Of a stretch of 64,000 nucleotides of DNA, positions 1 to 64,000 are shown one piece after another. The first letter of the stretch is position 1, and every line of letters begins with the position of its first letter. The position numbers and the translations under genes were made by a program. This DNA is from Pseudomonas paraeruginosa PA7 (GTDB lineage Bacteria > Pseudomonadota > Gammaproteobacteria > Pseudomonadales > Pseudomonadaceae). Under the pieces are notes generated by a model. It was not told the DNA's origin. It saw only the letters and a list, made by a program, of their open reading frames with translations, and searched no databases. The stretch spans positions 2,050,001 through 2,114,000 of the forward strand of contig NC_009656.1 of NCBI RefSeq assembly GCF_000017205.1, given 5' to 3'.

Positions 1-537
1 GGCACCTCGCCGGAGATGGTCCTGGCGGTCGACCAGAACGTGCCCGACCCGGCCCGCGAGAGCGACCCGATCAAGCGTGGCTCGATCGAGCGCGCCCTGA
101 AGTACATGGGGTTGCAGCCGAACCAGGCGATCACCGACATCCAGCTCGACCGGGTGTTCATCGGTTCCTGCACCAACTCGCGGATCGAGGACCTGCGCGC
201 CGCCGCCGAAGTGGCCAGGGGCCGCAAGGTCGCCGCGACCATCAAGCAGGCGCTGGTGGTGCCGGGCTCCGGCCTGGTCAAGGAGCAGGCCGAGAAAGAA
301 GGCCTGGACCGGATCTTCATCGAGGCCGGCTTCGAATGGCGCGAGCCGGGCTGCTCCATGTGCCTGGCGATGAACCCGGACCGGCTGGAGAGCGGCGAAC
401 ACTGCGCGTCGACCTCCAACCGCAACTTCGAGGGCCGCCAGGGCGCCGGTGGCCGCACTCACCTGGTCAGCCCGGCGATGGCCGCCGCCGCGGCCGTCAA
501 CGGCCGCTTCATCGATGTCCGCGAATTGCTCGCCTGA
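1..537 (+). CDS. leuC: 3-isopropylmalate dehydratase large subunit, 3' part
   Basis: C-terminal 178 codons of LeuC; the gene begins upstream of the window and the reading frame is open from base 1. With LeuD it forms isopropylmalate isomerase, which converts 2-isopropylmalate to 3-isopropylmalate in cytosolic leucine synthesis. The three cysteines that hold the aconitase-type 4Fe-4S cluster are visible: one in GSCTNSR and two in GCSMC. The stop lies 11 bases before leuD, whose Shine-Dalgarno (GAGGAGA) overlaps it, so the two subunits are translated from one message. Only the 5' end is missing. Confidence 0.97.
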
Positions 538-548
538 GGAGAACCGAG

Positions 549-1187
549 ATGAAACCCTATACCCAGACGACCGGTCTCGTCGCTCCGCTGGATCGCGCCA
601 ACGTCGATACCGACCAGATCATTCCCAAGCAATTCCTCAAGTCGATCAAGCGCACCGGCTTCGGCCCCAATCTGTTCGACGAATGGCGCTACCTGGATGT
701 CGGCCAGCCCGGCCAGGACAACTCGAAACGCCCGCTGAACCCGGACTTCGTCCTCAACCAGCCGCGCTACCAGGGCGCCAGCGTGCTGCTGGCGCGGGAG
801 AACTTCGGTTGCGGCTCGTCCCGCGAGCACGCGCCCTGGGCGCTGGACGAGTATGGTTTCCGCACGGTGATCGCACCGAGCTATGCCGACATCTTCTTCA
901 ACAACAGTTTCAAGAACGGCCTGCTGCCGATCATCCTGGCCGAGGCCGAAGTGGACGAACTGTTCCGCCAGGTCGAGGCGAACGAAGGCTACCAGTTGTC
1001 CATCGACCTGGCGGCGCAGACCGTTACCCGTCCTGACGGCAAGGTGCTGGGTTTCGAGGTCGATCCGTTCCGCAAGCATTGCCTGCTCAACGGTCTCGAC
1101 GACATCGGCCTGACCTTGCAGGACGCGGACGCGATCCGCGCCTTCGAGGGCGGCTACCGCCAGCAGCAGCCCTGGCTGTTCCGCTGA
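549..1187 (+). CDS. leuD: 3-isopropylmalate dehydratase small subunit
   Basis: 212 residues, full length for bacterial LeuD (about 200-215). It supplies the swivelling aconitase C-terminal domain that completes the isopropylmalate isomerase active site with LeuC. The start is the ATG giving [10 protein letters not shown], the conserved N terminus; an open frame extends further upstream but lies inside leuC and is a shadow. The substrate-binding loop [13 protein letters not shown] is intact near residues 90-102. A strong intrinsic terminator follows 20 bases after the stop, so leuCD appear to end here and leuB, further down, is probably expressed separately. Confidence 0.97.
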
Positions 1188-1207
1188 GCGACGCGCGAGT
1201 CCCCTTG

Positions 1208-1243
1208 CCGGGCGCTGCCCCTCGCGGGTAGCGCCCGGTTTTT
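1208..1243 (+). terminator. Rho-independent terminator after leuD
   Basis: CCGGGCGCT at 1208-1216 pairs exactly with AGCGCCCGG at 1230-1238. The stem extends inward by a G-T wobble and three G-C pairs, giving about 13 bp with a 5-base loop, and is followed directly by TTTTT (1239-1243). It separates leuCD from the methyltransferase gene and leuB. Confidence 0.85.
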
Positions 1244-1259
1244 CTCCCGGAGCAGAACC

Positions 1260-2021
1260 ATGAGCGACCATGATGATGTTGTGCAGCGCCAATTCGGTGC
1301 CCAGGCCTCGGCCTACCTGAGCAGCGCCGTGCATGCCGGGGGCGAGGAATTCGCCGTGCTGCGCGACGCCCTGGCCGGGCGGCCGGAGGCGCGGGTCCTG
1401 GACCTGGGTTGCGGCGCCGGCCACGTGAGCTTCCAGGTCGCCGCCCTGGCCGGGGAGGTGGTGGCCTACGACCTCTCCGCCGAGATGCTCGCCGTGGTCG
1501 CGCAGAGCGCCGCGCAAAGGGGCATGGCGAATATCCGTACCGAGCGGGGCAGGGCGGAAAGCCTGCCGTTCGCCGACGGCGACTTCGATTTCGTCTTCAG
1601 CCGCTATTCCACTCATCACTGGCGCGACGTCGGCCTGGCCCTGCGCGAGGTGCGGCGGGTGCTCAAGCCCGGCGGGGTGGCGATCTTCGTCGACGTGGCG
1701 GCGCCCGGCCAGGCCTTGCCGGATACTTTCCTGCAGACAGTCGAGATGCTCCGCGACACCAGTCACGTGCGCAACTATTCGCCGGCCGAGTGGGCGCGAC
1801 TGAGCGGCGAGGCGGGCCTGGTGGTCACTGGCAGCCGGCGCCAGCGCCTGCGCCTGGAGTTCCGCTCGTGGGTCGAGCGGATGCGCACGCCGGAGGTATT
1901 CCGCGAGGCCATCCGCAGCCTGCAACTGGCGGTCGGCGAGGAAGTCAGGGAGTATTTCGAGATTGCCGACGACGGCTCGTTCAGCACCGACGTGCTGGTG
2001 CTGTGGCTGCGTCGGGAGTGA
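1260..2021 (+). CDS. Class I SAM-dependent methyltransferase
   Basis: 253 residues. The SAM-binding motif [14 protein letters not shown] sits near residues 44-56, followed by an acidic motif II (VAYDLS) and the post-motif PGGVAIFVD, as in the UbiE/Methyltransf_11 group. It is a cytosolic enzyme of unknown substrate; nothing in the sequence ties it to leucine synthesis. The start is the ATG 16 bases after the leuD terminator, with the purine-rich stretch CCCGGAGCAG before it. It sits between leuD and leuB, 58 bases ahead of leuB, so it may share a transcript with leuB. The family assignment is firm and the function is open. Confidence 0.9.
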
Positions 2022-2079
2022 CGGTTCGATCACGGCGGCGCATGTCCGCCCTTCAATGCATGAAGGACAAGAGGGTGTT

Positions 2080-3162
2080 ATGAGCAAGCAGATCCTGGTT
2101 CTCCCCGGCGACGGTATCGGCCCGGAAATCATGGCGGAAGCGATCAAGGTGCTGGAGGTGGCCAACGACAGGTTCCAGCTCGGCTTCGAACTGACCGAGG
2201 ACGTGATCGGCGGCGCGGCCATCGACAAGCACGGCGTACCGCTGGCCGACGCGACCCTGGAGCGCGCGCGCCAGGCCGACGCGGTGCTGCTGGGGGCCGT
2301 GGGCGGGCCGAAGTGGGACCGGATCGAGCGCGACATCCGTCCCGAGCGCGGCCTGCTGAAGATCCGCTCGCAACTGGGCCTGTTCGCCAACCTGCGTCCG
2401 GCCATCCTCTATCCACAACTGGCCGACGCCTCCAGCCTGAAGCCGGACGTGGTCGCCGGGCTGGACATCCTCATCGTTCGCGAGCTGACCGGCGGCATCT
2501 ACTTCGGTCAGCCCCGCGAGCAGCGCGTGCTGGACAACGGTGAACGGCAGGCCTACGACACCCTGCCCTACAGCGAGAGCGAGATCCGCCGCATCGCCCG
2601 GGTCGGTTTCGACATGGCCCGCGTGCGCGGCAGGAAGCTCTGCTCGGTGGACAAGGCCAACGTGCTCGCCTCCAGCCAGCTGTGGCGGGAAGTGGTGGAG
2701 GAGGTGGCGAAGGATTATCCGGACGTCGAGCTTTCCCACATGTACGTGGACAATGCCGCCATGCAACTGGTACGCGCGCCCAAGCAGTTCGACGTGATGG
2801 TCACCGACAACATGTTCGGCGACATCCTGTCGGATGAGGCTTCCATGCTGACCGGCTCCATCGGCATGCTGCCGTCTGCCTCGCTCGACGCGAACAACAA
2901 GGGCATGTACGAGCCCTGCCATGGTTCGGCCCCGGACATCGCCGGCCAGGGCATCGCCAACCCGTTGGCGACCATCCTCTCGGTCTCGATGATGCTGCGC
3001 TACAGCTTCGGCCAGGCTGCCGCCGCCGACGCCATCGAGCAGGCGGTGAGCAAGGTCCTCGACCAGGGGTTGCGCACCGGCGACATCTGGTCCGAAGGCT
3101 GCCGCAAGGTCGGCACCCGGGAAATGGGCGATGCCGTAGTCGCGGCACTCAAGAATCTGTAA
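2080..3162 (+). CDS. leuB: 3-isopropylmalate dehydrogenase
   Basis: 360 residues, the normal LeuB length. It oxidises and decarboxylates 3-isopropylmalate to 2-oxoisocaproate with NAD in leucine synthesis. The N terminus [13 protein letters not shown] is the family signature. The Mg/substrate region [11 protein letters not shown] and the motif [15 protein letters not shown] (near residues 245-260), which carries the metal-binding aspartates, are intact. The ATG at 2080, preceded by AAGAGGGTG, was chosen; an upstream in-frame extension is not conserved. A small inverted repeat (CCTTCA/TGAAGG, 2050-2066) lies just before the ribosome site. Confidence 0.97.
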
Positions 3163-3174
3163 TCTGACGGGCTT

Positions 3175-3200
3175 GGTCGGCGCCACGATGGCTGCCGGCC
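3175..3200 (+). terminator. Hairpin between leuB and asd
   Basis: GGTCGGC (3175-3181) pairs with GCCGGCC (3194-3200), with an inner GCCA/TGGC stem around a 3-base loop, 12 bases after the leuB stop. There is no T-run, so it could be a weak or Rho-assisted terminator or an RNA stabiliser. Confidence 0.3.
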
Positions 3201-3231
3201 AGCTCACTTCTCTCATATAGGTGTAGTTGCG

Positions 3232-4344
3232 ATGAAGCGTGTAGGTCTGATCGGTTGGCGCGGGATGGTGGGTTCCGTGCTCATGCAGCGGATGCTGGAA
3301 GAGCGGGACTTCGACCTGATCGAGCCGGTGTTCTTCACCACGTCGAACGTCGGCGGCCAGGGCCCGGAAGTGGGCAAGGACATCGCTCCGCTGAAGGACG
3401 CCTACAGCATCGACGAACTGAAGACCCTCGACGTGATCCTGACCTGCCAGGGCGGCGACTACACCAGCGAAGTCTTCCCCAGGCTGCGCGAGGCCGGTTG
3501 GCAGGGCTACTGGATCGATGCCGCTTCCAGCCTGCGCATGGAGGACGACGCGGTGATCGTCCTCGACCCGGTCAACCGCAAGGTCATCGACCAGGCCCTG
3601 GACGCCGGCACCCGCAACTACATCGGCGGCAACTGCACGGTCAGCCTGATGCTCATGGCCCTGGGCGGCCTGTTCGAGGCGGGCCTGGTCGAGTGGATGA
3701 GCGCGATGACCTACCAGGCCGCGTCCGGCGCCGGCGCACAGAACATGCGCGAGTTGCTCAAGCAGATGGGCGCCGCCCACGCCTCGGTGGCCGATGAGCT
3801 GGCCAACCCGGCCAGCGCGATCCTCGACATCGACCGCAAGGTGGCGGAGACCCTGCGCAGCGAAGCCTTCCCCACCGAGCATTTCGGCGCGCCGCTGGGC
3901 GGCAGCCTGATCCCCTGGATCGACAAGGAACTGCCCAACGGGCAGAGCCGCGAGGAGTGGAAGGCCCAGGCGGAGACCAACAAGATCCTCGCCCGCTTCA
4001 AGAACCCGATCCCGGTCGACGGCATCTGCGTGCGCGTCGGCGCCATGCGCTGCCACAGCCAGGCGCTGACCATCAAGCTGAACAAGGACGTGCCGCTGAC
4101 CGATATCGAAGGCCTGATCAGCCAGCACAACCCCTGGGTCAAGCTGGTGCCGAACCACCGCGAGGTGAGCATGCGCGAACTGACCCCGGCGGCCGTCACC
4201 GGGACCCTCGGCGTTCCGGTCGGGCGCCTGCGCAAGCTCAACATGGGCTCCCAGTACCTGGGCGCCTTCACCGTCGGCGACCAACTGCTGTGGGGCGCCG
4301 CCGAGCCGCTGCGGCGCATGCTGCGCATCCTGCTGGAGCGCTGA
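3232..4344 (+). CDS. asd: Aspartate-semialdehyde dehydrogenase
   Basis: 370 residues. It reduces L-aspartyl-4-phosphate to aspartate semialdehyde with NADPH, the branch step to lysine, diaminopimelate, threonine and methionine. The N-terminal Rossmann motif is [11 protein letters not shown]. The catalytic cysteine is Cys135 in GGNCTVSLM, and the substrate Arg and acid/base His are present in [10 protein letters not shown]. This is the long gammaproteobacterial class. The ATG follows AGGTG at a good distance. A degenerate paralogue lies immediately downstream, which makes the pair worth comparing. Confidence 0.97.
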
Positions 4345-4351
4345 CCGATCC

Positions 4352-4376
4352 GGCGTCGCCCGCAACGGGCGGCGCC
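4352..4376 (+). terminator. GC-rich hairpin after asd
   Basis: GGCG-T-CGCCCG (4352-4362) pairs with CGGGCG-G-CGCC (4366-4376) around a CAA loop, 8 bases past the asd stop. No T-run follows, so termination is plausible but weak. Confidence 0.35.
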
Positions 4377-4445
4377 TCGATTGCCTGGGCGAGGGTGGGC
4401 AAGTAAAGTGCCACGCCTATTTCGCAGACCGCCGAGGCTTTTCCC

Positions 4446-5456
4446 ATGTCCCAGCCCCTCAATGTCGCAGTCGTAGGCGCCACCGGTTCGGTCGGCGAGG
4501 CTCTGGTCGGGCTCCTCGACGAGCGTGATTTCCCCCTGCATCGTCTCCATCTGCTGGCCAGCGCCGAGTCGGCCGGGCAGCGCATGAGCTTCGCCGAAAG
4601 CAGCCTGCGGGTCGGCGACATCGCCGCCTTCGACTTCTCCAGCGTCGGCCTGGCCTTCTTCGCCGCGGGCGCCGAGGTGTCCCGCGCGCACGCCGAGCGC
4701 GCCCACGCGGCGGGCTGTTCGGTGATCGACCTGAGCGGCGCCCTGGAGTCCGCGTGCGCGCCGCTGGTCATGGCTTCGGTCAACGAGCAGCGGCTGGCCG
4801 GGCTGCAGGCCCCGTTCATGCTGTCGAGTCCCTGCGCGCCGGCCGCCGAGTTGTGCGAAGTGCTCAACCCGCTGCTTGGCGCCCTGGACTGCCGGCAGTT
4901 GAACCTGACGGCCTGCCTCTCGGTGTCCAGCCGGGGGCGCGAAGGGGTCCGGGAACTGGCCCGGCAGACCGCCGAGCTGCTCAATGCGCGGCCACTGGAG
5001 CCGCGCCTGTTCGACCGCCAGGTGGCGTTCAACCTGCTGGCCCAGGTCGGCGCGGTGGATGCCCAGGGGCATAGCGAGATCGAGCGGCGCATCTTCGCCG
5101 AGGTGCGGGCCCTGCTCGGCGAGCGCGTCGGGCCGCTGAACGTCACATGCATCCAGGCGCCGGTGTTCTTCGGCGACAGCCTCAGCGTCACCCTGCAATG
5201 CGCGGAGCCGGTGGACCTGGCGACGCTGACCGCGATCCTCGAGGCGACGAAAGGCATCGAGTGGGTGGGCGACGGCGATTATCCGACGGTGGTCGGCGAC
5301 GCCCTCGGCCAGGACGAGATCTATGTCGGCCGGGTGAGGGCGGGGCAGGGTGATCCCTGTCAGGTCAATTTGTGGATTGTGTCTGATAATGTGCGAAAAG
5401 GTGCGGCGCTGAGCGCCGTGCTCCTGGGTGAGTTGTTGATAAAACACTATCTGTAA
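4446..5456 (+). CDS. Usg-like paralogue of aspartate-semialdehyde dehydrogenase
   Basis: 336 residues, homologous to ASADH and to E. coli Usg. The nucleotide-binding motif VVGATGSVGEALV is present at the N terminus and a cysteine is kept at the catalytic position (SSPCAPAAE, Cys130). The later motif that in working enzymes carries Arg and His (C-x-R-x-P-V-F-x-G-H-S) reads CIQAPVFFGDS, so the substrate Arg is Gln237 and the acid/base His is Asp244. It is therefore probably not an active ASADH. It lies between asd and fimV, and the gene ends about 170 bases before fimV. A role in fimV expression or another dehydrogenase activity cannot be judged from sequence. Confidence 0.85.
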   Translation: MSQPLNVAVVGATGSVGEALVGLLDERDFPLHRLHLLASAESAGQRMSFAESSLRVGDIAAFDFSSVGLAFFAAGAEVSRAHAERAHAAGCSVIDLSGALESACAPLVMASVNEQRLAGLQAPFMLSSPCAPAAELCEVLNPLLGALDCRQLNLTACLSVSSRGREGVRELARQTAELLNARPLEPRLFDRQVAFNLLAQVGAVDAQGHSEIERRIFAEVRALLGERVGPLNVTCIQAPVFFGDSLSVTLQCAEPVDLATLTAILEATKGIEWVGDGDYPTVVGDALGQDEIYVGRVRAGQGDPCQVNLWIVSDNVRKGAALSAVLLGELLIKHYL

Positions 5457-5475
5457 AAGATACTTACCCACAGAT

Positions 5476-5503
5476 TTGTAGAATCATTCGAGCTTGTTAA
5501 TAC
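5476..5503 (+). promoter_or_regulatory. Candidate sigma-70 promoter of fimV
   Basis: TTGTAG (5476-5481), 16 bases, then TAATAC (5498-5503), in the AT-richer stretch between the asd paralogue and fimV. It would leave a 5' leader of about 115 bases. Confidence 0.4.
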
Positions 5504-5624
5504 TGGTTCGATCCGCTGCTGCCGGGGAGCGTCCGTCCGCACATGGCTGGACGAGCGGACAGCAAGCACCGACGCACTCCCTCTCGTGAATCGAGAAAAG
5601 ATATTAAAACCAAGGGATTACACT

Positions 5625-8369
5625 ATGGTTCGGCTTCGTACACTGGTTCGGGCAATCGCGGCGGCCTCGGTCCTGACTTCCGGCATGGCGCACGGGTTGG
5701 GACTCGGCGAAATAACCCTGAAGTCGGCGTTGAACCAGCCGCTGGATGCCGAGATCGAGCTGCTCGAAGTCCGCGACCTGAGTTCGGGCGAGGTGATACC
5801 GAGCCTGGCGTCGCCGGAGGAATTCAGCAAGGCGGGCGTCGATCGCCTGTACTACCTTACCGACCTGAAGTTCACCCCGGTGGTGAAGCCCAACGGCAAG
5901 AGCGTCATCCGCGTGACCTCGTCGAAGCCGGTGCAGGAACCCTACCTGAACTTCCTCGTCCAGGTGCTCTGGCCGAACGGCCGCCTGCTGCGCGAATACA
6001 CCGTCCTGCTGGATCCGCCGCTGTACTCGCCGCAGGCCGCGGCGAGCGCCCCGCAGGCACCGGTCAGCGCGCCGCGGGCGAGCAACGCTCCACGTGCCCC
6101 GCAGGCACAGGCGCCGGCCCCGGTGCGGACCACCGCGCCGGCCGGCAGCGAGACCTATCGCACCGTGTCCAACGACACGCTGTGGGAGATCGCCCAGCGC
6201 AACCGTACCGACCGGGTTTCCGTGCCGCAGGCGATGCTCGCCTTCCAGGAACTGAATCCGGGCGCCTTCGTCGATGGCAACATCAACCGGCTGAAGAGCG
6301 GCCAGGTCCTGCGCATCCCCACCGAACAACAGATGCTGGAGCGCTCCCCGCGCGAGGCGCTGTCCCAGGTGCAGGCGCAGAACCAGAGCTGGCGCGGCAG
6401 CCGCAATCCGGCAGCGGCCAGCGCCGGCGCCCGGCAATTGGACGCGACCCAGCGTAGCGCCGCCGGTTCGGCGCCGGCCAAGGTCGACGCCCCGGACAAC
6501 CTGCGCCTGGTTTCCGGCGAAGGCAAGGCCAGCAAGGGGGCCGACAAGGGCGGCAAGGGTGACAGCAAGGCGATCGCCGACACCCTGGCGGTGACCAAGG
6601 AAAGCCTGGACAGCACCCGTCGCGAGAACGAAGAACTGCAGAGCCGCATGCAGGACCTGCAGAGCCAGCTGGACAAGCTGCAGAAGCTGATCCAGCTGAA
6701 AGACGCGCAGTTGGCCAAGCTGCAGGGGCAATTGGCTGCCGAAGGCCAGGGCGTAGCCCAGCCGGGCGCGGCCCAGGTGGATGCCGGCGCCGCTGCGCAA
6801 GCTCCCGCCGCCGCAGCGCCGTCCCCGGCTCCCGCCGGCGAGGCGCCAGCCGCTCCGGCGCAGCCTCCGGTAGCGCCGCCGCCCGCGCCAGCGGCCGAGA
6901 CCCCGCCGGCGCCAGCCGCACCGGCCCCGGTACAGACGGAAGAACCGGCGGAAGCGAGTTTCCTCGACGAGTTGCTGGCCAATCCGCTGTGGCTGGCGGT
7001 GATCGGCGGTAGCGCGCTGCTGGCCTTGCTGGTCCTGCTGATGATTCTGTCCCGGCGCAATGCGCAGAAGGAGAAGGACGAGGCTGCGGCCCTGGCGGCG
7101 GAAGCCGGCGAGGAACAGGAGGATGCGCTGGACCTGGGAAAGGACGGCTTCGACGACCTGACCCTCGACGAGCCTGAGCCGCAGGTCGCGGCCGTTGCGG
7201 CGTCGGCCGAGAAGACCACCGCGCAGACTTCCGATGCGCTGGGCGAGGCCGATATCTACATCGCCTACGGACGCTTCAACCAGGCCGCCGAACTGCTGCA
7301 GAACGCCATTTATGACGAGCCGCAGCGCAGCGACCTGCGCCTCAAGCTGATGGAAGTCTATGCCGAGATGGGCGATCGCGAAGGCTTCGCCCGCCAGGAA
7401 AACGAACTGCGCGAGATCGGTGGCGCCCAGCCGCAGGTCGAGCAGCTCAAGTCGCGCTACCCGGCGATGGTGGCGGTGGCCGCGGTTGCCGGCCTGGCCG
7501 GCGCCAAGCTGGCGCAGGACGAACTGGACAGCTTCAGCCTCGACGACCTGTCGCTGGACCACACCGGTCATGCGGCCGGGCCGGACGCGGCCGGGCAGGA
7601 CCTCGACGACGCCTTCGACCTGAGCCTGGATGACCTCGATGGCGATCTCGGCGGTGACGAGGTGCAGGCCGACCTCAAGTCCGATAGCGGTGCGCTGGAC
7701 GACCTGACCCTGGACAGCGATCTCGACCTGGCCGCCTCGGCGCCGGCGGAGAAGCCGGCCGATGACCTCGATTTCGGCCTGGACTTCGCCGACCTGGCGG
7801 AGACCCCGGTCGACGCCAAGGGCGACGGCCTGGGTGATTTCTCCCTGGACCTCGATGCGCCGGAAGACAAGCTGTCGGATGACGATTTCCTGCTCTCGCT
7901 GAATGACGACGCGGCCGCCGCGGCGCCCGCCGACAACGGGTTCGGCCTCGACACCGAGGCTGCCGACGAGCCGTCGTTGTCCCTGCCGGACGACTTCGAC
8001 CTGTCGCTGGCCGACGAACCGGCGGAGCCGGCCGTCCCGGCGAAGAGCGAAGACAGTTTTGCCGCCCAGTTGGACGAGGTGAGTGCGCAGTTGGACGAAT
8101 TGGCCAGCAATCTTGACGAGCCGAAGAATGCGGCGCCGAGCTTCTCGGCCGAGGATGCGGCGATCGCCTCGACCCTGGATGGGGAATCCGACGACGACTT
8201 CGATTTCCTTTCCGGCGCCGATGAAGCGGCGACCAAGCTGGATCTGGCGCGTGCCTATATCGACATGGGCGACAGCGAGGGCGCGCGCGATATCCTCGAC
8301 GAAGTCCTGGCCGAAGGCAACGACAGCCAGCAGGCGGAAGCCCGCGAGTTGCTGGAGCGCCTGGCCTGA
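5625..8369 (+). CDS. fimV: FimV, polar inner-membrane hub with LysM and TPR domains
   Basis: 914 residues. FimV is needed for type IV pilus assembly, twitching and localisation of polar proteins. Layout: signal peptide in the first 25 residues (LVRAIAAASVLTSGMAHG); periplasmic FimV N-domain; LysM peptidoglycan-binding motif near 175-225 (TYRTVSNDTLWEIAQ); coiled coil near 320-380 (SRMQDLQSQLDKLQKLIQL); Pro/Ala-rich stretch; one membrane segment near 452-478; long acidic cytoplasmic region rich in Asp-Leu repeats with a TPR; and the conserved C-terminal FimV domain (ATKLDLARAYIDMGDSEGA). The ATG after AAGGGATTACACT was preferred to an in-frame GTG 13 codons upstream because it begins the signal peptide directly. 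The Asp/Pro-rich regions vary between strains. Confidence 0.95.
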   Translation: MVRLRTLVRAIAAASVLTSGMAHGLGLGEITLKSALNQPLDAEIELLEVRDLSSGEVIPSLASPEEFSKAGVDRLYYLTDLKFTPVVKPNGKSVIRVTSSKPVQEPYLNFLVQVLWPNGRLLREYTVLLDPPLYSPQAAASAPQAPVSAPRASNAPRAPQAQAPAPVRTTAPAGSETYRTVSNDTLWEIAQRNRTDRVSVPQAMLAFQELNPGAFVDGNINRLKSGQVLRIPTEQQMLERSPREALSQVQAQNQSWRGSRNPAAASAGARQLDATQRSAAGSAPAKVDAPDNLRLVSGEGKASKGADKGGKGDSKAIADTLAVTKESLDSTRRENEELQSRMQDLQSQLDKLQKLIQLKDAQLAKLQGQLAAEGQGVAQPGAAQVDAGAAAQAPAAAAPSPAPAGEAPAAPAQPPVAPPPAPAAETPPAPAAPAPVQTEEPAEASFLDELLANPLWLAVIGGSALLALLVLLMILSRRNAQKEKDEAAALAAEAGEEQEDALDLGKDGFDDLTLDEPEPQVAAVAASAEKTTAQTSDALGEADIYIAYGRFNQAAELLQNAIYDEPQRSDLRLKLMEVYAEMGDREGFARQENELREIGGAQPQVEQLKSRYPAMVAVAAVAGLAGAKLAQDELDSFSLDDLSLDHTGHAAGPDAAGQDLDDAFDLSLDDLDGDLGGDEVQADLKSDSGALDDLTLDSDLDLAASAPAEKPADDLDFGLDFADLAETPVDAKGDGLGDFSLDLDAPEDKLSDDDFLLSLNDDAAAAAPADNGFGLDTEAADEPSLSLPDDFDLSLADEPAEPAVPAKSEDSFAAQLDEVSAQLDELASNLDEPKNAAPSFSAEDAAIASTLDGESDDDFDFLSGADEAATKLDLARAYIDMGDSEGARDILDEVLAEGNDSQQAEARELLERLA

Positions 8370-8390
8370 TCCGGAAATGAAGCGACCCTC

Positions 8391-9248
8391 ATGAACGATG
8401 TTGTTTCGCCAGCGGCAGCCGAATCGGCTGCCGCTGGCGTTTCCAGAATCGCCCTCGGCGTCGAGTACAAGGGCTCCCGCTATCGTGGCTGGCAGCGCCA
8501 GGAGGCCGGCGTGCCTTCCGTGCAGGAAGCGCTGGAGCGCGCCTTGTCGAAGGTCGCCGCCGAGTCGGTCGGGGTGATCTGCGCCGGCCGTACCGACGCC
8601 GCGGTGCATGCCAGCGGCCAGGTGGTGCACTTCGACACCGCGGTGGAGCGGCCGTTGAAAGCCTGGGTCATGGGCACCAATGCCAACCTGCCCGGCGACA
8701 TCAGCGTAACCTGGGCGCGGGTGATGCCGGCGCATTTCCACGCGCGCTTCTCGGCCATGGCCCGGCGCTACCGCTACGCCATCTACAACGACCCGATCCG
8801 CCCGGCGCACATGGCCGAGGAGGTCACCTGGAACCATCGGCCGCTGGATATCGAGCGGATGCGCGAGGCGGCCCAGGTGCTGGTCGGCACCCACGACTTC
8901 ACCTCGTTCCGCGCGGTGCAGTGCCAGGCCAGGTCGCCGGTCAAGACCATGCATCACGTGCGCCTGCTGGAGCATGGTCGGTTGATCGTGCTGGACATCC
9001 GCGGTAACGCTTTCCTTCACCATATGGTGCGCAACATCGCTGGCGTGCTGATGACCATCGGTGCCGGCGAGCGGCCGATCGAATGGGCGAAGGAAGTGCT
9101 CGAGGCGCGCGACCGGCGCGCCGGCGGGGTCACTGCCCACCCTTACGGACTCTATCTGGTGCGGGTGGAGTACCCCGGGGAATTCGACTTGCCCGAGCGA
9201 TACCTGGGGCCGCATTTCCTTTCCGGATTGCCCGATATCGTCGGCTGA
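8391..9248 (+). CDS. truA: tRNA pseudouridine(38-40) synthase
   Basis: 285 residues. It makes pseudouridine at positions 38-40 in the anticodon arm of tRNAs. The core starts at [19 protein letters not shown] (family G-x-x-Y-x-G-W motif). The catalytic aspartate is Asp69 in GRTDAAVHA, and the C-terminal [11 protein letters not shown] motif is intact. The ATG 22 bases after fimV is the only plausible start; the first 15 or so residues (Ala/Ser-rich) are not conserved and are encoded by a perfect 16-bp inverted repeat. The Shine-Dalgarno is weak (GAAATGAAG). The gene is probably co-transcribed with or attenuated from fimV. Confidence 0.94.
8407..8439 (+). repeat. Perfect 16-bp inverted repeat inside the start of truA
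   Basis: CGCCAGCGGCAGCCGA (8407-8422) and TCGGCTGCCGCTGGCG (8424-8439) are exact reverse complements around a single A, followed by TTTCC. The structure begins 14 bases after the truA ATG. It looks like a terminator of fimV that overlaps the truA coding sequence, or a translational brake on truA. Confidence 0.9.
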
Positions 9249-9273
9249 CGTCGAAACGGGCTTTTGCTACCAT
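9245..9273 (+). promoter_or_regulatory. Candidate sigma-70 promoter of trpF
   Basis: CTGACG (9245-9250), 17 bases, TACCAT (9268-9273), overlapping the truA stop and about 65 bases before the trpF start. Each hexamer matches 4 of 6 consensus bases. Confidence 0.35.
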
Positions 9274-9337
9274 CGAGAATTCCCGGCGGGCCGGCCGTCC
9301 GCCGGTTCGTCGCTCACTCTCCGAGGGTTCTCCGTCG

Positions 9338-9973
9338 TTGCCAGCCGTTCGCATCAAGATCTGCGGTATCACCCGAGTCGAGGACGCCCTGGCCGCCGCT
9401 GCGGCGGGAGCCGATGCCATCGGCCTGGTGTTCTACGCGAAGAGTCCGCGCGCGGTGAATATCCACAGGGCGCGGGAGATCGTTCGTGCTCTGCCGCCGT
9501 TCGTGACCAGCGTCGGCCTGTTCGTCAACGCCAGCCGCTGCGAACTGGGCGAGATTCTCGATGCTGTGCCGCTGGACCTGCTGCAATTCCATGGCGACGA
9601 GCGCGCCGAGGACTGCGAGGGACATCGGCGTCCCTACCTGAAAGCCCTGCGGATGAAGCCCGGCGACGACATCCTCGCGCGCGTGGCGGATTATCCGGGA
9701 GCCGCCGGGATTCTTCTGGACACCTATGTGGAGGGCGTTCCCGGTGGCACGGGGGCGGCGTTCGACTGGTCGCTGGTGCCGGCTGGCCTGGGGAAACCCC
9801 TGGTGCTGGCAGGTGGTCTGACGGCGAACAACGTCGCCGACGCCGTCGCGCGGGTGCAGCCGTATGCGGTGGACGTCAGCGGCGGCGTCGAGGCGAGCAA
9901 GGGAATCAAGGATGCGGCGAAGGTCCGCGCCTTCGTCGACGCGGTGCGTTCGCGCGGTCGCGACGAGGCCTGA
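9338..9973 (+). CDS. trpF: Phosphoribosylanthranilate isomerase
   Basis: 211 residues. It isomerises N-(5-phosphoribosyl)anthranilate in tryptophan synthesis as a monofunctional TIM barrel. The N-terminal motif is [13 protein letters not shown], whose Cys is the general base; the general acid Asp is in LLDTYVEG and the phosphate loops are in [10 protein letters not shown] and [11 protein letters not shown]. The start is the rare codon TTG at 9338, preceded by GAGGG; it gives the family N terminus, and the longer open frame upstream overlaps truA and has no homology. The trp genes are scattered in pseudomonads, which explains its position away from trpBA. Confidence 0.95.
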
Positions 9974-10033
9974 TGTGACGACGGACGGTTCGCCGCCGTC
10001 CACTAGCGTGTCGCCGTTTCCGCGACAGCGCCG

Positions 10034-10052
10034 GGTCGCCGAGAGGGCGACC
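10034..10052 (+). terminator. Hairpin between trpF and accD
   Basis: GGTCGCC (10034-10040) pairs with GGCGACC (10046-10052) around GAGAG, 60 bases after trpF, followed by AGATATTTCG. It is a weak terminator candidate in the 268-base trpF-accD spacer, where I saw no convincing promoter. Confidence 0.3.
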
Positions 10053-10241
10053 AGATATTTCGCGGTGCCCGCCTGCCGGGTATCGCCCAGGTGAGCGCCT
10101 TGGCGGGGGAAGGGGCTGGCGGCGAGACGCATCGCAGCCGTGCAGCCTGCCATCGCTGGCGGTCACGAAGATGAATTTGCTCAGGGACGTCGCCACCGGA
10201 TCGGTGCGGCCATCCCGACCTTGCACTGGAGAACAAAGAGC

Positions 10242-11114
10242 ATGAGCAACTGGCTGGTAGACAAGCTGATCCCTTCCATCATGCGTTCCGAGTCCCAGAA
10301 GAGCTCGGTGCCGGAAGGCCTGTGGCACAAATGCCCGTCCTGCGAAGCCGTGCTGTACCGTCCGGAGCTGGAAAAGACCCTGGATGTCTGTCCGAAGTGC
10401 GACCACCACATGCGCATCAACGCGCGTACCCGCCTGGACATCTTCCTCGACGAGGAAGGCCGCGAGGAACTGGGCGCCGACCTGGAGCCGGTGGACCGCC
10501 TGAAGTTCCGCGACAGCAAGAAGTACAAGGATCGCCTCTCCGCGGCGCAGAAGGATACCGGCGAGAAGGACGCGCTGATCGCCATGAGCGGCAAGCTGGA
10601 GGGCATGCCGGTGGTCGCCTGCGCCTTCGAGTTCTCCTTCATGGGTGGTTCCATGGGTGCCATCGTCGGCGAGCGCTTCGTCCGCGCGGCCAACGTCGCC
10701 CTGGAACAGCGCTGCCCGCTGATCTGCTTCTCCGCTTCCGGTGGCGCGCGCATGCAGGAAGCGCTGATCTCGCTGATGCAGATGGCCAAGACCTCGGCGG
10801 TCCTGGCGCGCCTGCGCGAGGAAGGCATCCCGTTCGTCTCGGTGCTGACCGACCCGGTCTACGGCGGTGTTTCCGCCAGCCTGGCGATGCTCGGCGACGT
10901 GATCGTCGGCGAGCCCAAGGCGCTGATCGGCTTCGCCGGCCCCCGCGTGATCGAGCAGACCGTCCGCGAGAAACTGCCGGAAGGCTTCCAGCGCAGCGAG
11001 TTCCTCCTCGAGCACGGTGCCATCGACATGATCGTGCACCGTGGCGAGCTGCGTCCGCGCCTGGCCAGGCTGCTGTCGGCCTTCACTCATTCGCCGAGCC
11101 CCGTATCCGCATGA
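10242..11114 (+). CDS. accD: Acetyl-CoA carboxylase carboxyltransferase subunit beta
   Basis: 290 residues, standard length. With AccA it transfers the carboxyl group from biotin to acetyl-CoA, giving malonyl-CoA for fatty-acid synthesis. The N-terminal zinc ribbon is complete: Cys31, Cys34, Cys50, Cys53. The crotonase-like carboxyltransferase core follows, with [19 protein letters not shown] and [12 protein letters not shown]. The ATG giving [12 protein letters not shown] is the conserved start, preceded by GGAGAAC. The stop overlaps the folC start (ATGA), the usual accD-folC coupling. Confidence 0.97.
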
Positions 11115-12400
11115 CCCGGCGTTCCCTGGCCGATTGGCTGAGCTATCTCGAACAACTCCATCCGACGGCCATCGACATGGGCCTGGAGCGTTCCCGCGAG
11201 GTAGCGCGCCGGCTCGGCCTGGGAAGGCCGGCGAAACGCGTGGTCACCGTCACCGGGACCAACGGCAAGGGCTCCACCTGCGCCTTGCTCGCCGAGTTGC
11301 TGCGCGAGCAGGGATTGTCGGTCGGGGTCTACAACTCGCCGCATCTGTTGCGCTACAACGAGCGGGTGCGGATCGATGGCGTCGAGGCGAGCGATGCGCA
11401 GCTGTGCGAAGCCTTCGCCGCGGTGGAAGCCGCACGTGGCGAGATTTCCCTGACCTATTTCGAAATGGGCACCCTGGCCGCCTTCTGGCTGTTCGAACGT
11501 GCCGGGCTGGAGTTCGCGGTGCTGGAGGTCGGTCTCGGCGGTCGCCTGGACGCGGTCAACCTGATCGATGCCGACCTGGCGCTGATCACCAGCATCGGCC
11601 TGGATCATGCCGACTGGCTGGGCGATACCCGCGACAGCGTGGCTTTCGAGAAAGCCGGCATCCTGCGCGCCGGCAAGCCAGCCCTGTGCGGCGACCTCGA
11701 TCCGCCGCAGCCGTTGCTCGAGCAGGTGGTGACGCTCGGCGCGCCGTTCTACCTGCGCGGTCGTGACTACGACCTGGCGCTCGCCGATCATGGCTGGCAC
11801 TGGCGCGGACTGGCCGCGGACGGCCAGGCGCTGGCGCTGCACGACCTGCCGTTGCTCGACCTGCCCATGGAAAACGCCGCGCTGGCCCTGCAGGCCTACG
11901 CGCTGCTCGACCTGCCCTGGCAGGCGCACGGCCTCGCCGAGGCCTTGCGACGGACCCGGGTCAGCGGTCGTCTCGATCGCCGCGGCCTGTCCTGGAACGG
12001 CCAGCCGCGCCAGCTGCTGCTGGATGTCGGGCACAATCCCCAGGCCGCCCAGTACCTGGCGCAGCGGTTGCGCGCGGCACCGCCGCGAGGCCGTTACCTG
12101 GCGGTATTCGGCCTGCTGGCGGACAAGGACCTCGATGGCGTGCTGGAACCCTTGACCGGCTTGGTGCAGGATTGGGCCGTTGCACCGTTGCCGACCCCGC
12201 GTTCGCGGCCGGCGGCGGAGCTGGAAGCGGCGCTGATCCTGCGCCAGGTTCCGGCGAGCAGCCATGCGGATATCGCCGCCGCCCTGGAGGCGCAGTGCGC
12301 CAAGGCGTCCGCGGACGATGTCATTCTGCTGTTCGGATCGTTCTACAGCGTGGCCGAAGGCTTGCAATGGCTGGCCCATAGAACGGATAAGGGGGAGTAA
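11111..12400 (+). CDS. folC: Bifunctional folylpolyglutamate/dihydrofolate synthase
   Basis: 429 residues. It adds glutamate to dihydropteroate and extends folate polyglutamate tails, using ATP. The P-loop is [11 protein letters not shown] near residues 46-56. The Mur-ligase motifs ([39 protein letters not shown]) are all visible, as is the C-terminal domain (DVGHNPQAA). Its ATG overlaps the accD stop, and the next gene, a SPOR-domain protein, begins 3 bases after its stop, so accD-folC-SPOR form a tight unit. Confidence 0.97.
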
Positions 12401-12403
12401 ACC

Positions 12404-13063
12404 ATGGCCTTGCTGGAAAGAGGGCTGAAGCAGCGTATCGTCGGGGCGCTGGTGCTGATCGCCCTGGCGGTGATCTTCCTGCCGATGCTGTTCACCCGCG
12501 AAGACGAGTCGCGCCAGGTCGTGGTGGAAGCGCCGCCGCGCCCGCAATCGCCGGCGATGCCCAGCGTCGAGGTGCAGCCGACCGAAGTGCCGGAGCTGCA
12601 ACCCGGCGAAGAAGACATTGCGCCGGAAATCGTCCAGGAGGGCACTCCGGCCACCGTCGGCCAGCCCAGCCAGCCGATCGGCGGCCTGCCGGCGTCTCCT
12701 CCGGCCGCCCAGCCGCCAGCACAGGTTCAGGCCCCGGCTGCCAGCACGCCGCCGAGCCAGCCGCAACCGGCCGCTGCGCCGCCGAGCCAGCCAGCCGCGG
12801 AGAAACGCCTGGACGCCAACAACCTGCCGCAGAGCTGGTCGGTGCAGCTGGCCAGCCTGTCCAACCGGGCGCGCGCCGAGGAATTGCAGAAGACCCTGCG
12901 TTCCCAGGGCTACAACGCCTATATCCGCAGTTTCGACGGGATGAACCGGGTCTTCGTCGGGCCGGTGATCCAGCGCGCCGAGGCCGATCGCCTGCGCGAC
13001 CAGCTGAGCAAGCAGCAGAAGCTCAACGGCTTCGTCGTGCGTTTCCAGCCGGAACGCGGTTGA
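12404..13063 (+). CDS. SPOR-domain cell-division protein (DedD-like)
   Basis: 219 residues. A short cytoplasmic start is followed by one membrane segment near residues 12-30 (IVGALVLIALAVIFLPMLF), then a Pro/Gln/Ala-rich periplasmic linker of about 100 residues and a C-terminal SPOR domain (WSVQLASLSNRARAEEL to the end). SPOR domains bind denuded peptidoglycan at the septum, so an inner-membrane division role like that of E. coli DedD is likely. Its place after folC and before cvpA and purF matches the enterobacterial folC-dedD-cvpA-purF order. Confidence 0.92.
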   Translation: MALLERGLKQRIVGALVLIALAVIFLPMLFTREDESRQVVVEAPPRPQSPAMPSVEVQPTEVPELQPGEEDIAPEIVQEGTPATVGQPSQPIGGLPASPPAAQPPAQVQAPAASTPPSQPQPAAAPPSQPAAEKRLDANNLPQSWSVQLASLSNRARAEELQKTLRSQGYNAYIRSFDGMNRVFVGPVIQRAEADRLRDQLSKQQKLNGFVVRFQPERG

Positions 13064-13077
13064 CCGCCACCCGCGGC

Positions 13078-13106
13078 TTACCGTCGCGGGCGCGCTCTGC
13101 TAAAAT
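13078..13106 (+). promoter_or_regulatory. Candidate sigma-70 promoter of cvpA-purF
   Basis: TTACCG (13078-13083), 17 bases, TAAAAT (13101-13106), just after the SPOR-gene stop and about 30 bases before the cvpA start. It has ideal spacing and a good -10. Confidence 0.5.
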
Positions 13107-13136
13107 GCAGCGCCTTTTCTGCTTGTGGGCTGCATA

Positions 13137-13679
13137 GTGGCATTTACCTGGGTCGATTGGACGATGGTCGCCATCATCGTCGTTTCCAGCCTGATCAGTC
13201 TGAGTCGCGGCTTCGTCAAGGAAGCCTTGTCCCTGCTTACCTGGATAGTCGCCGGCGCGGTGGCCTGGATGTTCGGCGGGGCGCTGGCGCAGCACCTGGG
13301 CGAATACATCCAGACCCCCTCGGCCCGCATCATCGCAGCCTGCGCGCTGCTGTTCATCGCGACCCTGCTGCTCGGGGCGCTGGTCAACTACCTCATCGGC
13401 GAACTGATCCGGGTCACCGGCCTGTCCGGTACCGACCGCTTCCTCGGCATGGTCTTCGGCGGTGCGCGTGGCGTGCTGCTGGTCGTGCTGCTGGTCGGCC
13501 TGCTCAGCCTGGCCCCGGTGCAACAGGACCCCTGGTGGCAGCAGTCGGTGCTGATGCCGCATTTCCTGATGGTCGCCGACTGGTCGAAGAACTTCATTCT
13601 CGGTTTCGCCGGCCAGTGGTTGCCGGCAGCGCCGATCACGCCACCGAGCGGCGTCGGCGGGCTGCTTCCCAGCCAGTGA
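13137..13679 (+). CDS. cvpA: CvpA family membrane protein
   Basis: 180 residues from the GTG at 13137. Four hydrophobic segments are visible, beginning WTMVAIIVVSSLISLSRGFVKEALSL, the signature region of CvpA (colicin V production protein), an inner-membrane protein linked to envelope stress and purF. A GTG four codons upstream (13125) is an alternative start; the E. coli protein begins close to the chosen site. Neither start has a clear Shine-Dalgarno. The -10-like TAAAAT lies about 30 bases upstream. Gene order cvpA-purF is widely conserved. Confidence 0.9.
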   Translation: MAFTWVDWTMVAIIVVSSLISLSRGFVKEALSLLTWIVAGAVAWMFGGALAQHLGEYIQTPSARIIAACALLFIATLLLGALVNYLIGELIRVTGLSGTDRFLGMVFGGARGVLLVVLLVGLLSLAPVQQDPWWQQSVLMPHFLMVADWSKNFILGFAGQWLPAAPITPPSGVGGLLPSQ

Positions 13680-13901
13680 TTTTGGCGGGACACTGGCCGA
13701 GGCCGGGTTCCGTGTTTTTCCAGGGCGGCGCGTCGATGGCGCGGCGTCGGCGGCACAGGAGGTGCCGCGAGCCAGTCGGCGGCGAGGGTCGCCGATTCGC
13801 GGGAGCCAGCGGCCGACGAGGCGCTGGTCAGCTCGATGGTCCGGGACGGGCCGATCGCGCTTCCCATCTTTCCAGCTTGAGCCAAGTAGGGGTTGCGTCA
13901 C

Positions 13902-15407
13902 ATGTGTGGCATCGTCGGTATCGTGGGCAAGTCGAACGTCAATCAGGCGCTGTATGACGCGCTCACCGTCCTCCAACATCGCGGCCAGGACGCTGCCGGT
14001 ATCGTCACCTGCCATGACGATAAGCTGTACCTGCGCAAGGACAACGGCCTGGTCCGCGACGTCTTCCAGCAGCGCCACATGCAGCGCCTGATCGGCAGCG
14101 TCGGCATCGGCCATGTGCGCTACCCGACCGCCGGCAGCTCCAGTTCGGCGGAAGCGCAGCCGTTCTACGTCAACTCGCCCTATGGCATCACCCTGGCGCA
14201 CAACGGCAACCTGACCAACGTCGAGCAACTGGCCAAGGAAATCTACGAGTCCGACCTGCGCCACGTGAACACCAACTCCGACTCGGAAGTGCTGCTCAAC
14301 GTGTTCGCCCACGAACTGGCGGTGCGCAACAAGCTGCAGCCCACCGAGGAGGACATCTTCGCCGCGGTCTCCGGCGTGCACGACCGCTGCGTCGGCGGTT
14401 ACGCGGTGGTGGCGATGATCACCGGCCACGGCATCGTCGGTTTCCGCGACCCCAACGCGATCCGGCCGATCGTCTTCGGCCAGCGCCACACCGAGAATGG
14501 CGTCGAATACATGATCGCTTCCGAGAGCGTGGCCCTGGACGTGCTCGGCTTCACCCTGATCCGCGACCTGGCGCCGGGCGAGGCGGTGTACATCACCGAG
14601 GAAGGCAAGCTCTACACCCGCCAGTGCGCCAGGGCGCCGAAATACGCGCCGTGCATCTTCGAGCACGTCTACCTGGCGCGTCCGGACTCGATCATGGACG
14701 GCATCTCGGTGTACAAGGCGCGCCTGCGGATGGGCGAGAAGCTCGCCGACAAGATCCTCCGCGAGCGTCCCGAACACGATATCGACGTGGTCATCCCGAT
14801 CCCGGACACCAGCCGCACCGCGGCGCTGGAGCTGGCCAACCGGCTCGGCGTGAAGTTCCGCGAGGGCTTCGTCAAGAACCGCTACATCGGCCGCACCTTC
14901 ATCATGCCCGGCCAGGCGGCGCGGAAGAAATCCGTGCGGCAGAAGCTCAACGCCATCGAGCTGGAATTCCGTGGCAAGAACGTCATGCTGGTGGACGACT
15001 CGATCGTCCGCGGTACCACCTGCAAGCAGATCATCCAGATGGCCCGCGAGGCCGGCGCGAAGAACGTCTACTTCTGCTCCGCCGCGCCAGCGGTGCGCTA
15101 TCCCAACGTCTACGGCATCGACATGCCGAGCGCGCACGAGCTGATCGCGCACAATCGCAGCACCGAGGACGTCAGCAAGCTGATCGGTGCCGACTGGCTG
15201 GTCTACCAGGACCTGCCGGACCTGATCGACGCGGTCGGCGGCGGCAAGATCAAGATCGACCGCTTCGACTGCGCCGTGTTCGACGGCGAATACGTGACCG
15301 GCGACGTCAACGAGGCCTATCTGAACCGGATCGAACAGGCGCGCAACGATGCGACCAAGGCGAAGAGCCAGGCGGTCAGCGCGATCATCGACCTGTACAA
15401 CGACTGA
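13902..15407 (+). CDS. purF: Amidophosphoribosyltransferase
   Basis: 501 residues. It is the first committed enzyme of purine synthesis, transferring glutamine amide nitrogen to PRPP. The ATG is placed so that Cys2 of MCGIVGIVG becomes the N-terminal nucleophile after Met removal; an in-frame TTG three codons earlier is rejected for that reason. AGGGG precedes it. The PRPP-binding loop is [13 protein letters not shown] near residues 362-374. The spacer to cvpA (222 bases) holds no gene that I can support. metZ follows after 15 bases, suggesting co-transcription. Confidence 0.97.
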
Positions 15408-15422
15408 AAGGGGGAGAGCGGC

Positions 15423-16634
15423 ATGACACAGGATTGGGATGCCGGGCGCCTCGACAGCGACCTGGAAGGCGCGGCCTTCGACACCCTGGCGGTGCGCGCC
15501 GGGCAGCGGCGGACGCCCGAGGGCGAGCACGGCGAGGCGCTGTTCACCACCTCCAGCTATGTGTTCCGCACCGCCGCCGACGCTGCCGCGCGCTTCGCCG
15601 GCGAAGTGCCGGGCAACGTCTATTCGCGCTACACCAACCCCACTGTGCGCACCTTCGAGGAGCGCATCGCCGCCCTCGAGGGAGCCGAACAGGCGGTGGC
15701 CACGGCGTCGGGCATGTCGGCGATCCTCGCCCTGGTGATGAGCCTGTGCAGCGCCGGCGACCATGTGCTGGTCTCGCGCAGCGTGTTCGGTTCGACCATC
15801 AGCCTGTTCGACAAGTACTTCAAGCGCTTCGGCATCCAGGTCGACTATCCGCCGTTGAGCGATCTCACGGCCTGGGAAGCGGCGTGCAAGCCGAATACCA
15901 AGCTGTTCTTCGTCGAGTCGCCGTCCAACCCGCTGGCCGAACTGGTGGATATCGCCGCGCTCGCCGAGATCGCCCATGCCAGGGGCGCGCTGCTGGCGGT
16001 GGACAACTGCTTCTGCACGCCGGCCCTGCAGCAGCCGCTGAAGCTCGGGGCGGACGTGGTGATCCACTCCGCGACCAAATACATCGATGGCCAGGGCCGG
16101 GGCATGGGTGGGGTGGTCGCCGGGCGCGGCGAGCAGATGAAGGAGGTGGTCGGCTTCCTCCGTACCGCCGGTCCGACCCTCAGCCCGTTCAATGCCTGGC
16201 TGTTCCTCAAGGGGCTGGAAACCCTGCGCATCCGCATGCAGGCGCATTGCGCCAGCGCCCAGGCCCTGGCGGAGTGGCTGGAACGCCAGCCGGGCATCGA
16301 GCGGGTCTACTACGCCGGCCTGCGGAGCCACCCGCAGCATGAGTTGGCCTGTCGTCAGCAGAGCGGTTTCGGCGCGGTGGTCAGTTTCGACGTGAAGGGC
16401 GGGCGCGATGCCGCCTGGCGCTTCATCGACGCCACGCGGATGGTCTCGATCACCACCAACCTGGGCGATACCAAGACCACCATCGCCCATCCGGCGACCA
16501 CCTCCCACGGCCGCCTGTCCGCCGAGGACCGGGCGCGCGCCGGGATCGGCGACAGCCTGATCCGGGTCGCCGTCGGCCTGGAAGATCTCGACGACCTCAA
16601 GGCCGACATGGCCCGGGGGCTGGCCGCGCTGTGA
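15423..16634 (+). CDS. metZ: O-succinylhomoserine sulfhydrylase
   Basis: 403 residues. It is a PLP enzyme of the Cys/Met metabolism family that makes homocysteine directly from O-succinylhomoserine and sulfide, the methionine route typical of Pseudomonas. The PLP lysine is Lys219 in [12 protein letters not shown], and the DNCFCTP and YSRYTNPT motifs are present. AAAGGGGGAGAGC gives a strong ribosome site. Its stop overlaps the next gene's GTG start (GTGA), so translation is coupled. Confidence 0.95.
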
Positions 16635-17398
16635 ACGAAGGCAACCTGCGAGGCAACGGCAAGGTCGCGCTGGTCACCGGGGCGGCCCGTGGCATCGGCC
16701 TGGGCATCAGCGCCTGGCTGATCGCCGAGGGCTGGCAGGTGGTGCTCGCCGACAATGACCGCGAACGTGGCGCCAGGGTCGCCGAGGCGCTCGGTGAGCA
16801 GGCCTGGTTCGTCGCCATGGACGTGGCCCAGGAGAGCCAGGTGGCGATGAGCGTGGCCGAGGTGCTCGGCCAGTTCGGTCGCCTGGACGCGCTGGTGTGC
16901 AACGCCGCCATCGCCAATCCGCGCAATACCCCGCTGGAGGCGCTGACCCTCGGCGAATGGACCCGTACCCTGGCGGTCAATCTGAACGGCCCGATGCTGC
17001 TGGCCAAATACTGCACGCCCTACCTGCGCGCGCACAGCGGCGCCATCGTCAACATCGCCTCCACCCGCGCCCACCAGTCAGAGCCCGATTCCGAAGCCTA
17101 CGCGGCGAGCAAGGGCGGGTTGCTGGCGCTGACCCACGCGCTGGCCGCCAGCCTCGGCCCTGAAATCCGCGTCAACGCGGTCAGCCCCGGCTGGATCGAT
17201 ACCCGCGACGTGGCCGAACGCGAGGCCGCGCCGCTGACCGAGCTGGACCACGACCAGCACCCGGTCGGCCGGGTCGGCAGCGTCGAGGACGTGGCCTCGC
17301 TGGTGGCCTGGCTGCTGTCCGAGGACGCCGGCTTCGTCACCGGCCAGGAGTTCCTGGTCGACGGCGGCATGACGCGGAAGATGATCTACCTCGACTGA
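16631..17398 (+). CDS. Short-chain dehydrogenase/reductase
   Basis: 255 residues. It is a classical SDR: the NAD(P) motif is [10 protein letters not shown] near residues 18-27, with NAA (CNAAIANP), the catalytic Ser region ([10 protein letters not shown]), YAASK (Tyr and Lys of the active site) and the C-terminal FLVDGGM. An acidic residue after beta-2 (LADNDRERG) favours NAD. The substrate is not predictable. It starts with GTG overlapping the metZ stop and ends at a bidirectional terminator, so it is the last gene of the purF-metZ unit. Confidence 0.93.
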
Positions 17399-17417
17399 GT
17401 CGCGCCATGGCGGTATG

Positions 17418-17454
17418 AAAAAAAGGCGCTGTCCGTAACGGGCAGCGCCTTTTT
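17418..17454. terminator. Bidirectional terminator between the SDR gene and xcpQ
   Basis: AAAAAAA (17418-17424), then GGCGCTG-T-CCG (17425-17435) pairing with CGG-G-CAGCGCC (17439-17449) around TAA, then TTTTT. The flanking A- and T-runs let it serve both the plus-strand SDR gene and the minus-strand xcpPQ operon, which converge here. Confidence 0.9.
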
Positions 17455-17484
17455 CGTTTTCGCTCCGGCGTTCCGGAGTGGGCA

Positions 17485-19461
17485 TCACTCCGATTTCAGG
17501 TCGCGAAGATCCACGGTCTGCCCATCGAACAATTGCCCGGCGCTGCTCGGCAGGATGCTCGGGCGGCCTTCGGGACCCCGGCGTCCGTCGAGCACGCGGA
17601 TGTCGCTGTACTTTTTCCCGGAAATCGCCGCCAGGCCCGCTCCGTCGAGGACCACGGTGGGGCGCAGGAAGACCATCAGGTTGCGCTTGGTGTGAGTGTC
17701 CTTGGTCGAGCGGAACAACCTGCCCAGCCAGGGGATGTCGCCAAGCAGCGGGACCTTGGATTCGGCCTGCACCACGTCGTCCTGGATCAGGCCGCCGAGC
17801 ACGATGACCTGGCCGTTCTCGGCGAGGATGGTGCTCTTGATCGAGCGCTTGTTGGTGATGATATCGGTGTCGCTGACCTGTTGCACATTCGGCGCGATGG
17901 AGGAAATTTCCTGCTCGATTTCCAGACGCAGCGCGGCGCCATCGTTGATATGCGGGGTGACCTTGAGGTTGACGCCGATGTCCTTGCGCTCGACGGTGGT
18001 GAACGGGTTGCTGGAGCCTTCGCTGTTGGTGGTGTAGGAGCCGGTATTGAAAGGGACGTTCTGGCCGACCAGGATTTCCGCCTTCTGGTTGTCCAGGGTC
18101 AGCAGGCTCGGGGTCGACAACAGGTTGCTCTTGCTGTTGGCCGACAGCGCGGTGACCAGCGCGCCGAAGCTGCTGCTGCCGATGCCGACGACGGCGCCGT
18201 CGGGGAGCGGGTTGGGAATCTTGTCATCCTTGAGCGCCTGCAGCAGGGTGCCGATGGACAGTCCGGTATTGCCGAAGCTGGTCCTGGTTCCACCCATGCC
18301 ACCCTTGTTGATCGCCCACTGCACGCCGACGGCGTCCTGGATGTCGCCGGAAATCTCGACGATGGCCGCTTCCACCAGCACCTGGGCGCGCGGCACGTCG
18401 AGCTGGCGGACGATGTCCTCGAGGGCGTTGACGGTGTCCGGGTCGGCCAGCAGGACCAGGGCGTTGGTGCTTTCGTCGGCGCGGATCAGGATATTGCTCG
18501 GACGGCCGCCACCGCTCTGCTCGCCGCCCTGGCCGCCGTTGTTCTTCATGCCTTCGGAAATCTGCCCGAGCGTTTCCGCCAGGGTCTTGGCATCGTTGTG
18601 GCGCAGGCGGATCACCCGGGTATTGGCCGAGCGCGCGGTCGGCGTATCCAGCGACTGCGCCAGTTGCACCAGCTTGGCGCGCGCCTGCGGCGGGCCGAGG
18701 ATGATCAGGCGGTTGGTGCGCGCGTCGGCGATCACCTGAGCGCCGGCCGCGCCCTTGGCCTGGCCGCGGCTCATGGCGCTGTTGAGTACCTCGGCGGCGT
18801 CCATCACCCAGCCGTGGCGCAGGTTGATCACGCTGTAGTCGTGGCTGCCCTTCTGGTCGAGCTGGCGGATCACGTCCTCGATCCGCGCGATGTTGGCGCT
18901 GCGGTCGCTGATGATCAGCGCGTTGGCCGAGGGCACCGCGGCGAGGTGCCCATACTGCGGGACCAGCGGGCGGATCAGCGGGATCAGTTCCGACACCGGG
19001 CTCTGCTGGACCTGGATCACCCGGGTCTCCAGGCGGTCCGGTGCGCTCTGGCCGCCGCCGGCCTCGGTCTTGGCTTCGGCGTTGGGCACGATGCGCGCCT
19101 GGTCACCCTGGGCCACCACGGTGAAGCCGTGGGTGCTCATCACCGAGAGGAACAGCTGGTAGACCTCGCTCAGCGATAGCTGGGCCTTGGACACCACGCT
19201 GACCTGGCCCTTGACCCGCGGGTCGACGACGAAGGTCTCGCCGGTGATCTCGGAAATCTGGTCGATGAATTCGCGGATGTCGGCATCCTTGAGGTTGATC
19301 GTCCAGTGCGCCTCCTGCTGGTTGCCGGCGGGGGCGACGGCGTTCCTGCCGCTGTCTTCGGCGTGCGCGGCCTGGATGCCGAGGGCCAGGCTGAGAAGGA
19401 TGGCAGGGACGTACGAACGACTGGAGGGGGCAAGCAGGGCGCGGAACAAAGGCTGGGACAT
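17485..19461 (-). CDS. xcpQ: Type II secretion outer-membrane secretin XcpQ (GspD)
   Basis: 658 residues. It forms the outer-membrane channel through which elastase, exotoxin A, lipases and other folded exoproteins leave the cell. A signal peptide ends near AAHA/EDSG (about residue 33). N0-N3 domains follow, then the secretin domain with VPRAQVLVEAAIVEI and the C-terminal core (VPLLGDIPWLGRLFR). The ATG at 19461 (MSQPLFRALL) was chosen over a longer frame that runs back into xcpP. It is 4 bases after xcpP on the same strand. Confidence 0.97.
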   Translation of the reverse strand: MSQPLFRALLAPSSRSYVPAILLSLALGIQAAHAEDSGRNAVAPAGNQQEAHWTINLKDADIREFIDQISEITGETFVVDPRVKGQVSVVSKAQLSLSEVYQLFLSVMSTHGFTVVAQGDQARIVPNAEAKTEAGGGQSAPDRLETRVIQVQQSPVSELIPLIRPLVPQYGHLAAVPSANALIISDRSANIARIEDVIRQLDQKGSHDYSVINLRHGWVMDAAEVLNSAMSRGQAKGAAGAQVIADARTNRLIILGPPQARAKLVQLAQSLDTPTARSANTRVIRLRHNDAKTLAETLGQISEGMKNNGGQGGEQSGGGRPSNILIRADESTNALVLLADPDTVNALEDIVRQLDVPRAQVLVEAAIVEISGDIQDAVGVQWAINKGGMGGTRTSFGNTGLSIGTLLQALKDDKIPNPLPDGAVVGIGSSSFGALVTALSANSKSNLLSTPSLLTLDNQKAEILVGQNVPFNTGSYTTNSEGSSNPFTTVERKDIGVNLKVTPHINDGAALRLEIEQEISSIAPNVQQVSDTDIITNKRSIKSTILAENGQVIVLGGLIQDDVVQAESKVPLLGDIPWLGRLFRSTKDTHTKRNLMVFLRPTVVLDGAGLAAISGKKYSDIRVLDGRRGPEGRPSILPSSAGQLFDGQTVDLRDLKSE

Positions 19462-19465
19462 CGGA

Positions 19466-20173
19466 TCAGTCGCTTTCCGTAGGCGTGGTCGTGGGCTCGC
19501 TCGAGTCTTCTTCGGCGGGTTCTGCGATGGGTGTCGCTTCCATCTGCTGGCGCAAGGCGTCCAGGCGCTCGCGCAATGCTGCGGCGTTCTCATCCTGCAG
19601 GCTTTGCAGTTGTTCGATCGAGTCGTTCTCGCTTGTAATGGTGTCCGCGTTGGCCAGCAGCCCTCCGGAGCGGTGCGGGAAGGGCAGGCTTTCCAGGCGC
19701 CCGCCGCGCTGCAGTTCGACGCGGTCGCGGTAGACCGCGTGCAGCTTCACGCCGTCGCTGATCTCGCCGCCGATCGCATAGCGGTGTGGCTTGTCGCCCT
19801 GGCGCTGGATGATCGCGCTGGACTGCTTGGGGTCGCTCTGGACGAAGCTGCCCTTGAGCACCAGGTCGAGGTTGGTGGCCGGTGGCGGGGCGTTGGGGTC
19901 CTGGGCGCTGGTACCGAAGAGCCGGGCCAGGCGGGCCGGATCGCTGCGGATCGCTTCGTGGCTGACCGGCGAGGCGGCGACGGCCACCGGGCTGCGCTGC
20001 AGGCGCAGCCAGCCGGCGGCCTGCCAGGCGAGACTGATGCTCATGGCGATGATCAGGGCAACAGCCAGAAGGGCCGGGGCGTACCGCTGCAGCCAGCGGG
20101 AAGAGGCGCCGGAGAAAGGCAATACATCACTCCTGGTCTTTATCGTTATGTCTGAAGATCGCCGAGGGATCAT
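19466..20173 (-). CDS. xcpP: Type II secretion inner-membrane protein XcpP (GspC)
   Basis: 235 residues. It is a bitopic inner-membrane protein that links the inner-membrane platform to the XcpQ secretin. One membrane segment lies near residues 32-50 (LLAVALIIAMSISLAWQAAG); the periplasmic homology region follows (residues about 90-170), and the C terminus is a coiled-coil-like stretch (LQSLQDENAAALRERLDAL) as in Pseudomonas XcpP, instead of a PDZ domain. It is first in the minus-strand xcpPQ operon and divergent from xcpR across a shared regulatory region. Confidence 0.95.
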   Translation of the reverse strand: MIPRRSSDITIKTRSDVLPFSGASSRWLQRYAPALLAVALIIAMSISLAWQAAGWLRLQRSPVAVAASPVSHEAIRSDPARLARLFGTSAQDPNAPPPATNLDLVLKGSFVQSDPKQSSAIIQRQGDKPHRYAIGGEISDGVKLHAVYRDRVELQRGGRLESLPFPHRSGGLLANADTITSENDSIEQLQSLQDENAAALRERLDALRQQMEATPIAEPAEEDSSEPTTTPTESD

Positions 20174-20195
20174 AGCAGTTCGTTGCCAGTAGGCT

Positions 20196-20215
20196 ACCTA
20201 CTTCTATCAATAGGT
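20196..20215. promoter_or_regulatory. lux/las-box-like palindrome between xcpP and xcpR
   Basis: ACCTACTTCTATCAATAGGT has the CT-N12-AG core and symmetric ACCTA/TAGGT ends of LasR/RhlR binding sites. It lies 23 bases upstream of the xcpP start and 178 bases before xcpR. Quorum control of both xcp operons is established in P. aeruginosa; that this palindrome is the binding site is my inference. Confidence 0.55.
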
Positions 20216-20260
20216 GTGACTGGCCGGGCCAGGCACGCTTGTGCTTAAGATAACGGCTCG

Positions 20261-20274
20261 CCAGGATACTTCTG
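20261..20274 (+). repeat. Direct repeat, copy 1, xcpP-xcpR region
   Basis: CCAGGATACTTCTG; matches copy 2 at 20355-20368 in 13 of 14 bases. Confidence 0.6.
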
Positions 20275-20354
20275 CAAGAGGGACTCGGGACCGGCCGCAC
20301 AAAATGACTATCAACTAACAATACTGACGGTAACCATTCAGTGGTCATATACGA

Positions 20355-20368
20355 CCAAGATACTTCTG
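20355..20368 (+). repeat. Direct repeat, copy 2, xcpP-xcpR region
   Basis: CCAAGATACTTCTG, 94 bases downstream of copy 1 and 25 bases before the xcpR start. The TACTTCT core also occurs a third time inside the lux-like palindrome (20199-20205). Confidence 0.6.
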
Positions 20369-20392
20369 TTAGGTTACCGCTATAAGGCATCC

Positions 20393-21900
<1,508 letters not shown>

Positions 21901-21901
<1 letters not shown>

Positions 21902-23118
21902 TGGCCGCTTTCGAATACCTCGCCCTCGACCCCGGCGGTCGCCAGCAGAAGGGCGTGCTGGAGGCGGACAGCGCGCGCCAGGTCCGCCAGCTGCTGCGCG
22001 AACGCCAACTGGCGCCGCTCGAGGTGAAACCCACGCGTACCCGCGAGCAGGGCGGGCAGGGCGGACGCCTGAGCTTCGCCCGCGGGCTGTCGGCGCGCGA
22101 CCTGGCGCTGGTGACCCGGCAACTGGCGACCCTGGTCCAGGCCGCGCTGCCGATCGAGGAAGCGTTGCGCGCCGCCGCCGCGCAATCCACCTCGCAGCGC
22201 ATCCAGTCGATGCTCCTCGCGGTGCGCGCCAAGGTCCTCGAGGGGCATAGCCTGGCCGGCAGCCTGCGCGAGTTCCCCTCGGCCTTCCCCGAACTGTATC
22301 GCGCCACGGTGGCTGCCGGCGAGCACGCCGGGCACCTCGGCCCGGTGCTGGAGCAGCTCGCCGACTACACCGAGCAACGCCAGCAGTCGCGGCAGAAGAT
22401 CCAGCTGGCGCTGCTCTATCCGGTGATCCTGATGGTCGCCTCACTGGCCATCGTCGGTTTCCTGCTGGGCTACGTGGTGCCCGACGTGGTCCGCGTGTTC
22501 ATCGATAGCGGGCAGACCCTGCCGCTGCTGACCCGCGTGCTGATCGGCGTCAGCGACTGGGTCAAGGCCTGGGGCGCGCTGGCCTTCGTCGCGGCGATCG
22601 GCGGGGTGATCGGCTTCCGCTATGCGCTGCGCAAGGACGCCTTTCGCGAGCGCTGGCATGGCTTCCTGTTGCGCGTGCCGCTGGTCGGACGGCTGGTGCG
22701 CTCCACCGACACCGCGCGCTTCGCCTCGACCCTGGCGATCCTCACCCGCAGCGGCGTGCCGCTGGTGGAGGCGCTGGCGATCGCCGCCGAGGTGATCGCC
22801 AACCGGATCATCCGCAACGAGGTGGTCAAGGCGGCGCAGAAAGTCCGCGAGGGCGCCAGCCTGACCCGCTCGCTGGAGGCCACCGGGCAGTTCCCGCCGA
22901 TGATGCTGCACATGATCGCCAGCGGCGAGCGTTCCGGCGAGCTGGACCAGATGCTGGCGCGCACCGCGCGCAACCAGGAGAACGACCTGGCCGCGCAGAT
23001 CGGCCTGATGGTCGGCCTGTTCGAGCCGTTCATGCTGATATTCATGGGCGCGGTGGTGCTGGTCATCGTCCTTGCCATTCTTCTTCCGATCCTTTCTCTC
23101 AACCAACTCGTGGGGTAA
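21901..23118 (+). CDS. xcpS: Type II secretion inner-membrane platform protein XcpS (GspF)
   Basis: 405 residues. It is the polytopic platform protein (PilC/GspF family) with two repeated cytoplasmic T2SSF domains and membrane segments near 168-195 ([23 protein letters not shown] is the first), 215-240 and the C terminus ([20 protein letters not shown]). It contacts XcpR, XcpL/XcpY and pseudopilins. Overlap with xcpR by one base and a 4-base gap to xcpT fit strict operon coupling. Confidence 0.97.
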
Positions 23119-23122
23119 TCGC

Positions 23123-23569
23123 GTGAATCAGAGCCGCCCATTGCAGCGTCGCCAACAGTCGGGCTTCACCCTGATCGAAATCATGGTCGTGGTGGTGATC
23201 CTCGGCATCCTCGCCGCCCTGGTGGTGCCACAGGTGATGAGCCGTCCGGACCAGGCCAAGGTCACCGTGGCCAAGGGCGACATCAAGGCGATCGCCGCCG
23301 CGCTGGACATGTACAAGCTGGACAACTTCGCCTACCCGAGCACCCAGCAGGGCCTCGAGGCGCTGGTGAAGAAGCCCACCGGCAACCCGCAGCCGAAGAA
23401 CTGGAACAAGGACGGCTACCTGAAGAAGCTGCCGGTCGATCCGTGGGGCAATCCCTACCAGTACCTGGCGCCGGGCACCAAGGGCCCGTTCGACCTGTAT
23501 TCGCTGGGTGCCGACGGCAAGGAAGGCGGCAGCGACAACGACGCCGACATCGGCAACTGGGACAACTGA
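23123..23569 (+). CDS. xcpT: Major pseudopilin XcpT (GspG)
   Basis: 148 residues from GTG at 23123, preceded by GGGGT. It is the main subunit of the type II pseudopilus. The prepilin leader ends QQSG with the XcpA (PilD) cleavage before FTLIE; Glu at +5 is present. The hydrophobic helix ([19 protein letters not shown]) follows, then the globular domain with the calcium-site region [21 protein letters not shown] longer open frame begins inside xcpS and is not used. Confidence 0.97.
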
Positions 23570-23575
23570 GCGGAC

Positions 23576-24094
23576 ATGCGCGAATCGCGCGGCTTCACCC
23601 TCATCGAGCTGATGGTGGTGATGGTCATCATCAGCGTGCTGATCGGCCTGGCGGTGCTCAGCACCGGCTTCGCCAGCACCTCGCGGGAGCTGGACAGCGA
23701 GGCCGAGCGGCTCGCCGGGCTGATCGGCGTGCTGACCGACGAGGCCGTGCTGGACAACCGCGAATACGGCCTGCGCCTGGAGCGCGACGCCTACCAGGTG
23801 CTGCGCTATGACGAAGCGAAGGCGCGCTGGCTGCCGGTGGCGCGCGACAGCCATCGCCTGCCGGAATGGGCCGAGCTGACCTTCGAGCTGGACGGCCAGC
23901 CGCTGGTGCTGGCCGGCGGCAAGGGCGAGAAGGAACAGAAGAAAGGCACCGACCAGCCGCAATTGCTGATCCTCTCCAGCGGCGAACTCAGCCCGTTCCG
24001 CCTGCGTCTGGCCGAGCGCGGACCCGAAGGCCGCGCGCTGTCGCTGAGCAGCGACGGTTTCCGCTTGCCGCGGGTCGAGGTGGCGCGGCGATGA
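23576..24094 (+). CDS. xcpU: Minor pseudopilin XcpU (GspH)
   Basis: 172 residues. A six-residue leader (MRESRG) precedes the cleavage site before FTLIEL with Glu+5, then the hydrophobic helix. It is a minor pseudopilin that joins the tip complex with XcpV, XcpW and XcpX. Six bases after xcpT; the stop overlaps the xcpV ATG (ATGA). Confidence 0.95.
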   Translation: MRESRGFTLIELMVVMVIISVLIGLAVLSTGFASTSRELDSEAERLAGLIGVLTDEAVLDNREYGLRLERDAYQVLRYDEAKARWLPVARDSHRLPEWAELTFELDGQPLVLAGGKGEKEQKKGTDQPQLLILSSGELSPFRLRLAERGPEGRALSLSSDGFRLPRVEVARR

Positions 24095-24480
24095 GGCGCG
24101 TGCGTGGATTCACCCTGCTGGAAGTCCTGGTGGCCCTGGCGATCTTCGCCATGGTCGCGGCCAGCGTGCTCAGCGCCAGCGCGCGCAGCCTGCAGAACGC
24201 TTCGCGACTGGAGGACAAGACCCTGGCGATGTGGATCGCCGACAACCGCCTCAACGAGTTGCAGCTGGAACAGACGCCACCGTCCAGCGGACGCAACCAG
24301 GGCGAACTGGAGTTCGCCGGACGCCGCTGGGAGTGGCGTACCCAGATCGACAGTACGTCCGAGCAGGAGATGCGGCGGGTGATCGTCTGGGTCGCGGCGA
24401 AGCCGCTCGGCCGCGAGCGCGGCAACCTCGAGGAGCGCGCCGCGGCGCGCCTGGTGGGCTTCCTCGGGAGCCAGCCATGA
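24091..24480 (+). CDS. xcpV: Minor pseudopilin XcpV (GspI)
   Basis: 129 residues. Leader MRRVRG, cleavage before FTLLEV, Glu+5 present; the hydrophobic helix is LVALAIFAMVAASVLSASA. XcpV nucleates the XcpU-V-W-X tip complex of the pseudopilus. The ATG at 24091 overlaps the xcpU stop; a longer frame reading back into xcpU is a shadow. Its end overlaps xcpW (ATGA). Confidence 0.95.
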   Translation: MRRVRGFTLLEVLVALAIFAMVAASVLSASARSLQNASRLEDKTLAMWIADNRLNELQLEQTPPSSGRNQGELEFAGRRWEWRTQIDSTSEQEMRRVIVWVAAKPLGRERGNLEERAAARLVGFLGSQP

Positions 24481-25190
24481 GTTCACAGCGGGGTTTCACC
24501 CTGCTCGAGCTGCTGATCGCCATCGCCATCTTCGCCCTGCTGGCCCTGGCCACCTACCGCATGTTCGACAGCGTGATGCAGACCGACCAGGCGACCCGTG
24601 TGCAGGAACAGCGCATGCGCGAGCTGGTGCGGGCGATGGGCGTGCTGGAGCGCGACCTGACCCAGGCGCTCGAACGTCCGGTACGTGACGAGCTGGGCGA
24701 CAACCGCGGCGCCTTCCTCAGCGAGGGTGAGGACGACCAGGTCATCGAGTTCACCCGTGGCGGCTGGCGCAATCCGCTCGGGCAGGCGCGCTCGCGCCTG
24801 CAACGGGTGCGCTGGTCGCTGTCCGGGGAGGTCCTCGAACGCCGCTACTGGCTGGTGCTGGACCGCGCCCAGGACAGCAGGCCGCGGGTACAGCAGGTGC
24901 TCGACGGGGTCACCGCGCTGAGCTGGCGCTTCCTCGACAAGGAGCACAACTGGCAGAGCCACTGGCCGACCGACGAGGGTAGCGAGGAGGAGCGCCTGGA
25001 GAGCCTGCCGCTGGCGGTGGAGATGACCCTGGAGCACCGCCACTACGGCAAGCTGGTGCGCCTCTGGCGCCTGCTCGACCCGCCGCTCAAGCAGGACCAG
25101 CCGCAGGGCCAGCCGGACGGAGAGAATGGCGAGAACGGCGAGGGCGGGGTGCCGCGGCCGCCGGAAGGCATGCCGGGGGCGCCGGAATGA
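24477..25190 (+). CDS. xcpW: Minor pseudopilin XcpW (GspJ)
   Basis: 237 residues. Leader MSSQRG, cleavage before FTLLEL, Glu+5 present. It is a tip-complex pseudopilin with a large globular domain. The C terminus is Gly/Glu/Pro-rich (ENGENGEGGVPRPPEG) and probably disordered. It overlaps xcpV before and xcpX after by ATGA. Confidence 0.95.
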   Translation: MSSQRGFTLLELLIAIAIFALLALATYRMFDSVMQTDQATRVQEQRMRELVRAMGVLERDLTQALERPVRDELGDNRGAFLSEGEDDQVIEFTRGGWRNPLGQARSRLQRVRWSLSGEVLERRYWLVLDRAQDSRPRVQQVLDGVTALSWRFLDKEHNWQSHWPTDEGSEEERLESLPLAVEMTLEHRHYGKLVRLWRLLDPPLKQDQPQGQPDGENGENGEGGVPRPPEGMPGAPE

Positions 25191-26188
25191 GGCGCAGGCA
25201 GAAGGGGGTCGCGCTGATCACGGTGCTGCTGGTGGTGGCGGTGGTGACCATCGTCTGCGCCGGGCTGATCATCCGCCAGCAACTGGCGATCCGCAGCAGC
25301 GCCAACCAGTTGCACGTGCGCCAGGCCTGGCACTACGCGCTGGGTGGCGAACGCCTGGCGGAAGCGGTGCTGCGCCGCGACCTGCGCCAGGGCGGCGAGA
25401 ACACCCGCGAATCGGTGGATCACCTGGGCGAGGCCTGGGCGCGGCCGATGGTGCCGTTCAAGCTGGACGATGGCGGCGAGCTGCGGGTGCGGATCGAGGA
25501 TCCCAGCGGGCGCTTCAACCTCAACGGGTTGGTGCGCAAGCGCAAGGTCAAGCCGGATTCGGTGAAGCAGTTCCGTCGCCTGCTGGAAACCCTGGGCATG
25601 AAGGAAGACGTCGTCAAGGGCCTGCCGGACCGGCTGGCCGACTGGCTGGACGCCGACCAGAACCCGCAGGGCGAGCAGGGCGCCGAGGACAACCAGTACC
25701 TGCTGGAGGCGCCGGCCTACCGCGCCGCCAACCGCAGCCTCAAGGACGTGTCCGAGCTGCGCCTGCTGAAACTGTCGGAGGCCGACTACCGCCGCCTGCT
25801 GCCGTTCGTCAGCGCGCTGCCCGAAGACGCGCCGCTGAACGTGAACACCGCCAGCGTGCCGGTCATCGCCGCCATGTTCGAAATCGATCCGGGGCAGGCG
25901 GAAAACATCGTGGACGCCCGGGGTCGGGAAGGTTTCCAGAGCAAGGACGATTTCACCAAGCATCTGACCCAGTTGGGTTCGAAGACCGGGAACGTTAGTT
26001 ATGCCGTCGGCACCCGCTACTTCCAGGTGATCAGCGAGGTCGCCCTGGGCGACCGCCGGCAGGTGCTGGTGAGTACCCTGCAGCGTGGCAAGGACGGCAA
26101 GATACGAGTGATGGCCCGCGACATGGGACAGGGCGGAACGCCCATTCCGTCGACGGGCGGCGACGATTGGAAGAAGGACGAGCGATGA
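25187..26188 (+). CDS. xcpX: Minor pseudopilin XcpX (GspK)
   Basis: 333 residues, the largest pseudopilin. The leader is MRRRQKG, then VALITVLLVV: position +5 is Thr, not Glu, the known GspK feature that places it at the pseudopilus tip. The periplasmic helical insert includes the region with LADWLDADQNPQGEQGAEDN. XcpX also limits pseudopilus length. It overlaps xcpW and xcpY by ATGA on both sides. Confidence 0.95.
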   Translation: MRRRQKGVALITVLLVVAVVTIVCAGLIIRQQLAIRSSANQLHVRQAWHYALGGERLAEAVLRRDLRQGGENTRESVDHLGEAWARPMVPFKLDDGGELRVRIEDPSGRFNLNGLVRKRKVKPDSVKQFRRLLETLGMKEDVVKGLPDRLADWLDADQNPQGEQGAEDNQYLLEAPAYRAANRSLKDVSELRLLKLSEADYRRLLPFVSALPEDAPLNVNTASVPVIAAMFEIDPGQAENIVDARGREGFQSKDDFTKHLTQLGSKTGNVSYAVGTRYFQVISEVALGDRRQVLVSTLQRGKDGKIRVMARDMGQGGTPIPSTGGDDWKKDER

Positions 26189-27333
26189 GTGGAGTGAGTG
26201 CGCTGTTCCTGCCACCCGCCAGTACGGCGGGGGCCGATGGGGAACTGCCGGTATGGTGGGTGCAGGACGGCGAGTGCCGGCGCGCGCCGTTCGCCCAGGC
26301 GCTGGCGGAGATCCGCGTGCCCTGGCGGCTGTACCTGCCGGTGGAGGCGGTGACCGCCTGCGCGGTGAACCTGCCGACGCAGAAGGCGCGCTGGCTGCGC
26401 CAGTCGCTGCCGTTCGCGGTGGAGGAGCAACTGGCCGACGATGTCGAGCAGATGCACCTGGCCCTCGGCCCGGCGCTGGCCGACGGTCGCCACCGGGTGT
26501 TCGCCGTGCAGCGCGCCTGGCTCGCCGCCTGGCTGGCGCTGGCCGAGGGCGAGGGCAAGGCGCCGGCTGCGCTGCATGTGGATGCCGACTGCCTGCCGGG
26601 CGAGGGTACCTGCCTGTTCTGGCTGGAGGAGCGCTGGCTGCTCGGTGGCAGCGGAGCCGTGCGGCTGTCCTGCGGCAACGAGGATTGGGCGGTGTTGCGC
26701 GACAGTTGTCCGCCGCCGCAGCGGGCCTTCGCCGCGGAGGCCGTGGCGCCGCCGGAGGGGCTGGAAGTCCAGGCGCTGGCGGGCAATCCGCATGTCTGGC
26801 TGAGCGAGCAGCCTCCGGGCACCGACCTGGCCCAGGCCGAGTTCACCGCGCGCCAGCAGAGCAGCCAGTGGCGCCGCTGGCGTCCGGCGCTGGGACTGGT
26901 CGGGCTGTGGCTGGTGCTGCAGTGGGGCTTCACCCTGGTCCAGGCCTGGCAATTGCAGCGCGAGGGCGACCGCTACGCGGCGCAGAGCGCGGAACTCTAC
27001 CGCCAGCTGTTCCCGGAGGACCGCAAACTGATCAACCTGCGCGCGCAGTTCGACCAGCACCTGGCCGACAGTGCCAGCAGCGGCGGCGAGGGCCAGTTGC
27101 TCGGCCTTCTCGGCCAGGCCGCGACAGTGATCGGCGATGAATCGACGGTCAGCGTCGAGCAACTGGACTTCAGCGCCGCGCGCGGCGACGTGGCGCTGCA
27201 GGTGCGCGCGCCCGGCTTCGACGTGCTGGAACGGCTGCGCTCGCGGCTCAGCGAGTCGGGGCTGGCGGTGCAACTGGGTTCGGCCAGCCGCGATGGCTCG
27301 ACGGTCAGCGCGCGCCTGGTGATAGGAGGTTGA
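26185..27333 (+). CDS. xcpY: Type II secretion protein XcpY (GspL)
   Basis: 382 residues. A cytoplasmic actin-like domain recruits the XcpR ATPase to the membrane (residues 1 to about 230). One membrane segment follows near 237-255 (ALGLVGLWLVLQWGFTLV), then a ferredoxin-like periplasmic domain. The ATG at 26185 overlaps the xcpX stop; a start six codons upstream is possible but less likely. xcpZ, its partner, begins 1 base after its stop. Confidence 0.95.
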   Translation: MSGVSALFLPPASTAGADGELPVWWVQDGECRRAPFAQALAEIRVPWRLYLPVEAVTACAVNLPTQKARWLRQSLPFAVEEQLADDVEQMHLALGPALADGRHRVFAVQRAWLAAWLALAEGEGKAPAALHVDADCLPGEGTCLFWLEERWLLGGSGAVRLSCGNEDWAVLRDSCPPPQRAFAAEAVAPPEGLEVQALAGNPHVWLSEQPPGTDLAQAEFTARQQSSQWRRWRPALGLVGLWLVLQWGFTLVQAWQLQREGDRYAAQSAELYRQLFPEDRKLINLRAQFDQHLADSASSGGEGQLLGLLGQAATVIGDESTVSVEQLDFSAARGDVALQVRAPGFDVLERLRSRLSESGLAVQLGSASRDGSTVSARLVIGG

Positions 27334-27334
27334 G

Positions 27335-27859
27335 ATGAAGGTCATGACGCAATTCCACGAACGCCTCAAGGTCCAGGCCGAAACCTCGCAACTGGCGATC
27401 CGCTGGCGCGCGCTGCCGGCGCGCGACCGCCTGGCGCTGGCCTGGCTCGGCGCATTCTTCCTGCTGGTGATTCTCTACCTGGCGCTCTGGCGTCCGGCGG
27501 AGCGCCACCTGCAGTCGGCGCGCCAGTACTTCACCGAGCAGCGCGCGCTGCACGCCTACATCCAGCAGCAGGCGCCCAACGTGCGCCAGGCCGATGCCGC
27601 CGCGCCGCAGGCGCAGGTCGACCCGGCGGCGCTGCAGGGCATGGTCACCGCCTCGGCGGCGCAGGCCGGGCTGAGCGTCGAGCGGCTCGATAACGAAGGC
27701 GAGGGTGCCGTTCAGGTGGCCCTGCAGCCGGCGCCCTTCGCCAAGCTGTTGCCCTGGCTGGAGCAGTTGAACGGACAGGGCGTGCAGGTGGCGGAAGCCG
27801 GGCTGGACCGCCAGGTCGATGGGCGGGTCTCGGCGCGCCTGAGCCTGCGGGTCGAATGA
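27335..27859 (+). CDS. xcpZ: Type II secretion protein XcpZ (GspM)
   Basis: 174 residues. It is a bitopic inner-membrane protein that stabilises XcpY; membrane segment near residues 34-52 (LALAWLGAFFLLVILYLALW), then a small periplasmic ferredoxin-like domain. AGGAGG lies just upstream, inside the end of xcpY. It is the last gene of the xcpR-Z operon; a 9-bp hairpin follows 10 bases after the stop. Confidence 0.95.
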   Translation: MKVMTQFHERLKVQAETSQLAIRWRALPARDRLALAWLGAFFLLVILYLALWRPAERHLQSARQYFTEQRALHAYIQQQAPNVRQADAAAPQAQVDPAALQGMVTASAAQAGLSVERLDNEGEGAVQVALQPAPFAKLLPWLEQLNGQGVQVAEAGLDRQVDGRVSARLSLRVE

Positions 27860-27868
27860 GTGACCCAT

Positions 27869-27891
27869 CGCCGGGCCGGCAAGGCCCGGCG
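27869..27891 (+). terminator. Hairpin after xcpZ
   Basis: CGCCGGGCC (27869-27877) pairs exactly with GGCCCGGCG (27883-27891) around GGCAA. It has no T-run, so it may act with Rho or protect the 3' end of the long xcp message. Confidence 0.4.
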
Positions 27892-27944
27892 GCGGGCGTG
27901 GCATGGGCGTTCGCTGAAATTTCAAAAAAAATTCAATCAGGGCA

Positions 27945-27972
27945 TTGACTTAGGTTTTCCCGTCGGTAGAAT
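27945..27972 (+). promoter_or_regulatory. tRNA operon promoter
   Basis: TTGACT (27945-27950), 16 bases, TAGAAT (27967-27972), followed by a GC-rich discriminator (GCGCCCC) typical of stringently controlled stable-RNA promoters, 21 bases before tRNA-Val. A-rich tracts (TTTCAAAAAAAATTC) lie just upstream as a possible UP element. Confidence 0.75.
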
Positions 27973-27993
27973 GCGCCCCACTTCGAGAGTGAA

Positions 27994-28069
27994 GGGTGAT
28001 TAGCTCAGCTGGGAGAGCATCTGCCTTACAAGCAGAGGGTCGGCGGTTCGATCCCGTCATCACCCACCA
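27994..28069 (+). tRNA. tRNA-Val(TAC)
   Basis: 76 bases including encoded CCA. Acceptor GGGTGAT pairs with ATCACCC. The anticodon stem TCTGC/GCAGA holds loop CTTACAA with anticodon TAC, reading GTA and other Val codons. The T-arm GGTTCGATCCC region is standard. Confidence 0.96.
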
Positions 28070-28085
28070 ATCTCGCAGGTTACGC

Positions 28086-28162
28086 GCAGCGGTAGTTCAG
28101 TCGGTTAGAATACCGGCCTGTCACGCCGGGGGTCGCGGGTTCGAGTCCCGTCCGCTGCGCCA
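28086..28162 (+). tRNA. tRNA-Asp(GTC), copy 1
   Basis: 77 bases with encoded CCA. Acceptor GCAGCGG pairs with CCGCTGC, and the anticodon loop CTGTCAC gives GTC. It lies 16 bases after tRNA-Val, so they share a precursor. Confidence 0.96.
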
Positions 28163-28199
28163 TTCACTTCCCCTCCCGAGTTCATCGCCCCGAACTCGC

Positions 28200-28247
28200 C
28201 GTCTTCCGGTAGAAGGCGGGCAGCCTGGCTGCAACGAGAGGAAGACG
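28200..28247 (+). other. Compound stem-loop between the two tRNA-Asp genes
   Basis: CGTCTTCC (28200-28207) pairs with GGAAGACG (28240-28247), enclosing a second perfect stem GCAGCC-T-GGCTGC (28220-28232). It could guide processing of the tRNA precursor or act as a weak terminator (followed by CTTTACC). Confidence 0.45.
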
Positions 28248-28276
28248 CTTTACCGGGCATCTTGCCCAGCCGACGC

Positions 28277-28353
28277 GCAGCGGTAGTTCAGTCGGTTAGA
28301 ATACCGGCCTGTCACGCCGGGGGTCGCGGGTTCGAGTCCCGTCCGCTGCGCCA
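28277..28353 (+). tRNA. tRNA-Asp(GTC), copy 2
   Basis: Identical over 77 bases to the copy at 28086. The identity extends only a few bases into each flank (ACGC before, GCCAT after). No separate promoter is evident, so it is probably cut from the same precursor. Confidence 0.96.
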
Positions 28354-28386
28354 TACATCTTCACCACGCCAAGGCGGGGTGAGCCA

Positions 28387-28420
28387 CGAAAGAAGCGGCC
28401 AATGGCCGCTTCTTTCGTTT
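28387..28420 (+). terminator. Terminator of the tRNA operon
   Basis: CGAAAGAAGCGGCCA (28387-28401) and TGGCCGCTTCTTTCG (28403-28417) are perfect complements around one A, then TTT. It is a strong 15-bp stem ending the Val-Asp-Asp transcript. Confidence 0.85.
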
Positions 28421-28547
28421 CTGTCGTTCCGAATGCCTGCCATCCTCGCCTGCCGGGTCGCTTTGCGCCGCCGATCCGCGCGGGGTAATCCCGCTGTCAT
28501 CTTTCTCGTCTACAGCTGAAAGGCACAGACCAACGAGGTGATCCGCG

Positions 28548-28634
28548 ATGGACGACTACCAGGAAGAGCTGCTGGAACGGCATGCCGCCGAATACGACCT
28601 GCCGGAGCCGGCGGACGACGCCACCGAGATGTGA
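28548..28634 (+). CDS. Small acidic protein, 28 residues, function unknown
   Basis: A 28-codon open frame, MDDYQEELLERHAAEYDLPE and on to a terminal Glu-Met. It is preceded by GAGGTGAT (28535-28542), a near-perfect Shine-Dalgarno five bases from the ATG, stronger than most in this window. The product is very acidic (12 Asp/Glu, 2 basic) with a likely amphipathic helix in the first 16 residues. It stands alone between the tRNA terminator and the convergent AraC gene; its TGA is immediately followed by that gene's TGA on the other strand (TGATCA). I do not recognise a family. Codon use is typical of the genome, supporting translation. Confidence 0.65.
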   Translation: MDDYQEELLERHAAEYDLPEPADDATEM

Positions 28635-29668
28635 TCAGGCGTTCTGCCGCTGGGCGCGGCGGAACTCGCCGGGAGTCTGCCCGCTCCAGCGCTTGAAGGC
28701 GCGCTGGAAGGCTTCCGCCGAGGCGAAGCCGAGCAGGTAGGCGATCTCGCCGAAGGCCAGGTCGGTCTCGCGGATGTAGACCATCGCCAGGTCGCGGCGG
28801 GTCTCGTTGAGGATGCTGCGGTACTGCGTGCCTTCCTCGGCCAGCTTGCGCCGCAGGGTCCAGGTCGGCAGCTTGAGGCGCGTGGCGACTTCCTCCAGGT
28901 CCGGCTCGCGGCCGTTGAGCAGTGGCCCCAGCAGGCGACTGACGCGCTCGCGCCAACTGCGGGTGCGGGTCAGTTGTTCCAGTTCGCGATTGCAGATCTC
29001 CAGCATCTGGTTCCAGGTGCTCGGGCAGTGCTCTGCATTGCCCAGGGCCAGGCTGGCCTGGCTCAGGTGCAACTGGTTGGTCGGCGCGCCGAACGCCACC
29101 GGGCAGCCGAAGAACGCCTCGTAGCGGTCGGCCCAGGCCGGCGCCGGATACTCGATTTCCACCCGTTCGGGTTTCAGCGGCTGCCCGGCCAGGGCGCCGA
29201 GATGGCTGATCCAGCCGGCCAGTACCGAATCGACGACGAAGCGGTTGTAGGCGTTGTAGGGGCTGATCGAATAGAAGCGCAACCAGGCGCCGCCGGCGTC
29301 TTCCACCAGGCTCGACTGACCGCGGTAGTTCTGCGCGTAGAGCGGTTCCAGGTGGATCATCGCCCGCGCCGCGGCGCGCAGGTTCGGCGCCTGGGCCACG
29401 CTGACCCCGGCCAGGCCCATCTGTCCGAGACGGCTCAGGCGGCCCATCTGCAGCCCCAGGGCGGGGTCGCCGCTGAGCTGGATGGCGGCGTGGCCCAGGC
29501 GCATGTAGCGGGGAATCGACAGGCGCGCGCCGGGTTCGGCCAGGCGCCGCTGGTCGAGGCCGTACTGCTCGAGCAGCGCTGCGGGATCGACGCCGGCGGC
29601 GAGCAGGGCATCGGCCAGGGCCTGGACGAAGCCGACCGAGAGGTCGCCGAGGCGCACCCGCGGCGTGC

Positions 29669-29672
<4 letters not shown>
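28635..29672 (-). CDS. AraC-family transcriptional regulator
   Basis: 345 residues. The N-terminal arabinose-binding-like domain (PF12625 type) occupies about residues 20-210, with a C-terminal double helix-turn-helix (WTLRRKLAEEGTQYRSILNETRR; LAFGEIAYLLGFASAEAFQRAFKRW). This architecture is that of OruR/ArgR-like and many pseudomonad regulators of lipid or amino-acid use. The ATG at 29672 was chosen because it overlaps the stop of the upstream gene (ATGA); the longer frame lies within it. Co-transcription with the nitrilase-like gene suggests it regulates that gene or the divergent fadH1. The ligand is unknown. Confidence 0.92.
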
Positions 29673-33041
<3,369 letters not shown>

Positions 33042-33477
33042 GCATCCGTTCAGCCGTCTGTCGCGCGTCGGAAAAACCGTGTCGAAAACGGCTCCGGAAT
33101 GCTCGTTTGCCGCCTGTGAGCTGCGCTTCCCTGCCGTTTTCGCCCGGTTTTCCTGGCGTTCGCTGGATGTGAAGAGGTTCCGAGCCTCGCCCTGCCCGCG
33201 CTCGACGACGCGGGCAGGGGCTTCGTGCCCATTCGGTGAACGGTGGCGCTCTGCCACGGTGATCTCCGTCCGCCCAAAAACCAAACGCATCACAAATTCC
33301 CCTACCGCTCGGCGGGCTGTCCGGTAGCGCCCGGGTGTCTGCCAACCCAGTCACATTGCCCGCGACATTTTTTCCCCTAGACTTGCCCGAACAACGAGAT
33401 AGCACCTGTTTTTCAGGTGACATGCCAGATGGTACTGCCGGATGCGGGCCGCCTCGCCAGGCGTCCGAGGGTGAGCG
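33042..33477. other. 436-base intergenic region after fadH1
   Basis: No credible gene. An 11-bp perfect stem, CCCTGCCCGCG (33190-33200) with CGCGGGCAGGG (33209-33219), may end fadH1 transcription, though no T-run follows. A short palindrome CACCTG-TTTTT-CAGGTG lies at 33403-33419, between the candidate promoter and the start of the next gene, where it could be an operator or leader hairpin. Confidence 0.5.
33356..33383 (+). promoter_or_regulatory. Candidate promoter of the coiled-coil gene
   Basis: TTGCCC (33356-33361), 16 bases, TAGACT (33378-33383), about 95 bases before the next start codon; each hexamer has 4 of 6 consensus bases. Confidence 0.35.
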
Positions 33478-34878
33478 ATGAGCATGCAGAAAAAGCCACA
33501 GATGGCGGAAGCCGTGCTGTTCTTCAACGACAGCGGCGTCTGCAAGGAGATGCTGTACCCCGAGTTCGAGGCGTTGCTCGATGGCCTGGTGCGCATGCCG
33601 GAGTATGCCGACCAGCAGATGCACCTGGCCTACGTATTGATCAACCCGCGCCTGCAGGCGCGGGCGGCGGTGTTCTTCTATCTCGACTTCGACGAGCAGG
33701 GCGCCGCCGACACCGGCTGGAACCTGCCCCTGCGCAACCTCGCCGAACGCGCCGGACGCGGTCCCGACATGGGCGGCGGGCCGATCCGCCTGGCCTGCCG
33801 CAGCCAGTGTCCGGTGTCCTGGCACCAGATGCACCTGTGGGATCCGGAGAGCAGCGCCGGACGCAACCATTTCGTCCTCATCCGCGACGCGCTCAGGCGC
33901 AACCAGCTCGGCCTGCTGGTGGACGACGAGCCGGCCGCGGTGGAGCCGCAGCGGTTGCAGATGGCTGCCGAAGAGCAGTGGTATGCCGCCGACGCCGTCG
34001 CGTCGAAAGCCCCGCCGGCGGAGACGCGCAAGCCGGACGACGAACAACTGGCCCGCCTGGCGCAACTGGTCAGGCAGCAGCGCCAGCAGCTTGCCGCCCT
34101 GGCCCAGCAGCAGGAGCAGCGCCTTGCCGGGCTGGCTCGCCAGCACGAGCAGGAACTGTCCAGGCGCGAGCAGGAGGCCCGCGGGCAACTGGACATCCTG
34201 CGCAGCGAGGTGCTCAGCCTGCAGCAGGCCCTGGAGCGCCAGGCGCGGGAAAACACCGCGCTGCAGCAGCGTCTGGTGGAGCAGGGCGAACAGTTCCAGC
34301 GCAACCGCGAGGAACTGACCCGGCAACTGCGTTTCATCGAGACCCAGGGGCGCAGCGAGACCGATCTGCTGCGCTCGGAATTCGCCGACGAGCTGGAAAC
34401 GCGGGTGGCGGCGGCGGTTGCAGGCTACAAGGAGCAGATCTCGATCCGCGACGTGGAACTGGCCTACCGCAACGAACTGGACCAGCAACTGGAGCAGGAG
34501 CTGGCCGAACTGCGCGCCGAACGCGACCGTCTCGCCGCCCAGGGGCCGGAGCAACTGCTGGAGCGCCTGTCCAGCCAGGGCGTGGTGTTCGTCGCCTACC
34601 ACCCCGGCGCCGGGCACCTGACCATTCCCTTGCAGGATATCCCGCGTTACCAGGACAATCCGCTGGCCTACGCGGCGGCCAAGTGCTTCGTCTCCGAAAG
34701 CCAGTACCGCCAGTGGCTGGATCATTTCCAGCAGCCACGCTGCGAGGCCCTGCTGCCCGGCGGCGAGCGCTGCAACCTGCCGCTCGACCGGGTCGACAAC
34801 CCGGCGCGCTTCGTCGCCGGCGACACCAACTGCTGCGCCCGGCACAAGACCACGGGGCGCCTGCGCACCGTGAGCTGA
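33478..34878 (+). CDS. Coiled-coil protein with C-terminal Cys/His zinc-type motif
   Basis: 466 residues, no recognised function. Residues 1 to about 175 form a globular N domain of unknown type. Residues about 180-370 are strongly heptad-like and Gln/Glu/Arg-rich (QRQQLAALAQQQEQRLAGLA), a long coiled coil. The C-terminal 45 residues carry Cys422-x9-Cys432-x19-Cys452-Cys453-x2-His456, matching the small zinc motif C-x-A-x4-G-x-R-C ... C-x2-H found at the ends of various DNA- or phage-associated proteins. No signal peptide, so cytosolic. It stands alone after a 436-base spacer, with the PLP-enzyme gene 4 bases downstream. Confidence 0.85.
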   Translation: MSMQKKPQMAEAVLFFNDSGVCKEMLYPEFEALLDGLVRMPEYADQQMHLAYVLINPRLQARAAVFFYLDFDEQGAADTGWNLPLRNLAERAGRGPDMGGGPIRLACRSQCPVSWHQMHLWDPESSAGRNHFVLIRDALRRNQLGLLVDDEPAAVEPQRLQMAAEEQWYAADAVASKAPPAETRKPDDEQLARLAQLVRQQRQQLAALAQQQEQRLAGLARQHEQELSRREQEARGQLDILRSEVLSLQQALERQARENTALQQRLVEQGEQFQRNREELTRQLRFIETQGRSETDLLRSEFADELETRVAAAVAGYKEQISIRDVELAYRNELDQQLEQELAELRAERDRLAAQGPEQLLERLSSQGVVFVAYHPGAGHLTIPLQDIPRYQDNPLAYAAAKCFVSESQYRQWLDHFQQPRCEALLPGGERCNLPLDRVDNPARFVAGDTNCCARHKTTGRLRTVS

Positions 34879-34882
34879 GCCC

Positions 34883-35815
34883 TTGCCGTTTCCCGACTGG
34901 TCCCCGCACGCCACCCTGCAACGCATCGAAACCGACTGGCTGGCCCGCGCCGGGGTCGAACTGGCGCTGCTGCGCCTGGACCAGGTCGATCCGCTGATTT
35001 CCGGCAACAAGGGTTTCAAGCTCGCCCCGTACCTGGCGCAGGCCCGCGAGCGCGGGTTGGACGGCCTGATCAGCCTCGGCGGCGCCCATTCCAACCACCT
35101 GCATGCGCTGGCCGGCGCCGCTGCGCGTTTCGGCTTCCGCTGCGTCGGCCTGGTACGCGGAAACGAAGTCGATACGCCGACGGTACGCGACCTGCGCAGT
35201 CTCGGCATGGAACTGCACTGGCTCGGCTACGGCGGCTATCGCCAGCGGCACGCCGGCGGTTTCTGGGCGCCCTGGCGGGAGCGTTATCCCGGGTTGCTGC
35301 CGGTCGCCGAGGGCGGTGGCGGGCTGCTGGGCGCGCGTGGTTGCAGCGGGCTGGTGGAGCGCATAGCGACCCAGTTGCCGACGCTCGGCTGGGACGATTA
35401 CGACGCCGTCTGGGTGGCCGCCGGCACCGGTACGACACTGGCCGGCCTGGTGCTTGGCGAGGCCGGGCGGCATCCGGTGGTGGGCGCCCTGGCGGTGCCG
35501 GAGGACCACGGCGTCGCCGCGCAGGTGGCGACGACTCTCGCCGCAGCGGGCGTCGCCGATGCCGGCTATCGCCTGCTGGACGCCAGCCGCGGCGGCTTCG
35601 CCCGCCTCGATGGCGCGCTGGCGCGGTTCATCGTCGGCTTCGAGACGGCCAGTGGCGTCGCCCTGGAACCGCTGTACACCGGCAAGCTGCTGCTCGCCCT
35701 GCGCGGGGCAGTGGAGCGCGGCGAGGTGGCTCGTGGCAGCCGCCTGGTGGCGCTACACACCGGAGGCCTGCAGGGGCGCCGGGCGCTGCAGGAGCGTCTG
35801 CTGGCACTGCTCTGA
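34883..35815 (+). CDS. PLP-dependent enzyme of the ACC deaminase/D-cysteine desulfhydrase family
   Basis: 310 residues. It is a fold-type II PLP enzyme: the PLP lysine is in SGNKGFKLAPYL near residue 37, the substrate loop is GGAHSNHLHALA, and the PLP-phosphate loop is AAGTGTTLAGLVLG. Family members deaminate 1-aminocyclopropane-1-carboxylate or desulfhydrate D-cysteine; the substrate cannot be assigned here. The start is taken as TTG, four bases after the coiled-coil gene; no ATG exists before the conserved core. Its TGA abuts the stop of the convergent DUF1853 gene in a shared TGATCA. Confidence 0.85.
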   Translation: MPFPDWSPHATLQRIETDWLARAGVELALLRLDQVDPLISGNKGFKLAPYLAQARERGLDGLISLGGAHSNHLHALAGAAARFGFRCVGLVRGNEVDTPTVRDLRSLGMELHWLGYGGYRQRHAGGFWAPWRERYPGLLPVAEGGGGLLGARGCSGLVERIATQLPTLGWDDYDAVWVAAGTGTTLAGLVLGEAGRHPVVGALAVPEDHGVAAQVATTLAAAGVADAGYRLLDASRGGFARLDGALARFIVGFETASGVALEPLYTGKLLLALRGAVERGEVARGSRLVALHTGGLQGRRALQERLLALL

Positions 35816-36781
35816 TCAGGCGTCCGCGGCCTGCCGCGCGGCGCCCCACAGGCTGAGGCCCGGCGGCCAGTCGTCGCTGGCCAGGAACAGCCGTTCGGCT
35901 TCCACCCAGTGACCGTCACGCGGTACCACCCGCACCAGCATCTGCGGGCGCGGCTCGTCGGCGAACGCTGTGTCCCAGTCGCTGCCGGCGCGTGGCGGAT
36001 CGAGCGGATCCTGCGGCCGCAGGGCCGGCGCCAGCCAGTGTGCGCGTGGCAGGTGCAGCCAGCGTTGCGCGGCGGCTGGCTCGCCCAGGCTGGCCAGGTA
36101 CGCCCGCCAGTCGCGCTGGCGTAGCCAGCGGCCCCGCAGATGCCCTGGCTCGATCTCGGCGGGCAGGCTGCCCGGGCCGGGCCAGGGGTGGAACAGGTAG
36201 CCGCTCAGCCACAATGCGGAAGCGGCCGATTCGGCGCCATGGGCGGCCATAACCTGGCGGCCCTCGCGCGTCGCCGCCAGTGGCAACTGGTGTCGGCAGA
36301 GGTGTTCCAGCTTGCGTGACAGGCGATCCTGGCCGCCGGGCCCGAGCCAGTCGCCGGGGCCGGCCTGGGGGCCGAGATAGAGCTTGATCGCCAGTTCCAG
36401 ATGATGGATGCCGTCGTCGTCCCGCAGCAGCAGGTCGAGCTCGCCAAGGGTATGCCCGCCGTCGCGCACCGGCAGGTTGGCGGCGATCAGGCGCACGTCC
36501 GGGGCCTGTTCCAGGGCGAACTGCCAGAGATGCTCGTAATACAGGCCCAGGCGTTGTCGTGGCCACTGTGCGAGCCAGGCAGCGAGGTGCTGCGGCTGTC
36601 GCTCCTGTTCGCGCAGCCAGGCGGCCAGGCGCTCCGGCTCCTGGTGCCAGCGACTGGCGCTCAGCGGGTGTCGCTGCGGCGCCGGGGTCTCGCGCAGCAG
36701 CGGTGGGGCGAGCACGGTCCAGGCCAGGTCGCGGACGGCCGGTTGGCGCAATTCGTCGAGCAGTTCGGTCAGCAGCGTCAT
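35816..36781 (-). CDS. DUF1853 family protein
   Basis: 321 residues, cytosolic, rich in Leu, Trp and Arg. Conserved features of DUF1853 are visible: GELDLLLRDDDGIHHLELAIKL near residues 113-135 and KLEHLCRHQLPLA. The acidic and Glu-x-Lys pattern (GELDL ... HLELAIK) recalls the PD-(D/E)xK nuclease core, so a nuclease-like fold is possible but unproven. The ATG at 36781 begins MTLLTELLDEL; upstream in-frame sequence crosses the nadK promoter area. It is divergent from nadK and converges on the PLP enzyme with no spacer. Confidence 0.82.
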   Translation of the reverse strand: MTLLTELLDELRQPAVRDLAWTVLAPPLLRETPAPQRHPLSASRWHQEPERLAAWLREQERQPQHLAAWLAQWPRQRLGLYYEHLWQFALEQAPDVRLIAANLPVRDGGHTLGELDLLLRDDDGIHHLELAIKLYLGPQAGPGDWLGPGGQDRLSRKLEHLCRHQLPLAATREGRQVMAAHGAESAASALWLSGYLFHPWPGPGSLPAEIEPGHLRGRWLRQRDWRAYLASLGEPAAAQRWLHLPRAHWLAPALRPQDPLDPPRAGSDWDTAFADEPRPQMLVRVVPRDGHWVEAERLFLASDDWPPGLSLWGAARQAADA

Positions 36782-36837
36782 ACCCTGAGGGTAGCCGGGT
36801 TGCGTCGCCCGTGGCGACATCCCGGCGCGGGCGCGGT

Positions 36838-36867
36838 TTGCCGCTGTCCGCGGCTTTCGCCCATAAT
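36838..36867 (+). promoter_or_regulatory. Candidate sigma-70 promoter of nadK
   Basis: TTGCCG (36838-36843), 18 bases, CATAAT (36862-36867), 37 bases before the nadK ATG in the 123-base divergent spacer. Confidence 0.4.
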
Positions 36868-36904
36868 CCGCGCTATCCCGCCCGCAGCTTTTCGCAGGAA
36901 CCCC

Positions 36905-37792
36905 ATGGAACCCTTTCGCAATATCGGCATCATCGGCCGCCTCGGCAGCACCCAGGTGCTGGATACCATCCGCCGGCTGAAGAAATTCCTGATCGACCGC
37001 CACCTGCACGTGATCCTCGAGGACACCATCGCCGAGGTTCTGCCCGGGCACGGCCTGCAGACCTGCTCGCGGAAGATCATGGGCGAGATCTGCGACCTGG
37101 TGGTGGTGGTCGGCGGCGACGGCAGCATGCTCGGCGCGGCCCGCGCGCTGGCCCGGCACAAGGTCCCGGTGCTGGGGATCAACCGCGGCAGCCTGGGCTT
37201 CCTCACCGACATCCGCCCCGACGAGCTGGAGGCCAAGGTCGGCGAGGTGCTCGACGGCCAGTACATCGTCGAGAGCCGCTTCCTCCTCGATGCCCAGGTG
37301 CGTCGCGGCATCGACTCGATGGGGCAGGGCGACGCGCTCAACGACGTGGTCCTGCACCCGGGCAAGTCGACCCGGATGATCGAGTTCGAGCTGTACATCG
37401 ACGGCCAGTTCGTCTGCAGCCAGAAGGCCGACGGCCTGATCGTCGCCACCCCCACCGGCTCCACCGCCTACGCGCTGTCCGCCGGCGGGCCGATCATGCA
37501 TCCGAAGCTGGACGCCATCGTCATCGTGCCGATGTACCCGCACATGCTTTCCAGCCGGCCGATCGTGGTGGACGGCAACAGCGAGCTGAAGATCGTCGTG
37601 TCGCCGAACATGCAGATCTACCCGCAGGTCTCCTGCGACGGGCAGAACCATTTCACCTGCGCTCCCGGCGACACCGTGACGATCAGCAAGAAGCCGCAGA
37701 AGCTGCGCCTGATCCACCCCATCGACCACAACTACTACGAGATCTGCCGGACCAAGCTCGGCTGGGGCAGCCGCCTGGGCGGAGGCGACTGA
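36905..37792 (+). CDS. nadK: NAD kinase
   Basis: 295 residues. It phosphorylates NAD to NADP. The GGDGSMLG motif (Gly70-Gly71-Asp72-Gly73) and the conserved NE/D-like second motif (ADGLIVATPTGSTAYALSAGGP) are intact. AGGA stands 6 bases before the ATG. Its stop overlaps the next ATG (TGATG), so nadK, the phosphatase and the rhomboid gene form one translationally coupled set. Confidence 0.97.
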   Translation: MEPFRNIGIIGRLGSTQVLDTIRRLKKFLIDRHLHVILEDTIAEVLPGHGLQTCSRKIMGEICDLVVVVGGDGSMLGAARALARHKVPVLGINRGSLGFLTDIRPDELEAKVGEVLDGQYIVESRFLLDAQVRRGIDSMGQGDALNDVVLHPGKSTRMIEFELYIDGQFVCSQKADGLIVATPTGSTAYALSAGGPIMHPKLDAIVIVPMYPHMLSSRPIVVDGNSELKIVVSPNMQIYPQVSCDGQNHFTCAPGDTVTISKKPQKLRLIHPIDHNYYEICRTKLGWGSRLGGGD

Positions 37793-38772
37793 TGCAACTC
37801 GACCCCGGACGTGGCTATGACCTGATCGGCGATGTCCACGGCTGCGCGCATACCCTGGACCGCCTTCTCGACCTGCTCGGCTACCGCCTGCAGGGCGGCG
37901 TCTGGCGCCATCCTCGGCGGCAGGCGCTGTTCCTCGGCGATATCGTCGACCGCGGCCCGCGCATCCGCGAAGCCCTGCACCGGGTGCACGCGATGGTCGA
38001 TGCCGGCGAGGCGCTGTGCATCATGGGCAACCACGAATTCAACGCGCTCGGCTGGAGCACCCCGGCGGCGCCCGGTAGCGGTCGCCAGTACGTCCGCGAG
38101 CACACGCCGCGGCACGCCCGGCTGATCAAGGAAACCCTCGAGCAGTTCGAAGGCCACGACGCCGACTGGCGCGACTTCCTCGGCTGGTTCCAGCAACTGC
38201 CGCTGTTCCTCGATGCCGGGCGCTTCCGCATGGTCCATGCCTGCTGGGACGGCGGGCTGGTAGAGACCCTGCGCCGGCAGTTCCCCGACGGCCGCATCAG
38301 CGAAGCCTTCCTGCAGGAATCGGCGGAGCCCGGCAGCTTCGCCGACCTGGCCTGCAACCGCCTGCTGCGCGGCACCGACATGCGCCTGCCGCACGGCGCC
38401 ACCCTGACCAGTAGCGACGGCTACACCCGTTCTTTCTTCCGCACCAAGTTCTGGGTCGAGGACGAGGCGCCGCGCACCTATGGCGATATCGTCTTCCAGC
38501 CCGACGCGTTGCCCGAAGCGATCGCCCGCGAGCCGCTGAGCGAGGAGCAGAAGTCCAGCCTGCTGACCTATGGCGCCGCCGAGCCGCTGCTGTTCGTCGG
38601 CCACTACTGGCGGCGCGGCACGCCGGCGCCGATCCGGCCGAACCTGGCCTGCCTGGACTACAGCGCGGTGATGTACGGCAAGCTCGCGGCCTACCGCCTG
38701 GATGAGGAAACCCGCCTGGACCGCAACAAGTTCGTCTGGGTCGAAGTGAAGCGGCCGGAGGCTGACGAATGA
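37792..38772 (+). CDS. PPP-type metallophosphatase
   Basis: 326 residues. The metal-binding motifs of the calcineurin-like superfamily are complete and in order: GDVHG (residues about 13-17), GDIVDRG (about 48-54) and GNHE (about 81-84), with a later His in LFVGHYW. This is the bacterial PPP branch (ApaH/PrpE-like), so a protein phosphatase or a dinucleotide polyphosphate hydrolase are both possible. It overlaps nadK and the rhomboid gene by one and four bases. Confidence 0.9.
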   Translation: MQLDPGRGYDLIGDVHGCAHTLDRLLDLLGYRLQGGVWRHPRRQALFLGDIVDRGPRIREALHRVHAMVDAGEALCIMGNHEFNALGWSTPAAPGSGRQYVREHTPRHARLIKETLEQFEGHDADWRDFLGWFQQLPLFLDAGRFRMVHACWDGGLVETLRRQFPDGRISEAFLQESAEPGSFADLACNRLLRGTDMRLPHGATLTSSDGYTRSFFRTKFWVEDEAPRTYGDIVFQPDALPEAIAREPLSEEQKSSLLTYGAAEPLLFVGHYWRRGTPAPIRPNLACLDYSAVMYGKLAAYRLDEETRLDRNKFVWVEVKRPEADE

Positions 38773-39629
38773 GCGCGGTGCAGGTTCTGAAGTTCCCCCT
38801 TTCGGTCGACCTGGCCGGCTTCGTCGGCCTGCTGCGGCGCCTGAACGTGCCGCATCGGGTCAGCGAGGAATCCGGCCAGCAGGTCCTCTGGGTGCCCGAC
38901 GAGCGGCTCGCCGAGCAGGTCCGCGAGTTGTACCGGCGTTATCCCGAAGGCGATCCGCAGGCAACCCTGGAGGCCGCGCCGCGACCGGCGGGGCAGGGGT
39001 TCGTCCGGCAACTGCGAATGAGCCCGATGACCGCCGCGGTGCTGCTGCTGACCTTCGTCGTCGCCGCCGTCACCTACCTCGGCGACAACTTCGCGACGAT
39101 GCGCTGGCTGACCTTCCAGGACTTCCGTATCCAGGGCCAGTACGCGCTGTTCACGCCGCTGGCCGAAAGCCTGGCGGCGGGTCAGTGGTGGCGGCTGTTC
39201 ACGCCGATGCTGATCCACTTCGGCTGGCTGCACCTGGCGATGAACGCCATGTGGTTCTGGGAACTGGGCCGGCGCATCGAATTCCGCCAGGGGCGCCTGA
39301 TGCTGCTCGGGCTGACCCTGCTGTTCGGCCTGGTGTCCAACGTGGTGCAGTACGCGGTGAGTGGCGCCAGCCTGTTCGGCGGCTTGTCCGGAGTGCTCTA
39401 CGGCCTGCTCGGGCATTGCTGGATCTTCCAGTACCTGGCGCCGGGCCAGGCCTATCGCCTGCCCCGGGGCGTCGTGGCGATGATGCTGATCTGGCTGCTG
39501 GTGTGCCTGTCCGGGGTGATCGACCTGCTCGGCTTCGGCTCCATCGCCAACGGCGCGCATGTCGGCGGGTTGCTGGCCGGCTGTGTCACCGGGCTGCTCG
39601 GCGGTCTGCTGGCGCGCCGGAGGCGGTGA
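38769..39629 (+). CDS. glpG: Rhomboid intramembrane serine protease (GlpG type)
   Basis: 286 residues. A cytoplasmic N-domain (residues 1 to about 80) precedes six membrane segments. The catalytic dyad is Ser207 in GGLSGVLYG and His264 in GAHVGG; the HFGWLHLAMNAMWFWELG oxyanion/structural region is intact. It cleaves transmembrane proteins within the bilayer. It starts within the stop of the phosphatase gene (ATGA). Next comes an 83-base spacer with a possible -10 (TAGAAT, 39677-39682). Confidence 0.92.
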   Translation: MSAVQVLKFPLSVDLAGFVGLLRRLNVPHRVSEESGQQVLWVPDERLAEQVRELYRRYPEGDPQATLEAAPRPAGQGFVRQLRMSPMTAAVLLLTFVVAAVTYLGDNFATMRWLTFQDFRIQGQYALFTPLAESLAAGQWWRLFTPMLIHFGWLHLAMNAMWFWELGRRIEFRQGRLMLLGLTLLFGLVSNVVQYAVSGASLFGGLSGVLYGLLGHCWIFQYLAPGQAYRLPRGVVAMMLIWLLVCLSGVIDLLGFGSIANGAHVGGLLAGCVTGLLGGLLARRRR

Positions 39630-39712
39630 GCGAGGGGCCGTGCCCGCGTGGATGTGCGCCGGCGGCCACGGCCCGGTAGAATGCTCGGCATGCCTTTTCA
39701 GCGGAGCCGGCC

Positions 39713-39976
39713 ATGTCGTCCTTCAACCAAGCGATCGAGAACATCACCCCCGAGATCTACCAGAACCTCAAGCTGGCCATCGAGATCGGCAAGTGGCCGG
39801 ACGGCCGCAAGCTGACCCAGGAGCAGAAGGAGCTGTGCCTGCAGGCGGTGATCGCCTGGGAGCTGCAGAACCTCCCCGAGGAGGAGCGCACCGGCTACAT
39901 GGGCCCGCAGCACTGCTCCTCGCATTCCGACGAGCCGATCCCGAACATCCTGTTCAAGTCGGACTCCGTGCACTGA
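39713..39976 (+). CDS. YeaC family (DUF1315) small protein
   Basis: 87 residues. The sequence matches the DUF1315/YeaC family: TPEIYQNLKLAIEIGKWPDG, LTQEQKELCLQAVIAWE and a C-terminal EERTGYMGP segment. The function is unknown; it is small, soluble and widespread in Gammaproteobacteria. CGGAGCCGGCC precedes the ATG. Its stop overlaps the start of the DUF2797 gene (TGATG), and the pairing of these two genes is itself common. Confidence 0.9.
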   Translation: MSSFNQAIENITPEIYQNLKLAIEIGKWPDGRKLTQEQKELCLQAVIAWELQNLPEEERTGYMGPQHCSSHSDEPIPNILFKSDSVH

Positions 39977-40809
39977 TGGAAGAAATCGCCCGCGGCGCGC
40001 TGAGCAAGATGACGGCGCGCCTGGAAAGCAATGCTCCCGTGCAATACGCCTTCCGCCTCGACGACCGCGAAGTCGCGGTGAACCCGCTGATCGGCCGGCC
40101 GCTGCGCCTGGAGTACCTCGGCAGCATCTTCTGCACCCATTGCGGGCGCAAGACGAAGAAGAGTTTCAGCCAGGGCTATTGCTATCCCTGCTTCACCCGG
40201 CTGGCGCAGTGCGACAGTTGCATCGTCAGCCCGGAGAAGTGCCACTACGAGCAGGGCACCTGCCGCGAACCGGAGTGGGGCGAGCGGTTCTGCATGACCG
40301 ACCACGTGGTGTACCTGGCCAACTCCTCCGGGGTGAAGGTCGGCATCACCCGCGCCAGCCAGATTCCCACCCGCTGGATCGACCAGGGCGCGCGCCAGGC
40401 GCTGCCGATCCTGCGCGTGGCCACCCGCCAGCAGTCCGGCCTGGTGGAAGACCTGCTGCGCAGCCAGGTCGCCGACCGCACCAACTGGCGGGCCATGCTC
40501 AAGGGCGAGGCCGAGCCGGTCGACCTGGCGGCAGTCCGCGAGCAACTGTTCGACCAGTGCGCCGACGGCCTGCGCGAATTGCAGCAACGTTTCGGCCTGC
40601 AGGCGATCCAACCGGTCATCGACCTCGATCCGCTCGAGATCGCCTACCCGGTCGAGGCCTACCCGAGCAAGATCGCCAGCCTCGACCTGGAAAAAACGCC
40701 TATCGTCGAAGGCACGCTTCGCGGTATCAAGGGCCAGTACCTGATCCTCGACACCGGGGTGATCAACATTCGCAAATACACGGCCTACCAGATCGCCGTG
40801 CATCACTGA
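39976..40809 (+). CDS. DUF2797 zinc-binding protein with GIY-YIG-like motif
   Basis: 277 residues. The N-terminal half is Cys-rich: Cys53/56, 69/72, 79/82, 89, 96 and 106, in CxxC pairs typical of zinc ribbons. It is followed by VYLANSSG (112-119) and KVGIT (121-125) with Arg126, a spacing and pattern like the GIY-YIG nuclease strand pair and its catalytic Arg. The rest is the DUF2797 domain. It is cytosolic; a nucleic-acid role is plausible but not shown. It is coupled to the YeaC gene and sits 18 bases ahead of pepN. Confidence 0.85.
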   Translation: MEEIARGALSKMTARLESNAPVQYAFRLDDREVAVNPLIGRPLRLEYLGSIFCTHCGRKTKKSFSQGYCYPCFTRLAQCDSCIVSPEKCHYEQGTCREPEWGERFCMTDHVVYLANSSGVKVGITRASQIPTRWIDQGARQALPILRVATRQQSGLVEDLLRSQVADRTNWRAMLKGEAEPVDLAAVREQLFDQCADGLRELQQRFGLQAIQPVIDLDPLEIAYPVEAYPSKIASLDLEKTPIVEGTLRGIKGQYLILDTGVINIRKYTAYQIAVHH

Positions 40810-40827
40810 GCAGAAGGGCCACAAGCC

Positions 40828-43485
40828 ATGCGCACCGAGCAACCGAAAGTCATCCACCTCAAGGACTATCAGGCGCCGGACTACCTGATCGACGAGACCC
40901 ACCTGAAATTCGAACTGTTCGAGGACCACAGCCTGGTGCACGCCGAGCTGAAGCTGCGGCGCAACCCCGAGCGCGGCGCCGGCCTGCCGCCGCTGTTGCT
41001 GCATGGCCAGCAACTGGAACTGCTGGCGCTCGAACTGGATGGCCAGGCGCTCGGCGCCGGCGACTACCAGCTGGACGACGAGCAGCTCGGGGTGCAACCG
41101 CTACAGGCCGAGTTCGTCCTCAGGAGCACGGTGCGTATCCATCCGGAAAGCAACACCGCGCTGGAAGGCCTGTACAAGTCCGGCAAGATGTTCTGCACCC
41201 AGTGCGAGGCCGAGGGTTTCCGCAAGATCACCTATTACCTCGACCGCCCCGACGTGATGAGTCGCTTCACCACCACCGTCAGCGCCGAACAGCAGCGCTA
41301 CCCGGTGCTGCTCTCCAACGGCAACCCGGTGGCCAGCGGTTCCGAGGGCAACGGCCGGCACTGGGCGACCTGGGAAGACCCGTTCAGGAAGCCGGCCTAC
41401 CTGTTCGCCCTGGTCGCCGGCGACCTCTGGTGCGTCGAGGACAGCTTCCGCACCATGAGCCAGCGCGACGTGGCGCTGCGCATCTACGTCGAGCCGGAGA
41501 ACATCGACAAGGTCCAGCACGCCATGGACAGCCTGAAGAAGTCGATGCGCTGGGACGAGGAGGTCTACGGTCGCGAGTACGACCTGGACATCTTCATGAT
41601 CGTCGCGGTCAATGACTTCAACATGGGCGCGATGGAGAACAAGGGCCTCAACATCTTCAACTCCAGCTGCGTCCTGGCCCGCGCCGAGACCGCCACCGAC
41701 GCCGCCCACCAGCGGGTCGAGGGAGTGGTGGCGCACGAGTACTTCCACAACTGGTCGGGCAACCGGGTGACCTGCCGCGACTGGTTCCAGCTGTCGCTCA
41801 AGGAAGGCTTCACCGTGTTCCGCGACTCGGAATTCTCCGCCGACATGAACTCGCGCACGGTCAAGCGCGTCGAGGACGTGGCCTTCCTGCGCACCAACCA
41901 GTTCGCCGAGGACGCCGGGCCGATGGCGCATCCGGTGCGCCCCGACTCGTTCATCGAGATTTCCAACTTCTACACCCTGACCGTCTACGAGAAGGGCTCG
42001 GAAGTGGTGCGGATGATCCACACCCTGCTCGGCGCTGAGGGCTTCCGCAAGGGCTCGGACCTGTACTTCCAGCGCCACGACGGCCAGGCGGTGACCTGCG
42101 ACGACTTCGTCAAGGCCATGGAAGACGCCAATGGCGTCGACCTGACCCAGTTCAAGCGCTGGTACAGCCAGTCCGGCACTCCGCGCCTGGCGGTGGAAGG
42201 CGAGTACGACGCCGCCGCCCGCCGCTACACCCTGACGGTGCGTCAGAGCTGCCCGCCGACTCCCGGCCAGCCGAGCAAGGAACCCTTCGTCATCCCGCTG
42301 CAGATGGGCCTGCTCGACGGCCAGGGCAACGAACTCCCGCTGCGCCTGGAAGGCGAGGCCGCGGCCCAGGGCGGCAACCGCGTGCTGGCGGTGACCGAGG
42401 CCGAGCAGCGCTTCGTCTTCGTCGAGGTGCCGGAGCAACCGCTGCCATCGCTGCTGCGCGGTTTCTCCGCGCCGGTGAAACTGAGCTTCCCCTACAGCCG
42501 CGACCAGTTGCTGTTCCTCATGCAGCACGACAGCGACGGCTTCAACCGCTGGGAAGCCGGCCAGCAGCTTTCGGTGCAGGTCCTGCAGGAGCTGATCGGC
42601 CAGCACCAGCGCGGCGAGCGACTGGTACTCGACCCACGCCTGATCGAGGCCTACCGCACCCTCCTGGCGGACGAGGCGCTGGACCAGGCAATGGTCGCCG
42701 AGATGCTCTCGCTGCCCAGCGAGGCCTATCTCACCGAGATCAGCGAAGTCGCCGATGTCGACGCGATCCATGCCGCCCGCGAATTCGCCCGCCAGCGTAT
42801 CGGCGAAGCGCTGTTCGAACCGCTGTGGCAGCGCTACCAGGCCAACCGCGCGATTTCCCGCGACACCGCCTACCTCGCCGAGGCCTCGCACATCGCCCGG
42901 CGCAGCCTGCAGAACATCGCGCTGTCCTACCTGTCGCTGTCGGGCCGGGAGGAAATCCTCGCCGCCTGCCTGGAGCAGTACGAAGGCTGCGACAACATGA
43001 CCGAACGCCTGACCGCCCTGGCGGTGCTGGTCAACTCCGGCTTCGAGGCGGAGAAGGGCAAGGCCCTGGCCATGTTCGCCGACTACTTCAAGGACGACCC
43101 GCTGGTGATGGACCAGTGGTTCAGCGTGCAGGCCGGCTCGCCGCTGCCGGGTGGGCTGGAGCGGGTCCAGGCGCTGATGCAGCACCCGGCGTTCACCCTG
43201 AAGAACCCGAACAAGGTGCGCGCGCTGATCGGCGCGTTCGCCAACCAGAACCTGGTCAACTTCCATCGTCCGGACGGCGCCGGCTATCGCTTCCTCGCCG
43301 ACCAGGTGATCGTGCTCAACGCACTCAACCCGCAGATCGCCTCGCGCCTGCTGGTGCCGCTGACCCGCTGGCGCAAGTACGACCAGGCGCGGCAGGCGCT
43401 GATGCGCGGCGAGCTGGAACGCATCCTGGCCTCCGGCGAATTGTCCAGCGACGTCTACGAAGTGGTGAGCAAGAGCCTGGCCTGA
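40828..43485 (+). CDS. pepN: Aminopeptidase N
   Basis: 885 residues, typical for the bacterial M1 enzyme. It removes N-terminal residues from peptides in the cytosol. The exopeptidase motif GAMEN is at 267-271, and the zinc site HEYFH-x18-E is His303, Glu304, His307 and Glu326. The N-terminal beta domain and the C-terminal helical domain (from about residue 550) are complete. It follows the DUF2797 gene by 18 bases and is closed by a terminator-like hairpin. Confidence 0.97.
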   Translation: MRTEQPKVIHLKDYQAPDYLIDETHLKFELFEDHSLVHAELKLRRNPERGAGLPPLLLHGQQLELLALELDGQALGAGDYQLDDEQLGVQPLQAEFVLRSTVRIHPESNTALEGLYKSGKMFCTQCEAEGFRKITYYLDRPDVMSRFTTTVSAEQQRYPVLLSNGNPVASGSEGNGRHWATWEDPFRKPAYLFALVAGDLWCVEDSFRTMSQRDVALRIYVEPENIDKVQHAMDSLKKSMRWDEEVYGREYDLDIFMIVAVNDFNMGAMENKGLNIFNSSCVLARAETATDAAHQRVEGVVAHEYFHNWSGNRVTCRDWFQLSLKEGFTVFRDSEFSADMNSRTVKRVEDVAFLRTNQFAEDAGPMAHPVRPDSFIEISNFYTLTVYEKGSEVVRMIHTLLGAEGFRKGSDLYFQRHDGQAVTCDDFVKAMEDANGVDLTQFKRWYSQSGTPRLAVEGEYDAAARRYTLTVRQSCPPTPGQPSKEPFVIPLQMGLLDGQGNELPLRLEGEAAAQGGNRVLAVTEAEQRFVFVEVPEQPLPSLLRGFSAPVKLSFPYSRDQLLFLMQHDSDGFNRWEAGQQLSVQVLQELIGQHQRGERLVLDPRLIEAYRTLLADEALDQAMVAEMLSLPSEAYLTEISEVADVDAIHAAREFARQRIGEALFEPLWQRYQANRAISRDTAYLAEASHIARRSLQNIALSYLSLSGREEILAACLEQYEGCDNMTERLTALAVLVNSGFEAEKGKALAMFADYFKDDPLVMDQWFSVQAGSPLPGGLERVQALMQHPAFTLKNPNKVRALIGAFANQNLVNFHRPDGAGYRFLADQVIVLNALNPQIASRLLVPLTRWRKYDQARQALMRGELERILASGELSSDVYEVVSKSLA

Positions 43486-43507
43486 TCCGCCAGCCTCGCC
43501 TGGAAGA

Positions 43508-43541
43508 GGGTGTTACTGGCCACTGGCTGGTAACGCCCTTT
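43508..43541 (+). terminator. Terminator-like hairpin after pepN
   Basis: GGGTGTTAC-TG-GCC (43508-43521) pairs with GGC-TG-GTAACGCCC (43525-43538) with a two-base mismatch and one wobble, followed by TTTG. It lies 22 bases past the pepN stop. Its near-dyad GTTAC...GTAAC could alternatively be a protein site. Confidence 0.5.
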
Positions 43542-43637
43542 GTTACTTCTGGGAATCGCTTCACTGTTTTGCATTGATGGAGTCCGCCTAATCGCCTTTC
43601 GCGAATCCCCGGGCGCAGGCTCTGCAAAGGGACTTTT

Positions 43638-43670
43638 CGCGCCATCGGCGAATTTCGCCTGGCGCGTTTT
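43638..43670 (+). terminator. Second hairpin with T-run upstream of the DUF1302 operon
   Basis: CGCGCCA (43638-43644) pairs with TGGCGCG (43660-43666); inside, GGCGAA-T-TTCGCC forms a second stem; TTTT follows at 43667-43670. It is too far (150 bases) from pepN to be a simple pepN terminator and may end a small RNA. Confidence 0.5.
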
Positions 43671-43771
43671 GTCGGACACCTCCGGTTTTCTGGTCAGTGA
43701 ATGAACAGTCATCCGGCAGGAAGTCCTGTTTTTTCGCAATCCATTGAATTGCCTGGAGGATTCCGTTGTAT

Positions 43772-43787
43772 TGGCATCCCGGTTGCA
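43772..43787 (+). promoter_or_regulatory. Sigma-54 (RpoN) promoter of the DUF1302 operon
   Basis: TGGCATCCCGGTTGCA fits the -24/-12 consensus TGGCAC-N5-TTGCA with the GG and GC dinucleotides correctly spaced and only one or two deviations. A transcript would start near 43799, leaving a leader of about 130 bases before the ATG at 43931. Such promoters need an enhancer-binding activator; no such gene is adjacent. Confidence 0.7.
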
Positions 43788-43930
43788 CTGCCTCGTCGCG
43801 CGCTTCCCTTCCGTCGACGCGAGGCCGGTGATGCCGCGATCACCCATAACAAGGCCGCAGAGAAACGGCCGAACGGCGAACCGCCCGCAGTGGCGGCGCC
43901 CAACGCATGACCACATGGAGTGAGTTCCCG

Positions 43931-45895
43931 ATGTACATCCCCAACCACCAGCCCCGGCTGCGCTGCGCGCCGGCCCGGGCCGGCTTCGCCTTCGCCGGGC
44001 TGCTGCCGCTGCTGGGCGGCCAGGCCCAGGCCGTCGAGTTCAGCTTCCTCGACAACGAAGTGTCCGGTTCGCTCGATACCACCCTGTCCTACGGCACCCT
44101 GTGGCGGGTGCAGGGCCAGGACAAGAGCAACAACGACATCAACACCAACGACGGCAACCGCAACTTCGATACCGGCCTGGTTTCCGAGGTCTACAAGATC
44201 ACCTCGGACCTGGAGGCGACCTGGCGCAACTATGGCGTGTTCATCCGTGGCACGGCGTTCTATGACACCCAGATCATGGACAAGCGCAACGACTACTACA
44301 GCCACAACACCCCGTCGCAGCCCAGCCAGAGCCATCCCCACGACGACCGCTTCACCAGCCAGACCCGCGACATCGCCGGGCACAAGGCGGAAATCCTCGA
44401 CGCCTACGTCTACGGCAGCTGGGACATCGGCAACATGCCGCTGAGCGCGCGCTTCGGCCGCCAGGTGTTCAACTGGGGCGAGGGCATCTTCTACCGCGGC
44501 GGGGTCAACACCACCAACCCGGTGGACGCCGCCAAGTACCGCCTGCCCGGCTCCGAGCTCAAGGAAGTGCTGATGCCGGTGGAGGCGCTGAGCTTCAACA
44601 TCGGCCTGACCGACAACCTGTCGATGGAAACCTTCTACCAGTGGAACTGGAAGGAGACCCGCCTCGACCCGGTCGGCACCTTCTTCTCCGAGACCGACCT
44701 GTTCGCCGACGGCGGCAACACCGGCTACAGCGACTTCACCGGCACCGCGCTGGACACCCCGGTGCCCGGCTTCGGCAACGTCATCGGCCTGTACCAGGCG
44801 CTGGGCAACAACCCGCTGCTCAGCGGCGCGCTGAAGAACACCGGCCTCTATGCCAATGGCGTGACCCCGGCCTACGGCAACGTGATGAAGGTGTCGTCCA
44901 TCGGCAAGGACATCAACGCGCGCAACGACGGCCAGTTCGGCGTGGCCTTCCGCTACATCGCCGAGGAGCTGAACAGCACCGAGTTCGGCTTCTACTTCGT
45001 CAACTACCACTCCAAGGAACCGACCCTGTACGCCGACATCGGCGACTACGCCGGCGCCGACCTGGCGGCGTTGGCCAACACCCTGCGGCCGATCGCCGGC
45101 AACCTCGCCGAGGCCCTGGCCAGCGGCCTGGTGACCGCCGACGTGATGGGCAACATCAACGCGCGCCGCGAGTTCGCCGAAGACATCCGCATGTACGGCT
45201 TCAGCTTCAACACCACGGTGGGCGACGCCTCGGTGTTCGGCGAGCTGGCCTACCGGCCGAACCTGCCGATCGGCATCGCCGCCACCAACGACCTGATCGG
45301 CGACCTCGCCCACGGCGCGGCGCAGGCCGCCAATGGCGGGCAGATCAACGTCGGCGGGCAGATGGTCGGCCTCGGCGGGCAGATCCACAACTACGAGCGG
45401 GTCGAGGCGTTCAATACCTCCCTGGGGACCATCTACAACTTCGGCCCGTCGCTGAGCTTCGACTCGCTGACCGGCGTCGCCGAGCTGGCCTCGGAACACC
45501 TGCGCGGCAGCAGCCTGAAGTACACCGCCTACGACGGCAGCACCCGCTACTACGCCGGGCGCGGCAACAGCTCCTATGTCTCCGGCGGCGACCGTGGCGA
45601 CCAGGTGAACCGCAACGCCTACGGCTACACCCTGCTGCTCAGCGGCACCTGGAACGATGTGTTCGCCGGGGTCAACGTGTCGCCCTACGTGGTCTACAAG
45701 GACGATTTCGAAGGTAACTCCTACCAGACCGGCAACTTCATCGAAGGCCGCAAGGCCTACACCCTGGGGGTCAAGGCCACCTACCTGAACAGTCTGGAAG
45801 GCGAGCTGCAGTACACCGAGTTCTATGGCGGCGGACAGAACAACAATATCCGCGACCGCGACAACATCGGCCTGACCGTCAAGTATTCCTTCTGA
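43931..45895 (+). CDS. DUF1302 outer-membrane barrel-like protein
   Basis: 654 residues. Signal peptide of about 34 residues (FAGLLPLLGGQAQA/VEF). The mature protein is rich in Tyr, Asn, Gly and alternating hydrophobic strands, ends YSF, and fits DUF1302, thought to be an outer-membrane beta barrel. GGAGTGAG before the ATG at 43931 decides that start over an ATG eight codons earlier. From my recollection of PAO1 order this is the locus tagged PA3082 and named gbt (glycine betaine transmethylase); nothing in the sequence resembles a methyltransferase. It is the first gene of a probable four-gene envelope operon. Confidence 0.88.
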   Translation: MYIPNHQPRLRCAPARAGFAFAGLLPLLGGQAQAVEFSFLDNEVSGSLDTTLSYGTLWRVQGQDKSNNDINTNDGNRNFDTGLVSEVYKITSDLEATWRNYGVFIRGTAFYDTQIMDKRNDYYSHNTPSQPSQSHPHDDRFTSQTRDIAGHKAEILDAYVYGSWDIGNMPLSARFGRQVFNWGEGIFYRGGVNTTNPVDAAKYRLPGSELKEVLMPVEALSFNIGLTDNLSMETFYQWNWKETRLDPVGTFFSETDLFADGGNTGYSDFTGTALDTPVPGFGNVIGLYQALGNNPLLSGALKNTGLYANGVTPAYGNVMKVSSIGKDINARNDGQFGVAFRYIAEELNSTEFGFYFVNYHSKEPTLYADIGDYAGADLAALANTLRPIAGNLAEALASGLVTADVMGNINARREFAEDIRMYGFSFNTTVGDASVFGELAYRPNLPIGIAATNDLIGDLAHGAAQAANGGQINVGGQMVGLGGQIHNYERVEAFNTSLGTIYNFGPSLSFDSLTGVAELASEHLRGSSLKYTAYDGSTRYYAGRGNSSYVSGGDRGDQVNRNAYGYTLLLSGTWNDVFAGVNVSPYVVYKDDFEGNSYQTGNFIEGRKAYTLGVKATYLNSLEGELQYTEFYGGGQNNNIRDRDNIGLTVKYSF

Positions 45896-45953
45896 CCGAA
45901 CCGATAGCGACACGGGCGCCGCGAGCGCCCGGCACCTCACACGGAGAACCCTC

Positions 45954-47321
45954 ATGTTGAACAAGCACCTGCTGATCGGCGCCTCCCTGGCGCTGGCCCT
46001 GGGCAGCGGTGGCGCGCTGGCCGGCGTTTCCGCCGGCGAGGCGGCGCAGTTGAAGTCGAGCCTCACCCCGCTGGGCGCGGAGAAGGCCGGCAACGCCGCC
46101 GGCAGCATTCCCGCCTGGACCGGCGGTATCACCCAGGCGCCGGCCGGCTACAAGCCGGGCCAGCACCATCCGGATCCGTTCGCCGCGGACAAGCCGCTGT
46201 TCACCATCGACAAGACCAACCTGGAACAACACAAGGCGCACCTGACCCCGGGCCAGCTGGCGCTGTTCAAGACCTATCCGGACAGCTTCCGGATGCCGGT
46301 CTACCCCAGCCGCCGTTCCGGCTCGGCGCCGCAGTGGCTGTACGACAACACCTTCGCCAATGCCACCAGCGCCAAGCTGCTGGACGGCGGCAACGGGTTC
46401 GCCGACGCCTATGGCGGGGTGCCGTTCCCGATCCCGAAGAGCGGCGTGGAGGCGCTGTGGAACCACGTTGCCCGCTACCGCGGCACTTATGTCGTGCGCC
46501 GCGCCTCGGAAGTCGCGGTGCAGCGCAACGGCAGCTATTCGCTGGTGACCTCGCAGCAGGAAGCGCTGTTCAAGTACTACCTCAAGGGCGGCAGCTTCGC
46601 CGACCTGAACAACGTGATGTTCTACTACCTGTCGTTCACCAAGAGTCCGGCGCGCCTGGCCGGTGGCGCGGTGCTGGTGCACGAGACCCTCGACCAGGTC
46701 AAGGAGCCGCGCCAGGCCTGGGGCTACAACGCCGGCCAGCGTCGTGTGCGGCGCGCGCCGAACCTCGCCTACGACACGCCGATCGCCGCCGCCGACGGCC
46801 TGCGCACGGCCGACGACACCGACATGTTCAACGGCGCGCCGGACCGCTACGACTGGAAGCTGCTGGGCAAGAAGGAAATCTACATCCCCTACAACAACTA
46901 CAAGGTCAGCAGTCCCGAGGTGAAGTACGACGAGCTGCTCAAGCCCGGGCACCTCGATCCGCAGTACACCCGCTACGAACTGCACCGCGTGTGGGTGGTG
47001 GAAGGCACCCTGAAGCCGGGCGCGCGGCACATCTACTCCAAGCGCACCCTGTATCTCGACGAGGACAGCTGGAGCGCGGCGGTGGTCGACCAGTACGACG
47101 GTCGCGGCGAACTCTGGCGGGTGTCCATGGCCTACCTGAAGAACTTCTACGACCTGCCCTACACCTGGAGCGCGCTGGACGTGTTCCATGACCTGCAGGC
47201 GCGTCGCTACCACGTGCAGAACCTGGACAACGAGGAGCCGGGCACCATCGACTTCACCCAGGCGGTTCCGGACGATTCCTACTTCAAGCCCTCGGCGCTG
47301 CGCCGCCGCGGCACCCGCTGA
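45954..47321 (+). CDS. DUF1329 periplasmic LolA-like protein
   Basis: 455 residues with a clear signal peptide (MLNKHLLIGASLALALGSGGALAG). The rest is DUF1329, which as I recall is classed with the LolA/LolB/RseB lipid-binding fold. Visible conserved stretches are KAGNAAGSIPAWTGGI near residue 42, GYKPGQHHPDPFA, and RRAPNLAYDTP. Family genes almost always sit next to DUF1302 and an MMPL transporter, as here. It probably carries a hydrophobic ligand across the periplasm. CGGAGAACC precedes the ATG, 58 bases after the DUF1302 gene. A GC-rich hairpin (GGCGCC at 47336 and 47368) follows the gene. Confidence 0.87.
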   Translation: MLNKHLLIGASLALALGSGGALAGVSAGEAAQLKSSLTPLGAEKAGNAAGSIPAWTGGITQAPAGYKPGQHHPDPFAADKPLFTIDKTNLEQHKAHLTPGQLALFKTYPDSFRMPVYPSRRSGSAPQWLYDNTFANATSAKLLDGGNGFADAYGGVPFPIPKSGVEALWNHVARYRGTYVVRRASEVAVQRNGSYSLVTSQQEALFKYYLKGGSFADLNNVMFYYLSFTKSPARLAGGAVLVHETLDQVKEPRQAWGYNAGQRRVRRAPNLAYDTPIAAADGLRTADDTDMFNGAPDRYDWKLLGKKEIYIPYNNYKVSSPEVKYDELLKPGHLDPQYTRYELHRVWVVEGTLKPGARHIYSKRTLYLDEDSWSAAVVDQYDGRGELWRVSMAYLKNFYDLPYTWSALDVFHDLQARRYHVQNLDNEEPGTIDFTQAVPDDSYFKPSALRRRGTR

Positions 47322-47426
47322 TCGCTCCGCTCGCCGGCGCCGACCGCTTCCCTCCGGGGAGGAGGGCGGCGCCGATCCCCCGTTACAGACGGCTTACACG
47401 CTTAACAAAAGATAACGTGGCTTCAA

Positions 47427-47456
47427 TTGTCTCCGTCGCCAAAGGCTGGCTATATA
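47427..47456 (+). promoter_or_regulatory. Possible internal promoter before the YCF48 gene
   Basis: TTGTCT (47427-47432), 18 bases, TATATA (47451-47456) in an unusually AT-rich 179-base spacer. It would allow the YCF48 and MMPL genes to be expressed apart from the sigma-54 promoter. Confidence 0.4.
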
Positions 47457-47500
47457 ACGCTCACCACGAACCACTAATAACAACAACGGGGACGGTATCC

Positions 47501-48598
47501 ATGCGTGAGCCCATGACGTGGCGCACTTCGCTCGGCCAATCCGCAAACGCTTCGCGGCATCCGGCCATTCCTTCCAGATCGCCCCTGGCCAGCAGGGCCC
47601 TGTCGTTTCTCGGGGCGCTTTCTCTCCTGACCTTCGCCGCCACCCCGGTCCTGGCCGAGTCGGCGCCAACCGCCGCGCCGCCGCAGTTCGCCGTGGAATC
47701 GCCGAAGGCCGCCAGCAGCCTGCTGCTCAGCGTCGCCCATGCCGGCAAGCGGCTGGTCGCGGTCGGCGACCGCGGGCATATCCTGCTCTCCGACGACGAT
47801 GGCAAGACCTGGAGCCAGGCCAAGGTGCCGACCCGCCAGTTGCTCACCTCGGTGTTCTTCGTCAACGAGCGCAAGGGCTGGGCGGTCGGGCACGATGCGC
47901 AGATCCTCGTCAGCGACGATGCCGGCAGCACCTGGACCAGGCAGTTCGAGGATCTCGGCCGCGAATCGCCGCTGCTGGACATCTGGTTCGCCGACGAACG
48001 GCACGGCCTGGCCGTCGGCGCCTATGGCGCGCTGCTGGAAACCCGCGACGGCGGCCAGCGCTGGGAAGACGTCAGCGAACGCCTGGACAACGAGGACCAG
48101 TTCCACCTCAATGCCATCGCCGCGGTCAAGGACAGCGGCCTGCTGGTGGTCGGCGAGGCCGGCATTCTGTTCCGCTCGAAGGACTGGGGCGCCACCTGGG
48201 AAAAGCTCGAAGGCCCCTACGAGGGTTCGCTGTTCGGCGCCATCGGTACCGCCGACGTCGGCGGCGTGCTGGTCTACGGCCTGCGCGGGCACCTGTTCCG
48301 TTCCGCCGATTTCGGTGACAGCTGGGAGGCGATCCCGCTGAAGGCCGCTTCCGGCGACCTGGAATTCGGTCTCTCCGACGGCGCGCTGCTGGCGGACGGC
48401 CGGATCGTCGTGGTCGGCCACGGCGGCAGCGTCCTCGAAAGCACCGACGGCGGGCGCAGCTTCAGCGTCTTCAACCGTCCCGACCGGCTGTCCCTGGCCG
48501 GCGTCAGCGCCACCGGCGACGGCCACCTGGTCCTGGTCGGCCAGGGCGGCGTGCACCTCGCTGCGGCGAACGGTGCCGCGCTCGAACAACAACAATAA
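47501..48598 (+). CDS. YCF48/BNR-type beta-propeller, exported
   Basis: 365 residues from ATG 47501 (GGGGA before it); a GTG 28 codons upstream is rejected because it precedes a non-conserved tail and the promoter-like AT-rich stretch. Signal peptide ends FAATPVLA/ESAP. Six BNR-like blades follow, each with G-x-x-G-x-(I/L)-x-x-(S/T)-x-D-x-G-x-x-(W/F): GDRGHILLSDDDGKTW, GHDAQILVSDDAGSTW, GAYGALLETRDGGQRW, GEAGILFRSKDWGATW, GLRGHLFRSADFGDSW, GHGGSVLESTDGGRSF. The fold is that of Ycf48/HCF136, assembly factors of photosystem II; in this non-photosynthetic organism it probably scaffolds the transporter. The MMPL gene starts 12 bases later. Confidence 0.88.
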   Translation: MREPMTWRTSLGQSANASRHPAIPSRSPLASRALSFLGALSLLTFAATPVLAESAPTAAPPQFAVESPKAASSLLLSVAHAGKRLVAVGDRGHILLSDDDGKTWSQAKVPTRQLLTSVFFVNERKGWAVGHDAQILVSDDAGSTWTRQFEDLGRESPLLDIWFADERHGLAVGAYGALLETRDGGQRWEDVSERLDNEDQFHLNAIAAVKDSGLLVVGEAGILFRSKDWGATWEKLEGPYEGSLFGAIGTADVGGVLVYGLRGHLFRSADFGDSWEAIPLKAASGDLEFGLSDGALLADGRIVVVGHGGSVLESTDGGRSFSVFNRPDRLSLAGVSATGDGHLVLVGQGGVHLAAANGAALEQQQ

Positions 48599-48610
48599 GG
48601 CGGGGGTCGC

Positions 48611-50992
48611 ATGAGTTCCATGAACCAGCATCAGCAAAACAAGGCGAGCCTGCTCGAACGCCTGATCTTCAACAACCGGCCGGTGGTGATCTTCCTTTGC
48701 CTGCTGGTCAGCGTCTTTTTGTTCTACCAGGCCACCCAGGTGCGACCGTCGACCAGCTTCGAGAAGATGATCCCGCTGGAGCATCCGTTCATCCAGAAGA
48801 TGCTCGAGCACCGCAACGACCTGGCCAACCTCGGTAACACCGTGCGCATCTCGGTGGAGGCGGTCAACGGCGACATCTTCACCAAGGAGTACATGGAGAC
48901 GCTGCGGCAGATCCATGACGAGGTGTTCTACATCCCCGGGGTCGACCGTTCCGGCCTGAAGTCGCTGTGGAGCCCTAGCGTGCGCTGGACCGAAGTGACC
49001 GAGGAAGGCTTCGCCGGCGGCGAGGTGATCCCGCAGACCTACGACGGTTCGCCGCGGGCGCTGGAGGAGCTGCGCAACAACGTGCTCAAGTCCGGGCAGA
49101 TCGGCCGCCTGGTGGCGAACAACTTCAAGTCGAGCATCGTCGACGTGCCGCTGCTGGAGATGTATCCGAACCCGAAGAACCAGAGCGAGCTGATCAAGCT
49201 CGACTACCGGCAGTTCTCCCATGAGCTGGAAGAGAAGATCCGCGACAAGTACCAGTTGCAGAACCCCAACGTGAAGGTGCACATCGTCGGCTTCGCGAAG
49301 AAGGTCGGCGACCTGATCGACGGGCTGGTGATGGTGGTCGGCTTCTTCGGTATCTGCCTGCTGATCACCCTGGTCCTGCTGTACTGGTTCACCAGGTGCA
49401 TCCGCAGCACCATCGCCGTGCTGATCACCACCCTGGTGGCGGTGCTCTGGCAGCTCGGCCTGCTCAACCTGGTCGGTTTCGGCCTGGATCCCTATTCGAT
49501 GCTGGTGCCGTTCCTGATTTTCGCCATCGGCATCTCCCACGGCGTGCAGAAGATCAACGGCATCGCCTTGCAGTCCAGCGGCGCCGACAATGCGCTGATG
49601 GCGGCGCGGCTGACCTTCCGCCAGCTGTTCCTGCCCGGGATGATCGCGATCCTCGCCGACGCCGTGGGCTTCATCACCCTGCTGGTGATCGATATCGGGG
49701 TGATCCGCGAGTTGGCCATCGGCGCCTCGATCGGCGTGGCGGTGATCGTCTTCACCAACCTGATCCTGCTGCCCGTGGCGATCTCCTACATCGGCATCAG
49801 CAAGAAGGCCGTGCAGCGCAGCAAGGAAGACGCGGTGCGCGAGCACCCGTTCTGGCGCCTGCTGTCGAATTTCGCCAGCCCGAAGGTGGCGCCGGTGTCC
49901 ATCGTCATCGCCCTGCTGATGCTCGGCGGCGGACTCTGGTACGGCAAGCACCTGAAGATCGGCGACCTCGACCAGGGGGCGCCGGAGCTGCGTCCCGACT
50001 CGCGCTACAACCTCGACAACGACTTCATCATCCGCAACTACTCGACCAGTTCGGACGTGCTGGTGGTGATGGTCAAGACCACCCCGGAAGGCTGTTCCAG
50101 CCACCAGGCGCTGGCGGCCATGGACGAACTGGCCTGGAAGCTGGAGAACACCGAGGGCGTGCAGTCGGCGATCTCGATGGTCACCGTGTCCAAGCAGGTG
50201 ATCAAGGGGATGAACGAGGGCAACCTGAAGTGGGAGACCCTGTCGCGCAATCAGGACGTGCTGAACAACTCCATCGCCCGTGCCGACGGCCTCTACAACA
50301 CCGACTGCTCGCTGGCGCCGCTGCTGGTGTTCCTCAACGACCACAAGGCCGAGACCCTCGACCGGGCGGTGGCGGCGGTACAGGCCTTCGCCGCGGAGAA
50401 CGACAGGGAGGACCTGCAATTCCAGCTGGCCGCCGGCAACGCCGGGATCGAGGCCGCGACCAACGAGGTGATCAAGCAGTCCGAGCTGATCATCCTGGTG
50501 CTGGTGTACATCTGCGTGGCGGCCATGTGCATGATCACCTTCCGCTCCTTCGCCGCGACCCTCTGCATCGTCCTGCCGCTGATCCTCACCTCGGTTCTCG
50601 GCAACGCGCTGATGGCGGCGCTGGGCATCGGCGTGAAGGTCGCGACCCTGCCGGTGATCGCCCTCGGCGTCGGCATCGGGGTGGACTATGGGATCTACAT
50701 CTACACCCGCCTGGAGTCCTTCCTGCGCATGGGCCTGCCGTTGCAGGAGGCCTACTACGAGACCCTGCGCTCCACCGGCAAGGCGGTGCTGTTCACCGGC
50801 CTGTGCCTGGCGATCGGCGTGGCCACCTGGATCTTCTCGGCGATCAAGTTCCAGGCCGACATGGGCCTGATGCTGACCTTCATGCTGCTCTGGAACATGT
50901 TCGGCGCCCTCTGGCTGCTGCCGGCCCTGGCGCGCTTCCTGATCAACCCGGCCAAGTTGCAGGCCAGGAAGGCCTCGGTGTTCGCCCACTGA
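48611..50992 (+). CDS. MMPL/RND-superfamily exporter
   Basis: 793 residues. Predicted 12 membrane segments: one near 24-41 (VVIFLCLLVSVFLFYQA), five near 237-400, then a second periplasmic domain, one near 430-450 and five in the C-terminal third. This is the two-repeat RND layout of the MMPL/HAE3/HpnN group, which export lipids or hydrophobic compounds without a classical adaptor. In the C-terminal repeat the proton-relay motif GVDYGIY is present (Asp692-Tyr693), but the matching N-terminal position reads GISHGVQ (Ser309-His310), so Asp is missing there. GCGGGGGTCGC precedes the ATG. It is the last gene of the operon, followed by a strong terminator. Confidence 0.9.
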   Translation: MSSMNQHQQNKASLLERLIFNNRPVVIFLCLLVSVFLFYQATQVRPSTSFEKMIPLEHPFIQKMLEHRNDLANLGNTVRISVEAVNGDIFTKEYMETLRQIHDEVFYIPGVDRSGLKSLWSPSVRWTEVTEEGFAGGEVIPQTYDGSPRALEELRNNVLKSGQIGRLVANNFKSSIVDVPLLEMYPNPKNQSELIKLDYRQFSHELEEKIRDKYQLQNPNVKVHIVGFAKKVGDLIDGLVMVVGFFGICLLITLVLLYWFTRCIRSTIAVLITTLVAVLWQLGLLNLVGFGLDPYSMLVPFLIFAIGISHGVQKINGIALQSSGADNALMAARLTFRQLFLPGMIAILADAVGFITLLVIDIGVIRELAIGASIGVAVIVFTNLILLPVAISYIGISKKAVQRSKEDAVREHPFWRLLSNFASPKVAPVSIVIALLMLGGGLWYGKHLKIGDLDQGAPELRPDSRYNLDNDFIIRNYSTSSDVLVVMVKTTPEGCSSHQALAAMDELAWKLENTEGVQSAISMVTVSKQVIKGMNEGNLKWETLSRNQDVLNNSIARADGLYNTDCSLAPLLVFLNDHKAETLDRAVAAVQAFAAENDREDLQFQLAAGNAGIEAATNEVIKQSELIILVLVYICVAAMCMITFRSFAATLCIVLPLILTSVLGNALMAALGIGVKVATLPVIALGVGIGVDYGIYIYTRLESFLRMGLPLQEAYYETLRSTGKAVLFTGLCLAIGVATWIFSAIKFQADMGLMLTFMLLWNMFGALWLLPALARFLINPAKLQARKASVFAH

Positions 50993-51013
50993 GTCGCGTC
51001 GAGCCTCGCCAAG

Positions 51014-51039
51014 ACCGCGGCCCAGGCCGCGGTTTTTTT
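51014..51039 (+). terminator. Terminator after the MMPL gene
   Basis: ACCGCGGCC (51014-51022) pairs with GGCCGCGGT (51025-51033), then TTTTTT. It ends the DUF1302-MMPL operon before the convergent cprS. Confidence 0.9.
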
Positions 51040-51062
51040 GCGCGGAGGAAGGCCGCCGCGCT

Positions 51063-52358
51063 TCAGTCCGGCGTGGCGGGAAACAGCAACTCGCAGCGGA
51101 AGCGTCGCTCGTCGCTGGTGTAGTGCAGGCGCCAGCCGCTCTTCTGGCACAGGCGCTGGACCAGGTCGAGGCCCAGGCCGTAGCCGAAGGCCATCGAGTC
51201 CGCCGTGCTCTGCGCCGCGCCGATGGGATTGCTGATCCGCAGGCTGCGGTCGCGCACGACGATTTCCACGACGCCCTCGTCGCTGTACTGCAGGGCGTTG
51301 CGCAGGAGATTGCCGATGATGATCCGCGCGCGGGTCTGCGGCAGGCTGTGCGGCTCCACGTCGAGCTGGAAGCTCAGGCCGCGGCGCTGGCTGAGCGTCT
51401 GCTGTTCCTCCAGCAGGTCCTCGAGCAGGCGGCCGACCTCGATGTGGCCGTCGTCGCGCAGCTCGCCACCCTCGCGGCTGAGCCAGAGCAGGGTCTCGGT
51501 CATCTGCCGCATGTCCAGGGCCGAGCGGCGGATGCGTTGCAGGGCGTGGGGGGAGGGCGGGTGGCCGGGCTGGTCGAGCAGTTCCAGGTTCATGCCGATC
51601 ACCGCCAGCGGGGTCCGCAGCTCATGGCTGGCGTAGCGCAGGAAGCGCTCCTCGCGCTGGCTGAAGTCCTTGATCCGGGTCACGCTGTTCCACAGGGTTT
51701 CCGCCAGGACGTTGAGCTCGCGGTAGTGGAAGCGCGGCCGCTGGCTGTCCGGGGCGAGGTCGTCGAGGCCCATCGACCAGCGTGTCAGCTTGCGCAGCGG
51801 GGCAACGATGAACCAGACCAGCAGGCCGACGGCCGCCAGCGAGGGCAGCACCACCAGCAGGGTGACGATCCAGGTCTGCCTGATGCGGGCATCGATGATG
51901 GCGTCGGACAGCGGCGTGTCGATGCTGCCGGCGTCGTCGTTGTCGTAGAGGTAGAGCGTCTTGCCATCGGCCAGCGGCTGGCGGACCACCACATAGGCGT
52001 CATCGCTGGGCGCGTCTTCGTCTTCTTCCTCGTCATCGTCGTCCCAGTTGCCGAGCAGTTGCATGGCGCCGATGTTCCTGTAGGGGGGGCTATCGAGCAT
52101 GTCCCGGAGCTTCGGCGGCAGGCCCGCGGTGCCGACGCTGCCCTTGAAGTAATAGCTGTCCGGCGCCGGCGTCGCCGGGTCCTCCTGGTAGCGCTGGGCG
52201 AAGTACAGCCCTTCCTCTTCCATCATCATGCTGAGCAGGTAGAGCGCGCCAGTCTCGCCGTAGTCGCCGAGCATGCGGGTATAGACCAGCAGCACCCCGG
52301 CGAGGATCAGGGTGACGCTGCCGCCGACGATGGGGATCAGGCTCAGGCCGCGTTTCAT
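51063..52358 (-). CDS. cprS: Sensor histidine kinase CprS
   Basis: 431 residues. It is an inner-membrane kinase that responds to cationic antimicrobial peptides and, through CprR, switches on the arn lipid A modification genes. Two membrane segments (about 8-28 and 150-172) bracket a periplasmic sensor domain containing a striking acidic run, Asp106 to Asp120 (12 of 15 acidic). The HAMP-like linker is followed by the H-box YASHELRTP (His245), N-box (GNLLRNALQYS) and G-box (GYGLGLDLV). Its ATG overlaps the cprR stop. Identification rests on domain layout and the neighbouring gene order. Confidence 0.88.
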   Translation of the reverse strand: MKRGLSLIPIVGGSVTLILAGVLLVYTRMLGDYGETGALYLLSMMMEEEGLYFAQRYQEDPATPAPDSYYFKGSVGTAGLPPKLRDMLDSPPYRNIGAMQLLGNWDDDDEEEDEDAPSDDAYVVVRQPLADGKTLYLYDNDDAGSIDTPLSDAIIDARIRQTWIVTLLVVLPSLAAVGLLVWFIVAPLRKLTRWSMGLDDLAPDSQRPRFHYRELNVLAETLWNSVTRIKDFSQREERFLRYASHELRTPLAVIGMNLELLDQPGHPPSPHALQRIRRSALDMRQMTETLLWLSREGGELRDDGHIEVGRLLEDLLEEQQTLSQRRGLSFQLDVEPHSLPQTRARIIIGNLLRNALQYSDEGVVEIVVRDRSLRISNPIGAAQSTADSMAFGYGLGLDLVQRLCQKSGWRLHYTSDERRFRCELLFPATPD

Positions 52359-53026
52359 TTGCGCTCCAGCTGGAAGCCGACACTGTGCAGGGTGTGGATC
52401 AGGGGAGTGGCGAAGCCCTTGTCGACGGTGCTGCGCAGGTGGTGCATGTGCACGTTCAGGGTGTTGCTTTCCGGCGGCTCGTCGCCCCACACGCTGCGCC
52501 CCAGCTGTTCGCGGGTGACCAGCGCCGGGCTGGCGCGCATCAGGCACTCGAGGATCTTCCAGGCGGTGGGGGACAACGCCAGTGGCGTGCCGCCACGACT
52601 GACCTGGCGGCTGTCCAGGTCCATCACCAGATCGTCGACCTGCAGGCGCTGGGCCTGGCCGCTGCGACGCCGGCTGAGGGCCTGCAGGCGGACCAGCAGT
52701 TCCGGCAGTTCGAAGGGCTTGAGCAGGTAGTCGTCGGCGCCGGCGTCGAAGCCGTCGAGCTTGTCCTGCAGGGTGTCCAGGGCTGTGAGCATCAGCACCG
52801 GGGTCTGCAGGCCCGCCTCGCGCAACTGGCGGCAGACCTGCCGGCCGTTGATCCGCGGCAGCATGATGTCCAGCAGGATCACGTCGTAGCGGTTGTCGCG
52901 GGCGAGGTTGAGGCCGGCCTGGCCGTCGCGGGCGTGGTCGCAGACCACTCCGGCGGCCTCGAGGTAGTCGATGATGGTGCCGGCGAGATCGAAGTTGTCT
53001 TCGACGACGAGTACGTGGATGTGCAT
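52355..53026 (-). CDS. cprR: Response regulator CprR (OmpR family)
   Basis: 223 residues. The receiver domain has the acid pocket VVEDN (about 8-12), phospho-acceptor Asp53 (LLDIMLP) and Lys near 103 (LLKPFE). A winged-helix OmpR/PhoB DNA-binding domain follows (NTLNVHMHHLRSTVDK). The ATG at 53026 gives MHIHVLVVEDN; longer upstream frame is rejected. First gene of the minus-strand cprRS operon; 356 bases separate it from the divergent autotransporter gene. Confidence 0.9.
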   Translation of the reverse strand: MHIHVLVVEDNFDLAGTIIDYLEAAGVVCDHARDGQAGLNLARDNRYDVILLDIMLPRINGRQVCRQLREAGLQTPVLMLTALDTLQDKLDGFDAGADDYLLKPFELPELLVRLQALSRRRSGQAQRLQVDDLVMDLDSRQVSRGGTPLALSPTAWKILECLMRASPALVTREQLGRSVWGDEPPESNTLNVHMHHLRSTVDKGFATPLIHTLHSVGFQLERK

Positions 53027-53382
53027 GGCCTGGGTCGCGTCGCGGATGGGGCGGGAGAATGCGCTGGGGAAGCGTCGGGGTGCCATGTCGGCCGGGTGCC
53101 CGGCGCTTCCGTCGCTCGAACGGCGATGTTCGTCGATCGACGATAGCGCTGTCCAGCCGATCGAACGGTTCACGCTGTCGCTGTGAAACGGTGCCGGTTC
53201 TTGCCGCCGCGAAGCCCTCGCGGCCATCTGCCGGACGCGGCCTTAAGCCTTTGTTAACCGCCTCGCGACTAGCGTGCAGCCCTGCTCGGGACGTTCCGCA
53301 CGTGGACCGCAAAGGCGTGGCGCTCCCGAGCGGTCGCCGCAATGGGTGCGGTGGCCATTCGTTGAGCGGGGGTAGCTTTGCC
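53027..53382. other. 356-base divergent region between cprR and the autotransporter
   Basis: No gene supported. It contains a TTAA direct repeat (53242-53258, listed separately), a CGTCGATCGACG palindrome near 53131, and an inverted repeat close to cprR (GAAGCG... near 53069 with CGCTTC near 53104). It must carry promoters for both directions, but no clear -35/-10 pair stands out. Confidence 0.6.
53242..53258. promoter_or_regulatory. TTAA direct repeat, OmpR/PmrA-type operator candidate
   Basis: CTTAAG (53242-53247), 5 bases, GTTAAC (53253-53258): two TTAA half-sites exactly 11 bases apart, the layout of PmrA boxes (TTAA-N7-TTAA) used by the related peptide-responsive regulators. It lies 125 bases before the autotransporter ATG and 216 bases from cprR. 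Confidence 0.45.
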
Positions 53383-56301
53383 ATGTCGCGGACGACGCAT
53401 TGGAAGGATTTTCGCAAGCGCGGGTTACGCACACTGGTGCCGCTGGGCGTTTCGCTGTCGCTGTCGCCTTGTGCGCTGGCCGAAATGCGGCCCAGCGGTT
53501 GGGAGCAGGACTTCATCGGCGTAGCGGAAGCACGCGGGCTGGGATTGACCGGCAAGGGCGTGGATGTCGGGGTGATCGACGGCGGGTTCCTTCCCGGTCA
53601 CCCGGCTTTCGCCGGCCAGGCGATCTCTGCGCTGGCCAGCCGAGTGGTCATCGACGGCGAGGAAGTGCTCGCCGATCCCATGCAGCCGCTCTTCGAACGC
53701 GATGAGCAGAGCGGCGAAATACGGGTCGCCAGTCATGGCGCGAATGTCAGCGGAATCATCGCGGCCAGGGCGGAGACCATCGGCGATTTCAACTACCGCG
53801 GCGGCGTGGCGCCGCAGGTCAGGCTTTTCCAGGCGCAGTCGGATCCCAGCGAGGACATCGATGACGAGGGCGCCGACACAGGGGAAGAACCAGGCGCAGA
53901 GGCGAGCCCGTCCAGCCTGCTGCAACCGGGCAGCGAGGACCTCTTCCATGGCGCCCTGACCACCCTCTACCGGAGCGCGCCGAGGTTGCGGGTCATCAAC
54001 AACAGCTACAACGACGATCCAATCGGCAATGACGCCGAGGCGGTGGATGCCGCCTATGCGGCGATCGATCCCGCGGCCCCGCATCCGTACCTGGGGGCCT
54101 TGGCCGACGGTGTGCACGAAGGGCGTCTGCTGGTGTTCGCGGCCGGCAACGAAAGCATCGCGCAGCCCGGCCTGCTCGCCACCTTGCCGCGCTTCATGCC
54201 CGAGCTGGAAAAGGGTTTCCTCAGCGTGGTCGCGCTGGGGCCGGACCGCGACCTCACCGACTATTCCAACCAGTGCGGGGTGACGCAGGAGTGGTGCCTG
54301 GCGGCGCCCGGCGACATGTACGTGGCCACGGCGAGCGGCTCCTCGGCCGAGGGCCTGACCTACCTCTATGACGACGAGAGCGGTACTTCCTACGCTGCGC
54401 CCCTGGTCAGCGCCAGCGCGGCGTTGCTGGCCGAGCGCTTTCCCTACATGGACATGGCGCAGGTACGCATGACTCTGCTGAGCACCGCTACCGATCTCGG
54501 CGAGCCCGGGGTCGACGCGCGTTTCGGCTGGGGCCTGCTGGACCTGGCCCGGGCGGTGCGGGGGCCGGGCCAACTGTTCGGCGACCAGCGGGTGACGCTG
54601 GACGCCGCCCGGGGCGGCTGGAACGCCAGGGATGTCTGGAGCAACGCTATCAGCGCCGGCGGCGTGCTCGCCAAGTCCGGCAGCGGCGCGCTGTTGCTGG
54701 CGGGCGACAATCGTTTCGCCGGGGTCGCGGTCGAGGAGGGCGAACTGGCCCTCGGCGGACGCAATCGCTTCTCCGCTGCCAGCGAGGTACGTGGCGGGCG
54801 CCTGGTGGTGGACGGCATCCTCGAAGGACCGCGGCTGAGCGTGGGTCGGGCCGGCGAATTGAGCGGTGGCGGCACCGTCGCCGCGCCAACCCGGATCGAC
54901 GGTGTGCTCGTCGCCGACCGCGCGCCGGGCTTCACTCGCTCCCTGGAGCTGTCGCCATCCAGCACCACCCGGGTGGCCCTGGAAGGACAGCCGCCGATCC
55001 GTCTCGACGGCGCAGGCGCTTTCGCACGGTTGGGCGGGCGGCTGCAACTGACGACGGCCGATACCGCGGTGGGGGCGGAACAGAAGCTCCTGGCGGTCGC
55101 CCCGGGCGCCACCTACGTGGGCGGTTTCGCGGCCCTGCAGCAGGCGCCGGGCCTCGCCGAAAAAGGTTTGCGCCACGACCTGCGCTTCACCGCGGACGGC
55201 ATCTCCCTCGCCCTGGCTCCGCTCGTCCTGCCCGGGCAGGCTGGGCTGCCGGGCAACGCCGGACGTACCGCGGCGGCGCTGAACGCTCTGCGCGACCAGC
55301 CCATCGCCCTGCGTGCCGGCGCCTACAACTCCTGGCTGCAAGCCAGCCTGTCTCGCGGCGACCTGGGTGGCTTGCAGCGTGGCGCCGGCGGCCAGGTGTA
55401 CGCCGACAGCCTGGCGTACCTGAGCCGCCAGCCTGCACGGGTGGACCGCGCGATGTTCGGCGAACTGTCCCGGGCGCAGTCCGGCCAGGCACCGCGCTTG
55501 TGGTTCCAGGGACTCGCCGCCGGCCAGCGCAACCAGGGACGCGCGGGCGTCGCCGGTAGCCGCGAGCGCAGCGACGGGCTCGCCCTGGGCATGGTCCAGG
55601 CGTTCGGCGAACGTACCCGGGGCGGCGCGACGCTGGCGCAGACCAAGGGCCGGGTCGGCAGCGCCGGCGGCAAGGTCGAGCTGGACATCACCCAGCTCGC
55701 CGTGGGCTTGCTACACGCCTTCGACAGCCTGGAACAGGGCGGTTACGTCAGTGCCATGCTCGGCGCCGGCTACCTCGACGCCGCCAGCAAGCGGCGCCTG
55801 CCGGGCTTTGCCACGGCCAAGGGCGACAGCGAGGGCTGGCTCTACCACGCCAGCGTCAAGAGCGGCTACCGCTGGCGCAAGGACGATTGGTGGGTCGAGC
55901 CGCGGGTCGGCCTGCTGGCGACCCGCACGGAATGGAAAGGTTTCCGCGAAAAGCACAGCGAACTCGCGCTCGACGTCGATCGCGCAGCCCGAGGGGCGAG
56001 CTTCGGTACATTGGAAATGAGCGTCGCGCGCAGTCTGCGCCTGGGCGACTGGTCGGTGGAACCGGAGCTGGACCTGGGCTACGAACGCGCCCTGCGAGCG
56101 CCGGCAAGCCATGGCGATGCGAGACTGCAAGGCATCGCCCTGAAGCAGGTCTCGGCCAGCCGGGCGCGCGACCTGTTCCGCGCGGGCCTGGCGCTGCATG
56201 CCCGTCGCGGTCCTTTGCTGGGCAGTCTGGAATTGCAGGGAGCGAAGGGCGAGCGGGTCGCCAGCAGCGCCGTCAACCTGCGATTGAGCTACGACTTCTA
56301 G
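53383..56301 (+). CDS. Subtilisin-like (S8) autotransporter serine protease
   Basis: 972 residues. Signal peptide (LRTLVPLGVSLSLSPCALA) is followed by an S8 peptidase domain with triad Asp66 (GVIDGGF), His118 (SHGANVSGI) and Ser336 (GTSYAAP). A beta-helical linker with passenger-associated repeats (GALLLAGDNRFAG) follows, then from about residue 690 a 12-strand autotransporter barrel ending LSYDF with terminal Phe. It belongs to the SSP/SphB1/NalP/EprS group of surface or secreted proteases. The ATG at 53383 was chosen for its signal peptide and the preceding GGGGGT; the upstream open frame crosses the regulatory region. An unusual acidic insert (SEDIDDEGADTGEEPGAEA) lies between His and Ser. 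It is divergent from cprR and ends 4 bases before the convergent hydrolase. Confidence 0.93.
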   Translation: MSRTTHWKDFRKRGLRTLVPLGVSLSLSPCALAEMRPSGWEQDFIGVAEARGLGLTGKGVDVGVIDGGFLPGHPAFAGQAISALASRVVIDGEEVLADPMQPLFERDEQSGEIRVASHGANVSGIIAARAETIGDFNYRGGVAPQVRLFQAQSDPSEDIDDEGADTGEEPGAEASPSSLLQPGSEDLFHGALTTLYRSAPRLRVINNSYNDDPIGNDAEAVDAAYAAIDPAAPHPYLGALADGVHEGRLLVFAAGNESIAQPGLLATLPRFMPELEKGFLSVVALGPDRDLTDYSNQCGVTQEWCLAAPGDMYVATASGSSAEGLTYLYDDESGTSYAAPLVSASAALLAERFPYMDMAQVRMTLLSTATDLGEPGVDARFGWGLLDLARAVRGPGQLFGDQRVTLDAARGGWNARDVWSNAISAGGVLAKSGSGALLLAGDNRFAGVAVEEGELALGGRNRFSAASEVRGGRLVVDGILEGPRLSVGRAGELSGGGTVAAPTRIDGVLVADRAPGFTRSLELSPSSTTRVALEGQPPIRLDGAGAFARLGGRLQLTTADTAVGAEQKLLAVAPGATYVGGFAALQQAPGLAEKGLRHDLRFTADGISLALAPLVLPGQAGLPGNAGRTAAALNALRDQPIALRAGAYNSWLQASLSRGDLGGLQRGAGGQVYADSLAYLSRQPARVDRAMFGELSRAQSGQAPRLWFQGLAAGQRNQGRAGVAGSRERSDGLALGMVQAFGERTRGGATLAQTKGRVGSAGGKVELDITQLAVGLLHAFDSLEQGGYVSAMLGAGYLDAASKRRLPGFATAKGDSEGWLYHASVKSGYRWRKDDWWVEPRVGLLATRTEWKGFREKHSELALDVDRAARGASFGTLEMSVARSLRLGDWSVEPELDLGYERALRAPASHGDARLQGIALKQVSASRARDLFRAGLALHARRGPLLGSLELQGAKGERVASSAVNLRLSYDF

Positions 56302-56305
56302 GCAC

Positions 56306-57376
56306 TTACTTGAGCACCTTGAGCGGTTTCACCGGCGTGCCGTCGCTCCACTGGCCCATGCCGGTCTGTTCCGGCGTATCGCCGAGGGCGTACTGGCGGT
56401 TGCGCTTGTAGAAGGCGGCGTCGGTGAGGCCGTCGAACAGCTTCCAGGTGCCGTACCAGTCGAGGGCGTCGATCACCAGCGGGTCGTGGCCGGTATAGCG
56501 GCCTTCGGCCCGCTGGTCCTCGAGGCGTTTCTCGACGCGGTCGAGCAGCCAGTCGCTGTCTTCTTCCTTCGGATACTGCGGGCCGAACACCGGCGCGGTG
56601 GGCGCGGCGTGGTTGGCCAGCAGCGGCGGGCTGCCGTGACGGTCGCTGCGTAGCAGCAGGAGGTTCTTGTCGCTGGCCGGGATGTTCCGGCTCTGGCGGT
56701 AGATGCGCCTGGCGTCGGTGCAGGCCACATGGCTGTCCTCGTCGCCGCAGACGGCCAGCAGCAGGGTGCCCTTGGCCAGCCCCGAGAGGCGTTCCTGGGT
56801 GACGCCGTCCCAGCGCTTGCCCTGGCTCCTGCCCGGCTCGACCACCATCAGCGCCTTCGCCGCCGGCAGCTTCAGGCGTTCGCTGGCGGCCGCCAGGTTG
56901 GCGGCGAGCAGGCCGCCGGCGGAGTGGCCGAGATAGGCCACCTGGTTCAGCCGCGGGCGCACGCCCAGCTCGCCAGCCTGCAGGCGTCTGAGGGCGTCGC
57001 CGAGGGCGGCCGTGGCGTTGCCGAGGAACTCCGCGTTGGGCGTCTTCAGGCTGGGCTGGTAGCGCGGATAGACCAGCACCGCGCCACGCCGGACGATATG
57101 GTCGATCCAGGCGCGGTAGAGGTCCGGCTGCATCACGCTCCAGCCGTGCAGGAAGACCACCAGCGGGGCGTTGCCGGGCACTGGCTGCTCGGGGGTGAAG
57201 ACCCAGTATTCGTTGGCGCCTTCGCCGAAATGCCACTGGTGCACGCTGGCATGGCGATAGGCCGCGCCGCCGGGACCCTCGGCCGGCTGTTGCGGCGGCG
57301 TGGGCGGCTCGGTGGCCGCCGCGAGATGACAGGAGAGCAGGCCGCACAGGGCGAGGAACAGTGAGCGGAAGCGCAT
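56306..57376 (-). CDS. Secreted alpha/beta hydrolase
   Basis: 356 residues. Signal peptide MRFRSLFLALCGLLSCHLAAA. The alpha/beta-hydrolase core has VVFLHGW (oxyanion loop), nucleophile elbow GHSAGG near residue 151, and later Asp and His candidates (GHDPLVIDALDW; DRHGSPPLL). A lipase or esterase acting in the periplasm or outside is likely; the substrate is unknown. AGGAGG sits at the ideal distance before the ATG. It lies 53 bases after the BatD gene on the same strand and may be the last gene of that operon. Confidence 0.85.
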   Translation of the reverse strand: MRFRSLFLALCGLLSCHLAAATEPPTPPQQPAEGPGGAAYRHASVHQWHFGEGANEYWVFTPEQPVPGNAPLVVFLHGWSVMQPDLYRAWIDHIVRRGAVLVYPRYQPSLKTPNAEFLGNATAALGDALRRLQAGELGVRPRLNQVAYLGHSAGGLLAANLAAASERLKLPAAKALMVVEPGRSQGKRWDGVTQERLSGLAKGTLLLAVCGDEDSHVACTDARRIYRQSRNIPASDKNLLLLRSDRHGSPPLLANHAAPTAPVFGPQYPKEEDSDWLLDRVEKRLEDQRAEGRYTGHDPLVIDALDWYGTWKLFDGLTDAAFYKRNRQYALGDTPEQTGMGQWSDGTPVKPLKVLK

Positions 57377-57429
57377 GCGGGTCCTCCTGCGCAATCGAAA
57401 CGTCGTGGCAGACCTAACCATAGCGCTGT

Positions 57430-59061
57430 TCAGCGTGGGTAGAGCGGTGGCAGGCCGCCGTTATCGACCGTCCCCGCCGGTGCTTGTTCCGCCGCCGGCA
57501 GGGCACGGATCGCCCGCCACAGGTCCTCGCCCTGCCAGGAATGGCCGCTTTCGCTGTACAACGCGCCATTGAGCCCGTCCAGGGCATCGGACAGCGGCAC
57601 GAAACGCGCCGCCATGTCGGCCAGGGTGTCGGGCTGCTGGCGGGCCCAGGCGTCGAGGGCCTGACGGGTCGCCTGCGGATCGTTGGCCAGGCAGGCGCGG
57701 CGCAGCTCGTCGAGCAGGCTGCGGCTGCTCGGGCCGTTGGCCGCGGCACGGATCACCGCCGGCAGCTGGCGGGCGCGCCACCACAGGGCGAAGCCGAGCA
57801 GGCTGGTCAGGGCCAGCGCGGCGGTAGCCAACTGCCAGGGCCAGAGGGTCGGTTCGAGGCGTTCGCCGAGCGCCACTGGCGGCGCCTGGGTTTCCGCCTC
57901 GGCCTGCGGCGCGGCGGCGACCTCCAGGGTACGTGCTGGCAGGCTGGTTCGTTCCAGGCGATCCTCGCGGGTGTTCCACCAGACCACCTCGAGTGCCGGC
58001 AGTTCGATCCGTCCGGCCTGTTCCGGCACCAGCGCCTCGCGTTCCTCGCGGCTACCGATCAGGCCCTGGTCGGTGCTCTGGTCGGCCAGTTGCGGCTGGT
58101 CCGGATAGCGTCGCAGGCCCTGCACGTCGGGCAGCGGCAGCGGCGGGAGCTGGGTGCCGGAAAGCCCTTCGACCTTCAGCAGTACGTTGCGCGTCAGCGA
58201 TTCGCCGACCTGCGCCTGTTCCGGCTGCGGACTCCAGCTTTCGCTGATGCTCAGCGCGCGGGCCGGCATCCACGGGACGTCGGCCGGATAGTCGGCCGGC
58301 TTCGGCCGGACCAGCAGCGGGATGCTCGGCGAAGTCACCCGCATCTGCCGCCCCGGGCGCGGGCCGAAGGGGTTGTAGTCGTCGTCGCCGCGGTCGACCA
58401 GGGTGGCGCTGAAGGCCTGCGCGGGAATGACCAGGGCGCCGCTCTTCTGCGGGAAGATCGCGTAGCGCACCTCTATCACGCCATGTCGGATACCGTTGAG
58501 CTCCTTCTCGTAGGTACGCGCCTCGCCGAGCTGCTCGACCTTGGCATCGTTCATCGCCAGCGGGGTCAGGCTGCTGTCGTCGTACAGCGAGACCGAGTGG
58601 TAGATGCGCAGGGTGAGGATCACCTGGGCCTGCACGTAGACCTTTTCCTGGTCGACGCTGGCGTCGATGAACACCGGCGCCAGCTTGCTGCCCTTGGCGC
58701 TGTCGCGGGCTGCCAGCACGTGCAGGCGGATCGGCTGGGTGCTGCTGGCGCCGAGGCTGATCGGCGGGATCGCCAGGTAGCCGCTCTGTTTCGGCAGCAG
58801 GGTGACGATCCAGCGGGTGGTGGCCTGGGCCCGGCCGTTCTGCGTGGCGAGGCGGTTGACCTGGCGCGTGCCGAGGACTTCGAAAAGGGTATCCAGCGGG
58901 CTCAGGTCGGGCTTGCCGAAGAGGGTCGGATCGTCCGACTCCAGGGTCAGTTCGACGCTTTCCCCCTCGGTCAGCCGCGCACGGTCGACGCTGGCGTTGA
59001 AGCTGGCCTGCGCCGGCACGGCGAGGAGGACGAGAAGCAGGCTGCAGAACAGGCGGATCAT
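57430..59061 (-). CDS. batD: BatD family protein
   Basis: 543 residues. Signal peptide (LFCSLLLVLLAVPAQA), then a large periplasmic BatD domain with immunoglobulin-like beta segments (SFNASVDRARLTEGESVELTL; QSGYLAIPPISLG) and one membrane segment near residue 430 (ATAALALTSLLGFALWW), with a short cytoplasmic tail. BatD is the membrane partner of BatA/BatB von Willebrand proteins in the MoxR-associated stress cluster. The ATG at 59061 overlaps the stop of the upstream gene (ATGA). Confidence 0.88.
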   Translation of the reverse strand: MIRLFCSLLLVLLAVPAQASFNASVDRARLTEGESVELTLESDDPTLFGKPDLSPLDTLFEVLGTRQVNRLATQNGRAQATTRWIVTLLPKQSGYLAIPPISLGASSTQPIRLHVLAARDSAKGSKLAPVFIDASVDQEKVYVQAQVILTLRIYHSVSLYDDSSLTPLAMNDAKVEQLGEARTYEKELNGIRHGVIEVRYAIFPQKSGALVIPAQAFSATLVDRGDDDYNPFGPRPGRQMRVTSPSIPLLVRPKPADYPADVPWMPARALSISESWSPQPEQAQVGESLTRNVLLKVEGLSGTQLPPLPLPDVQGLRRYPDQPQLADQSTDQGLIGSREEREALVPEQAGRIELPALEVVWWNTREDRLERTSLPARTLEVAAAPQAEAETQAPPVALGERLEPTLWPWQLATAALALTSLLGFALWWRARQLPAVIRAAANGPSSRSLLDELRRACLANDPQATRQALDAWARQQPDTLADMAARFVPLSDALDGLNGALYSESGHSWQGEDLWRAIRALPAAEQAPAGTVDNGGLPPLYPR

Positions 59062-60815
59062 GGCGTGGCTTCCTGGCGTTGCTGCTGTTGGTACCAGAAC
59101 TTGCGCCGCAGCAGCTCGGCGGGGTCGTCGGGAATCTGTCGCAGCCATTGCTCGAGGGCCTGGCGGCGTTCGTCGTCGAGGCCGTCGGCGGCTTCGTCGT
59201 CGCCCTGGCGGCCAGTGTCGTCGGCTTGCGCTTGCGCCTCGCCGGTAGCGCCGGCGGTCTTCCCGTCCTCGTCTTCCGGCAGGCGGGTCGAAGGTGCGGC
59301 GGCCTGGGCCTTCTGCGCATCGACGGTGGCCGCGTCGCGCGGAGGCCGCTGGCTGCTTCCGGATGGCGGGTTCTGCTGACTCGCCTCCTGGCGCTGTTCG
59401 TTGTTCTCGCCGGTCTGCTGCTGCGCTGCCTGCTCCTGGCGTTGGCGCAACAGCTCCTCGACCAGGGCCTTGTTGCGCTGCGCCGCGGCCAGTCGCGGCT
59501 GGCGTTCCAGCGCCTGTTCGTAGGCGTCGAGGGCGGCTTCCAGTTCGCCCTGGCGGGCGAGGGCGTTACCGCGGTTGTAATGGTCGGCGGCCTGGTCGCC
59601 CCGGGCGAAGGCTTGCGCGGCCGCGGCGTAGTCGCGGGCCTGGTAGAGCGCCTGGCCCTTCCAGCGGAAATCCTCGAAGCGCTTCGCCGCCTCGGCCGCC
59701 TGGCCCTGTTGCAGCAGGCGCTGGCCCTGCTGGTCGGGGCGCCGCCAGAGGTCCTCGAAGTCAAAGGCCTGCGCCGGCTGCGGCAGGCTCAGCGCCAGCA
59801 GCGGCAGGCAGAACAGCCAGCCGCGGCGGCCGGCGCAGGCGGCCAGCAGGAGCAGCGGCAGGAGCAGCCAATAACCCTGGTCGGCCCAGCGTTGCAGGCG
59901 CAACAGGGCGTTCTCGCGATCTTCCTCCAGTGTCCCGCCGCGGGACAGCAGGCCGAGGCTGTCGAGGTCGCGGTCGTTCGGCCGCAGGCGCTGGTAGCCG
60001 GCGCCGATCTCCGCGGCGAAGCGGCGCAGCCCGCTTTCGTCGAGCCTGGGCAGGAGGATGCCGCCCTGGTCGTCCTTGAGGAAGCTGCCGTCTTCCTGCT
60101 GTACCGGCGCGCCTTTCGGCGTGCCGACGCCGAGCACGGCGAGGCGCGCCGCGCGGTGGCCGAGGGCGCTGCGGATACCGTGCCGCTCCTGTTCGCTCAG
60201 GTCGCTGGCGAGCAGCAGCAGGCGACCGCTGCCCTGGGCGCCCTGTTCCAGCAGGTCGAGGGCCTGGCGCACGGCGAGGTCGGCGCGCTGGCCGGGCTCG
60301 GGCATGATCGACGGCTTCACCGCGTCCAGCAGGTTGCGCGCGGTGAGCAGGTCGTCCGACAACGGCACCAGGGTGTGCGCGCTGCCGGCATAGACGACGA
60401 TCGCGGTCTGGGCGTCGTGGCGCCCCCGCAGCAGGTCGAGGAGCTTGCGCCGGGCCTGTTCCAGGCGGCTCGGCGAGAGGTCGCCAGCGAGCATCCCGGG
60501 GGTCAGCTGGAGGATCGCCACCAGCGGATCGCTGCGCTTCATCGAGGGCTGTTCCAGTTGCTGCCAACTGGGCCCGAGCAAGGCCAGCAGGGCCAGCAGC
60601 CAGGCGATGCCGAGGCAGATCCAGGGCGTGCGGTTCTGCCGCCCGGCACCGCCGACCAGCAGCCAGGGCTGGAAGGACGTCGGCAGCAGCAGTTGCCAGC
60701 GTCCGGCGCGACGCTGGCGGTGCAGCAACCTCCACAGCAACCAGGCGAGCGGCGGCGCCAGCAGCAGCCAGTAGGGGCGCAGCCAGTGCGGCCAGGCTTC
60801 GAGCAGCAGGTTCAT
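59058..60815 (-). CDS. BatB/BatC-type membrane protein: VWA domain plus TPR
   Basis: 585 residues. Two N-terminal membrane segments (near 16-30 and 67-81), a von Willebrand A domain (about 98-290), further membrane segments near 315-350, then a TPR (about 380-460: DHYNRGNALARQGELEAALDA) and a Gln/Glu-rich tail, so BatB and BatC functions are fused. The metal site that should read D-x-S-x-S is Q103-L-T-P-G107, so MIDAS metal binding appears lost. The later residues (VYAGSAHTLVPLSDD) keep the fold. The ATG at 60815 overlaps the BatA stop. It is a scaffold rather than a metal-dependent adhesion domain. Confidence 0.88.
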   Translation of the reverse strand: MNLLLEAWPHWLRPYWLLLAPPLAWLLWRLLHRQRRAGRWQLLLPTSFQPWLLVGGAGRQNRTPWICLGIAWLLALLALLGPSWQQLEQPSMKRSDPLVAILQLTPGMLAGDLSPSRLEQARRKLLDLLRGRHDAQTAIVVYAGSAHTLVPLSDDLLTARNLLDAVKPSIMPEPGQRADLAVRQALDLLEQGAQGSGRLLLLASDLSEQERHGIRSALGHRAARLAVLGVGTPKGAPVQQEDGSFLKDDQGGILLPRLDESGLRRFAAEIGAGYQRLRPNDRDLDSLGLLSRGGTLEEDRENALLRLQRWADQGYWLLLPLLLLAACAGRRGWLFCLPLLALSLPQPAQAFDFEDLWRRPDQQGQRLLQQGQAAEAAKRFEDFRWKGQALYQARDYAAAAQAFARGDQAADHYNRGNALARQGELEAALDAYEQALERQPRLAAAQRNKALVEELLRQRQEQAAQQQTGENNEQRQEASQQNPPSGSSQRPPRDAATVDAQKAQAAAPSTRLPEDEDGKTAGATGEAQAQADDTGRQGDDEAADGLDDERRQALEQWLRQIPDDPAELLRRKFWYQQQQRQEATP

Positions 60816-61825
60816 GGCTGTCTCCGGCGAGGCCAGCGCCAGTTTTCCCGCGGCCAGAGCTCCAGCGCCACCAGCAGCACGCTCAGGGCCAGGGCGGCGG
60901 CCAGCGGCCAGCTGTAGAGTGCCACTGCCGGGCGCGCCCGGGTGGTCTGCTGGGCGACCGGCTCGAGGCGGTCGAGGGTCGCGGAGATGCTTTCCAGCTC
61001 GGCGCTGGAGCGCGCGCGAAAGTATTCGCCGCCGGTAGTCTCGGCGATCCCGCGCAGGACCGGTTCGTCGAGGTCGAGCCCGGGGTTGAGGCCGAACAGG
61101 CCGATGACGCCGCCCTGTTGCGGGTCGGCGCCGATGCCGATGGTGTAGATCTTCACCCGCTCCTCGGCGGCCAGGCGCGCGGCGGTCTGTGGCGAGATCT
61201 GCCCGCCGGTGTTGGCGCCGTCGGTGATCAGCACCAGCACCCGGCTTTCCGCCGGGCGCTGGCGCAGGCGCTTGAGCGCCAGGCCGATGGCGTCGCCGAT
61301 CGCGGTATTCTTCCCGGCGATGCCGATCTGCGCCTCGTCCAGCCAGACCCGCACGGTGTGTCGGTCGAAGGTCAGCGGCGCCTGCAGGTAGGCCTGGCTG
61401 CCGAACAGGATCAGGCCGACGCGGTCGCCGCGACGGCCTTCGATGAAGTCGCCGAAGAGTTTCTTGACCAGTTCCAGGCGGCTGATCTCGTCGTCCTGCC
61501 AGCGCATGTCGCGGTAGTCCATGGAACCGGAGACATCCACCGCGAGCAGCAGGTCGCGGCCGCTGGCGGGTAGTGGCAGGGGTTCGCCGACCCACTGCGG
61601 GCGGGCTGCGGCGAGCAGCAGGAGTAACCAGAGCAGGGCGAAGCGCGCCTGCTGCCGCCAGGCCGGCAGGCGTGCGCGGGCGCGGCGCCCGGCGAGGTCT
61701 TCGAGTTCGTCGAGGAAGCTCACCTTGAGCGCCGCCTCGCCGCTGTCGGCGGCCGGCAGCAGCAGGCGCAGCAGCCAGGGCAACGGGGCGAGGGCGAAGA
61801 CCCAGGGCCAGGCGAATTCAAACAT
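60812..61825 (-). CDS. batA: BatA-type VWA-domain membrane protein
   Basis: 337 residues. Hydrophobic N terminus (FAWPWVFALAPLPWLLRLLL), a second membrane segment near 62-74, a VWA domain with a complete MIDAS motif Asp97-Val-Ser99-Gly-Ser101 plus the downstream LITDGANTGG, and a C-terminal membrane segment (LAAALALSVLLVALELW). It probably recruits MoxR or a substrate in an ATP-dependent envelope chaperone system. It overlaps both neighbours: the DUF4381 gene by 8 bases and the BatB gene by ATGA. Confidence 0.9.
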   Translation of the reverse strand: MFEFAWPWVFALAPLPWLLRLLLPAADSGEAALKVSFLDELEDLAGRRARARLPAWRQQARFALLWLLLLLAAARPQWVGEPLPLPASGRDLLLAVDVSGSMDYRDMRWQDDEISRLELVKKLFGDFIEGRRGDRVGLILFGSQAYLQAPLTFDRHTVRVWLDEAQIGIAGKNTAIGDAIGLALKRLRQRPAESRVLVLITDGANTGGQISPQTAARLAAEERVKIYTIGIGADPQQGGVIGLFGLNPGLDLDEPVLRGIAETTGGEYFRARSSAELESISATLDRLEPVAQQTTRARPAVALYSWPLAAALALSVLLVALELWPRENWRWPRRRQP

Positions 61826-62308
61826 GCTTGCGGATCCAGGTGGCGACGGCGGCGTCGAGGCCGTCCACGGCCTTGTCGTCGAGGGTGCAGTCGGCGCGGT
61901 AGCCGCCCTCCACCAGGATCATCCAGCGGGTCAGGCCGGCGGCCGGGCAACGGTTGTCGAGGAACGCCAGCCAGGCGCGGCCACTGAGCGCGTGGCTGCC
62001 GCTGTCCGGCCAGCGCGCCCGGCAGACGCGCTTGAGCAGGCCATTGATGGCTTGCAGCCAGGGCCCGGCGGAAGCCCTGCCGTAGGGTTTGGCGAGCGCG
62101 GCCAGCTCGGCCAGGGCCGCTTCGCGCAGCGGATCCAGCGGCGCTTCGCCGCGGGTGGCGATGGTGCGCCGCGGCAGGTGCCGGCGCAGTCGCCAGAGCC
62201 CCCAGCCGAGCAACGGCAGCAGGGCGGCCAGCAGCCACCAGCCAGGCGCCGGGGGCCACCAGCCGACGGGCGGGGGAGCGATCAGCGGCTCCAGCCGGTC
62301 GAGCGGAT

Positions 62309-62312
<4 letters not shown>
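61818..62312 (-). CDS. DUF4381 membrane protein
   Basis: 164 residues. Pro/Trp-rich start with one membrane segment (GWWLLAALLPLLGWGLWRL, about 24-42), then a basic cytoplasmic domain with RVCRARWPDSGSHALSGRAWLAFLD, the DUF4381 core. It has no known activity; it always travels with MoxR, DUF58 and Bat genes. It overlaps the DUF58 gene (ATGA). Confidence 0.87.
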
Positions 62313-63247
<935 letters not shown>

Positions 63248-63257
63248 GGCGGCGGCC

Positions 63258-64000
63258 TCAGGCCACGGCGACCACGTCGAGGATGCGCTGCACCACCCGG
63301 TCCTGGTCGATGCCGGCGGCTTCCGCCTCGAAGGTCAGAATCAGTCGATGGCGCAGCACGTCGAACAGCACCGCCTGGATGTCCTCGGGGCTGACGAAGT
63401 CGCGTCCGGCCAGCCAGGCGTGGGCTCGCGCGCAGCGGTCGAGGGCGATGGAGCCGCGCGGGCTGGCGCCGTAGGAGATCCATTCGGCCAGTTCCGCGTC
63501 GTGCTTGGCCGGGGTGCGGGTGGCCATGATCAGTTGCACCAGGTATTCCTCCACCGCGTCGGCCATGTACAGGCCGAGGATTTCCTGGCGCGCGGCGAAG
63601 ATGGTTTCCTGGGTCACCCGGCGCTCCGGCCGCGCCTCGCCGTGCAGCGCCTCGCCACGGGCCTGCTGGAGGATGCGGCGTTCCACCGAGGCTTCCGGGT
63701 AGCCGATCTTGACGTGCATGAGGAAGCGGTCGAGCTGGGCCTCCGGCAGCGGGTAGGTGCCTTCCTGCTCGATCGGGTTCTGCGTCGCCATCACCAGAAA
63801 CAGCTGTGGCAGGTCGTAGGTGCTGCGACCAACCGAGACCTGGCGCTCGGCCATGGCTTCGAGCAGCGCCGACTGGACCTTGGCCGGGGCACGGTTGATC
63901 TCGTCGGCCAGCACCAGGTGGTGGAAGATCGGTCCCTGCTGGAACACGAAGGTGCCGGTTTCCGGACGGTAGATCTCGGTGCCGGTGATGTCGGCGGGGA
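63258..64000 (-). CDS. moxR: MoxR-family AAA+ ATPase, C-terminal part
   Basis: The frame is open to the window edge, so the N terminus and Walker A are outside. Visible are DITGTEIYRPETGTFVF, Walker B (LADEINRAPAKVQSALLEAM), sensor I (MATQNPIEQEGTYPLPEAQ) with the Arg finger region LDRFLM, and the C-terminal lid (YGASPRGSIALDRCARAHAWL). MoxR ATPases act as chaperones for metal-centre insertion or protein maturation together with VWA proteins. It is the first visible gene of the minus-strand moxR-DUF58-DUF4381-BatA-BatB-BatD unit. Confidence 0.94.
   Translation of the reverse strand, partial: PADITGTEIYRPETGTFVFQQGPIFHHLVLADEINRAPAKVQSALLEAMAERQVSVGRSTYDLPQLFLVMATQNPIEQEGTYPLPEAQLDRFLMHVKIGYPEASVERRILQQARGEALHGEARPERRVTQETIFAARQEILGLYMADAVEEYLVQLIMATRTPAKHDAELAEWISYGASPRGSIALDRCARAHAWLAGRDFVSPEDIQAVLFDVLRHRLILTFEAEAAGIDQDRVVQRILDVVAVA

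What the first reader, a model, noticed from the sequence alone, without database searches (positions are those of the whole stretch)
43772..50992. Four-gene envelope transport system (DUF1302, DUF1329, YCF48 propeller, MMPL exporter) under a sigma-54 promoter
Seen: four consecutive plus-strand genes, three with signal peptides and one with a 12-segment RND layout, opened by a near-consensus -24/-12 promoter and closed by a strong terminator. Known: DUF1329 belongs, as I recall, with the LolA/LolB lipid-carrier fold; MMPL proteins export lipids or hydrophobic compounds; DUF1302 is barrel-like; YCF48 propellers are assembly factors. Inference: the set is one trans-envelope pathway for a hydrophobic ligand, with the exporter in the inner membrane, DUF1329 as periplasmic shuttle, DUF1302 in the outer membrane and the propeller as a scaffold. 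This fits none of the standard tripartite pumps.
Basis: partly seen in the sequence, partly recalled or inferred. Interest (0 to 1): 0.75.

Follow-up and report, generated by a model that had tools for sequence, protein, structure and literature searches.

The report
Modular envelope pump for oily molecules
These four neighbouring genes form a known but little-studied kind of bacterial machine that carries greasy molecules across the cell envelope, and the comparison of genomes suggests it is really two parts: one motor pair kept by every relative examined in the genus, and one exchangeable pore-and-carrier pair with its own switch.

Summary
The four genes are real: an outer-membrane barrel (DUF1302), a LolA-fold carrier (DUF1329), a YCF48 propeller and an HAE3/MMPL exporter, in a genome of the P. 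aeruginosa kind. The kind is in print: AmeABCD of Castellaniella (PMC6394551), and P. putida PP_0765/0766 with PP_2018/2019, needed for Tween 20 (PMC10866462). 'One operon under sigma-54' is not supported. The sigma-54 site is real (18 of 18 loci with this DUF1302, window included) but belongs to the barrel-carrier pair, which in 16 of 16 other complete genus loci ends in its own terminator. Propeller and exporter have a second conserved promoter region and stand downstream of pepN in 25 of 25 genus genomes, 6 of which lack both other genes there. The own genome has one such exporter but four barrels and five carriers. Best reading: a proton-driven motor pair serving several separately regulated barrel-carrier pairs for lipids or hydrocarbons. 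Direction is unresolved: catabolic context suggests uptake, Ame work export. New member of a known kind; the shared motor is the interesting part.

The parts
43694..43711 (+). conserved element TCAGTGAATGAACAGTCA, candidate activator (enhancer) site, about 60 nt upstream of the -24 box
   Evidence: conserved in the alignment of 18 loci, window included; the only match without mismatch to TCANTGNNTGANCAGTCA in the own genome
43771..43787 (+). sigma-54 type -24/-12 promoter of the DUF1302-DUF1329 pair
   Evidence: 11 of 13 consensus; 18 of 18 orthologous promoters score 11 or 12; found in 6 of 6 named pepN loci with DUF1302 and in 0 of 36 named pepN loci without it
43931..45895 (+). DUF1302 gene, 654 aa, outer-membrane beta-barrel, C-terminal Phe; PA3082 by gene order
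   Evidence: PF06980 E 9.9e-163 for the ORF from 43907; barrel-like model, pLDDT 61.7; porins and AlgE among best matches; start corrected
45954..47321 (+). DUF1329 gene, 455 aa, periplasmic LolA-fold carrier; PA3081 by gene order
47402..47456 (+). second promoter region: TTAACAAAAGATAACG (47402-47417), then TTGTCT (47427-47432), 18 nt, TATATA (47451-47456)
   Evidence: 16-mer exact in 25 of 25 genus genomes, at most 1 mismatch in 46 of 48 named loci L154-L201
47476..47489 (+). AATAACAACAACGG just before the propeller start, AANAANAA motif of the Hfq/Crc kind
   Evidence: an AANAANAA motif near the start in 25 of 25 genomes; AAnAAnAA named as Crc motif in a passage of PMC5715377
47501..48598 (+). 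YCF48-like propeller gene, 365 aa; PA3080 by gene order
   Evidence: PF14870 E 4.5e-28; Ycf48 structures E 1.3e-22, both with the ORF from 47417; next to the exporter in 80 of 80 named loci
48611..50992 (+). HAE3/MMPL RND exporter gene, 793 aa; invariant S309-H310 and D692-Y693; PA3079 by gene order
   Evidence: PF03176 E 2.5e-32; TIGR00921 HAE3, below cut-off; alignment of 12; only match of its kind in the genome at E 1e-40
51013..51039 (+). intrinsic terminator after the exporter
   Evidence: stem GACCGCGGCC-CA-GGCCGCGGTT then T run
43505..43541 (+). hairpin after pepN, terminator of the upstream gene, not part of the system
   Evidence: counterparts in relatives, also in 6 of 7 loci without the sigma-54 site

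Best explanation
An AmeABCD-type trans-envelope conduit for hydrophobic (lipid or hydrocarbon-like) compounds, built from two modules. Module 1 is the motor: a proton-driven HAE3/MMPL protein in the inner membrane with its YCF48 propeller in the periplasm. Module 2 is the interchangeable pair: a LolA-fold carrier (DUF1329) that ferries the ligand through the periplasm and an outer-membrane barrel (DUF1302). Here one pair sits directly in front of the motor, driven by its own sigma-54 promoter, while the motor has its own promoter and perhaps catabolite control. The single motor probably also serves the other barrel-carrier pairs elsewhere in the genome. Shown: gene content, the fold of DUF1329 and (roughly) DUF1302, promoter conservation, co-occurrence, copy numbers, separability. 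Inferred: physical complex, proton coupling, sharing of the motor, ligand class, and direction (I lean to uptake for catabolism, about 55:45).
For: Strong DUF1329 matches (100 bits or more; highest outside the set 38.9) and exporter matches (E 1e-40 or less) occupy exactly the same 17 of 114 genomes (about 1 in 7e19 for random sets, ignoring kinship; the 100-bit line was drawn at the gap after seeing the scores). DUF1302 is strong in 16 of those 17. Propeller next to exporter in 80 of 80 named loci, but DUF1329 in the fetched flank in only 31 and DUF1302 in 13. Motor downstream of pepN in 25 of 25 genus genomes; all four genes in 17, neither barrel nor carrier there in 6. Own genome: 5 DUF1329, 4 DUF1302, 1 propeller, 1 exporter of this kind; DUF1329 outnumbers the exporter in 25 of 25 genus genomes, 307 to at most 95. 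In P. putida a DUF1302/DUF1329 pair and a distant periplasmic protein and transporter share the Tween 20 phenotype (PMC10866462, section 12). Own paralogous pairs: one next to an acyl-CoA ligase, with a thiolase near; one within about 5 kb of an SDR and an enoyl-CoA hydratase gene. PA3080 rises 10.3-fold together with lipases lipA and lipC and glycerol genes in a rubB mutant (PMC12431658).
Against: The AmeABCD study favours export: the deletion strain tolerates limonene less and takes up slightly more Nile Red with CCCP, though efflux kinetics were almost identical. No complex, transport or proton coupling was tested here. The published carrier contacts are called weak. The DUF1302 model is low-confidence. 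Most genus genomes have 2 to 7 exporter matches, so sharing of one motor is suggested only where there is a single copy, and there the other pairs might work without any motor. At Pfam's own cut-off DUF1329 is in 48 and DUF1302 in 32 of 114 genomes, so the exact match holds only for strong members. No substrate is known for the window's pair.
Confidence: 0.6

Rival explanations
1. A dedicated four-part exporter encoded as one sigma-54 operon, for Ame, the AmeABCD authors picture it: the motor pumps toxic hydrophobic compounds out through this carrier and this barrel only.
For: AmeABCD deletion lowers monoterpene tolerance and slightly raises Nile Red uptake. All four genes are adjacent in 17 of 25 genus genomes, and the window itself shows no detectable terminator between the two halves, so read-through is possible.
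Against: Terminator between the halves in 16 of 16 other complete genus loci and a second conserved promoter region in 25 of 25; motor without pair at the same place in 6 of 25; P. putida phenotype links unlinked genes.
Confidence: 0.25
2. The DUF1302-DUF1329 pair works alone (passive barrel plus carrier, FadL-like uptake), and the YCF48-MMPL pair has a separate housekeeping job in envelope lipid balance; co-occurrence reflects lifestyle only.
For: Separate promoter regions; the motor is core in the genus sample while this pair comes and goes. Marinobacter AupA/AupB shows a different outer/inner membrane pair for alkane uptake; no RND protein is mentioned in the text searched (start of abstract, passages).
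Against: Identical sets for strong members in 114 genomes; shared Tween 20 phenotype and a weak predicted PP_0766-PP_2019 contact; in 11 named pepN loci, Marinobacter and others, DUF1329 sits beside the motor without DUF1302.
Confidence: 0.12

Closest known systems
AmeABCD, Castellaniella defragrans (PMC6394551)
   Same: Same four families in the same order (DUF1302, DUF1329, COG4447 photosystem II assembly-factor type, HAE3 RND); 605, 451, 316 and 787 aa against 654, 455, 365 and 793 here.
   Different: Ame genes lie in a monoterpene island and are induced by monoterpenes; here they lie beside pepN with a sigma-54 site and a second promoter region. Ame sequences were not fetched or aligned here.
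PP_0765/PP_0766 with PP_2018/PP_2019, Pseudomonas putida (PMC10866462)
   Same: DUF1302, DUF1329, a periplasmic protein and an RND-type transporter with the same Tween 20 requirement; predicted contacts carrier-barrel and carrier-transporter (weak) and PP_2018-PP_2019 (strong).
   Different: The two halves are far apart in the P. putida numbering; in the window they are neighbours. A P. putida locus here (L159) has pepN, propeller and exporter only. That PP_2018 is the YCF48 protein is my inference.
Nanopod-associated DUF1302/DUF1329, Delftia (PMC3110197) and ORM2a 'Nanopod' cluster (PMC13101534)
   Same: DUF1329 with DUF1302, or with YCF48 and MMPL, tied to aromatic hydrocarbon use; DUF1329 deletion is cited as impairing growth on phenanthrene.
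   Different: Other bacteria; 21% identity reported between those two DUF1329 proteins; nanopods not indicated here. Only passages of both papers seen.
LolA/LolB lipoprotein carriers; HpnN, BstA and MmpL lipid transporters
   Different: The HpnN and BstA matches are far below the curated cut-offs; DUF1329 has about 160 residues before the matched part; no LolCDE-type ABC motor among these genes.

Membership tests
AmeABCD-type tetrapartite HAE3 system | DUF1302, DUF1329, YCF48-type and HAE3 RND genes together in this order | tested here: met
   (HAE3 model best hit but below its cut-off); published description of Ame proteins
AmeABCD-type tetrapartite HAE3 system | 12 transmembrane segments with two large periplasmic loops in the RND protein | tested here: met
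   hydropathy gives about 12 segments with gaps near 43-238 and 445-625 (merged by eye)
AmeABCD-type tetrapartite HAE3 system | expression as one unit | tested here: inconclusive
   second promoter region and terminators in relatives; no terminator found in the window; no RNA data
AmeABCD-type tetrapartite HAE3 system | needed for growth on or tolerance of hydrophobic compounds | not testable with these tools
   literature only, for relatives
AmeABCD-type tetrapartite HAE3 system | sequence homology to the Ame proteins themselves | not tested
   Ame sequences not fetched
LolA-fold carriers | LolA fold | tested here: met
Sigma-54 promoter | GG-N10-GC with TGGCAC-N5-TTGCW surroundings, conserved among relatives | tested here: met
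CbrB-activated promoter | TGTTAC-N12-14-GTAACA upstream, tied to the sigma-54 promoter | tested here: inconclusive
   F1 and R1 (one variant base in the window) in 18 of 18, but they form the pepN terminator stem, and such hairpins remain in 6 of 7 loci without the sigma-54 site
Tripartite HAE1 pumps (MexAB-OprM type) | membrane fusion protein and TolC/OprM-type channel among the four proteins | tested here: not met
   none of the four proteins matches such families in Pfam or NCBIfam at E 0.001

The most novel reading that the evidence does not exclude
The YCF48-MMPL pair is a shared, catabolite-controlled proton-driven hub for hydrophobic substrates, comparable in logic to TonB-ExbBD for metal uptake: one motor energises many interchangeable, separately regulated DUF1329 carrier and DUF1302 barrel pairs, each with its own ligand and its own activator (sigma-54 here, MalT-type LuxR regulators beside two paralogous pairs).
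Probability: 0.42. Interest if true: 0.8.

Novelty: new member of a known kind. Interest (0 to 1): 0.5.

Why it matters
How greasy nutrients and toxins cross the periplasm of Gram-negative bacteria is an open question. If one motor serves many pore-carrier pairs, a single gene deletion in a laboratory strain would reveal the whole substrate range, and fitness data for many DUF1302/DUF1329 genes would become interpretable together. The P. aeruginosa gene called gbt (glycine betaine transmethylase, PA3082) is by gene order this barrel, so that name is probably wrong.

Tried and rejected
CbrB control: the hairpin upstream carries TGTTAC-N11-13-GTAAC(A/G) in 18 of 18 loci, close to the published F1/R1 CbrB half-sites. 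Rejected as evidence, because it is the pepN terminator stem and such hairpins stay in 6 of 7 genus loci without the sigma-54 site (L126-L131).

Regulon search with the element at 43694: only the window site matched without mismatch; the other 9 sites had 2 mismatches, with 5 hits for the reversed control pattern. No regulon found and the activator stays unknown.

In-frame TGA in paralogous exporters: read in 3 of them, it is the natural stop. Not recoding.

RNA families: no Rfam match up to E 0.1 in 43300-51300. AupA/AupB: no DUF or RND named in the text searched. The other 18 MMPL matches of the own genome score at most 51.1 bits against 98.2 and lie in frames mostly over 1000 aa (one of 636 aa), so I did not count them as HAE3.

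Mistakes corrected: loci from the genome search are not oriented, so mixed strands; redone. In some searches I translated the propeller from 47503, out of frame; the propeller identities there are void, the distances are shifted, and one search gives the right values (65-72% in the 24 other genus genomes).

Full report
What is in the window. The four genes are there and each matches its family above the cut-off: DUF1302 (E 9.9e-163), DUF1329 (2.7e-165), PSII_BNR/YCF48 (4.5e-28), MMPL (2.5e-32); the exporter's best NCBIfam model is the HAE3 subfamily, below its cut-off. Upstream lies pepN, downstream on the other strand a sensor kinase and response regulator, then a subtilase autotransporter. 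The genome is one contig of 6,588,339 bases and the exporter is 99% identical to a P. aeruginosa protein; the size fits, from recall, the outlier strain PA7 (P. paraeruginosa). PA3083 is listed as an aminopeptidase, PA3078/PA3077 as CprS/CprR and PA3082 as gbt. Four genes fit between, so DUF1302, DUF1329, YCF48 and MMPL are PA3082, PA3081, PA3080 and PA3079 by gene order; this was not checked by sequence.

Promoters and terminators. The -24/-12 site at 43771 scores 11 of 13; the 64-kb window has 3 sites of that score and none higher. In a genus sample of 25 genomes (own genome included), all 18 loci with the orthologous DUF1302 beside pepN (17 complete sets plus G005, which lacks DUF1329) carry the site at the matching place, score 11 or 12. 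It was not found in 7 of 7 genus loci without DUF1302, in 36 of 36 named pepN loci without DUF1302, or in 5 of 5 plus-strand DUF1302 loci outside Pseudomonadaceae that have upstream sequence (L218 is cut there and L202 lies on the other strand), nor upstream of the three other pairs of the own genome (score 10 or more). So the site goes with this barrel-carrier pair. A second conserved block, TCAGTGAATGANCAGTCA, lies upstream of it and is a candidate activator site; no activator was identified.

The propeller has its own upstream region. TTAACAAAAGATAACG is exact in 25 of 25 genus genomes, followed in most by TTGTC(A/T), 17-18 bases and TATATA (L132 departs in the second half). It has at most 1 mismatch in 46 of 48 named loci L154-L201, but 3 or more in all 32 of L202-L233. 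An AANAANAA motif stands near the start in 25 of 25; a passage names that motif for Crc. In 16 of 16 other genus loci with all four genes an intrinsic terminator separates DUF1329 from this region; in the window, and in G011 (DUF1329 without DUF1302), I found none. So in most relatives these are two transcription units by sequence; in the window read-through from the first into the second remains possible. No RNA data were available.

Modules. In the 25 genus genomes the propeller and exporter sit downstream of pepN in 25, with both DUF1302 and DUF1329 in 17, DUF1302 alone in 1, DUF1329 alone in 1 and neither in 6 (tblastn with the window's proteins at E 1e-8; propeller values corrected). In 11 pepN loci, Marinobacter among them, the order is pepN, DUF1329, YCF48, MMPL without DUF1302. 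P. putida 31800 (L159) has pepN, YCF48 and MMPL only.

Co-occurrence. In 114 genomes of the class (drawn evenly; the 17 positive ones are of 17 families), exporter matches at E 1e-40 or less are in 17, and DUF1329 matches of 100 bits or more are in the same 17; the best DUF1329 score outside is 38.9 bits. The exporter threshold was set before the DUF1329 search; the 100-bit line was drawn at the gap afterwards. At the looser thresholds DUF1329 is in 51 genomes (48 over Pfam's cut-off), the extra ones being weak, mostly partial matches in LolA-sized frames. The exporter search scored at most 9 candidates per genome. DUF1302 is strong (337 bits or more) in 16 of the 17; in G032 (75% complete) it is a 39-bit fragment; 32 genomes have some match, and the best outside the set is 108.7 bits. 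The propeller is clear (E 3.3e-48 or better) in 15 of the 17, weaker in G032 (2.5e-19), not found at E 1e-8 in G062 (81% complete); 4 genomes outside have weak matches.

Copy number. The own genome has 5 DUF1329, 4 DUF1302, one propeller and one exporter of this kind (one match with the whole protein at E 1e-40). The other pairs: L024, next to an acyl-CoA ligase and a MalT-type LuxR regulator, with a thiolase near; L025, next to a MalT-type regulator, with an SDR and an enoyl-CoA hydratase gene within about 5 kb; L026, behind a GH1 glycosidase; L027 has a lone DUF1329. Window and L026 pairs are close duplicates (69% and 72% identity); otherwise carriers (43-70%) differ less than barrels (37-61%). 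DUF1329 outnumbers exporters in 25 of 25 genus genomes, 307 to at most 95 matches, some of the latter pieces of one gene or distant relatives.

Literature seen. PMC6394551 (abstract, passages, first part of results, conclusion): AmeABCD, same set, read as an exporter. PMC10866462 (one section): P. putida genes and predicted contacts. PMC12431658 (first part of one results section): PA3080 up 10.3-fold with lipA, lipC, glpF and glpD. PMC2714965 (passages): a PA3080 insertion strain was attenuated in worms, adhered less and swarmed poorly. PMC13101534 and PMC3110197 (passages): DUF1329 clusters in hydrocarbon users. PMC7603352 (passages): a DUF1302 and a DUF1329 protein and a fatty acid-CoA ligase with nearby locus tags are all lower in one comparison, fitting L024. 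In this open library, the listings showed no paper treating PA3079-PA3082 as one transport system; most of those papers were not opened, so that is not proof of absence.

Judgement. The set is an Ame-type system, so the kind is known. What is added here is the two-unit structure, the retained motor, the exact match of strong members across genomes and the excess of pairs over motors. These favour a shared motor, but physical coupling, ligand and direction remain inferred. Against uptake stands the Ame work; for it stand the catabolic neighbours of paralogous pairs, the Tween 20 requirement and the co-induction with lipases.

Noticed in passing
window 47402-47417; L154-L201: TTAACAAAAGATAACG upstream of the propeller-exporter pair is nearly invariant across the Pseudomonadaceae loci fetched; its binding protein is unknown to me.
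   Followed up: partly
window 43505-43541; L126-L131, L133, L138-L147, L149-L153: pepN terminator hairpin GGTGTTACC...GGTAACACC keeps its outer stem sequence unusually well in relatives and resembles CbrB half-sites.
   Followed up: partly
class sample G076:C95, G125:C8, G126:C11, G121:C72, G058:C1: A second, distant kind of pair: a LolA-like protein of about 270-310 aa near a weak DUF1302-like barrel, in genomes without the exporter studied here.
   Followed up: no
L026:8277-13222 (own genome): A close duplicate of the window's DUF1302-DUF1329 pair sits behind a GH1 glycosidase, which hints at a glycosylated hydrophobic ligand.
   Followed up: partly
L027:7921-9267 (own genome): A lone DUF1329 gene with no barrel partner between a methyltransferase (PF02390) gene and a HemN-like gene.
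   Followed up: no
window 43931-45895: The name gbt (glycine betaine transmethylase) given to PA3082 does not fit a DUF1302 outer-membrane barrel.
   Followed up: partly
window 51063-53227 (-) and 53059-56301 (+): Sensor kinase and regulator that by gene order are CprS/CprR (antimicrobial peptide sensing), then a subtilase autotransporter only distantly like EprS (171 bits against a cut-off of 1700).
   Followed up: no
window 20393-21901: Type II secretion ATPase (GspE type) about 22 kb upstream, at the head of a run of plus-strand genes that looks like a type II secretion cluster.
   Followed up: no
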